DNA of 38,455 nucleotides. It comes from Solimonas aquatica. GTDB taxonomy: Bacteria > Pseudomonadota > Gammaproteobacteria > Nevskiales > Nevskiaceae. The notes beneath the pieces are model-generated. The model made no database searches and was not told where the DNA came from. It saw only the letters and a list, made by a program, of their open reading frames with translations. How positions within the stretch are numbered: position 1 is the stretch's first letter; each line of letters begins with the position of its first letter. Positions 1-38,455 of the stretch are shown here, piece after piece. The position numbers and the translations under genes are program-made. The stretch covers positions 1-38,455 of the forward strand of contig NZ_FOFS01000008.1 in assembly GCF_900111015.1 (NCBI RefSeq), written 5' to 3'.

Positions 1-467
1 TTCTGGAAGGCGCCGATGATTTCCACGCGCTTGATCGAGTCGATGCCCAGATCGGCTTCCAGGTCGGCATCGAGGCTGAGCATTTCCGTGGGATAACCGG
101 TGCGCTCGGCGACGATGCCGGTGAGCAGGCTCTGATAGTCCACGGCCACTGCCGCAGGCGCGGCGGCGACCACAGGCGCTGGCGTGACTGCGGCCGGCGC
201 GCTGGCGGCGGGCGCGATGGCCTGAATCTGCGCCAGGATCGCGCTGAGGCTCTTGGCCTTGGTGTAGCGCTCCATGCCGGCCTGCATCTGCGCGGCGATT
301 TCCGCCGGCAAGACCTTCTGGAAGGCGCCGATGATTTCCACGCGCTTGATCGAGTCGATGCCGAGGTCGGCTTCCAGATCCGCATCGAGGCTGAGCATCT
401 CGGTGGGATAACCGGTGCGCTCGGCAACGATGCCGGTGAGCAGGCTCTGGTAGTCCACGGCCACAGG
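1..467 (-). repeat. Tandem ACP-coding repeat, 315-bp period
   Basis: Bases 1-152 and 316-467 are nearly identical and in the same frame, with a period of 315 bp (105 codons). Each copy encodes one ACP core (DYQSLLTGIVAERTGYP followed by the LGIDSIKRVEI site). The gap encodes an Ala/Pro-rich linker. The left copy is cut by the window edge, so the array may continue. Confidence 0.85.
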
Positions 468-3400
468 CGCAGCCGCGACGGCGGCCGGTGCGGGTGCTGC
501 GATGACGGCGGGTGCGGCCACCGGCGCGGAGGCCAGGACGGGTGCAGCGGGCGGCGCGATGCTGATCTGCGGCGCGGCTGCCGGCGGCGCGACAGCCGCC
601 ACCGCAGCGGGTGCCACGGGCATCGCCGGCAGGCTGCTCGCCGGGGTGCTGCCGAAGAACTGCTGCAGCGCGCGTTCCTGCAGGCTCAGGAACTGGCGCA
701 TGGTCTGCTGATAGGCGATCAGGGCTTCGCTGCCCAGGGCCGCGCTCACGCTGGGCGTGGCCGCGACCGGCGCGGCGACAGCGGCCGGCGGTGCGATGGC
801 CGGCGCCGGGGCGGCAGCGGGCGCCGGCGGCGCGCTCGGACGCGGCAGGCTGGCGCTGAGCCGGGCCAGCTGCTCGCGGCGCGCGGCCTCGGCCGTGGCC
901 TGGGTCAGCGCCGGCTTCTTGCCGGTGCGGATCAGGGGGTCGTCGATGGCGCGTGCGCAGCCGCCGCTGAGCAGCCACATATGCTTGGGCACGGCCTTGG
1001 GCTTGGACAATTCGGCCAGTTGCGCCTCGCTGTAGGCGGACAGCTCGCGCTGCGCGAACAGCGCGCTGGGCTGCCAGCTGACGCCGGCCACATACAGGTC
1101 CGCCAGGCCCAGCAGCAGGCCGCGCAGGCCGCCGCCATTGCCGTCCAGCGACACGCTCAGCGCATCGCCCTTGCCGGCGAGAATCTGCTTGGCCATGTTG
1201 GCGCAGACGCCCTTGGGGCCCAGCTCCAGGAACACGCGCGAGCCGGCTGCGTACATCGCTTCCACTTCAGCCACGAACTCCACGCTGCTGAGCATGTGCG
1301 CATCGAGCAGCTTCTGGATTTCGCCGGGCTGTGCCGGATAGGGCTGCGCGGTCTGGTTGCTGTAGACCGGGAAGCGCGCCGGCGCAAACCTGGCGGCGTG
1401 AATCGCCGCCGACAGCGGCGGCTGTGCGCTCGCCACCATCGGCGTGTGGAAGGCGCCGGAGACCGGCAGCATCACGGTGCGGATGCCGGCGGCGGAGAGT
1501 TTTTCCACGGCTGCTTCGACCTGCGAGCGCGGGCCGGAGATCACGCACTGCTCGGGCGCGTTGTGATTGGCCACGCTCACGCCGCTGAAGGCGGCGATCT
1601 GTGCCGTGACCTGCTCGCGGCGCGCGGCAATCGCCGCCATGCCGCCCGCCTCGCTGCTCTTGGCCGAGGCCTCGCCCATGGCGCGGCCGCGCACGGCGGA
1701 GAGCGTGAGGAAATCCTGCGCATCGATCACGCCGGCGGCGTACAGCGCGCTGTATTCGCCATAGCTGTGGCCGGCGGCGGCACTGGCCTGCAGGCCCAGG
1801 CGGCGGGCCAGATGCAGATAGCCCATGGACAGGGTGCCGATGGCGGGCTGTGCGACGCGGGTGTCGGTGAGCGCGCGGGTCTGCGCGGCTTCGCCGGCCT
1901 CGTCGAAGGCGGCCGGCGGCAGCATCAGGTTCGACAGCGGCTGGCCGAGGGTGTCGGCGAGCTGGCGGTCGGCCAGCTCCAGGGCCTCGCGCAGTTCGTC
2001 GTGATACAGCGCGGCCTCGCGGCCCATGTTCAGGTGCTGCGAGCCCTGGCCCGGGAACAGGAAGGCCAGCGCCGGCGCCACGGCCGGCAGCGCGACATTG
2101 AGTCGCGCGCTGGGTGGCAGCGGCCGGTCGGCGCGCAGATGTGCGAGCACGCCGTTGAGATCACGCGAGAGCGCGGCCAGATCGCTGGCGACCACCGCCA
2201 GGGCCACGCCGCCGCTGCGGCTCTGCGCCTGACGCGCGAGCGTGTAGGCCAGCGGTGCGGGCTGCAGCTGCGTGCCTTCGTTCAGGCGCGCGCGCAGCGC
2301 TTCGATGTCCTGCATCAGGGCTTCGCGGCTGGCGGCGCGCAGCAGGAACAGCTCCTGCGGCCATTGCGAAGAACCGGGGCTGCCGGCGCTGGGAGCGTAC
2401 TCTTCCAGCACCGCATGGAAGTTGGTGCCGCCGAAGCCGAAGGCCGAAGCACCGCCGCGACGCGGATGCCGGGGATTCGCCAGCCAGGGCCGCGGCTCCT
2501 TGAGCAGATAGGCCGGCGAGCCGGGATCAGCCAGGGTGTCGATGGGCTTTTCCACGCCCACGTGCGCGGGCAGGGTGCGGTGATGCAGGGCCAGGGCCAC
2601 CTTGGCCAGACCGGCGACGCCGGCGGCGGCCTTGGTGTGGCCCAGGATGGTCTTCACCGAACCGATGGCCACGCTGTGCGGCGCGGCCTGCTCGGCGCGC
2701 AGGGCGCGGGTGATGGTCTGCGCCTCGGCGCGGTCGCCGACGGCGGTGCCGGTGCCATGCGCTTCCACCAGGCCCAGGGTCGCGGGCGAGAAGCCGGCCT
2801 TGGCATAGGCGCGGTTGAGCGCACGCACCTGACCTTCACTGCGCGGCGCGGTGAGGCCCAGGGCCTTGCCGTCGGAAGAACCGGCGGTGGCCTTGACCAC
2901 GGCGTAGATGCGGTCGCCATCGCGCTCGGCATCGGCCAGGCGCTTCATGACCATGATCACCACGCCTTCGGAGATGGTGATGCCGTCGGCGTTTTCGTCG
3001 AAGGTCTTGGCGCGGCCGCTGGGCGAGAGCGCCTGGGTCTTGGCGAAGGTGGTGAAGCCGTACGCGGTCTGCGTGGTGTCGTAACCGCCGGCCAGCACCA
3101 GGGAGCTGCGCCCGGATTCGAGTTCGGTCACCGCCATGCTGATCGCGGCCAGCGAGGAGGCGCAGGCGGCGTCGATGGTGAGATTGAGGCCGCCGAAGTC
3201 CAGGCGGTTGGCGATGCGGCCCGCCGCCACGTTCGGCAGCACGCCGGCGAAGGATTCCTCCGTCCATTCCGGCAGACGATCCCAGACCTCGTCGCTGATG
3301 TTTTCGACGAAGCGCGGCAGTTCCGCGCGCAGGCCGTACTGCAGGCCCAGCTCGCCGGCGCCGCCGCTGGCGCCGAGAATCACCGAGGCGGTCTCGCGGT

Positions 3401-5780
3401 CGAAGCCACCCTTGGCATAACCGGCATCGTCCAGCGCGCGGCTGGCCGCTTCCAGGGCCAGCAGCTGCATGGGATCGATGGACTTCATGGACTTCGGCGG
3501 AATGCCGAAGCGCGTCGGGTCGAACTGGATTTCATCCAGGAAGCCGCCCCAGCGCGAGTACACCTTGTCCTGCGCCTTGCGGTTCTCGTCGAAGAACAGC
3601 TTCCAGTCCCAGCGCCATTCCGGCGTTTCGCGGATCACGCTGACCTTGTTGAGCACATTGTTCCAGTACTCATAGGCGGCATCGGCCTTGGGCAGCACCA
3701 CGCCGATGCCGACGATGGCGATATCCGCAGGCTTCTCGCTGCGCGGCGCTTCTGCCTGCGGCTGGGCGAGGGTGTTGAGCAGGGCCTGCGCGCCGCAGCT
3801 GACGTCTGCATGCAGCTGGGCGACGCTCATGGTGGTTTCGCGCAGCGTGGCCACCTGGCCGATCATGTACATGCCGTCGGCGAGCTGCTGCTCGGGCGCG
3901 ATCTGCACGATCTTGCCGGACTCGTCGCGGTTCACGCCCTTGGAGGCGATGCGCAGACGGCCCAGGTTCAGATCTTCCAGCACATCGCGGATTTCCTCGG
4001 CGCTGGTGCCCTTGCGGATCAGCTCGCGGCGCTGCGCGAAGAAATCATCGGCGAACTGGGTCGCCGCGCAGCGCGTGGCGTGGCCCGGGCCGGTTTCCAG
4101 ATTCTTGGTGCGCTTGCAGAGCAGGGCCTGCTGCTGGAAGCCTTCGACGATGGCGCCGGTGCCCACGATCTCGTCGGTGAACAGATAGATGGTGCCCATC
4201 AGCGCGCCGACCTTCATGCCGCGCGCGGCCAGCGGTGCGGTCATCGCCGCCACCATCGCCGCCGAGCGCGCGTCATGCACGCCGCCGGCGAACAGCACAT
4301 GCACGTCCTTCTCTTCGCCGGGCTTCACGTGATTGAGCAGCACCTCAATCATCTCTTCCCAGAGCGTGAAGCTGGACAGCGGGCCGATATGACCGCCGCA
4401 CTCGCGGCCTTCGAACACGAAGCGGCGCGCGCCCTGTTCCAGATACAGCTTGAGCAGCGCCGGCGCCGGCGCGTGGATGTAAGTCTTGATGCCGCGCTTT
4501 TCAAACTCCGCGGCCTGATCGGGACGGCCGCCGGCGATCAGCGCGTAGGGCGGCGGGCACTTCCAGATTTCCGCGCATTGCTCTTCGCGCAGCGCCTGCG
4601 GGATGAAGCCGAGCAGGCCCACGCCCCAGGGCTTGTCGCCCGCCAGCTCGCGCGTCTTCTCCAGCATCTGCCGCACCTGATCGCCGCGCATCAGGGCCAG
4701 CGCCAGGAACGGCAGGGCGCCGCCCTTGGCCACTTCCACGGCGAACTCGGGGCTGTCGGAGACGCGGGTCATCGGGCCCTGCGCCAGCGGGTAGCGCGTG
4801 CCATGCGAAGCGGCAAGCGGGCTGTTCTCGTCCAGCGGCCGCAGGCGCGCGGCCTGTTCGATCTGCTGGCTGACCGCGCGACGGATCGCCTGCATCAGCT
4901 TGGCGACGGAGGGATAGCGTTCGCGCAAACCGGCCGCCAGGCCGATGCCCTGACCCAGCGGTGCCAGCAGGCTGCCATCGGCCGACCAGCCGATCAGCTC
5001 CGCAGTCCTGGCCTGCCAGTCGTCGAGCTTGAGCAGACCGCCCTCGACCTGACGATTGAGTTCCTCGGCGGCCTTCAGCGCCTGCGAGGCGGGACGCGCG
5101 TAGACACGGCAGGCGCGATCCACCAGCTCGCCGTAGAGGCGGGTTTCGGCGCCGTTGAGACGCGAGAGTTCATTCTGCTGCGCGGGGCTCAGCGGCGATT
5201 CGGCGAGCAGCAGCAGCTGATCATCGAGCACCACACCGGCGGCGCCGGCGGCGCGGCAGGCGGCAGCCGAGTACACGCCCACGCCGCCCTGCACATACAG
5301 CGGCAGCGAAGTCAGACCACAGAGCTTCTGCAGCAGGATGTAGCTGGTGTATTCGCCAACCCAGCCGCCGGATTCGTGGCCGTGCACCACCAGGCCCTGG
5401 AAGCGGTTCTGCAGCTTCTTCACGCCCTCGACATCATTGACCTCCGCCAGCAGACGGTCCTGCTCGCGCGCGCCGATGCTCTTGGCCAGATTCGCGAGCC
5501 TGGCGACCGGGCCGCAGAGAATCAGCGTGAGGCTGCGCGCGCCGGCAGTCTTGACCAGGGACGCAGCCAGCTCGGCCTGCGTAGCGGTGAGGCGCAGGCC
5601 GATGCCGCCGCGCGGTGACTGCAACAGGCTCTGGAATTGCGCGCGGGCCTGGGCTTCGTCGCGGCAGAATTCGAGATTGAGCAGGCCGGTGCCGCCGGCG
5701 CGCGCCACGGCGCTGGCCAGCGCGGGCGAAGCAAGACCGGTGGGCGTGAGACCGAAGATTTCAAAAGAAGAGGTGCTCAT
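1..5780 (-). CDS. Multidomain type I polyketide/fatty-acid synthase, PfaA/HglE-like (NMO-like region, KS, AT, ACP, ACP...), 3' end outside window
   Basis: Iterative megasynthase, probably building a long-chain lipid or polyketide in the cytoplasm. About 1926 residues are visible. Residues 1-620 resemble nitronate monooxygenase/2-nitropropane dioxygenase enzymes and look like two half-domains; the second half carries ECGGHIGPL near residue 459. A ketosynthase follows from about 686 to 1126, with active-site Cys873 in DAACASSL and the His motifs EAHGTGT and GHTKAAAG. An acyltransferase spans about 1235-1530 (FPGQGSQ; Ser1339 in GHSYGEY). After an Ala/Pro-rich linker come at least two ACPs with LGIDSIKRVEI, the motif typical of PUFA-synthase ACPs; the phosphopantetheine serines are Ser1810 and Ser1915. 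No KR or DH is visible, and they may lie beyond the edge. The start is the only ATG close to the preceding gene, which ends 42 bases upstream; its ribosome-binding site is weak. The PUFA/secondary-lipid class is well supported by KS and ACP motifs; the product is unknown. Confidence 0.9.
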   Translation of the reverse strand, partial: MSTSSFEIFGLTPTGLASPALASAVARAGGTGLLNLEFCRDEAQARAQFQSLLQSPRGGIGLRLTATQAELAASLVKTAGARSLTLILCGPVARLANLAKSIGAREQDRLLAEVNDVEGVKKLQNRFQGLVVHGHESGGWVGEYTSYILLQKLCGLTSLPLYVQGGVGVYSAAACRAAGAAGVVLDDQLLLLAESPLSPAQQNELSRLNGAETRLYGELVDRACRVYARPASQALKAAEELNRQVEGGLLKLDDWQARTAELIGWSADGSLLAPLGQGIGLAAGLRERYPSVAKLMQAIRRAVSQQIEQAARLRPLDENSPLAASHGTRYPLAQGPMTRVSDSPEFAVEVAKGGALPFLALALMRGDQVRQMLEKTRELAGDKPWGVGLLGFIPQALREEQCAEIWKCPPPYALIAGGRPDQAAEFEKRGIKTYIHAPAPALLKLYLEQGARRFVFEGRECGGHIGPLSSFTLWEEMIEVLLNHVKPGEEKDVHVLFAGGVHDARSAAMVAAMTAPLAARGMKVGALMGTIYLFTDEIVGTGAIVEGFQQQALLCKRTKNLETGPGHATRCAATQFADDFFAQRRELIRKGTSAEEIRDVLEDLNLGRLRIASKGVNRDESGKIVQIAPEQQLADGMYMIGQVATLRETTMSVAQLHADVSCGAQALLNTLAQPQAEAPRSEKPADIAIVGIGVVLPKADAAYEYWNNVLNKVSVIRETPEWRWDWKLFFDENRKAQDKVYSRWGGFLDEIQFDPTRFGIPPKSMKSIDPMQLLALEAASRALDDAGYAKGGFDRETASVILGASGGAGELGLQYGLRAELPRFVENISDEVWDRLPEWTEESFAGVLPNVAAGRIANRLDFGGLNLTIDAACASSLAAISMAVTELESGRSSLVLAGGYDTTQTAYGFTTFAKTQALSPSGRAKTFDENADGITISEGVVIMVMKRLADAERDGDRIYAVVKATAGSSDGKALGLTAPRSEGQVRALNRAYAKAGFSPATLGLVEAHGTGTAVGDRAEAQTITRALRAEQAAPHSVAIGSVKTILGHTKAAAGVAGLAKVALALHHRTLPAHVGVEKPIDTLADPGSPAYLLKEPRPWLANPRHPRRGGASAFGFGGTNFHAVLEEYAPSAGSPGSSQWPQELFLLRAASREALMQDIEALRARLNEGTQLQPAPLAYTLARQAQSRSGGVALAVVASDLAALSRDLNGVLAHLRADRPLPPSARLNVALPAVAPALAFLFPGQGSQHLNMGREAALYHDELREALELADRQLADTLGQPLSNLMLPPAAFDEAGEAAQTRALTDTRVAQPAIGTLSMGYLHLARRLGLQASAAAGHSYGEYSALYAAGVIDAQDFLTLSAVRGRAMGEASAKSSEAGGMAAIAARREQVTAQIAAFSGVSVANHNAPEQCVISGPRSQVEAAVEKLSAAGIRTVMLPVSGAFHTPMVASAQPPLSAAIHAARFAPARFPVYSNQTAQPYPAQPGEIQKLLDAHMLSSVEFVAEVEAMYAAGSRVFLELGPKGVCANMAKQILAGKGDALSVSLDGNGGGLRGLLLGLADLYVAGVSWQPSALFAQRELSAYSEAQLAELSKPKAVPKHMWLLSGGCARAIDDPLIRTGKKPALTQATAEAARREQLARLSASLPRPSAPPAPAAAPAPAIAPPAAVAAPVAATPSVSAALGSEALIAYQQTMRQFLSLQERALQQFFGSTPASSLPAMPVAPAAVAAVAPPAAAPQISIAPPAAPVLASAPVAAPAVIAAPAPAAVAAAPVAVDYQSLLTGIVAERTGYPTEMLSLDADLEADLGIDSIKRVEIIGAFQKVLPAEIAAQMQAGMERYTKAKSLSAILAQIQAIAPAASAPAAVTPAPVVAAAPAAVAVDYQSLLTGIVAERTGYPTEMLSLDADLEADLGIDSIKRVEIIGAFQ

Positions 5781-5822
5781 GACGATGCCTGCCTGCTGTC
5801 GTAACCCGGATGTGCTGCTTGA

Positions 5823-6638
5823 TTAACGCTTGATGCCTTCCAGGAACGGCACCTCGAGCACCTTCTCGTGCACGATGGGGCCGTGGCCGAAATAGCCGTT
5901 TTCGCCGAAGCACTCGCCGTGGTCGGCGGTGATGATGAAATGCGTATTGACCGGTGCCTTGGCGATCAGGCCTTCCAGCACGGTATCGACGTATTCGACG
6001 GTCTTGATCTGCTGCTGATGCAAGGACTTCATCTGCTCGTCGTCGAAGAACTTGTCCTCGCTCTGCTTGCCGAGCTCATCGTCCATGCGCTTGAACACGC
6101 CGTGCACGCCGGAGACGTGCGGCAGGCTGCCGGGTTCCAGCATGTAGGGATAATGCGTCTCGCCCAGATTCAGGAAATGGAAGCTCGGTTCGTCTTCGTC
6201 GAACTCGATTTCCTTGACCATGCCGGCAAAGTCATTGTGATTGGCCATCAGCTTGTAGTCGTCGAAATGACGGTTCAGATGGCTGGTGGGATTGAGCACC
6301 GGCATCGACACGCGTGCCACGGTGCGATAGCCCTGGTCCTGCAGCACCTTGGGCAGCGACAGCTGCGGCACGAAGCTCTTGAACGACAGACCGTCGATGC
6401 CGAGCCGATCCACCCACTTCACGAAGTCCTTCTTGTAGACCTCGGAGGCGAACACGCCCTGCGGGCTGTCGTGCGGAATCATGCCCATCAGATAGGTGTA
6501 GTGGGACGGGCTGGTCCAGGACGCGTAGGCGTAGCGGCGCTCACCGGCGCCGATGCGATCCATGTTCGGGGTGCGCGCGGCCTTGTAGCTGTCGAAACGG
6601 CAGCTGTCCATGATGATGAAAACGAGGTTCTTGCTCAT
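5823..6638 (-). CDS. Sulfatase-like / alkaline-phosphatase-superfamily protein with a Thr at the nucleophile position
   Basis: A 271-residue protein of the alkaline phosphatase/sulfatase fold. The N-terminus has the metal-binding Asp11 in IIMDSCRFDS. The nucleophile region reads T42-S-P-S-H46, where true sulfatases have Cys/Ser-x-Pro-x-Arg. Asp239-His240 (TADHGE) and His252 (FGHG) supply further metal ligands. It has no signal peptide, so it is probably cytoplasmic, and it is shorter than a typical sulfatase of about 450-550 residues. Because Thr rather than a formylglycine precursor sits in the active site, I infer phosphate-ester hydrolysis or phospho-group transfer rather than sulfate cleavage. 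It is the first gene of an operon with the PKS, 42 bases apart, so it may act on the PKS product or its headgroup. No clear Shine-Dalgarno is seen; the start was chosen because MSKNLVFIIMD begins directly with the first beta-strand. Confidence 0.8.
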   Translation of the reverse strand: MSKNLVFIIMDSCRFDSYKAARTPNMDRIGAGERRYAYASWTSPSHYTYLMGMIPHDSPQGVFASEVYKKDFVKWVDRLGIDGLSFKSFVPQLSLPKVLQDQGYRTVARVSMPVLNPTSHLNRHFDDYKLMANHNDFAGMVKEIEFDEDEPSFHFLNLGETHYPYMLEPGSLPHVSGVHGVFKRMDDELGKQSEDKFFDDEQMKSLHQQQIKTVEYVDTVLEGLIAKAPVNTHFIITADHGECFGENGYFGHGPIVHEKVLEVPFLEGIKR

Positions 6639-7055
6639 GAGTCTGCAAATAGGGGCCTGTAGAGGGAGGGCGTGAGGAAGTGGCAGTCGATTTCATCAAG
6701 ATCGCAGCTGCGTCCGCCTGCCCCGAAGCGGGGAGAGATGCAGGTTATCAGCGATGTTGGCCTTGACGTTCATCAATACCCCTGCGTCGGCTGCGAATGA
6801 CGGCCGTGAAAATGAAGCGCGCCGCGGTTGTTTCTGGCTTTGTTGTGCACGCCTTGAGCGTGCTCCTCCGGTGCTTTTGGCCTAAGCCCATAAGAAAAAG
6901 GCATAGGCACTCGTATTATCTGCTCTGCACGACATCTATGTGCCGCCGGCAAGACATAGTAGAGCTTGAAGCACATCAAATATCTATCAGAAATTTCCTG
7001 CGCTTAGCCGGAAATTTGGAGACCCGGCGTCAGGGCATATCGATATTCCTTGCCG
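6639..7055. other. AT-rich gene-free region upstream of the PKS operon
   Basis: About 417 bases separate the apaH stop codon from the sulfatase-like start. The part near 6780-7055 is clearly richer in A/T than the flanking genes. The region must hold the leader and probably the promoter of the sulfatase-PKS operon, read on the minus strand. I found -10-like strings such as GATAAT around 6915-6920 (minus strand) but no properly spaced -35 partner, so I call no promoter. A plus-strand frame from 6797 to 7138 is open, but it overlaps the apaH end and has no recognisable protein features. Confidence 0.5.
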
Positions 7056-7898
7056 TCAGCTGTAGGGGTTTGGCGTACGTGCCGCGGTCTCGGCGGGCAG
7101 TTCGAACAGACGCCAGTCATCGAGGCGCAGCGCGGTGAGCCGCCCGCCCCAGACGTAGCCGGTGTCCAGGCCCCAGACCTGGTGTTCCGGCCAATGCACC
7201 CGGCCCAGCGTCGACCAGTGTCCGAAGACGATGGTGGAGCGCCTGCTGCGTCGCTGCGGCAGTGCGAACCAGGGCAGCAGCGAGCCGGCATTTTGCCCGG
7301 GACCGAGCTTGTGCTTGAAGTCGAAGTCCCCTTCGGGCGTGCACATGCGCGCGCGGGTGAGGATGTTGACGATGGCGCGCAGGCGCTCGATGCCGCGCAG
7401 CTCGTCCGACCAGCGCTGCGGACGATTGCCGTACATCTGCAGCAGGAAGTCGTGAGCGCGAGCCGGTTCGCGCAGCATGGTTTCGACTTCGTGCGCCAGG
7501 GCCAGGGTCTGCGCCTGCGTCCACTGCGGCGCGACGCCGGCATGCACCAGCAGCACCGCGTGCTCACGTTCGCGCCAGGCCATGCGCTGCCCTCTGAGCC
7601 AGTGCAGCAGGCGTTCGGCCTCGGGGGCCTTGAGCACGCTGTCCAGACCGTCCTCGGGATCGCCGTACTCGCCCTTGGCGGCCAGGGCCAGCAGATGCAG
7701 ATCGTGATTGCCCAGCACGGTCAGGGCGCGGGCGCCCAGCGACCGGACCAGCTGCAGACAGCCCAGCGAATCGGGGCCGCGCGCCACCAGATCGCCGGTC
7801 AGCAGCAGGCGATCGTCACGGGAGAAACGGATTTTCGCGAGCAGTGCTTCGAGTCCCGCACGGCAGCCCTGCAGATCGCCGACGACATAAGTGGCCAT
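7056..7898 (-). CDS. apaH: Symmetrical bis(5'-nucleosyl)-tetraphosphatase (ApaH)
   Basis: A 280-residue metallophosphoesterase that hydrolyses diadenosine tetraphosphate (Ap4A) to two ADP in the cytosol. In bacteria ApaH also removes Np4-type RNA caps. The calcineurin-like metal-site blocks are present in order: GDLQG (7-11), GDLVARGPDS (35-44), GNHD (63-66), LVHAG, and FGHW near the C-terminus. The length matches the family (about 270-280). The start fits the usual ApaH N-terminus MATYxxGD. The usual partners apaG and rsmA/ksgA are not next to it; instead there is a short putative ORF upstream and the arabinose module beyond that. The ribosome-binding site is weak. Confidence 0.95.
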   Translation of the reverse strand: MATYVVGDLQGCRAGLEALLAKIRFSRDDRLLLTGDLVARGPDSLGCLQLVRSLGARALTVLGNHDLHLLALAAKGEYGDPEDGLDSVLKAPEAERLLHWLRGQRMAWREREHAVLLVHAGVAPQWTQAQTLALAHEVETMLREPARAHDFLLQMYGNRPQRWSDELRGIERLRAIVNILTRARMCTPEGDFDFKHKLGPGQNAGSLLPWFALPQRRSRRSTIVFGHWSTLGRVHWPEHQVWGLDTGYVWGGRLTALRLDDWRLFELPAETAARTPNPYS

Positions 7899-7904
7899 GA
7901 ACGA

Positions 7905-8066
7905 CTAAGGCCTGTTGACGCCATGGCGCTCGCGGCGACACAGCTCGTTCTGGCGCAGGGCGAGGCGGCAGGTGCGCCGCCGGGTGCATCCCAGCCAGCG
8001 GCTGCCCAGGCCGTCGCGCGCCGCAACGGCGCCGTCCCTTTCGGCAGCAAGGCAGCGATCATCCAT
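7905..8066 (-). CDS. Putative 53-residue Arg/Cys-rich small protein, uncertain
   Basis: This ATG-initiated frame of 53 codons plus TAG fills almost all the space between two inverted-repeat arms and stops 6 bases before the apaH start. Third positions are mostly G or C, as in neighbouring genes. The product (begins MDDRCLAAERDG) has four Cys (5, 27, 33, 43) and many Arg in its second half (TRRRTCRL). I recognise no family. No Shine-Dalgarno is visible, and because the ORF nearly coincides with a repeat-bounded segment it could be a chance frame or the remnant of a mobile element. It is listed so that it can be tested. Confidence 0.25.
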   Translation of the reverse strand: MDDRCLAAERDGAVAARDGLGSRWLGCTRRRTCRLALRQNELCRRERHGVNRP

Positions 8067-8080
8067 GGTGTTGACAGGCC
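7909..8080. repeat. 172-bp segment bounded by 18-bp imperfect inverted repeats (possible MITE-like element)
   Basis: The left arm at 7909-7926 (GGCCTGTTGACGCCATGG) and the right arm at 8063-8080 (CCATGGTGTTGACAGGCC) are inverted copies matching at 15 of 18 positions. In a plus-strand RNA the three mismatches would all be G-U pairs, giving an 18-pair stem. No flanking target-site duplication is obvious. It could be a small non-autonomous element, a REP-like repeat, or a structured leader. Confidence 0.45.
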
Positions 8081-8130
8081 CTGAGGTGGAAGATGGATCA
8101 GCGCGCAGTGTAGCCGCGCGCTGCCTCTGC

Positions 8131-8865
8131 CTACAGACGCAGGCGGCGGAACAGTGGCTCCGGGATGAGACGGATCAGCAGCATCAGCCAGCGCCACCAG
8201 CCGGGCAGATAGACCACCGCGCGGCCTTGCTCGATGGCGCGGACGATGCCGGCGGCGATGGTCTCGGGCTGCGCCCACAAGGCGTTCTTGGCGAAGTCGC
8301 GCGTCATCGGCGTATCGACGAAGCCGGGCTTGATGGTCAGCACGTTCACGCCGCTGCCGTGCAGGCGCTGGCGCAAGCCGCTCAGAAATGCGGCGACGGC
8401 GGCCTTGGCACTGCCGTAGACATAGTTGGAGGCGCGACCGCGATCGCCGGCCACGGAACCGATCACCGCCAGCGTGCCGTGGCCCTGCGCGCGCAGGGCC
8501 TCGCCCAGCAGCGTGGCCAGCTCCAGCACGCTCAGGGCATTGATCCGGTAGGCCTCGTGCAGGGCTTCCAGCGCGTGCTCGCAGCGCGCCTGGTCGGGCA
8601 GGCTGCCATGCGCGATCAGCACGATGTCCGGCATGCCGATGCCGGACAGCGCATCCAGCAGTGACTGTGGCGGCAGCCCGGCGTCGTAGCGCAGGCAGTG
8701 CACGGCAGCGGCGCCGCGCAGGCGCAGGTCGGCGGCGATGGCCTCGCCGCGCGGCGCATCACGCGCGGCCAGCAGCAGCTGTGCGCCGCGTGCCGCCCAG
8801 ATCCGCGCGCAGGCCTGGGCGATGGCGGAGGTGGCGCCGATGATCAGCACACGCAACTCGTTCAA
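8131..8865 (-). CDS. Short-chain dehydrogenase, DprE2-like (polyprenyl-phosphoryl 2-keto-pentose reductase)
   Basis: A 244-residue NAD(P)-dependent short-chain dehydrogenase. The cofactor motif is GATSAIA near the N-terminus, followed by the structural Asn in RINALS, the active-site Ser in IGSVAG and the Tyr/Lys pair in YVYGSAKAA. In mycobacteria DprE2 reduces the 2-keto intermediate made by DprE1 to decaprenyl-phosphoryl-arabinose. Direct linkage to a DprE1-like gene supports this role here. The start is TTG: it overlaps the DprE1 stop (TTGA at 8865-8862), has GGAG about five bases upstream, and the next in-frame ATG is far inside the fold. The C-terminus has a hydrophobic, basic tail (WWRWLMLLIRLIPEPLFRR), suggesting membrane association close to the lipid substrate. 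It is the last gene of the four-gene operon. Confidence 0.88.
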   Translation of the reverse strand: MNELRVLIIGATSAIAQACARIWAARGAQLLLAARDAPRGEAIAADLRLRGAAAVHCLRYDAGLPPQSLLDALSGIGMPDIVLIAHGSLPDQARCEHALEALHEAYRINALSVLELATLLGEALRAQGHGTLAVIGSVAGDRGRASNYVYGSAKAAVAAFLSGLRQRLHGSGVNVLTIKPGFVDTPMTRDFAKNALWAQPETIAAGIVRAIEQGRAVVYLPGWWRWLMLLIRLIPEPLFRRLRL

Positions 8866-10160
8866 GAATGCTCCAGACGGCGCCAGAAGGAGGAGCTGAA
8901 CGCCGGATCGATATGCTGCGTGAAGTCGCCGAGCGCGGGATAGCCCCGGCGAAAACTTTCGGCGGACATGCAGGCGTCCTTGGCGGCATACAGACGCCCG
9001 CCGGCGGCCAGGGCGATGGCTTCCAGTTGCGCCAGCAACGCGGTGGTGCGCGCGCCGCGATTGGCGAAGTCCAGGGCCAGGGTGGTGCCGGGCGCCGGAA
9101 AGCTCAGCAGACCCGGCGAGCGCAGCCCGCCGAAGGTCTTCAGCACCGCCAGGAACGAGCCCTGGCCGCTGGCGGCGATCAGCTCCAGCATCTGCGCGAT
9201 GGCCGCGCGCGCCTGGGCGGGCGGCACCAGACACTGGAACTGGTAGAAGCCGCGCGGCCCGTACAGGCGGTTCCAGTGCGCGATGCGGTCCAGCGGGTAG
9301 AAGAAACTCTGCCAATGCCAGCGTTGCGCGCTGCGCTGCGCGCCGGGGCGATGGTAGTAGAGCGTGTTGAAGGCGCGCAGGCTCAGCGCGTTCAAGGGCG
9401 ACAGCGGTGGCGTGAAGAACAGGCGCAGCGCGCGCGGCGGCGCCGGTGCGGCGCCCGCCGCATGGCGCGCGCGCTCGAACACGCCGCGTCCCAGGGCGGC
9501 GCCGCGGGCACTGCAATCCACCCAGGCCACGGTATAGGGCCAGTGCGGCGCCGACTCGGCTTCCAGCGCGAAGTATTCCGCCAGATTGGCGAAGCGCAGG
9601 CTGTCGCCCTGCATCGCCGCGCCGGCCACGCGCTGCAGGCGGATGCAGGCGCTCAGGATCAGGCCGGTGAGACCCAGGCCGCCGATGGTGGCGGCGAACA
9701 GCGCCGGATTCTCCTGCGCCGAGCAGTGCCGCACGCGGCCATCGGAACGCAGCAGTTTCAGGCTCTGCACATGACAGCCGAAGCTGCCGGCGCGGTGATG
9801 ATTCTTGCCATGCACATCGCAGGCGATGGCGCCGCCCACCGATACCTGCTGCGTGCCCGGCGTCACCGCCGGAAACCAGCCCTGCGGCAGGCACAGGGCG
9901 ATGATCTCGCCCAGGGTGAGGCCGGCCTCGCACTCCAGCAGGCCTTGCTGCGCATCGAAGGCGATGAAGCGGTCCAGCCGCCGGGTGTCGAGGATATGGC
10001 CGCCGTCGTTGACCGCGACATCGCCATAGGAGCGGCTCTGGCCGCGTGCCAGATAGTGCTCGCCCGGCGCGAAGCGCGGTTGTTCGAAGCGGTCGCGCAG
10101 GGTCTGCACCGCTTCGCGCGGGTGCAGCAGCCGGCCCCAGCCCTGCGCTGCGGCGCTCAC
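8862..10160 (-). CDS. FAD-binding oxidoreductase, DprE1-like (polyprenyl-phosphoryl-ribose 2-epimerase oxidase subunit)
   Basis: A 432-residue flavoprotein of the VAO/PCMH family. It is predicted to oxidise the ribose 2-hydroxyl of polyprenyl-phosphoryl-ribose, the first half of the two-step epimerisation to arabinose. The FAD domain has RGQSRSYGDVAVN and VSVGGAIACDVHGKNHH, very close to the mycobacterial DprE1 sequence as I remember it. The C-terminus (YAAKDACMSAESFRRGYP ... FWRRLE) also follows the DprE1 ending. The start is GTG at 10160, overlapping the TGA of the upstream HAD-UbiA gene (GTGA), and the length is near the 461 residues of mycobacterial DprE1. It overlaps the SDR downstream by four bases, so the two subunits are probably translationally coupled. 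Confidence 0.9.
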   Translation of the reverse strand: MSAAAQGWGRLLHPREAVQTLRDRFEQPRFAPGEHYLARGQSRSYGDVAVNDGGHILDTRRLDRFIAFDAQQGLLECEAGLTLGEIIALCLPQGWFPAVTPGTQQVSVGGAIACDVHGKNHHRAGSFGCHVQSLKLLRSDGRVRHCSAQENPALFAATIGGLGLTGLILSACIRLQRVAGAAMQGDSLRFANLAEYFALEAESAPHWPYTVAWVDCSARGAALGRGVFERARHAAGAAPAPPRALRLFFTPPLSPLNALSLRAFNTLYYHRPGAQRSAQRWHWQSFFYPLDRIAHWNRLYGPRGFYQFQCLVPPAQARAAIAQMLELIAASGQGSFLAVLKTFGGLRSPGLLSFPAPGTTLALDFANRGARTTALLAQLEAIALAAGGRLYAAKDACMSAESFRRGYPALGDFTQHIDPAFSSSFWRRLEHS

Positions 10161-11620
10161 GCCGCCGCCCAGAGAATGGCGAGGCCCAGCAGCGCAATCA
10201 CGCGGCTGCTGCGGTCGCGCAGGGCAAAGACCGTGGGATCGTCGTGCATGCCGCCACGGCTGGTGATCAGCCACACGCGGGCGATCCAGTACAGCATCAG
10301 CGGACACAGCAACCACAGCAGCTGCGGCTGCTGATACAGGCGCTGCGAGGCGGGGCTGTTGATGTACAGGGCCAGCACCAGCACCGCGATGAAGCCCGAG
10401 GAACAGCCCAGGGCCAGCAGCAGCGGGGCATCGGCCGGCGTGTAGCCGCGTTCCCTGTCCTGCGGGCTGTCGTCCGCGCCCCATTTGGCGCGGAACTCCG
10501 CGTAGCGCTTGACGATGCCCAGGCTCAGGAACATGAACACCGCGAAGGCCAGCAGCCAGAACGAGGCTTCGATGCCGGTGGCGCTGCTGCCCGCGAAAAT
10601 GCGCAGGGTGTAGAGCGCGGCCAGCAGGCTGACGTCGAGCAGGGCCTGGGTCTTGAAGTAAAGGCTGTAGGCGCTGCTCAGCAGCAGATACAGAGCCAGC
10701 ACGGCGGCAAAGGCCGGCGATACCGCCAGGGCCAGCGCGATCGCCAGCAGCACCAGCACGGCGGCCGCGCGCAGACCCTGCACCGCGCGCAGCGCGCCGC
10801 TGGCAAAGGGCCGGCTGCGCTTGCGCGGGTGGTGACGGTCGGCGGCCAGGTCGAAGAGATCGTTCTGGATGTACACGCTGGAGGCGCACAGCGAAAACGC
10901 CAGGAAGGCCACCAGGGTCTGGGTCAGCGCCAGCGTGTCCTGCAGGCGGTGCGCCAGCAGCAATGGCAGGAACACCAGCAGGTTCTTGATCCACTGATGC
11001 GGACGCATCGCCTGCCAGAGCAGGCCCAGGCCCGGCGGCGCCGTGGCCAGCTGCTGCAGCTGTGGCAGCTCCCGGCGCAGGCGCTGCGCCAGCCCCACAT
11101 CGTGTCCCACCAGGATGGCCTCACGCGCGCTGGCGAACACCGGGCGATCCACCGCCGCATCGCCGATGTAGTCGTAGCCCTGCTCGCCGTAGCGCGCCAC
11201 CAGCAGCTCGCGCTTGGCCGCGCCGCGCAGATTGTGGGCGCCGTCGCTGGCCAGCACCTCGTCGAACAGTTCCAGGTGCGCGGCCAGGGCTTCGGCCAGA
11301 CGCCGGTCGCTGGCGGTGACCAGCACCAGGCGCCGGCCGGCCTCGCGGGCCTGCCGCAGCCGGGCGAGCACCTCGGCATTGAGCGGCAGCTGCGCGACAT
11401 AGCGGCGCAGTGCACCGGGCTCGCGGTCCAGCGCATCGAGCACCCCGGCCTTGAACGCGGCGCGGCCTGCGGCCAGGCGCGCCGGCAGCCGCAGCAGCGC
11501 GCGCGGCGCGCGCCGCGCCAGCAGCAGCAGGCACTCGTGCAGGCTGTCCACGGGGGTGAGCGTGCCGTCCAGATCCACGCACAGCGGCACGCGGCCGGCC
11601 TGCGGCAGGGCGCGGTTCAT
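10157..11620 (-). CDS. HAD phosphatase - UbiA prenyltransferase fusion (polyprenyl-phosphate phosphoribosyltransferase with built-in phosphatase)
   Basis: A 487-residue two-domain protein. Residues 1-190 form a haloacid-dehalogenase domain with DLDGT (Asp16, Asp18), VTASDRR and YIGDAAVDRP. Residues from about 205 form a multi-spanning UbiA domain with the acidic motif N253-DLFDLAAD, followed by HHPRKRSRPFASG. That second stretch resembles the DPPR synthase (Rv3806c) group, which joins PRPP to decaprenyl phosphate, rather than UbiA proper. In mycobacteria a separate phosphatase then removes the 5-phosphate; I infer that the fused HAD domain does this here. The start (ATGA) overlaps the stop of the upstream glycosyltransferase and the stop overlaps the DprE1-like start. 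Membrane location is clear from the many hydrophobic helices. Fold and motifs are seen; substrate is inferred from family and context. Confidence 0.88.
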   Translation of the reverse strand: MNRALPQAGRVPLCVDLDGTLTPVDSLHECLLLLARRAPRALLRLPARLAAGRAAFKAGVLDALDREPGALRRYVAQLPLNAEVLARLRQAREAGRRLVLVTASDRRLAEALAAHLELFDEVLASDGAHNLRGAAKRELLVARYGEQGYDYIGDAAVDRPVFASAREAILVGHDVGLAQRLRRELPQLQQLATAPPGLGLLWQAMRPHQWIKNLLVFLPLLLAHRLQDTLALTQTLVAFLAFSLCASSVYIQNDLFDLAADRHHPRKRSRPFASGALRAVQGLRAAAVLVLLAIALALAVSPAFAAVLALYLLLSSAYSLYFKTQALLDVSLLAALYTLRIFAGSSATGIEASFWLLAFAVFMFLSLGIVKRYAEFRAKWGADDSPQDRERGYTPADAPLLLALGCSSGFIAVLVLALYINSPASQRLYQQPQLLWLLCPLMLYWIARVWLITSRGGMHDDPTVFALRDRSSRVIALLGLAILWAAA

Positions 11621-13140
11621 CGCAGCTCCAGGTGCGGACCGGCCGGCAGGCTGGCGGCGAAGTCGCGCAGCAGCGGCCGCAGCTCGGCTGCGGCCTGCGG
11701 GCTGCTGGCGTAGAAGTTCACGGTGTCGCCGCCGACCACGATCGGCCGGCTGCCCAGGCGCAGCTGCGCGAGCAGGATCCATTGCGCCGGCACCTGGCCG
11801 AACCAGTTGGGGTAGATCATCACCAGGCCGATCTTTCGTCTTGCGACGATGGCTTGCAACCAGGCGGCGTCCTTGTCGGGGCGCGCGGCCTCGGGCGTGG
11901 CCAGGCCCACCAGGTCCAGCACGCGCAGCGGCTGCGTGCCGTAAGCCAGCCAGCCGATGTCGTTGGCGGCGACATCACGGCGCCACCAGAGGCTGACGAA
12001 GCGGTGCATCTGGTATTGCTGCTCGTAGATGTTGCGCGCCGACAGCGGCGCCAGCAGCGTGCCGGGCAGATAGAGCAGGGCCAGCATCGCCAGCAGATAG
12101 GCGCTGTAGCGCCAGCGCTGCGGCTGCACCGGCTGCAGGCTGATCAGCAGCACCAGACTGAGAAACAGCGCCGCATAAATCTCGTAGCGGTAGAACCAGC
12201 CGTAACGCCCGCAGAGCAGATGCGCCACGGCCACGCCGGCGGCGGCGAGCAGCATCCAGCGCCGCTGCGCACGCTGCGCGCCGGCCTGCCACAGGCAGGC
12301 GGCGCCGAGCAGCAGCAGCGGAATGCTGCGGCGGTCCTGCCAGGCTTCGTGCAGACGTTGCAGCAGAAACTGCGCGCCATCGCCGTGCAGGCCTTCCTTC
12401 ACCATCACCGAACCGGGCAGCGGCGGCAGACCCTGAGCGTGCAGGAACAGCGCGAAGCCCAGCAGCGGCAGGGTGCCCGACAAGAGCAGCAGCACGGCAT
12501 CGCGGCGGCGCTGCTGCAGCCAGAGCAGCGTGGCCATCAGCAGCAGCAGCGACAGCAGCTCGTAACGCACCGCCGGGCCCAGCGCTGCTGCGAGCAGGCA
12601 GGCGCGGGGGATCTCGCGCTGCTGCCAGGCGCACTGCAGGGCGTAGGCGCAGGCGATGGTGAGCAGCAGCTGCAGGCTGTGTTCCATGCCGCTGTAGGCA
12701 AGACCGATCAGATTGCCGGCCAGCAGCAGGAGCAGCAGGGTGAGGGCCTGGCGACGCGTGCTGGCGGCGTCCTGCGGCCAGGACCATTGTCCGACCAGCC
12801 GCCCCAGCAGCCAGGCACTGGCCAGCGTGCAGGCGACATTGATCAGCAGCGGCGCAAAGCGCTGCGCGCCCAGCAGCGTCAGCAGCAGCGGCCAGAGCAG
12901 CGAGGAGGAGGGCGCGGCGCTCTCGCCGGGATTGAGACCGTAGAAGCCCTGCGCGATGCGCTGCGCCAGCGCCAGATGGATGTAAGGGTCATCCAGGGTG
13001 TAATCGCCATGGCCCTGCGTGAGCCAGAGCAGCGGCAGGCCGACGGCGATCAGCAGCGCGCCGGCCATCGCCACGGCCATGGCGGCCGGCGAGGGCGATG
13101 GTTTCATTTGGGATGGCGCTGCGGCGACACTATCGCGCAT
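11617..13140 (-). CDS. GT-C fold membrane glycosyltransferase, candidate TfpW/AftB-like arabinofuranosyltransferase
   Basis: A 507-residue protein with about ten or more hydrophobic helices. The first extracytoplasmic loop has YTLDDPYIHLALAQ, the DDxxI-type acidic motif of lipid-sugar-dependent GT-C enzymes, followed by GLNPGESAAPSSS. The C-terminal 120 residues form a soluble periplasmic domain. The layout resembles uncharacterised and arabinosyl-type GT-C proteins (AftB, TfpW). As first gene of an operon that makes polyprenyl-phosphoryl-arabinose, it is a strong candidate user of that donor. The ATG at 13140 was chosen because AAGGA lies about eight bases upstream; a second ATG at 13107 lacks a ribosome-binding site. 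The acceptor is unknown. Confidence 0.8.
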   Translation of the reverse strand: MRDSVAAAPSQMKPSPSPAAMAVAMAGALLIAVGLPLLWLTQGHGDYTLDDPYIHLALAQRIAQGFYGLNPGESAAPSSSLLWPLLLTLLGAQRFAPLLINVACTLASAWLLGRLVGQWSWPQDAASTRRQALTLLLLLLAGNLIGLAYSGMEHSLQLLLTIACAYALQCAWQQREIPRACLLAAALGPAVRYELLSLLLLMATLLWLQQRRRDAVLLLLSGTLPLLGFALFLHAQGLPPLPGSVMVKEGLHGDGAQFLLQRLHEAWQDRRSIPLLLLGAACLWQAGAQRAQRRWMLLAAAGVAVAHLLCGRYGWFYRYEIYAALFLSLVLLISLQPVQPQRWRYSAYLLAMLALLYLPGTLLAPLSARNIYEQQYQMHRFVSLWWRRDVAANDIGWLAYGTQPLRVLDLVGLATPEAARPDKDAAWLQAIVARRKIGLVMIYPNWFGQVPAQWILLAQLRLGSRPIVVGGDTVNFYASSPQAAAELRPLLRDFAASLPAGPHLELR

Positions 13141-14428
13141 GCCCGATTCCTTTCCGCCGCCCGCGCCGCGCCGGCACTGGCTCAGCTTCGAACGTCTGCA
13201 TCTGTACGCGCTGCCGCTGCTGGCCGCTTCGCTGTGCCTGATCGGCGGGGCGCTGAGCGTGGATCTGCAGGGCCGGCGCATCGCCTGGCTGCCGGTGGGC
13301 GATTTCATCGCCTACTGGAGTGCCGCGCATCTGGCGCTGGACGGACAGGCGCTGAGTGCCTACCAGCTGCCCAGGCTGGCGGGCGTGGAGCAGGCGGCCC
13401 TGCCCGGTTTCGCTTATGCGGTGTCCTGGCATTACCCGCCCACTTTCCTGTTGCTGCTGCTGCCGCTGGCGCTGCTGCCGCTGAGCGCGGCCTGGTTGTT
13501 GTTCATGTTCTTCAGCCTGGCTTGCTATCTGGCGGTGCTGAGTCACAGCCTGGATCAGCCACGCCGGCTGCCGACCCTCCTGCTGTTGTTGTGCGCGTTC
13601 CCCGGCACCGCCCTGAACATTATGTTCGGCCAGAACGCCTTTCTCACGGCGGCACTGATGGGCGGCGGCCTGTTGCTGTTGCAGCGGCGCCCCTGGCTCG
13701 CGGGTCTGTGCTTCGGTCTGCTCACCCTCAAGCCGCAGCTGGGACTGCTGCTGCCGCTGGCCCTGCTCTGCGGCGGCCACTGGCGCGCGATCGCGGCGGC
13801 GGCCGGCAGCGCGACGCTGCTGCTGCTGGTCTCGGTGATGGTTTTCGGTGCCGACAGTCTGCCGGCGTTCTGGCAGACCATGGCCCAGGCCCGGCACTGG
13901 CTGGAAGCGGCCGGTCCCAGCGCGGTGGGCCATGCCGCGGAGGCGGTGCAGCCCGGCGGCATCGATGCGCAATGGCTGGCGCAGGGCCGGCTCGACCGCC
14001 GCCAGATTCCGACCCTGTTCGCCTTCGCCCGTGAACTGGGCGCCCCCCTGCTGCTCGCTTACGGCTTGCAGCTGGCGCAGGCGCTGCTGGCGGCGCTGGT
14101 GGTGGCGCGCGCCTGGCGCGTGCCGCTGGCAACTCTGCGGCGGCAGGCGCTGCTGGTGCTCGGCAGCCTGCTCGCCACGCCGTATCTGTTCGACTACGAG
14201 CTGGCCTGGCTGCTGCTGCCTATCGCCGCCTGGGCCGCGCAGGGTCTGCGCGAGGGCTGGCGGCGCGGCGAGCGCGAATGGCTGGTGGCGGCTTATGCGC
14301 TGCCCCTGCCGCTGCTGCTGCTGAGCCTGTACAGCGGACTGCCCTGGCTGCAGTTCCTGTTTCTGGCCTTGTTCCTGCGTCTGGCCTGGTACGAAAAAGC
14401 GTTGCTGCTGAACAAGGATGCGACATGA
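13139..14428 (+). CDS. GT87 (DUF2029) family membrane glycosyltransferase, copy 1
   Basis: A 429-residue polytopic membrane protein of the DUF2029/GT87 family, which includes mycobacterial PimE and the arabinosyltransferase AftC. These enzymes use polyprenyl-phosphate sugars at the outer face of the inner membrane. After the first helix comes VGDFIAYWSAAHLALDG with the conserved catalytic-type Asp, then AVSWHYPPTFLL, FGQNAFLTAAL and LKPQLGLLLPLALL, and near the end TPYLFDYELAWLLLP. The start ATG overlaps, on the opposite strand, the start of the GT-C gene (shared bases 13139-13140), and no Shine-Dalgarno precedes it. It overlaps the next gene by ATGA. The sugar could be arabinose (context) or mannose-like (family); the sequence does not decide. 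Confidence 0.85.
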   Translation: MPDSFPPPAPRRHWLSFERLHLYALPLLAASLCLIGGALSVDLQGRRIAWLPVGDFIAYWSAAHLALDGQALSAYQLPRLAGVEQAALPGFAYAVSWHYPPTFLLLLLPLALLPLSAAWLLFMFFSLACYLAVLSHSLDQPRRLPTLLLLLCAFPGTALNIMFGQNAFLTAALMGGGLLLLQRRPWLAGLCFGLLTLKPQLGLLLPLALLCGGHWRAIAAAAGSATLLLLVSVMVFGADSLPAFWQTMAQARHWLEAAGPSAVGHAAEAVQPGGIDAQWLAQGRLDRRQIPTLFAFARELGAPLLLAYGLQLAQALLAALVVARAWRVPLATLRRQALLVLGSLLATPYLFDYELAWLLLPIAAWAAQGLREGWRRGEREWLVAAYALPLPLLLLSLYSGLPWLQFLFLALFLRLAWYEKALLLNKDAT

Positions 14429-15768
14429 GTGAACCCGGGCCCAAGGCCTTGCGAGCGCACTGGCTCAACGCCGAGCGCGTGATGCTGGGCGCGCTGCCGC
14501 TGCTCGCGGTGATGGCCTCGCTGGCCTGGCTGTGGCTGCAACCGGCCGAGCATGGCCTGCGCGGCACCGCGCCGCTGGTAGCGGACTTCATCACCTACTG
14601 GAGCGCTTCTTCGCTGACGCTCTCGGGACATCCGGAGGCGGCCTACGATCTGCAGCAGATCACGGCAGTGGCGCAGGCCGCCGTGCCGGGTTTTCCGCGC
14701 GCGGTGTCCTGGCATTACCCGCCCACCTTTCTGCTCGTGGTCTGGCCGCTGGCGCTGCTGTCCCTGAGCGCAGCCTGGTTCGTGTTTCTCGGCGGCAGCT
14801 TCGCGCTGTATGCCCTGGTGCTGCACCGCAGCCTGCGGCCGTTGCTGCGCGCGGCGAATTTTTCCGCGCTGCGTGGCTGGCTGCAGATCCTGCTGCCCAT
14901 GGCCGCGTTTCCGGGAATCGCCATCAATCTGCTTTACGGTCAGAACGCGTTTCTCACTGCCGCGCTGATGGGTGCCGGGATGCTGCTGTTGCGCAGCCGG
15001 CCGCTGTGGGCGGGCGTCTGCTTCGGCCTGCTGGCGATCAAGCCGCATCTGGCGCTGCTGGTGCCGCTGGCTCTGCTCTGCGCGCGGCAATGGCGCGCGG
15101 TGCTGGGCGCGGCGCTGAGCGCCTGTGGCTCGCTGGCCTTGTCGCTGGCGCTGTTCGGCATGGCCAGCCTGCAGGGCTTTTTCGTCGGCATGACACGCGC
15201 CCGGCACTGGCTGGAGGCCGCCGGCAGCTATCAGCGTCAGCCGGTGCGGCCCGAGCAGATCGATGCGCAATGGGTGGAGCATGCGCGTCTGGCGCGCAAC
15301 GCCATTCCCTCGCTGTTCTCGTTCCTGCGCGAGTTGAATTTTTCGCTGACGCTGGCATACGGCATGCATGCCCTGCTGGTGCTGGCGGTGGTCGTCATCG
15401 TGCTGCGCGCCTGGCGTGGTACGGTGTCCTGGTCATTGCGCTTTGCACTGTTGTCGCTGGGCAGTCTGCTGGTCACGCCGTATCTGTTCGACTACGAACT
15501 GTCCTGGCTGCTGCTGCCTCTGGCCTGGTGCGTGGTGAACGGTGTGGAAAACGGCTGGTGGCGTGGCGAGCGCGAACTGCTGCTGCTGATCGCACTGCTG
15601 CCCTTGCCGCTGTTTCTGATCTCGCGTCTGTGGCCGCAACCCTATGCGGTGTTTCTGCTGCTGGGCTTCTTCGCTTACGTGGCGCTGCGTAGTGAGGTGG
15701 CGCTGCAAGGAGCAAAGACGCTTGCCGACCGGCGCGCTAGCGGGCCCGATGAAGGGTATTCAAAATGA
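14425..15768 (+). CDS. GT87 (DUF2029) family membrane glycosyltransferase, copy 2
   Basis: A 447-residue paralogue of the preceding gene with the same block order: VADFITYWSASSLTLSG, AVSWHYPPTFLLVVWPLAL, LLYGQNAFLTAALMG, KPHLALLVPLALLC and TPYLFDYELSWLLLPLA. The two proteins are clearly diverged duplicates, suggesting two linkages or two acceptors rather than a recent copy. The start overlaps the upstream stop (ATGA at 14425-14428). The gene ends 146 bases before the first pilin gene and is read in the same direction, so read-through into the pilus operon is possible although a separate promoter is suggested. Confidence 0.85.
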   Translation: MSEPGPKALRAHWLNAERVMLGALPLLAVMASLAWLWLQPAEHGLRGTAPLVADFITYWSASSLTLSGHPEAAYDLQQITAVAQAAVPGFPRAVSWHYPPTFLLVVWPLALLSLSAAWFVFLGGSFALYALVLHRSLRPLLRAANFSALRGWLQILLPMAAFPGIAINLLYGQNAFLTAALMGAGMLLLRSRPLWAGVCFGLLAIKPHLALLVPLALLCARQWRAVLGAALSACGSLALSLALFGMASLQGFFVGMTRARHWLEAAGSYQRQPVRPEQIDAQWVEHARLARNAIPSLFSFLRELNFSLTLAYGMHALLVLAVVVIVLRAWRGTVSWSLRFALLSLGSLLVTPYLFDYELSWLLLPLAWCVVNGVENGWWRGERELLLLIALLPLPLFLISRLWPQPYAVFLLLGFFAYVALRSEVALQGAKTLADRRASGPDEGYSK

Positions 15769-15809
15769 GCAATACCGACGAACGGTAGCACGCGGCGCCT
15801 TCATCTGGT

Positions 15810-15839
15810 TTGACGGTTTTTTGCTGTGGCACTCATAGT
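15810..15839 (+). promoter_or_regulatory. Putative sigma-70-type promoter of the flp/tad operon
   Basis: TTGACG at 15810-15815 and CATAGT at 15834-15839 are separated by 18 bases. The region lies 76 bases upstream of the first pilin start. A sigma-54 match was looked for around TGGCAC at 15827-15832, but the -12 GC is not at the right distance. Confidence 0.45.
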
Positions 15840-15851
15840 ATGGCCACGGGA

Positions 15852-15869
15852 TCGAAATGTTCATTTCGA
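15852..15869. promoter_or_regulatory. Perfect 18-bp palindrome in the pilin leader (operator or hairpin)
   Basis: TCGAAATG-TT-CATTTCGA has perfect 8-bp arms around a 2-bp centre. It starts 12 bases downstream of the putative -10 box, where a repressor could block transcription, or where it would form a hairpin at the very 5' end of the pilin mRNA. The symmetry suggests a dimeric regulator; no known operator was recognised. Confidence 0.5.
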
Positions 15870-15914
15870 GTCGGGCAGTCGGGTAACAAAATTTCCTTAG
15901 GAGTTCATTACGCC

Positions 15915-16082
15915 ATGTTCAGCAAAGTCAAAAAATTCTTCCAGGACGAAGAAGGCGCGAGCGCGGTCGAGTACGGCCTGATTGTCGGCCTGATCGCCGT
16001 GGCCATCGTCGCCATCCTGGCCCTGATCGGACCACGCCTCAGCGGCGTGTTTTCCAAGGTCTATTCAAGCCTGCCTACGTGA
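15915..16082 (+). CDS. flp: Flp-type pilin, copy 1
   Basis: A 55-residue prepilin, the major subunit type of Flp/Tad fimbriae. The short basic leader ends at Gly14; the mature protein begins ASAVEYGL, with Glu at +5 followed by Tyr, the hallmark of Flp pilins. A single hydrophobic helix follows (LIVGLIAVAIVAILALIG) and a short tail ends in KVYSSLPT. Cleavage would be by the TadV peptidase encoded downstream. AGGAG lies 11 bases before the ATG, rather far but the only candidate. Ser and Thr residues in the tail are possible glycan sites (inference). Confidence 0.95.
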   Translation: MFSKVKKFFQDEEGASAVEYGLIVGLIAVAIVAILALIGPRLSGVFSKVYSSLPT

Positions 16083-16089
16083 TGTCTGC

Positions 16090-16111
16090 GCCGGCGGAAT
16101 TTTCTGCCGGC
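16090..16111 (+). promoter_or_regulatory. Intercistronic hairpin between the two pilin genes
   Basis: GCCGGC arms, extendable through a G-U pair to GG/CU and A-U pairs, enclose an AATTTT-type loop. There is no T-tract, so it is more likely an mRNA stabiliser or processing site, giving unequal pilin levels, than a terminator. Confidence 0.45.
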
Positions 16112-16136
16112 TGAACCGAGTTGAATGGAGCCTTCC

Positions 16137-16304
16137 ATGTTGAAAAAGCTGTGGCGTTTCTTGCGCGATGAGGAAGGTGCGAGCGCGGTCGAGTACGGAT
16201 TGATTGTCGGCCTGATTGCAATTGCCATCGTCGCGATATTGATTCTGATCGGACCCCGCTTGAGCGCGGTGTATTCGAAGGTGTACGACAGCCTGCCGAC
16301 CTGA
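16137..16304 (+). CDS. Flp-type pilin, copy 2
   Basis: A second 55-residue Flp prepilin: MLKKLWRFLRDEEG followed by ASAVEYGLIVGLIA. The processing site (Gly14/Ala15), Glu+5 and Tyr are identical to copy 1, and the tail is KVYDSLPT. GGAG lies six bases upstream, a better ribosome-binding site than that of copy 1. DNA over the conserved core is nearly identical to copy 1, so this is a tandem duplication; differences sit mainly in the leader, the helix and the tail. Both may be polymerised, or the second may be a minor pilin. Confidence 0.95.
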   Translation: MLKKLWRFLRDEEGASAVEYGLIVGLIAIAIVAILILIGPRLSAVYSKVYDSLPT

Positions 16305-16328
16305 AAGCCAGGCAGGCGCTGTCGAGGG

Positions 16329-16358
16329 GCCCCTTGCCGCATCCGCTGGGCAAGGGGC
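16329..16358 (+). terminator. Stem-loop after the pilin genes (attenuator-like)
   Basis: Perfect 10-bp stem GCCCCTTGCC / GGCAAGGGGC with a 10-base loop, 25 bases after the second pilin stop. There is no clear T-tract. It probably protects the abundant pilin mRNA or partly terminates before tadV, a common arrangement where pilin must greatly exceed machinery proteins. Confidence 0.5.
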
Positions 16359-16587
16359 TCTGCGTGTGCGGCGCTCGAAATTACAAGAAGCAGGCGCAAG
16401 CGGATGGCAGGCGCCGGCAGAGGGCGGCAGGGCTGGGCTGAAGCGGTGGAGGCTTTGCCGGTGGGGCATCGCCGCACGCAAACGGGGTCGGCAAGTGATT
16501 CGTTTAAGGGCTCTCCATTGATGCACGACATGCCTGCCGCTGGTCGGTGGTGACACTACGCGCTGCGCGTGCGTACGGTAAAACCTG

Positions 16588-17025
16588 ATGAGCATCGTAT
16601 TCTGGATTGGCTTGTGGGCGGCACTGATTGCAATCTATGACTGGCGGCGGCAAAGGATCGCCAATGCCGCGCTGATCGTGATGCTGGTGCCGGCGCTGCT
16701 GGCCCTGTTCTGGAACGGCAAGGGCTTGCTTGGCGCGGGGCCAGGGTCCAGCCTCTGCGGCATGTTGCTGGCTTTTGTCGTGACGCTGCCGGCGTACCCG
16801 CCGCGCGTGCTGGGTGCCGGCGACGTGAAGTTCGCGGCGGTGCTGGGCCTGCTGCTGGGCCTGCAGCGCACGCTGGAGATGCTGTTGTGGGCGGCGCTGC
16901 TACTGGGGCTTGCGGCAGTGCTGATGTGGTGGCTGAAGGGCTCGCGCAAGGCTAGATTTGCCGCCGCGCCGGCGCTGACACTGGCCACGCTGCTGGAGCT
17001 GATGGGCGGGCCGCTGCTGCTGTGA
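16588..17025 (+). CDS. tadV: Prepilin peptidase TadV/CpaA (A24 family)
   Basis: A 145-residue inner-membrane aspartic peptidase that cleaves Flp prepilin leaders. The two catalytic Asp are visible: Asp18 in IYDWRRQRIAN and Asp79 in GAGDVKFAA (GxGD motif). There are about four to five membrane helices and no N-methylation domain, as usual for the short TadV/CpaA type. The start ATG lacks a Shine-Dalgarno, and a gap of 283 bases separates it from the pilins. That gap holds the stem-loop and otherwise nothing I recognise. Confidence 0.92.
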   Translation: MSIVFWIGLWAALIAIYDWRRQRIANAALIVMLVPALLALFWNGKGLLGAGPGSSLCGMLLAFVVTLPAYPPRVLGAGDVKFAAVLGLLLGLQRTLEMLLWAALLLGLAAVLMWWLKGSRKARFAAAPALTLATLLELMGGPLLL

Positions 17026-17086
17026 GAATGGCGGCGGAAAAGCTGAAGGTCTGCGGTGACGGTGTTCTTGAGCCAGGGAGTTTGCG

Positions 17087-17947
17087 ATGAGCAGTACCGC
17101 ATTGAAGATTTTTGCCGGCGTCGCCGTTCTGGCGGCGATTGTTCTCGCTGCACTGGGTTATCGCATGAGCCGCGACTACGCCCAGAAGTCGGAGGCGGCG
17201 CAGCAGCAGGTGCGCCAGCAGGCCGCCGAGCAGACGCTGGCCGTGGTGGCGGTCAAGCCGCTGCTGGCCTACCAGCCCATCGCCCGCGAGGCGGTGGCCC
17301 TGGTGCCGGTGTCGGTGAGGCCGGCCGATCCCATCGGCAACATCGATGAGGTGGTCGGCAAGCAGCCGCTGATCGACATCGACGCCGGCGCGCCGGTCAC
17401 GCACCGTTACTTCCGCGAGGGCAATGTCCTGGCGCGGGCCATCCCGCCCGGCTACAAGGCGGTGTCGATCGGGATCAACGACGTGCTGGCGGTGGGTGGC
17501 TTCCTGCGCCCGGGCGACATCGTCGACATCCTGATCTTCCTGCGCGGCGCCGAAGGTGCCAGCCAGCCGCAATCGCGCGTGCTGCTGGAGAAAGTGCGGG
17601 TGCTGGCGTATCTGGATCAGATCATCGACCGTCCGGCCGGCGCGCAGCCGGCCGGCAACCAGCCGCAGGCGGCGCAGCAGCGCACTGCGGTGCTGGCAAT
17701 CCCGGACAAGGACACCACCAAGCTGATGCTCGGCTCCAGTCTCGGCGATCTGCGCCTGGCCCTGCACGGTCAGTCCGAGCTGCAGGGCGGTGACGGCGAG
17801 AACGGCGCGCTGGCGGTCGTCGATCCGAAGGCGGCCGAGCGCGTCATCACCTCGGCGGAGCTGGCGCGGCTGCGGCCGGTGGGCCCGCCGACGGCGAGGA
17901 TCGAGGTGGTGCGCGGCAACGATGTGTCCGCGGTGAGTGTGAAGTAA
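17087..17947 (+). CDS. rcpC: Flp pilus assembly protein RcpC/CpaB
   Basis: A 286-residue protein with one N-terminal membrane helix (about 8-26) and a periplasmic body. Residues 50-115 form a SAF-type domain (TLAVVAVKPLLAYQPIAREAV), followed by the RcpC/CpaB region with IPPGYKAVSIGINDVLAVGGFLRPGDIVDIL, characteristic of the family. It is thought to assist the RcpA secretin. AGGGAG six bases before the ATG is a good ribosome-binding site. It is followed 14 bases later by the secretin gene, the standard tad order. Confidence 0.93.
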   Translation: MSSTALKIFAGVAVLAAIVLAALGYRMSRDYAQKSEAAQQQVRQQAAEQTLAVVAVKPLLAYQPIAREAVALVPVSVRPADPIGNIDEVVGKQPLIDIDAGAPVTHRYFREGNVLARAIPPGYKAVSIGINDVLAVGGFLRPGDIVDILIFLRGAEGASQPQSRVLLEKVRVLAYLDQIIDRPAGAQPAGNQPQAAQQRTAVLAIPDKDTTKLMLGSSLGDLRLALHGQSELQGGDGENGALAVVDPKAAERVITSAELARLRPVGPPTARIEVVRGNDVSAVSVK

Positions 17948-17961
17948 GGGGACCCACCAAC

Positions 17962-19329
17962 ATGAACAAACTGCAAACTCTGATTCGTACCCTGCTGCTG
18001 CTGATCGTCGCGCTGTCGCTGCCGGCGTCCGCGCAGCAGGCCGGCAACGGCAACCCGCCGCTGATCATCGTCGAGCAGGGCACGCACAAGCTGATGCGCG
18101 CCAACGCCGAGGTGCAGCGCGTGGCGGTGGGCAATCCGGCGACCGCCGACGTGAGCCTGGTCAATCGCCGCGATCTGCTGCTGGCCGGCAAGTCCATCGG
18201 CATCACCAGCCTGATCGTGTGGATCAAGGGTGAAAGCCAGCCGCGTCAGTATCTGGTGCGGGTGCAGCTGCCGGTCGATCCGCTGAAGTCGCAGAAGCCG
18301 GTGGACCCGGAGCTGAGCCAGGCCATCGTGGATCCGGGCCGTGGCCTGGAAGGCCAGCTGCCCAATCTGCTGGCGCATCGCCGCGCCGCGATTGCCGCCA
18401 GCGGCGGCCAGAAGGAGGCGCCGATCGCCGACGCCAGCAGCGTGGCACTGGAGTCGCAGGTGCTCACCAGCGTCAAGATCGCCGAAGTGTCGCGCAAGAC
18501 CCTGCAGCGCTACGGCGTCAATCTGATGGTCAACAACGGCACCGCCGGCACCACCAGCGGCATTCTCGGTTCGCCCGGTTCCTACTCCAGCTTCGACTTC
18601 AAGGACGGCCCCGGCAGCGCCGGCATCAAGGGCACGCTCAGCCGCTCGCTGACCGATGCCTTCGGCCTGCTGATCACCGATTCGAGCAGCAAGATCACGG
18701 CGCTGATCGATCTGCTGGAAGGCCGCGGGCTGGTGCGCACCCTGGCCGAGCCGAGCCTGCTGGCCACCAGCGGCCAGACTGCCAGTTATCTGGCCGGTGG
18801 CGAGTTCCCGGTGCCGGTCACGCAAGGCGGTACTTCCGGTTCGGGCATCACCGTGCAGTACAAGGAATTCGGCGTGCGCCTGTCGTTGACGCCGACGGTG
18901 CTGGCGCGTGACCGCATCGCGCTGAAGGTGGCGCCGGAAGTCAGCGATCTGGATTTCTCCGCCGGTATCCAGATCAGCGGTGTCTCGGTGCCGGCGCTGA
19001 CGGTGCGCCGCACCGACACCAGTATCGAGCTGGGCGACGGCGAGACCTTCGTGATCTCCGGCCTCATCAGCTCCAACCTCACCAGCAACGTCAACAAGGT
19101 GCCGTGGCTGGGCGATCTGCCGGTGCTGGGCGCGTTCTTCAAGTCCACCACCCTGGATCGCAGCGACAAGGAGCTGATCATGATCGTCACGCCGCATCTG
19201 GTGCGGCCGCTGGCCCGCGACGCCAAGCTGCCGAAGCTGCCGGGTGATCAGTACAGCGGCAAGACGCCGAGTTTCGGCCACAACGTGTTCCTGGAACGCG
19301 GCGATTTCGATTCCGGATTTAGCCGTTGA
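17962..19329 (+). CDS. rcpA: Outer-membrane secretin RcpA/CpaC
   Basis: A 455-residue secretin forming the outer-membrane channel of the Tad pilus. It has a signal peptide (about 1-24, ending SLPASAQQ) and an N-terminal pilus-assembly domain with the RVAVGNPATADV pattern. The secretin domain includes LAEPSLLATSGQTASYLAGGEFP, ITVQYKEFGVRLSLTPTV and VPWLGDLPVLGAFFKS, the usual signature near the C-terminus. The length is typical for CpaC. AAGGGGA lies about 12 bases upstream of the start. The 55 bases after it include a run of eight A just before the tadZ start. Confidence 0.95.
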   Translation: MNKLQTLIRTLLLLIVALSLPASAQQAGNGNPPLIIVEQGTHKLMRANAEVQRVAVGNPATADVSLVNRRDLLLAGKSIGITSLIVWIKGESQPRQYLVRVQLPVDPLKSQKPVDPELSQAIVDPGRGLEGQLPNLLAHRRAAIAASGGQKEAPIADASSVALESQVLTSVKIAEVSRKTLQRYGVNLMVNNGTAGTTSGILGSPGSYSSFDFKDGPGSAGIKGTLSRSLTDAFGLLITDSSSKITALIDLLEGRGLVRTLAEPSLLATSGQTASYLAGGEFPVPVTQGGTSGSGITVQYKEFGVRLSLTPTVLARDRIALKVAPEVSDLDFSAGIQISGVSVPALTVRRTDTSIELGDGETFVISGLISSNLTSNVNKVPWLGDLPVLGAFFKSTTLDRSDKELIMIVTPHLVRPLARDAKLPKLPGDQYSGKTPSFGHNVFLERGDFDSGFSR

Positions 19330-19384
19330 GCCTGACGGGCCGCTAGAATTAAGCACTCGTTCATTCACAAAAAAAACGGTAGCC

Positions 19385-20575
19385 ATGAAATCCCAGGCGG
19401 TGGTGGTCGCTGATGATCCGGTGTACTTGAGCTGGCTGGAGAATGCCGCGGGCACCAGCACCGAGTTCGCCCTGGTGCGACCGCTGGACGCCGAGGATCT
19501 GCTGGATCGCGTCTTGACCCTGGGCCGGGTCGACGTGGTGTTCTTCCAGTTCGACCGGGGCAATCTGGAAACCCGTCTGGCGATGATGGAGCGCCTGGTC
19601 GAACGCCAGCCGGATATCGCGGTGGCCGGCCTGGGCGCCGACAGCAATCCCGACATCGTGCTGGCCGCCATGCGTGCCGGCGCCCGTGACTTCTTCGTGC
19701 TGCGTCGCGACGAGGCCGATGTGGTGGCGCTGCTGTCCAAGCTGCTGCGCCGCACGCAGTCGGCGGTGCGCGTGCCGCAGAAGCAGGGGCAGCTGTTCGC
19801 CATCTTTTCCAGCCAGCCCACCGAGGCCATCGCCTTCGTCGCCGAGCACGTCGCGCTGGCCTGCCAGGACGCACTGCCCAAGGGTTCGCACACGCTGCTG
19901 ATCGACATCGCCACCCCGGCCGGCGCCAGTGCGGTGTTTCTCAACATCAGCCAGTCGTACACCGTGATCGACGCCGTCAACGACGTCTATCGCTGCGACC
20001 AGACGCTGATCGACACCGCCTTCTCGCGCCATCCCAGCGGCCTGTATCTGCTGAGCCTGCCCGAGGATCTGATCGGCCGCCCGCATTTCAATTTCGACGA
20101 TTTCCTCAAGCTGCTGGAAGTGGTGCGCGGCCTGTTCGCCTGCGTGGTGCTGGCGTTCGACGGCCATCAGCCGGTGGCCGACATCGGCGGCATGCTGGCG
20201 CAGGCCGATCGCGCGCTGCTGCTGTCCGACCAGTCGATTCTCAAGTCGCGTCACTGCAAGTACCTGCTGCGCGCCATGCGTCTGGAAGACTGCCCGCTGG
20301 AGCGCACGGCGCTGCTGGTGGACTTCTACCGCCGGCGCGTCGGCCTGGAGCCGGAAAACCTGGCCGAGATTCTCGATCTGCCGCTCTACGGCCGGCTGAC
20401 CGCGAGCCTCAACCAGGGCCGCATCCAGTCGATGAATGCCGGCGAGCCGATGCTCACGGTCTCTCCCAAGGATCCCTTCTGTGTGGACGTGCGCGCCCTG
20501 GCTGCGGCGCTGCTGGCTGGACAGGGCAAGGTCGAGGCCCCGCGCGGCACTGCGCTGAGCCGCCTGTTCAGTTGA
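19385..20575 (+). CDS. tadZ: TadZ/CpaE-like pilus localisation protein with a lost P-loop
   Basis: A 396-residue protein: residues 1-130 form a receiver-like domain (VVVADDPVYLSWLE ... MRAGARDFFVL), followed by a ParA/MinD-like domain. TadZ/CpaE proteins place the Tad machinery at the cell pole. The usual deviant Walker A (KGGVGxST type) is missing: the equivalent strand reads LFAIFSSQPTEAIAFV, without Gly or Lys. The later strand TLLIDIATPAG is kept but the Walker-type Asp context is weakened. ATP binding is therefore unlikely, and I infer a scaffold role. Position between the secretin and the TadA ATPase confirms identity. The ribosome-binding site is weak. Confidence 0.85.
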   Translation: MKSQAVVVADDPVYLSWLENAAGTSTEFALVRPLDAEDLLDRVLTLGRVDVVFFQFDRGNLETRLAMMERLVERQPDIAVAGLGADSNPDIVLAAMRAGARDFFVLRRDEADVVALLSKLLRRTQSAVRVPQKQGQLFAIFSSQPTEAIAFVAEHVALACQDALPKGSHTLLIDIATPAGASAVFLNISQSYTVIDAVNDVYRCDQTLIDTAFSRHPSGLYLLSLPEDLIGRPHFNFDDFLKLLEVVRGLFACVVLAFDGHQPVADIGGMLAQADRALLLSDQSILKSRHCKYLLRAMRLEDCPLERTALLVDFYRRRVGLEPENLAEILDLPLYGRLTASLNQGRIQSMNAGEPMLTVSPKDPFCVDVRALAAALLAGQGKVEAPRGTALSRLFS

Positions 20576-20600
20576 CCCCGGCGCAGGAACGGATCACCTC

Positions 20601-21820
<1,220 letters not shown>

Positions 21821-21821
<1 letters not shown>

Positions 21822-22753
21822 TGCTATTGCTGATCGTACTGGCGCTGACGCTGATGATGGCGGGGGTGGCCGTGCTGCTGGCGCTGCGCGCCACGGACCG
21901 CCAGCGCCAGGAAGACGTGAACCTGCGCCTGCGCGTGCTGGGCAATGCCGAGGACGCGGCGACGGTGGCCGCGCAGCTCAGCAGCGCGCAGCAGGTGCAC
22001 AACCCGCTGCTGCGTTTCTTCTGCCATGTGGTCTGGCGCACGGGTGTGGAGTACAGCCCGCAGACGGTGCTGCGCCTGCTGCTCGGCATCCTGCTGCTGC
22101 TGCCGCTGTTGCTGCTGGTGCTGGGGGTGGCGCTGGGCCTGCTGGTGTTTGTCGGCGGTCTGGGTCTGGGCTGGCTGCTGCTGCTGCGTCAGGCCGGGCG
22201 CCGGCGGCGGCGCATCATCGAGCAGTTCCCCGCCTTTCTGGAGAGCGTCAGCCGGGTGCTGGCGGCCGGCAACACCCTGGAGGAGGCGATCAGCTCCTCG
22301 GTACGCGAGGCGCCCGATCCGATCCGTCCGCTGTTCGTCAGCGTCGGACGGCAGGTGCGCCTGGGCGCGCCGATTGAAACGGTGCTGCACGAGCAGGCCG
22401 AGATCAACGAGCTGCGCGATCTGAAAATCCTGGCGATGGCGGCGTCCATCAACCGCAAGTACGGCGGCAGCCTGCGCAGCGTGCTGCGCAGCCTGATCCA
22501 GGCGGTGCGGGCGCGCGACAATGCGCAGCGCGAACTGCGCGCGCTCACCGCCGAAACGCGTTTTTCGGCGATGGTGCTGTCGGTGATTCCGATCGTCATC
22601 ATGATTTACATCGTCTGGCAGAACCCTGATTACTACACGCAGATGTGGCAGCAGCTGTCCGGCAAGATTCTGCTCGGCGGCTCGCTGGTGCTGCAGGTGC
22701 TGGGCATGCTGCTGATCTGGCGCATGATGCGCGGCGCGGGTGGTGATTCATGA
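21821..22753 (+). CDS. tadB: Inner-membrane platform protein TadB
   Basis: A 310-residue T2SSF/GspF-type membrane protein. There is a hydrophobic N-terminal helix and a second pair near 85-125. A cytoplasmic domain follows with FPAFLESVSRVLAAGNTLEEAI and IAMAASINRKYGGSLRSVL-type features (seen as LAMAASINRKYGGSLRSVL), then C-terminal helices. It forms the inner-membrane platform with TadC. The start overlaps tadA by one base (TGATG) and the stop overlaps tadC (ATGA), implying coupled translation of the platform pair. Confidence 0.93.
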
Positions 22754-23682
22754 ATCCAAATCTGTTTGCAGCCCTGGTCGCGGCCGCGATTCTGGTCGGC
22801 ATCGGCGCCTTTGCCGCCCTGAGCTGGCTGCTGCTGCGCATGCGCCACGAAAACCGCCTGCGCCGGCGTCTGGCCACCGAGACCACGGAAACGGGGCGCG
22901 ATTTCGACAGCGCCGACGCCACGCCGCTGGTCGACAGCCTGGCGCGCAGCGGCAAGGCCATCGAGCGGATGGTCGATACCGAAGGCGAGAGCGGGCGACT
23001 GCTGGTGCAGGCCGGCTGGCGCACCGCGCAGGCGCGTGTCGGCTGGTATGTGTTCCAGGCGGCGCTGCCGGTGCTGCTGTTCGGCGGTGTGCTGGCGTTC
23101 TGGACGTTTGCCGAAGTCGAAAACCGCATGTTGCTGGGCGTGATGGCCGCGCTCATGGCGGCGATCCTGAGCTTCCTGGCACCGCGCTGGACGCTGCGGC
23201 GCCTGGCGGCGGCACGTCTGGAGCGCATCCGCGGCGAGGTGCCGCTGCTGATTCATCTGCTGGTGCTGATGTTCGAGGCCGGCCTGGCCACCCGTCAGGC
23301 ACTGTCGAGCATCGTGCGGGAGGGTGCCGGCGTGCTGCCGGAGCTGGGCCACGAGTTCGACGGCGCGGTGCGGCAGGTGGAAGCCGGCGCCGAACTGAGC
23401 GAGACGCTGCGCCTGATGGCCGATGTGCTGCCGGTGGACGATCTGGCCACGGTGCTGGGCATCCTGCGGCAGGTGGACCGCTATGGTGGCGAGCTGCGCG
23501 AGCCGCTGCTGGAGACGCTGAAGAACATCGAGGAGCAGCGCGGCTACGAGCTGCGCGAGCGCGTCAACCTGATGTCGGGACGCATGACCCTGGTGATGGT
23601 GATGTTCTTCTTCCCGGCGCTGATGATCTTCGTCGCCGGTCCGGCCTTCCTGGCCATCGTCGTCACCCTGGGCAAGATCTGA
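22750..23682 (+). CDS. tadC: Inner-membrane platform protein TadC
   Basis: A 310-residue partner of TadB with a T2SSF domain: EVPLLIHLLVLMFEAGLATRQAL, then DDLATVLGILRQVDRYGGELREPL. Paired C-terminal membrane helices end in AGPAFLAIVVTLGKI, a typical TadC ending. N-terminal helices occupy about 5-30 and 98-140. It overlaps tadB (ATGA) and the downstream lipoprotein gene (TGATG). Confidence 0.93.
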   Translation: MNPNLFAALVAAAILVGIGAFAALSWLLLRMRHENRLRRRLATETTETGRDFDSADATPLVDSLARSGKAIERMVDTEGESGRLLVQAGWRTAQARVGWYVFQAALPVLLFGGVLAFWTFAEVENRMLLGVMAALMAAILSFLAPRWTLRRLAAARLERIRGEVPLLIHLLVLMFEAGLATRQALSSIVREGAGVLPELGHEFDGAVRQVEAGAELSETLRLMADVLPVDDLATVLGILRQVDRYGGELREPLLETLKNIEEQRGYELRERVNLMSGRMTLVMVMFFFPALMIFVAGPAFLAIVVTLGKI

Positions 23683-24356
23683 TGGGCATGCTGCATCGTC
23701 TGGTCACGATCGGTGCCGCGCTGCTGCTGGGTGCCTGCTCGCTGCTGGGCCAGTCGCCGGCGGAGCATGCTGCTTCGCCCGCCAGCGACACGGCGGTCTA
23801 CACCGATCTGATCAAGCGCATGATCGACAGCGGCCAGTATTACGCGGCGCTGGCGCACATCCAGCAGCAGCAGCGCGAGGGCAACAACGATCAGCTGCGC
23901 TACCTGGAGGCCGAGGTGCGGCGCAATCTGGGGCAGTTCGAGGCCGCCGAAACCCTTTATCGCGGTCTGCTCAACGGACCGCAGAGCGGTGGTGCCTACC
24001 ACGGCCTGGGCCTGCTGTACGCGCCGCGCAACATGAATACCGCGATCGGCTATCTGCGCGAGGCCGCCAGGCGCGCGCCCACCGACGCCGACACCCGCAA
24101 CGACCTCGGCTACGCCCTGCTGCGCCAGGCCCGCTACAACGAGGCGCTGCCGGAACTGGCCACCGCCGCCGAGCTCGATCCCAATGACGACCAGCCGCGC
24201 AACAATCTGCTGCTGCTGATGTTCCTGCGCCGCGACGAGAAGGGCGCGCAGAAGATCATCGCCGACGCCGCGGTGCCGGCCGATACCGTTTCACGTCTGC
24301 GCGCGCAGGCGCAGGCCATGCAGGCCCGCAGCGCGGGCACAGGAGTGCGGCAATGA
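23682..24356 (+). CDS. tadD: Tetratricopeptide lipoprotein TadD
   Basis: A 224-residue lipoprotein. The signal peptide ends in the lipobox LLLGAC with lipidated Cys19. TPR repeats follow (for example YHGLGLLYAPRNMNTAIGYLREAARRAP and NDLGYALLRQARYNEALPELATAAELDP). TadD proteins act as secretin pilotins or assembly factors. The ATG at 23682 overlaps the tadC stop; a second in-frame ATG two codons later (23688) is an alternative start. The stop overlaps the next gene by ATGA. Confidence 0.92.
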   Translation: MGMLHRLVTIGAALLLGACSLLGQSPAEHAASPASDTAVYTDLIKRMIDSGQYYAALAHIQQQQREGNNDQLRYLEAEVRRNLGQFEAAETLYRGLLNGPQSGGAYHGLGLLYAPRNMNTAIGYLREAARRAPTDADTRNDLGYALLRQARYNEALPELATAAELDPNDDQPRNNLLLLMFLRRDEKGAQKIIADAAVPADTVSRLRAQAQAMQARSAGTGVRQ

Positions 24357-24631
24357 AGAGACTGATCGGAGTGTTGCTGGCCGTGGCGGCCGGCGCGGCG
24401 ATGGCCCAGGAGGCGGCGCCGAGCACGGTCGAGACCACCGCCGAGGTGGGACAGGGTGTGCGCGGCTGGCTCGAGCTGCAGACCCACGGCACGCAGGCGC
24501 AGACCGAGCTGCGTCCGGTGCCGGGCGAGGTGGCGGCGCAGGTGTACCAGCGCTACGTGAACAGCTTCAAGGCTGCCATTCCGGAACAGATGGAACGGCA
24601 GTCATTCGTCGGCCGGGGCGGTTCACAGTAA
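24353..24631 (+). CDS. DUF3613-family small exported protein at the end of the tad operon
   Basis: A 92-residue protein with a signal peptide (MKRLIGVLLAVAAGAAMA, cleaved before QEAAP). The core contains GWLELQTHGTQAQTELRPVPGEVAAQVYQRYVNSF, then IPEQMER. This matches the DUF3613 pattern found in tad loci of pseudomonads, where its function is unknown. It overlaps tadD by four bases and is the last gene of the run. A periplasmic location follows from the leader. Confidence 0.8.
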   Translation: MKRLIGVLLAVAAGAAMAQEAAPSTVETTAEVGQGVRGWLELQTHGTQAQTELRPVPGEVAAQVYQRYVNSFKAAIPEQMERQSFVGRGGSQ

Positions 24632-24647
24632 GCTGCGCAGCCTGCGA

Positions 24648-24666
24648 CGGACCCGGGGAGGGTCCG
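24648..24666 (+). terminator. Stem-loop downstream of the tad operon
   Basis: CGGACCC - GGGGA - GGGTCCG, a 7-bp GC-rich stem with a 5-base loop, 17 bases after the last tad gene and 21 before the PAS-GGDEF gene. It lacks a T-tract, so it is at best a partial terminator. Confidence 0.4.
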
Positions 24667-24687
24667 CGCCCGACGTGATCACCGTTC

Positions 24688-27600
24688 ATGCCCGCTCCGG
24701 ATTCGAGGCGCCCCGAGCTGTTGCGCACGCGCCTGCAGCGCGTGCTCTTGCTGCTGCCTGTCGTTCTGCTGATGCTGCTGGGGCTCGGCGCCATCGGCGG
24801 CGCACACCGGCTGCAGGCTGAGATCGGTCGCGCGCAGCTGTCGCGCGCGGCGCAGACCCTGTCCACCGCCCTGGCGGCCCCCTACGATCAGGAAGGCCTG
24901 CGCGGCGCGGCACGCACCTTCTTCCAGCTCGCCGCAAACCAGCAGGGACTGCGCCGGCTGCGGCTGAGCGACCGCGACGGCGGCACGCTGCTGACCCTGG
25001 GCGCCTACGACAGCTGGCAGTGGTCGGGACCGCTGGCGCGGCTGTTCGAGAACCTGCTGTACCGATACAGCAACAGCCAGGGCACGGCCGCCGTTTACGG
25101 CCCGGAGCAGCGCTATCTGGGGCGCGCCGATTTCGATTTCATTCCCGGCATGATCGACAGTGCGCAGGCGCATGCCGTCGCCCAGCTACGCTGGACCGGC
25201 TATGCCTTCCTGCTGCTGGGCCTGGTCACGCTGCCGCTGTACTGGTGGCTGCTGCCGCTGTTGCGCGGCGCGCCCAGCTGGGTGCAGCGCGCCGATCCGC
25301 AGCCGCAGGCCAGTGCGCGGCCGCCGGATCTGCTGTCGATGCTGGGGCTGTTCCGCGAGCGCGCCGGCGCCATGCTGGATTCGGTGCATTACGCGCTGGT
25401 CACCGCCGATGGCGACGGCCGCATCAACCATCTCAATGTCACCGCCGAGAAGCTTTGCGGCTGGGCGCTGGCGGCGGCGCGCAAACGCATGATCTATTCG
25501 GTGTTTCACACCGTCAACGAAAACGATGCGCCGCTGCAGACCGCGCTGGAGACGGCGCTGCAGAAAGGCATCGACGTGCCGCTGCAGCGCGGCTGGCTGC
25601 GTGCCCGCGATGGCCGGCGCCAGCCGATCGAGATGATGGCGAGCCTGATGCGCGGCAACGACGGCATGGTGATCGGTGCGGCGATGATGCTGCGCGATGT
25701 CAGCACGCATCTGGCCGAGGTGGATGATCTCAAGCGCGAGGCGCGGCTGTCGCAGGCCATCGTCGATCATCTCGAAGAGGGCGTGCTGATCACCGATCCG
25801 GCCGGTGTGGTGCGCTTCGCCAACTCGCGCGCCGAATCGCAGTTCGGCTACAGCCGCGCCGAGCTGCAGGGCTTCACGGTCACCAAGCTGATGCCGGTGC
25901 CGTTTCTCAATACGCCGGGCCTGCGCATCACCGACTACGTGATGACGCCGGGCAGCAGTGATCGCGGCCAGCACCAGCTGCCGAGCATTGTCGGCTGGCG
26001 CAAGGACGCCACCACCTTTCCCATTGAGCTGTGGGTGCAGCAGCTGCGCACCGAGCAGGGCGAAAGCCTGGTGCTGATGGTGCGTGACATCAGCGAACGC
26101 CTGCGCGGTGAAAAGATCGCCATGCGCCTCGGGCGCCTGCTCGATGCCGCCGTCGAGGAGGTCTATATCTTCGAGGCGCAGTCGCTGCTGCTGCTGGAAG
26201 TCAACCGCAGCGCGCGGCGCAACCTGGGCTTCCATCCGGAAGTGATCGCGCGCATGACGCTGCTGGATCTGGCCGAGGATCTGGACGAAAGCGTGTTCCG
26301 CAGCTATCTGCAGCAGCTCGGCAGCGGCAGCCGCGAAAGCGTGGTGTTCCGCTGCCGCAACCGTCGCGCCGACGGCAGCAGTTATCCGGTCGAAGTCCGT
26401 CTCAACTATTCGCGCGACGAGGAGCCGGCGGTGTTCATGGCCATCGCCATCGACATCAGCGAGCGGCTCGCCGCCGAGGAACGCCTGCGGCATCTGGCGC
26501 ATCACGATGCGCTCACCGGCCTGCCCAATCGCGTGATGCTGCTCGACCGTCTCGAACAGGCCTGGCTGGGCACGCAGCGCGGGGATCGCATGCTCGGCGT
26601 GCTGGTTCTGGATCTGGATCAGTTGCGCGAGGTCAACGAGCGCCTGGGTCACGAGATCGGCGACCGCCTGCTCAAGGCCGCGGCCGAACGCCTGCAGGCC
26701 ACGCTGCGGCCTTCCGACACCGTGGCGCGCGTCGGCGAGGATGAGTTCGTGGTGCTGGCGCCGGGCTTGCGCAGTGTCGAGGATGCGCAGCTGGTGGCGC
26801 AGAAATTGTTGGATGCGTTCGTGCAGCCCTTTGCGGTGGACGAGCAGCAGCTGGATGTGCGCTGCAGCATCGGAGTCAATGTCTATCCGGTGGATGAGGC
26901 CGGCCCCGAGGGCCTGCTGCTGCATGCCGGTCATGCACTGCGTGAGGCCAAGCAGAGCGGCGGCGGGCGGCAGTGCGCCTATCTCGCGCAGATCGATGTG
27001 CCGCGCCAGCGTCAGCTCGATCTGCAGCGTGAGGTGTCGGCGGCGCTGGCCCTGGACGAGCTGAGCCTGCAGTTCCGCCCGGCGCTGCACGAGGGCACGG
27101 TGCGCGCCCTGTTCGCGCGTCTGGTCTGGCGGCATGCCCGTCTGGGCGAAGTGGGCCATGGCGAGCTGATGCGCCTCGCGCAGCGCGCCGGCATCGCCGG
27201 ACAGCTGGAGCTGCTGCAGCTGCACCGTGCCGCGACCTTCTGCGCCGGCCTGCGCGAAGCCGGGCTGCAGCTGCCTGATGTGATCATCGAGGTTTCCGGC
27301 TGGCAGCTGCGCAGCGGCGATTTTGCGCGGCAGAGCGCCGAGCTGCTGCAGCGTTACGCGATGCCGCCGCAGCGGCTGCTGCTGGCACTGGACGGCGAGG
27401 GCATCAAGGCGCTGCAGCATCGCCATCCGCGCGTTGCCGAGCTGCTGGCCAGCGGCGTGCGCCTGGCTTTTGCGGACGCCTGTCCGCCGCTGCCGCCGCC
27501 GATCGAAATGCCGGTGCAGCTGCTGCTGACGGGCCGGGCGTGTCAGAGCGTGGATCAGATCACCGCGCTGAGCGCCGCCGCGCGTCGCCGCGAGCTGAAC

Positions 27601-27747
27601 CTGATCGCAACGCAGCTGGACGACACGCAGGTCCTCAGCCGCTGGCGCGGCAGCGCCGTGGCCGTGGCCGGTGACGCGGTGCAGAAGGCGCTGCCCTACG
27701 AGGAGGCGCTGGAGTGGCTGCGGCAGAGGCCGATCGAGCCGCTGTGA
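24688..27747 (+). CDS. Membrane PAS-GGDEF-EAL protein with variant GGDEF and degenerate EAL
   Basis: A 1019-residue signalling protein. Membrane helices at about 18-40 and 170-193 flank a periplasmic loop of roughly 130 residues. Three PAS-like domains follow at about 225-345, 350-475 and 480-600. The diguanylate cyclase domain begins LAHHDALTGLPNRVMLLDRL, has DLDQLREVNERLGHEIGD, and carries GEDEF (683-687) in place of GGDEF. The EAL domain is degenerate: the EAL triplet is R806-A-L, the NxS strand reads IEVSG, and the usual DDFGTG loop reads ADACPPLPPP. Phosphodiesterase activity is therefore very unlikely; cyclase activity is doubtful. Directly after the tad operon, it may couple an external signal and c-di-GMP to the pilus (inference). 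Confidence 0.88.
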   Translation: MPAPDSRRPELLRTRLQRVLLLLPVVLLMLLGLGAIGGAHRLQAEIGRAQLSRAAQTLSTALAAPYDQEGLRGAARTFFQLAANQQGLRRLRLSDRDGGTLLTLGAYDSWQWSGPLARLFENLLYRYSNSQGTAAVYGPEQRYLGRADFDFIPGMIDSAQAHAVAQLRWTGYAFLLLGLVTLPLYWWLLPLLRGAPSWVQRADPQPQASARPPDLLSMLGLFRERAGAMLDSVHYALVTADGDGRINHLNVTAEKLCGWALAAARKRMIYSVFHTVNENDAPLQTALETALQKGIDVPLQRGWLRARDGRRQPIEMMASLMRGNDGMVIGAAMMLRDVSTHLAEVDDLKREARLSQAIVDHLEEGVLITDPAGVVRFANSRAESQFGYSRAELQGFTVTKLMPVPFLNTPGLRITDYVMTPGSSDRGQHQLPSIVGWRKDATTFPIELWVQQLRTEQGESLVLMVRDISERLRGEKIAMRLGRLLDAAVEEVYIFEAQSLLLLEVNRSARRNLGFHPEVIARMTLLDLAEDLDESVFRSYLQQLGSGSRESVVFRCRNRRADGSSYPVEVRLNYSRDEEPAVFMAIAIDISERLAAEERLRHLAHHDALTGLPNRVMLLDRLEQAWLGTQRGDRMLGVLVLDLDQLREVNERLGHEIGDRLLKAAAERLQATLRPSDTVARVGEDEFVVLAPGLRSVEDAQLVAQKLLDAFVQPFAVDEQQLDVRCSIGVNVYPVDEAGPEGLLLHAGHALREAKQSGGGRQCAYLAQIDVPRQRQLDLQREVSAALALDELSLQFRPALHEGTVRALFARLVWRHARLGEVGHGELMRLAQRAGIAGQLELLQLHRAATFCAGLREAGLQLPDVIIEVSGWQLRSGDFARQSAELLQRYAMPPQRLLLALDGEGIKALQHRHPRVAELLASGVRLAFADACPPLPPPIEMPVQLLLTGRACQSVDQITALSAAARRRELNLIATQLDDTQVLSRWRGSAVAVAGDAVQKALPYEEALEWLRQRPIEPL

Positions 27748-27823
27748 ATCAGGCACCGGCGCGGGCTCCACTTCTGAGCCTGCGCACACGCCATACTGCG
27801 CGTCCGTCGCAATACACGCCGGC

Positions 27824-30529
27824 ATGAGCGCCATTTCCGATCTTCCGCAGCTGTCTTCCGACCAGGCCTGGGCGCAGCTCGAGGCCAGCCCGGCGGCGAT
27901 GCTGGTCTGTGCCAGCAGCCGTCAGGCGGGCGCGTATCAGCGCCACTACGGACAGTGGCAGCTGGCGCGTGGCCGGCGCGTCTGGGCCACGCCGGCCATC
28001 CTCAGTTTCGAGGCGCTGCTGCGCCAGTGGTATCAGCTTGCCGAGGCGCAGCTGCGCTTCGGTAAACCCCTGCCGCGTCTGCTCAGTACCGCGCAGTCGG
28101 CGCTGCTCTGGCGGCAGTGCGTGGAGCATTCGGCGCTGCCCTTGCTGCGCGGCGATGAGGCGGCGCAACTCGCCGCGCAGGCCTGGCAGCTGGCGCAGGA
28201 GTACCGGCTGACCCTGCCGTTTGCCGCGCAGGGCCATGCCGATATCGAGAACTTCAATCGCTGGGCGCAGCGTTACCGCCAGCAGCTGACGCGACTGCAG
28301 GCGGTGGACGAGGCCATGCTCGACGCGCTGCTGCTGGAGCGCGCGCAGGCCGGCGAGCTGCAGCTGCCCGCGCAATGCATCCTTGCCGGCTTTGCCGAAC
28401 TCACGCCGCGTCTGCGGCAATGGCGACAGACCCTCGCGGCGCAGGGTGTGGCGCTGGCGCAGCTGCAGCTCGCACCGCGTCAGGCGCAGCTGCAGGTGGA
28501 GGCTGCCGTCGATGAAGAGCAGGAGCTGCGCGCCGCTGCGATCTGGTTGCGCGAGCAGGCGCAGCACCAGCCGCAGGCACAGCTCGCGGTGATCGTGCCG
28601 GACCTGTCCGCGCGGCGTGCGCAGCTGCAGCGCGTGTTCGACGAGCAGCTCTGTCCGGTGCAGGACGCACCGGGCACGCATGCGCAGCCGCGGCCTTACA
28701 ACCTCAGCCTGGGCCAGCCGCTGTCGGCCTACGGTCTGGTGCAGACTGCGCTGCGCCTGCTGCAGCTGGCGGCCGGCGGACTGGAGGCCGGTGCGCTGAG
28801 CGCGCTGCTCACCTCCGCCTACTGGGGCAGCACCGCCGATGCCGAGAGCCGCGCGGCGCTGGATGCAGAGTTGCGGCGCCAGGGCTGGTTGCACATCGAG
28901 GCTGCCGACTGGGCCAGGCTGGCTCCCGCGCCGCTGCAGGGCTATGCGCAGGCCGCCGCGACGCTGCGTGCCGCGCGACGTCTGCCGGCCGGCGAATGGA
29001 GCGAGCGTTTCGCGCAGCTGCTGCAAGCCTGCGCCTGGCCAGGGCCACGCGCGCTGGACAGCGAGGAATACCAGCTGCTGCAGCGCTGGCGCGAGCTGCT
29101 GCTGGAATTCTCGGCGCTGGATCCGGTGCTGGGTCGCGTCGATCTGGCCAGCGCGCTTGCGCAGCTGCGCGAGCTGGCGGGGCGCGAGGTGTTCCAGCCG
29201 CAGTCGCCGGCTTCGCGCCTGCAGGTGCTGGGCGTGCTCGAAGCGCAGGGCCTGAGCTTCGACGCGGTCCGGGTGCTGAGCCTGGACGATGAACACTGGC
29301 CGGCACCGGCACGGCCGCATCCTTTCATTCCGCATGCGCTGCAGCGCGCCGGCGGTCTGCCGCATGCCAGCGCCGCGCGCGAGCTGGCTTACGCGCAGGC
29401 GCAGCTAGTCGACTGGTGCCGCAGCGCCGAGGTGCTGGTGCTGAGCTACGCGCAGCGCAGCGAAGGCCGCGAGCAGGCGCCGAGTCCCTTGCTGCTGTCC
29501 TGGCTGGATCAGGTGCAGCCGGCGCGCAGCGCCGCGCTGCCGCCGGCCTGGCTGGCCTCGCAGGCCAGCGCGCAGAGCGAGAGCCTGGACGACAGCCATG
29601 CGCCGCCACCGGGTGCGCAGGCGGTGCTGCGCGGCGGCGCGCGGGTGCTGGGCGATCAGGCGCGCTGTCCGTTCCGCGCTTACGCCGTGCACCGGCTGGG
29701 CGCCAAGCCGCTGGAGACCCCGGCCTACGGCCTGCAGGCTTATGACCGTGGCGAGCTGGTGCATCGCGTGCTGGAGCGTCTGTGGCGGCAGTGGCGCGAT
29801 CAGGCGGGCCTGCTGGCCAGCGACGAATCACAATGCCGCGCGATGATCTTTCAGGCCGTGGATCAGGAGCTGGCGCAGCTGGCACAGCGCGCGCCGCAGC
29901 GCCTGGGCAGCGGGCTGCGGCAGCTGGAGGCGCAACGTCTGCAGGCGCTGATCACGCAGTGGCTGGCAGTGGAACGCGCGCGTGCGCCGTTTCGCGTGCT
30001 GCGCATCGAAGACCAGGCCGTCACGGACGAAGCCGAGGTCGAGCCGGTACGCGAGTTCGCGGGCCTGAAGCTGCGTCTGCGCCCCGACCGCATCGATGCC
30101 ACGCCCGAAGGCGGCCGCATCGTGCTCGACTACAAGACCGGTGCGGCGCGCAAGCCGCCCTGGCGCGATGGCCGTCCGGAAGACCCGCAACTGTTGCTGT
30201 ACGCCTTGCTGGAGCCGCAGGTGCAGGCCCTGGGCTTTGCACGGCTCAATGTCGAGGCGCTGGGCTTTGAAGGTCTGGCGGCGGATGAATCCCAGCCGGG
30301 CTTTGCGGCTTATGAAGAAGACGCCGGCACGCAGGAGGCGGAGAGCTGGAGCGCGCTGCTGGGCCGCTGGCGCGGCGAGCTGGAGACGCTGGCCGAGGAA
30401 ATCCGGCGCGGCTGGGCGGCGGTGCAGCCCAAGCATCCGCGCGTCAGCTGCCGCGACTGCGGCCTGCACGCGCTGTGCCGCATCCGCGATGTGGTGTCGC
30501 TGGACGAAGGCGAGGAGGTGGCCGAATGA
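27824..30529 (+). CDS. AddB-like DNA repair nuclease subunit (TIGR03623-type, Fe-S PD-(D/E)XK nuclease)
   Basis: A 901-residue protein, the probable partner of the helicase encoded next. The N-terminal part is a degenerate helicase-like region. The C-terminal nuclease has RPDRIDATPEGGRIVLDYKTG (PD-(D/E)XK core). The four Cys that hold the iron-sulfur staple of AddB-type nucleases are present: Cys615 (ARCPFRAY) and Cys876, Cys879, Cys885 (SCRDCGLHALC). It is expected to process double-strand breaks for recombination. The ATG at 27824 fits the family's short N-terminus; 76 bases separate it from the previous gene. The stop overlaps the helicase start (ATGA). Confidence 0.88.
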   Translation: MSAISDLPQLSSDQAWAQLEASPAAMLVCASSRQAGAYQRHYGQWQLARGRRVWATPAILSFEALLRQWYQLAEAQLRFGKPLPRLLSTAQSALLWRQCVEHSALPLLRGDEAAQLAAQAWQLAQEYRLTLPFAAQGHADIENFNRWAQRYRQQLTRLQAVDEAMLDALLLERAQAGELQLPAQCILAGFAELTPRLRQWRQTLAAQGVALAQLQLAPRQAQLQVEAAVDEEQELRAAAIWLREQAQHQPQAQLAVIVPDLSARRAQLQRVFDEQLCPVQDAPGTHAQPRPYNLSLGQPLSAYGLVQTALRLLQLAAGGLEAGALSALLTSAYWGSTADAESRAALDAELRRQGWLHIEAADWARLAPAPLQGYAQAAATLRAARRLPAGEWSERFAQLLQACAWPGPRALDSEEYQLLQRWRELLLEFSALDPVLGRVDLASALAQLRELAGREVFQPQSPASRLQVLGVLEAQGLSFDAVRVLSLDDEHWPAPARPHPFIPHALQRAGGLPHASAARELAYAQAQLVDWCRSAEVLVLSYAQRSEGREQAPSPLLLSWLDQVQPARSAALPPAWLASQASAQSESLDDSHAPPPGAQAVLRGGARVLGDQARCPFRAYAVHRLGAKPLETPAYGLQAYDRGELVHRVLERLWRQWRDQAGLLASDESQCRAMIFQAVDQELAQLAQRAPQRLGSGLRQLEAQRLQALITQWLAVERARAPFRVLRIEDQAVTDEAEVEPVREFAGLKLRLRPDRIDATPEGGRIVLDYKTGAARKPPWRDGRPEDPQLLLYALLEPQVQALGFARLNVEALGFEGLAADESQPGFAAYEEDAGTQEAESWSALLGRWRGELETLAEEIRRGWAAVQPKHPRVSCRDCGLHALCRIRDVVSLDEGEEVAE

Positions 30530-33500
30530 GTCAGCAGATCGCCGACGCCGCCGCCCGCGAGCGCGCGCTGGATGCGCGCAGCAGTTTCATCGTCCAGGCT
30601 CCGGCAGGCTCCGGCAAGACCGAGCTGCTCACCCAGCGCCTGCTGGTTTTGCTCGCGCAGGTCGAAGAGCCTGAGGAAGTGGTGGCCATCACCTTCACGC
30701 GCAAGGCGGCGGCGGAGATGCGCAGCCGCGTGTTCAAGGCGATCCGCGCCGCCGCGGCGCAGACGCCGGTGGACAATCCGCATCAGCGGCGCACGCGCGA
30801 GCTGGCGGCGGCGGTGCTGGCGCGCTCGCATCAGCGGCAATGGGGCATCGAAAACAATCCGCAGCGCCTGCGTGTGCTCACCATCGACGCGCTGTGCATG
30901 CAGATCGCGCAGCAGATGCCGCTGGCCGCCGGCTTTGGCGGACGCGTGCGCATCGCCGAAGAACCGCAGCCGCTGTATCGCGCCGCCGCGCGCGCCACGC
31001 TCTCGTATCTGGACCGCGAAGGCACGGGCCAGCAGGCGCTGCGCATCGTGCTGCCGCATTTCGACAACCGGCTCGGCGCCCTGGAAGCGCAGCTGGTGGA
31101 ACTGCTGGCGCGACGCGATCAGTGGCTGCACTTCGCCACCGAAAGCGGTCGCGCCGCGCGCGAGGAGCTGGAAGCCGCGCTGCGCGAGGTGATCGAGCTC
31201 GGCCTGCAGCGCGCGCAGAGTCTGCTTGGCGCCGAGCTGTGCATGCGCTGGCTGGAATCGGCGGCCTACGCTTCCTCGCAACGCTACGCCGCCGAACCGC
31301 AGCTGGAACTGCACAGCCTGCGCACAGGCATCTGGCCCGGCGTGCGTGCCGAGACCCTGGCGCAGTGGCGCGCGCTGCAGGATCTGGTGCTGACCCGCGA
31401 CGGCAAGTGGCGCGACAAGATCGATGCGCGCCTCGGCTTTCCGGCCGGCAAGACCGCCGCCGAGAAGCGCGAGTGCAAGCCGCCGCGCGATGCGCACCTG
31501 GCGCTGATCGCGCAGCTGCAGGAAATCGACGGTCTGCAGGAGGCGCTGCTGGCGCTGCGCAGCCTGCCGGCGCCGTGTTACGAGGAGGCGCAGTGGCAGG
31601 TGTTGCAGGCACTGCTGGACCTGCTGCGTCTGGCCAGCGGCGAGCTGCGTCTGGCTTTCGCGGCGCGCGGCGAGGTGGACTTCGCCGAGGTCGCGGCGCA
31701 GGCCGTGCATGCCCTGGGTCAGGAAGACGCGCCCAGCGAGCTGGCCCTGGCCCTGGACTATCGCATCCGCCATCTGCTGGTCGATGAGTTCCAGGACACC
31801 TCGCGCCTGCAGTATGAGCTGCTGCTCAGGCTCACCGCCGGCTGGCAGCCGGACGATGGCCGCAGCCTGTTCGTGGTCGGCGATCCCATGCAGAGCATCT
31901 ACCGTTTCCGCGAAGCCGATGTGGGGCTTTATCTGGACGTGCGCCGTCAGGGTCTGGGTGCGCTGCACCTGGAGCCCCTGCAGCTGCAATGCAACTTCCG
32001 CTCGGATGGCGGCGTGGTGGACTGGCTCAACAGGCACTTCCCGCAGGTCTTGCCGGCGCAGGAGGATCGCGAGCGCAGCGCCGTGGCCTACAGCGCCGCC
32101 ATCGCCACGCGCGCGGCGGCGCCCGAAGCGGCCGTGCATCTGCATGCCTTGCCCGGCGGCGATGCGCGCGAGGAGGCGCGTGCCGTACTGGCCCTGATCC
32201 GCGCGCAGCGTGAGGCCGATGCGCAGGCCAGCATCGCGGTGCTGGTGCGCAGCCGCACGCATCTGGACGAGCTGGTGCCGGCGCTGCGTGCGGCCGGGCT
32301 CGCCTACCAGGCGGTGGACCTGGAGAGCCTGGCCAGCCGCCCGGTGATCGAAGACCTGCGCGCGCTGACCCGCGCCCTGCTGCATCCGGCCGATCGCATC
32401 GCCTGGCTGGCCCTGCTGCGCGCGCCTTACTGCGGGCTGCGTCTGGCCGAGTTGCTGGCCTTGTGCGAGGACCTGCCGCCGCAAGCCAGTCTGCGTGCGG
32501 CCCTGCAGGAAGAAGCGCGCCTGGCGCGGCTGAGCGCGGAAGCGCGCGCGCGCCTCGGGCGCTGCCTGCTGGTGCTGGACGAGACGCTGGCGCAGGCTGG
32601 CCGCAAGCCGCTGCGACGCTGGGTGGAGAGCGCCTGGCTGGCGCTGGGCGGGCCGGCGGTGCTGCGCGAGCCGCGCGATCTGGCCGATGCCCAGCAGTTC
32701 TTCGCCTGCCTGGAGCAGCTGGCGCCGGGGCCGCAGCTGGATGACTTCGAGCGGCTGGATCTGGCCCTGCACAAACTCAAGGCCACGCCAGACCCCAGCG
32801 CCGATGAGCGTTTGAGCCTGATGACCATGCACAAGGCCAAGGGCCTGGAGTTCGATGTGGTGATCGTGCCGGGTCTGTCGCGCACCACGCGCAGCGACAG
32901 CCGGCCGAGCATCATCTACAGCCGCCGCATCAGCGCCGCGCGCGAGCAGCTGCTGCTGGCGCCGGTGCAGGCGCGCGGGCAGGAGCGTGAGCCGATCTAC
33001 GAATACATCCGCGCCCGCGAAGCCGAGAAGCAGCGCATCGAGGACGCGCGTCTGCTGTACGTGGCCGCGACGCGTGCGCGGCGCCAGCTGCATTTGCTCG
33101 CGGGCCTGGAGCAGGACGAAGAAGGCCAGGCGCGCGCACCGGCGCCCAGCAGCCTGCTGTCGCGGCTGTGGCCGGCGCTGGGCGCGCAGTTCGCGGCGCA
33201 GCGGCCGGATGCCTCGCCGCAGGCCCAGCCGCCGGCCTCGAGCGAGGATCGCCCCGCGCCGCCGCCGCTCAGGCGCCTGCACCTGGACTGGCAGGCGCCG
33301 CCGCTGCCCGCCGGCCTGCCGGTGCCCGAACGTCTTGCCAGCCAGGGCGGCGAGCCCCGCTTCGACTGGGCTGGTGAAACCGCGCGTGCCGTGGGCACGG
33401 TGTTTCACCGCTGGGTGGAGTGTCTGGCACAGCAGGGGCTGGCGAACTGGGATGCGCTGCATCTGCAGCGCCTGGGCCGTAGCCTGCCGCAGGAATTCGC

Positions 33501-33918
33501 CGGGCTGGGCCTGCCCCCGGCCAGCGCGGCGGCCGCCAGTGCGCAGGTGCTCAATGCCCTGCGCGAGCTCTTGGCCGATCCGCGTGGCCGCTGGCTGTTC
33601 GACCCCGGCCATCGCCAGGCTTTCAGCGAATGGCAGCTGAGCACGGTTGAAGACGGTGAGCTGCGCCAGTACCGCATCGACCGCAGCTTCATCGATGCGC
33701 ACGGTCAGCGCTGGGTGGTGGACTTCAAGACCAGCCGTCACGAAGGCGGCGAGCTGGCGCAGTTCATTGCGCAGGAGCGCGAGCGCTACCGCGCGCAGCT
33801 GGCCGGCTATGCGCGGCTGCTGCGTGAATACGGCGCCGAGCCGGTGCGCGCGGCGCTGTATCTGCCGCTGATCGAAGACCGCGAGGCGCGCTGGCAGGAG
33901 CTGGATGCGGGCGCATGA
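30526..33918 (+). CDS. AddA/RecB-like UvrD helicase-nuclease
   Basis: A 1130-residue superfamily 1 helicase with a C-terminal nuclease. Walker A is APAGSGKTELL (Lys31), motif Ia contains ITFTRKAAAEM, and Walker B is LLVDEFQDTSRLQ near 420, followed by VVGDPMQSIYRFREAD and the motif V/VI blocks MTMHKAKGLEFDVV and LLYVAATRARRQL. The nuclease core is YRIDRSFID ... WVVDFKTS near 1050-1070, then QLAGYARLL. This is the layout of AddA/RecB. GAGGAGGT just upstream of the ATG is a strong ribosome-binding site inside the AddB-like gene. The two proteins should form an AddAB-like end-resection complex. Confidence 0.92.
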   Translation: MSQQIADAAARERALDARSSFIVQAPAGSGKTELLTQRLLVLLAQVEEPEEVVAITFTRKAAAEMRSRVFKAIRAAAAQTPVDNPHQRRTRELAAAVLARSHQRQWGIENNPQRLRVLTIDALCMQIAQQMPLAAGFGGRVRIAEEPQPLYRAAARATLSYLDREGTGQQALRIVLPHFDNRLGALEAQLVELLARRDQWLHFATESGRAAREELEAALREVIELGLQRAQSLLGAELCMRWLESAAYASSQRYAAEPQLELHSLRTGIWPGVRAETLAQWRALQDLVLTRDGKWRDKIDARLGFPAGKTAAEKRECKPPRDAHLALIAQLQEIDGLQEALLALRSLPAPCYEEAQWQVLQALLDLLRLASGELRLAFAARGEVDFAEVAAQAVHALGQEDAPSELALALDYRIRHLLVDEFQDTSRLQYELLLRLTAGWQPDDGRSLFVVGDPMQSIYRFREADVGLYLDVRRQGLGALHLEPLQLQCNFRSDGGVVDWLNRHFPQVLPAQEDRERSAVAYSAAIATRAAAPEAAVHLHALPGGDAREEARAVLALIRAQREADAQASIAVLVRSRTHLDELVPALRAAGLAYQAVDLESLASRPVIEDLRALTRALLHPADRIAWLALLRAPYCGLRLAELLALCEDLPPQASLRAALQEEARLARLSAEARARLGRCLLVLDETLAQAGRKPLRRWVESAWLALGGPAVLREPRDLADAQQFFACLEQLAPGPQLDDFERLDLALHKLKATPDPSADERLSLMTMHKAKGLEFDVVIVPGLSRTTRSDSRPSIIYSRRISAAREQLLLAPVQARGQEREPIYEYIRAREAEKQRIEDARLLYVAATRARRQLHLLAGLEQDEEGQARAPAPSSLLSRLWPALGAQFAAQRPDASPQAQPPASSEDRPAPPPLRRLHLDWQAPPLPAGLPVPERLASQGGEPRFDWAGETARAVGTVFHRWVECLAQQGLANWDALHLQRLGRSLPQEFAGLGLPPASAAAASAQVLNALRELLADPRGRWLFDPGHRQAFSEWQLSTVEDGELRQYRIDRSFIDAHGQRWVVDFKTSRHEGGELAQFIAQERERYRAQLAGYARLLREYGAEPVRAALYLPLIEDREARWQELDAGA

Positions 33919-33945
33919 AAAAGGCCGCGCAGTGCGCGGCCTTTT
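33918..33945. terminator. Bidirectional intrinsic terminator between the AddA-like gene and fdxA
   Basis: AAAAA-GGCCGCGC-AGT-GCGCGGCC-TTTT: an 8-bp GC stem with a 3-base loop, flanked by A and T tracts on both sides. It starts on the last base of the AddA-like stop codon and can serve both the plus-strand gene and the minus-strand ferredoxin gene ending at 33973. Confidence 0.85.
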
Positions 33946-33972
33946 CTGCGGTACTGCGAAACGCCCGCTGCT

Positions 33973-34296
33973 TCAGCGTTCCAGATAGTCCAGCTTGCCG
34001 GGGCGGCCGTCCCAGTCCTTGGCGCCGGGCAGCATGTCTTTCTTCTCGGTGATCACCGGCCATTGTTTCGACAGCTCGGCATTGAGTTCCTTGAACTGTG
34101 CCTGATCGGCCGGCAGATCGTCTTCGGCGACGATGGCATTGGCCGGACATTCCGGCTCGCAGAGCGTGCAGTCGATGCACTCTTCCGGATCGATGACCAG
34201 GAAGTTGGGACCTTCATGGAAGCAATCGACCGGGCACACTTCCACGCAGTCGGTGTACTTGCACTTGATGCAGTTTTCGGTGACGACAAAAGTCAT
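33973..34296 (-). CDS. fdxA: 7Fe ferredoxin FdxA ([3Fe-4S][4Fe-4S])
   Basis: A 107-residue low-potential electron carrier closely following Azotobacter vinelandii ferredoxin I. Cysteines at 9, 17 and 50 match the 3Fe ligands and those at 21, 40, 43 and 46 the 4Fe ligands; extra Cys lie at 12 and 25. The C-terminal extension ([21 protein letters not shown]) is typical of FdxA. Its electron partners are not encoded nearby. Transcription ends at the shared bidirectional terminator. Confidence 0.95.
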
Positions 34297-34375
34297 GATG
34301 CGCTCGAAAATTCCAGGGTTTGTGGCTCGGGCGGGGCGCGTGGGGGCGGCAGGCCGGTGCCCGGAGGCGGCGTAG

Positions 34376-34381
34376 TTTATA
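34376..34381 (-). promoter_or_regulatory. Possible -10 box for fdxA
   Basis: TATAAA on the minus strand, about 80 bases before the fdxA start, inside the 131-base gap between the Nudix gene and fdxA. No good -35 match is found at 16-18 bases, so this is tentative. It would give fdxA its own transcript apart from the Nudix gene upstream. Confidence 0.3.
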
Positions 34382-34427
34382 CGATTCGCATCGGCCGGCT
34401 TTGTCCTGGCTCAAGGTATACCGGGTA

Positions 34428-35027
34428 TCAGCCGCCCTCGGGCTCGCCGCGCGAGACTTCGGCGCGCTCCGGCGGGCGCGGGCGGTAAGCCAGGTCCAGG
34501 GTATGGATGCGCCAGACCCCGGCGCGGCGGTCCTCGAAGTAGCGCTTGAGACTGTGCCAGATGGTGGGGAAGGCGATCTGGTCCCAGGGCACTTCCTCTT
34601 CGCGCAGCAGCTTGGTCTCGGAGCTTTCAAAGGTGGGGCCGTGATGGTCGCTGCGCATGCGGCCACGGTGGATGAGGTAAATCTGGCTCACATAGGGGAC
34701 GTTGATCATCATCAGCAGCTCGTCCACTTCCACGTCGGCCTGCGACTCTTCGAGCGCCTCGCGCGCCGCGCCCTGGCCGCTGGTCTCGCCCATCTCCATG
34801 AAGCCGGCCGGGAAGGTCCACAGGCCCAGGCGCGGTTCGATGTTGCGCCGGCAGAGCAGGATGCGGCCGTCGCTGGCCTCGGGAATCACGCCGACGATGA
34901 CCTTGGGATTGCGGTACTGGATATGGCCGCAGGCGGGGCAGACGTGGCGCGGCAGATGATCGCCGTCCGGGGTGCGGAACTCCACGCGCTGACCGCAGGC
35001 ATTGCAATGCAGGATTTCGGGATACAT
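34428..35027 (-). CDS. Nudix hydrolase with N-terminal zinc ribbon
   Basis: A 199-residue cytosolic pyrophosphohydrolase. The N-terminus has a four-Cys zinc ribbon (CNACG ... CPACG), then the Nudix fold with box [22 protein letters not shown]. This conforms to Gx5Ex7REUxEE, although the usual Gly three residues after the EE pair is replaced. The zinc ribbon plus Nudix layout resembles NudC-like proteins, but at 199 residues it lacks the extra N-terminal domain of NudC, so the substrate (NADH, ADP-ribose, capped RNA or other) is open. The ATG at 35027 was chosen because the ribbon starts a few residues later; an upstream ATG (35078) would add unlikely sequence. Confidence 0.85.
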
Positions 35028-35194
35028 GGCCGGGAGTCTAACAAGTTGCGGCGCACGCTCCGGCGCCGCTGGCTGCAAGGCAGAGGAAGACTGGCGCCAA
35101 GGCGGTGGAACTGCGGAAAAAAATCGGAGAACATGCCACCACTTCCATCAAAACACAGGCCCCGCTCAGGGCGCCGCTTCCGGGGGGATTTGTG

Positions 35195-35971
35195 ATGAGT
35201 TCAAACCGTTTTGTCAGCTGCGCCGGCCTGCTGGGTCTGCTTCTGGCCGCAGGCGCGCAGGCGCAGGACGCTGCCGCGCCGGCAGCTGAAGCGCCTGCTG
35301 CCGAGGCAGCTGCTGCCGAAGCGCCGGCGGGCGAAAGCGCTGAGACGGCGCCCGCCGAAGCTGCGGCGCCGGAGGCCGCGGCCGCTGCCGATGCCGGCAG
35401 CCCGAGCACCGAGGCTGCGCCGGCCGCCGACAGTGGCGAGCCGCCGACAGTGGCTGCCGATTCCGGCGAGGCCGCCGCCGGCGGCACCGAGCCGCTGCAG
35501 CTGTACGGCGGCGTGGACTACGCCTTCGTCACCGCCTCGCTGTCCAAGGATTCGCTGAAGACCGCGCTGGGCGGCGAGACCGTAGACTCCAATTTCTATC
35601 GCCTGCGTTTCGGCGCGCGCCTGCTGCCGGCGATTGGCGTGGAAGCGCAGTACGGCATCAAGGGCAGCGGCAACGATGCCGACACCCAGTCGATGTACGG
35701 CCTGTACGTGGTCCCCACCGGCGTGTTCTTCGACCTCGTCGAAATCTCGGCGCCCGTGGGTTACGCGCATGTGGAGCTGAAGAACAGCAGCGGCAAGGCT
35801 AAGTTCGACGCCGCCAGCTTCGGCTTCAACATGGAAGTGCCGGTGTACATCAACGAAGGCGGCTACATTCCGGCCATCCGCGTCGGCGGCGGCGGCACCG
35901 TGTACTACGCCGGCAGCCAGGCGCGCGTGTACGGCTTCCAGGCGGGCCTGCGGATGGATTTCAAGCTGTAA
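35195..35971 (+). CDS. Outer-membrane beta-barrel protein with Ala/Glu/Pro-rich N-terminal linker
   Basis: A 258-residue secreted protein. The signal peptide ends GAQA before QDAAAP. About 75 residues of low-complexity Ala/Glu/Pro/Ser sequence follow, with AAEAP-type units. Then comes a barrel of about 150 residues with alternating hydrophobic strands (LQLYGGVDYAFVTASLS, YRLRFGARLLPAIGVEAQYGIKG, YGFQAGLRMDFKL) and a C-terminal hydrophobic residue preceded by Phe, as in OmpA/OmpW-like small barrels. I do not recognise a named family. GGGGGGA eight bases before the ATG is a clear ribosome-binding site. The acidic linker may extend across periplasm or peptidoglycan. The 167-base divergent gap to the Nudix gene must hold its promoter, but I see no convincing boxes. 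Confidence 0.8.
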   Translation: MSSNRFVSCAGLLGLLLAAGAQAQDAAAPAAEAPAAEAAAAEAPAGESAETAPAEAAAPEAAAAADAGSPSTEAAPAADSGEPPTVAADSGEAAAGGTEPLQLYGGVDYAFVTASLSKDSLKTALGGETVDSNFYRLRFGARLLPAIGVEAQYGIKGSGNDADTQSMYGLYVVPTGVFFDLVEISAPVGYAHVELKNSSGKAKFDAASFGFNMEVPVYINEGGYIPAIRVGGGGTVYYAGSQARVYGFQAGLRMDFKL

Positions 35972-35991
35972 GCCACTGCGTGAAACAAGAA

Positions 35992-36015
35992 AGCGGCCTG
36001 CGGGCCGCTCTTTTT
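35992..36015 (+). terminator. Intrinsic terminator after the outer-membrane protein gene
   Basis: AGCGGCC - TGCG - GGCCGCT, a 7-bp stem with a 4-base loop, followed by C and five T. It lies 20 bases after the stop codon. A short A-tract before it could let it also serve the convergent KAP gene. Confidence 0.8.
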
Positions 36016-36044
36016 GTGAGTGTAGAAAGAGCAGCTGCTGAATT

Positions 36045-38455
36045 TCAGGCTTTGCGTAAACGTGGTTTGCCGTAAAGCAACTCGTATTGCTTGAGCAGCT
36101 TTTCCCAGGGGTTGCCGCCAAAACCTGGTCCAGCACCTGTCAGGCGGTTCAGAGAGAAGCGCTCAAGATTGCTTTCACCCGCTTTCTGTTGATGTTCCTG
36201 CACGGCATCGAAAAGTGCGTCCGCGTAGCGCTGCAGGACCTGGCTGCGGTCTTCAGGCTTGGTTGGAATGGGTTCGTTCCACTGCAGTCTTTCGAGATCC
36301 AGGCGCACAGCTGCGTAGTGAAACTCTCGCCTTTTCTGCTCGCTTAGTGGCTCGTCGGCAATTTCCGCAAGCTTCGGTTCTCCGGTGAGCCATTGCAGTG
36401 AGGCTGCCAACACCGCAGGCCAAACAGCATGAGTTTGCGCAGCGGCAAACATCGCCAGCATCGCGGTGATCAGGCTGCCAGGCATTCCGTCAACTTCACC
36501 GCGCAGCTGTGCCGCTTCCTGTTCGTTCAGCACGCGGCGATACCACGCTTCCACAAAGGGGCCGGGTGATTCCGGTAAAGCGGGAATCTGCTCGGGCGCA
36601 TTCAGCGTGGCCACCAGATGCCGCAGGCGGTTCTGAAAACGACGAATCTCGCGAGGCGAGGTTTGCGTCAGGCGCAGCAGCGGCGACCAGGCCTCCAGGC
36701 TCCAGTGCAGGTCGCGGGGGTCGCTGGAATTGAAACGCGTCCGCCAAGTCCAGATCAGGCGCAGACCCAAGACCAAGCCCAGTGCCCCCAGCAGCATCCA
36801 CACGGCTGCGGGGACATGGCCGGGATCGCCGGGCTCCAAGTAGCTGGTGCCGGGTGGTGGCTGGTCGTTTTTCTGGGTGGCTTCGGGCCTCGCTGTCGCC
36901 GGTGCGGCCGAGTTCGCTGCGGCTCCACTGCTGGTCGGCGTCTGCACCGCGAAGTCCGGGCTTCTGGTCTGTGGTGTCCGCTCGCCTTGTCCCAGATAAA
37001 AGCCCAGCGTCCCCGCGCAGGCCATAAAAATCAGCACAAAGAACAAGCCAAGCGCTGGAAGCAACATGCGGTCCAACCAGCGCAGGTATCCGGGCACAAG
37101 CCGCCATTCATACTCTGTCCGTGCTGGCCTCTGCTCGGTGAGCATCGCCGCCGTGCCTCGGCTGTCCAGCTCGGGAACCTGGACCCGCAGGTTGACCAGT
37201 TTGCGCAGGAAGCGCTCGGCAAAATCGCGGCGTTTCTGTGGCGTCTCTCCGTCGCGTGCCATCTCAGCAGCCAGTTCGCTGTAAGCCAAGCCCAGATTGC
37301 ACTCCACGGTTTCGCGGGCAATGCCCAGCACCACCACCACTTCGCCCGATTCACAGAGAAAGTTGACTGCTTCGAGCAGGCTGGCCGTGCTTTTCGAATC
37401 GCAGCGATCCAGATCATCAATGAACAGATACAGGCGGTAGGGCAGCAGGGCGGTGGTCACATCGCGAAAATCGCCGGCGAAGCGATAGCGGTAACTGGTT
37501 TCCTTCTCCGCTGCGCGCATCTTCATCATCCCCGCTGCCGCTTTCAGCACTGCGGGATTGGGAAAGGGTGACAAGGTGCCCAGCAAGCCCCAGAGCGCCG
37601 GCAGCGCCGAGAGCAGCAGGGCCAGATACAGGACGCTGCGTTCGTGTGTCCGGCTGATCTGCGCGACGCGTCGGCGCAGGTTCAGATGTGTTGTGGACGT
37701 ACTTTCCGGCGCCGCTACGGTCGCGCAGGCTGTGCCAACTGTCAGGCAAGCGGCGGCATCGGCCAGCCCTTCCAGGCGGCTGGCGCTCGCACTCCGATCG
37801 GCGCTCAGCAACTGTGCCCAGAAGCCGGCGAGCAGCGCCAGCGCCAACAGGCTGGGCATCGCGCGCCAGCGATAGCGGCGCAGACGCAGCGCAAAAAGCT
37901 TGAGCCAATAAACAGGTGTTCTGGGCGTAATCTCGCGGCGCAGCGTGTCCAGCAGTGCGGCCAACAGGTGCTCGTCGTTCTGATGGTGCCAGGCATTAAA
38001 CCAAGCACAGCGCGCGCCGTAGCAGCGCAGATCGGTTTCCAGCATCCGCATCAAGGTGCTCTTGCCGGTTCCCCATTCGCCATCGATGGCAATCACCAGC
38101 GGTGGCGAAGTGCCCCGGTTGCGTAGCAGGCGCGAGAGCGCCAGCACTCTCGGTGCAGTCTGCAGGCGATCATCGGCGAGCCCGGCGCGGGGTTTGTCAC
38201 TGCTGCCGATCTGTTGCAGCGCGTCGCGTTCAGGCGGCTTGCCCGCGATTGCCAAAGCCAGAATCACAATTGCCAGGCTGAGTAGCCAGAACCACGGTGC
38301 CGGGCTCAGTGTATGTTTCAGCAGCCGAACACGCTTCCAGGACAGGCCGCCGTCGGCGGTGGCGAGGATGGTGCCGCCGTTTCCGACGGCCCAGCCGTGT
38401 TGGTCATCGACGAAGTGCACGCTGGTGAGCGTGGCGCTGGTGCCGCTGGCCTGGG
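36045..38455 (-). CDS. Ycf48-like beta-propeller fused to KAP-family membrane P-loop NTPase, N-terminus outside window
   Basis: The reading frame stays open to the right edge, so the true start is beyond it; about 803 residues are visible. The first stretch reads SVHFVDDQHGWAVGNGGTI followed by LATADGGLSW, a classic BNR/Ycf48-type propeller repeat, probably the last blade. A membrane helix (WFWLLSLAIVILALAIAG) follows, then a KAP NTPase with Walker A GEWGTGKST and, after two inserted helices (around LLALALLAGFW and LYLALLLSALPALWGLL), Walker B LYLFIDDLDR. Helices placed between Walker A and B are the KAP hallmark. Two more helices (near LGLFFVLIFMACAG and VWMLLGALGLVLGL) flank a Pro/Ala/Thr-rich segment, and a cytosolic C-terminal domain ends the protein. 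I infer an outside sensor domain controlling an inner NTPase. The function is unknown. Confidence 0.85.
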   Translation of the reverse strand, partial: QASGTSATLTSVHFVDDQHGWAVGNGGTILATADGGLSWKRVRLLKHTLSPAPWFWLLSLAIVILALAIAGKPPERDALQQIGSSDKPRAGLADDRLQTAPRVLALSRLLRNRGTSPPLVIAIDGEWGTGKSTLMRMLETDLRCYGARCAWFNAWHHQNDEHLLAALLDTLRREITPRTPVYWLKLFALRLRRYRWRAMPSLLALALLAGFWAQLLSADRSASASRLEGLADAAACLTVGTACATVAAPESTSTTHLNLRRRVAQISRTHERSVLYLALLLSALPALWGLLGTLSPFPNPAVLKAAAGMMKMRAAEKETSYRYRFAGDFRDVTTALLPYRLYLFIDDLDRCDSKSTASLLEAVNFLCESGEVVVVLGIARETVECNLGLAYSELAAEMARDGETPQKRRDFAERFLRKLVNLRVQVPELDSRGTAAMLTEQRPARTEYEWRLVPGYLRWLDRMLLPALGLFFVLIFMACAGTLGFYLGQGERTPQTRSPDFAVQTPTSSGAAANSAAPATARPEATQKNDQPPPGTSYLEPGDPGHVPAAVWMLLGALGLVLGLRLIWTWRTRFNSSDPRDLHWSLEAWSPLLRLTQTSPREIRRFQNRLRHLVATLNAPEQIPALPESPGPFVEAWYRRVLNEQEAAQLRGEVDGMPGSLITAMLAMFAAAQTHAVWPAVLAASLQWLTGEPKLAEIADEPLSEQKRREFHYAAVRLDLERLQWNEPIPTKPEDRSQVLQRYADALFDAVQEHQQKAGESNLERFSLNRLTGAGPGFGGNPWEKLLKQYELLYGKPRLRKA

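Follow-up and report, generated by a model that had tools for sequence, protein, structure and literature searches.

A GT87-bearing island between apaH and the flp genes of Solimonas aquatica as a candidate Tad pilus modification module

A 38,455-nucleotide stretch of Solimonas aquatica contig NZ_FOFS01000008.1 (assembly GCF_900111015.1), hereafter called the window, carries an island that encodes a predicted D-arabinofuranose donor pathway and two GT87 glycosyltransferases. The recurrent linkage to Tad that we found among related and distant genomes belongs to the GT87s and not to the arabinose block. With moderate confidence, we interpret the island as a donor-swappable modification module of the Tad (Flp) pilus at the apaH−flp junction, equipped here with an arabinofuranose donor. 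The occurrence of related sugar-attaching genes by Tad loci in distant bacteria suggests that these fibres may be decorated with interchangeable sugars.

The minus-strand arabinose operon begins with a GT-C-like multi-pass membrane protein (11617..13080, with an uncertain start that may extend up to ~13140), followed by a HAD-UbiA fusion (10157..11620), a DprE1-like FAD oxidase (8862..10160), and a DprE2-like short-chain dehydrogenase (SDR; 8131..8865). The apaH gene (7056..7898, minus strand) lies beyond the operon and scores 329 bits against an NCBIfam cut-off of 176. Two plus-strand genes, GT87 a (13139..14428) and GT87 b (14425..15768), form a divergent transcription unit, and adjacent genes inside each of the two units overlap by 4 bp. 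GT87 b is separated by 146 bases from Flp pilin 1 (15915..16082; Pfam Flp_Fap, 52.6 bits), which precedes Flp pilin 2 (16137..16304, with an alternative ORF start at 16125; 50.3 bits), both on the plus strand. Farther along this strand, Pfam identifies a TadV/CpaA-type prepilin peptidase (16588..17025; Peptidase_A24) and, at 17087..24356, the tad genes for RcpC/CpaB, secretin RcpA, TadZ, TadA, TadB, TadC, and TadD (TPR). Flp, prepilin peptidase, CpaB/RcpC, secretin, TadZ, TadA, TadB, and TadC are thus all present by Pfam and NCBIfam. The arrangement described in the sequence-only reading, namely an overlapping operon, diverging GT87s, and a Flp pilin 146 bases on, is confirmed by the profiles and coordinates.

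The HAD-UbiA fusion, in which Pfam places the HAD domain at the N terminus and also recognizes UbiA, scores 591 bits with NCBIfam PRK08238, above the cut-off of 351. A PDB sequence search pairs its UbiA part with 8j8j, a decaprenyl-phosphate phosphoribosyltransferase of solved structure (1.2e-29). The UbiA part is a predicted polyprenyl-phosphate phosphoribosyltransferase and the HAD part a predicted 5-phosphoribose phosphatase; by homology, the fusion would transfer phosphoribose from PRPP to polyprenyl phosphate, with dephosphorylation following. The nine top PDB sequences for the DprE1-like protein are DprE1 in all nine cases (best, 7.5e-78), while the top PDB match of the DprE2-like protein is DprE2 (1.7e-33), with another SDR as the runner-up (2.5e-15). 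The two proteins are a predicted polyprenyl-phosphate-ribose 2-oxidase and a predicted polyprenyl-phosphate 2-keto-pentofuranose reductase, respectively, and their homologs' function suggests that together they would epimerize the product to polyprenyl-phosphoryl-D-arabinofuranose. Both score under the NCBIfam equivalog cut-offs (356 bits versus 500 for DprE1; 187 versus 250 for DprE2), and the Citrobacter ribo- and xylofuranose donors derive from the same first step (PMC11127046, in part). A ribofuranose or xylofuranose donor is nonetheless most improbable, given that DprE1 and DprE2 homologs occur together here, each with its namesake as top PDB match, and that such homologs accompany Araf systems in the same source (PMC11127046, in part).

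No flippase was recognized in the block, and a Pfam scan of the window genes gave no GtrA, SMR, or MATE-type match. The “complete D-arabinofuranose donor pathway” proposed earlier therefore holds for donor synthesis and does not extend to a flippase. Likewise, of the “three lipid-sugar glycosyltransferases” of that proposal, two are GT87s by Pfam, whereas the third lacks a significant Pfam match. Pfam and PDB returned nothing significant for the protein at 11617..13080, which matches the NCBIfam LA_3751 family weakly (21 of 200 bits), and the GT-C assignment was thus made from length, hydrophobicity, and a putative GT-C motif.

Both GT87s of the window exceed the Pfam PF09594 cut-off of 25 by 97 to 98 bits (121.8 bits for a and 123.3 bits for b) and are 51% identical. 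An early conserved Asp (D54), presumably the catalytic residue by analogy with PimE, is invariant across 46 GT87 sequences (the two of the window and those from 44 of 78 fetched loci). Run against the PDB, the GT87 profile matches one protein, a mannosyltransferase (E 0.0086).

We surveyed 85 genomes of the order, in which PF09594 matches were either strong (at least 94 bits) or weak (at most 77 bits). The 11 strong matches come from seven genomes, and each has a Flp match no more than 5 kb away. None of the nine weak matches is linked to Flp: seven are on other contigs, one is ~180 kb away, and one belongs to a genome with no Flp match. Among GT87 loci fetched from named genomes, Flp or tad genes occur within 10 kb at 20 of 78, as judged from gene calls by a codon-usage script that was trained on the window genes and is poor in AT-richer genomes. 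These 20 loci span Burkholderiaceae, Moraxellaceae, Alphaproteobacteria, and Chlorobiota. The 75 remaining loci, from outside the window's family, include 14 with Flp within 10 kb and 3 with other tad genes; apaH is absent from all of these 14 and 3 loci. In the GT87 tree the Tad label requires 5 changes, versus a mean of 23 in shuffles. Around some closely related GT87s whose flanks are complete (L158, L160, and L170), neither Flp nor tad genes occur within 10 kb. The link of lipid-donor glycosyltransferases with Flp/Tad that had been read from the window is therefore real and recurrent for the GT87s. Tentatively, we extend it to the proposal that the Tad pilins of Proteobacteria and Chlorobiota might be glycosylated by a largely dedicated, locus-encoded GT87 clade using exchangeable lipid donors, the donor in the window being polyprenyl-phosphoryl-D-arabinofuranose. 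Our searches of the open-access literature listed no paper with a title or abstract start that describes either GT87s located at Tad loci or arabinosylation of a Tad pilus. If this reading is true, we know of no earlier example of such a pilus than that of the window.

The apaH−flp junction is a variable slot. Among 73 Flp loci retrieved for the order, 50 have apaH as the first upstream gene, and the window's island sits between apaH and flp. Elsewhere the slot holds a set of GT2, GtrA, and a 589-aa membrane protein, shared by three genomes that belong to a single genus (one scanned and the other two assigned by clustering), or EptA-like proteins, as in two genomes from the genus of the window. 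Of the seven genomes with Flp-linked GT87s, four (G015, G063, G072, and G077) have an apaH gene that separates the GT87s from flp. The variable slot suggests that pilus decoration may be swapped as cassettes, like the Pseudomonas pilin accessory genes (PMC12369383, in part). The constant part of such islands would be a Tad-linked GT87 or another membrane transferase, and the donor module would be exchangeable: elsewhere a polyprenol-phosphate sugar synthase of family GT2, alone or together with GtrA, and here the arabinofuranose pathway.

In the proposed mechanism, a putative flippase would turn the donor across the membrane, and the GT-C-like enzyme and the two GT87s would then transfer sugar in the periplasm to Flp pilin or another Tad component. 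We infer that Flp pilin may carry arabinose here. The Flp C-termini show no acceptor signature, with a mean of ~3.8 Ser/Thr in tails next to filled slots versus 3.9 for other slots, and the pseudopilin-like products of TadE-type genes, which Tad loci carry as well, are potential acceptors. Both points would fit enzymes that act on another Tad-associated partner or on a co-regulated surface glycan and not on the Flp subunit. We consider such an acceptor improbable, since the window has a flp gene directly after the GT87s and in 7 of 7 genomes the strong GT87s are no more than 5 kb from Flp, and since Flp glycosylation has a precedent in Aggregatibacter Flp1, described as glycosylated and bearing phosphorylcholine (PMC6182317, in part).

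The arabinose block has a distribution of its own. HAD-UbiA matches occur in 32 of the 85 genomes of the order (22 also with Flp, 10 without a Flp match), and there is no positive association between the two (odds ratio, 0.33; p 0.054). HAD-UbiA lies beside Flp in one of these 32 carriers, the window genome, so the block is found mostly away from tad. It is present in 3 of the 7 Flp-GT87 genomes versus 29 of 78 others (p 1.0); the other four of the 7 (G072, G063, G034, and G010), of which G063 is 84% complete, give no HAD-UbiA match at a cut-off of 1e-30. Across 249 Burkholderiaceae genomes, GT87 and DprE1 are unassociated (18/113 versus 15/136, p 0.27), in a comparison whose GT87 count took in Tad-linked and other copies and whose overlap was counted by eye from two lists. 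DprE1 is present in both genomes with a known Tad-linked GT87 in the sample of Perlucidibaca's family, versus 20 of 147 others (p 0.02), a value that concerns two genomes and a comparison set of 147 not screened for GT87. Among 15 arabinose loci inspected, with nine flank genes put to Pfam, four (L037, L253, L254, and L257) are near polysaccharide-synthesis or glycosyltransferase genes; another, L034, has a flagellar gene nearby. Across the order, the arabinose block thus gives no support to the co-occurrence with tad that the sequence-only reading envisaged. The same reading had named, as evidence against itself, a block located away from tad and next to LPS/O-antigen genes; the former is what we see in 31 of 32 genomes, and the latter applies in part, to the four loci just mentioned.

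This distribution, together with the divergence of the arabinose operon from the GT87 unit, would be expected if the GT87s decorated the Tad pilus with some sugar while the arabinose operon and its own GT-C served LPS, lipoglycan, or exopolysaccharide and had reached the slot by chance. We regard such a separate role as rather unlikely. No polysaccharide gene cluster was recognized in the Pfam scan of the window genes, and among fetched loci the closest relative of the window's GT-C is in a Perlucidibaca GT87/tad cluster, where a homolog with 31 to 36% identity lies upstream of two GT87s in a genome that also encodes UbiA, DprE1, and DprE2. Moreover, unlinked donor genes are a known state in Pseudomonas paraeruginosa, where pilin arabinosylation is established and the donor genes reside in an island, RGP80, that is distinct from the pilin cassette (PMC12369383, in part); this calls for caution over reading unlinkage against arabinosylation. 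Homologs of the window's GT-C were absent at 1e-3 from relatives' arabinose blocks in the 18 loci first examined, and a remote homolog adjoins DprE1 in the arabinose operon of Paraburkholderia phenazinium.

The window and the mycobacterial decaprenyl-phosphoryl-arabinose pathway have the DPPR synthase, DprE1, DprE2, and GT87 families in common. Mycobacterial GT87s include the arabinosyltransferase AftC and the mannosyltransferase PimE, and the pathway serves cell-wall arabinan and PIM synthesis and is not known to serve a pilus. Tad pili are widespread adhesion fibres, for which the GT87 linkage provides concrete candidate glycosylating enzymes in environmental bacteria. Should the sugar be D-arabinofuranose, a donor of the mycobacterial type would supply an adhesion fibre of a Gram-negative bacterium, in a second pilus class.

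The TfpW system of P. paraeruginosa (PA7, Pa5196) resembles the window in having a lipid-linked D-Araf pathway in the genome, and its pilin cassette carries the dedicated GT-C arabinosyltransferase TfpW; it differs in that the pilin is type IVa and not Flp, the donor genes occupy an island of their own, and GT87 is not mentioned in the portion of the source used (PMC12369383). The three-component pentofuranose systems of Citrobacter youngae O1/O2 (GT136), like the window, combine phosphoribosyl-synthase and phosphatase domains in one protein, and they have epimerases for other pentofuranoses and a GT-C transferase; they differ in having the O-antigen as acceptor, GT136 in place of GT87, and a predicted MATE flippase in the cluster (PMC11127046, in part), whereas none was recognized in the window's block. 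Aggregatibacter actinomycetemcomitans Flp1 is also a Flp pilin, and one described as modified; the portion of that report used names no glycosyltransferase, arabinose, or GT87 (PMC6182317).

The plus-strand ORF at 981-5618 of the window was rejected as a gene, being the antisense shadow of the minus-strand gene at 1-5780. By consensus scan only, a sigma-70-like promoter match lies on the plus strand at 15810..15839, 5′ of the first flp gene; the region 7800-17200 holds two sigma-70-like matches, versus a mean of 0.4 in shuffles.

The gene content read from the sequence alone, an arabinose operon, two GT87 genes, Flp and tad genes, is real in the window. The minus-strand operon comprises four genes joined at each junction by a 4-bp overlap: a GT-C-like membrane protein (11617 to 13080; start codon uncertain), HAD-UbiA (10157 to 11620), similar in its UbiA part to a decaprenyl-phosphate phosphoribosyltransferase of solved structure (1.2e-29), a DprE1-like protein (8862 to 10160), whose best nine PDB sequences are DprE1, and a DprE2-like protein (8131 to 8865), matching DprE2 at 1.7e-33 versus 2.5e-15 for the next SDR. 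By homology, these donor genes are well identified; the DprE1-like and DprE2-like proteins both score under the NCBIfam equivalog cut-offs. Pfam and PDB searches gave no significant match for the GT-C gene. Two plus-strand GT87 genes (13139 to 14428, start codon uncertain, and 14425 to 15768), overlapping by 4 bp, diverge from the operon, and the uncertain start codons of the GT-C and first GT87 genes lie within ~100 bp. An Flp pilin gene (15915 to 16082, plus) follows 146 bases past the second GT87 gene, succeeded by a second Flp gene (16137 to 16304, plus) and tad genes to 24356. No flippase was recognized within the arabinose/GT87 block. Elsewhere on the minus strand, the window encodes a large multidomain protein with ketosynthase, acyltransferase, NMO-like, and ACP domains (1 to 5780; truncated by the contig start), a small sulfatase-superfamily protein after it (5823 to 6638), and a KAP-family P-loop NTPase that begins with a YCF48-like stretch (36045 to 38453; truncated by the window end). 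A homolog of the sulfatase-superfamily protein lies close to apaH-flp in 8 of the genus's 10 other genomes.

The sequence-only reading, which inferred D-arabinofuranose on Flp/Tad pili or on a surface glycan made with them, proposed examining co-occurrence of the arabinose block with tad loci. Of the 85 genomes sampled from the order, all searched, 32 matched HAD-UbiA at 1e-30 (G080 in two fragments and G077 with one internal stop) and 68 matched Flp (PF04964); 22 of the 32 also carry Flp. The proposed co-occurrence was not supported: the two lie side by side in the window genome only, the Flp loci of the 21 other genomes with both (5 to 20 kb each) held no called gene matching HAD-UbiA or DprE1, and there was no positive association between HAD-UbiA and Flp (22 of 68 genomes with Flp and 10 of 17 without; P = 0.054). 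Among the genomes searched, the arabinose block beside flp is thus particular to the window genome. Of 18 loci examined initially in relatives, 15 have DprE1 and DprE2 together with HAD-UbiA; the donor block is therefore widespread in the order and generally lies at another site. The opposing expectation, a block mostly away from tad and next to LPS or O-antigen genes, held in its first part and partly in its second. Contexts of 15 arabinose loci were mixed: Pfam identified polysaccharide-synthesis or glycosyltransferase genes near four (L037, L253, L254, and L257), whereas L034 has a flagellar gene close by, L035 an arginine decarboxylase, and L036 a nucleotidyl transferase, the scan covering ten genes (nine from arabinose-locus flanks) and the other eight loci being judged from their beginnings only.

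A GT87 profile (PF09594) search of the same 85 genomes returned 21 rows. Eleven rows, from seven genomes, are strong (at least 94 bits), and each of these has an Flp match within 5 kb; one additional row is a fragment of a strong Flp-linked gene. The remaining nine rows are weak (at most 77 bits), and none is Flp-linked; seven are on other contigs, one is ~180 kb from Flp, and one is in a genome without an Flp match. A window GT87 protein at 1e-8 recovers the same seven of 85 genomes. Because four of the Flp-linked-GT87 genomes (G072, G063, G034, and G010) gave no HAD-UbiA match, Flp-linked GT87 does not need the arabinose pathway; in G015 and G077, HAD-UbiA sits on a different contig. In G015, G063, G072, and G077, apaH separates the GT87 genes from flp and is therefore the strict neighbor. 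The only Flp match of G010 (contig C1, near 3180060 to 3182458) adjoins GT2 and GT87 genes, far from the best TadA match (near 693445).

The association of GT87 with Tad is wide, and no description of it was found in the open-access literature searched. Scanning an 84,980-species collection with a single peptide pattern, derived from ten aligned GT87s, yielded 112 confirmed relatives, with 78 loci kept. In 17 of these, Flp was present in the fetched flanks of up to 10 kb (3 being Nevskiaceae already counted in the order), and L165, L168, and L171 had other tad genes, with Flp not found, totaling 20 of 78. The taxa include Paraburkholderia, Trinickia, Burkholderia, a Rhodocyclales MAG, Rhodospirillaceae, Magnetovibrio, Microvirga, Perlucidibaca, another Moraxellaceae, and two Chlorobiota; outside Nevskiaceae, the family of the window genome, no apaH match was found in the fetched flanks of Tad-linked loci. 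In a GT87 tree of 85 rows, with some long branches, the Tad label (27 rows, two pairs identical) requires 5 changes versus a mean of 23 in shuffles, a clustering that near-copies favor. The other 58 loci, without Flp, are mostly from Alphaproteobacteria (many Bradyrhizobium and kin); several are on short contigs, where Flp absence is uninformative. Flp is missing from the complete flanks of three close relatives (L158, L160, and L170), which count against a strict GT87-Flp rule. Tandem GT87 runs adjoin tad genes in two MAGs, one of Chlorobiales (L162, 10703 to 16410; called as five genes, though there may be fewer) and one proteobacterial (L171, 4095 to 8880; four gene calls).

Among 20 genomes behind fetched GT87 loci (17 Tad-linked), HAD-UbiA or its UbiA part matched in 12, including 9 of the 17, and was not found inside any fetched GT87 locus; in G096 it shares a contig with the GT87 locus at a distance of ~43 kb, and in G099, one of the nine, no DprE1 was found in 20 kb around the UbiA match. 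Of 249 Burkholderiaceae, 113 have GT87, whether Tad-linked or not, 33 have DprE1, and 18 have both, with DprE1 in 15.9% of genomes with GT87 versus 11.0% without (P = 0.27). By these counts there is no general tie between GT87 and arabinose, and several GT87 loci bear GT2 or GtrA genes instead of arabinose genes. In the family of Perlucidibaca, 22 of 149 genomes have DprE1, including both known Tad-linked-GT87 genomes. The strongest argument for pilus-linked arabinose comes from the operon's first gene. Homologs of the window GT-C (31 to 36% identity) lie upstream of two GT87s at the Perlucidibaca tad locus, in a genome with UbiA, DprE2, and DprE1 elsewhere, and a remote homolog adjoins DprE1 in Paraburkholderia phenazinium (profile E 7.5e-10; BLAST 2e-09); these were the only other relatives at E 0.01 among all fetched loci. 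One gene family thus joins both contexts, in three genomes only.

AftC and PimE are GT87 enzymes, and the only PDB match of the GT87 profile at E 1 was a mannosyltransferase (9dm5; E 0.0086). We consider Tad-pilus glycosylation with exchangeable donors, arabinofuranose in the window, the most likely function, at evenly balanced confidence. In P. paraeruginosa, arabinosylation of type IVa pilin by TfpW is established, and the donor genes occupy an island of their own (PMC12369383). Extracytoplasmic pentofuranose addition via a UbiA-like synthase with a phosphatase domain is likewise established for O-antigens (PMC11127046). Aggregatibacter Flp1 is described as glycosylated and bearing phosphorylcholine (PMC6182317), and RcpC is implicated in Flp glycosylation (PMC12307814).

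In the order, 73 loci containing the surroundings of Flp or tad genes were fetched (in 6 of which the gene-calling script called no Flp gene), and apaH is the first gene upstream of Flp in 50; the next gene is of RND/MMPL type in 27 of these (one member scanned) and GT87 in 4. Content between or beside apaH and flp varies: the window has the arabinose operon and two GT87s; G009 has an EptA-like protein, and G003 has one together with a 577-aa membrane protein; other contents are a GT2 synthase, GtrA flippase, 589-aa membrane protein, and 728-aa MFS/spermidine-synthase-like protein in G017, with clustering placing G028 and G078 alike; a GT2 of the G017 cluster with GT87 in G034 and G010; and PAP2 proteins in G011, whose cluster also occurs in G022. 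A single pilin-side site holding different membrane transferases and their respective donor enzymes would resemble a modification cassette. The G017 GT2 scores highest with archaeal AglJ, under its cut-off. At L130 (8960 to 14325), L131, and L132, the slot set is the MFS/spermidine-synthase-like, AglJ-like GT2, GtrA, and 589-aa proteins, the last giving no Pfam or NCBIfam match. In two genomes of the genus, genes for EptA/CptA-like proteins of the sulfatase fold (L092, 4919 to 6610; L101, 5956 to 7758) lie immediately upstream of Flp genes or the next slot gene, and these proteins are candidates for phospho-form modification of Flp.
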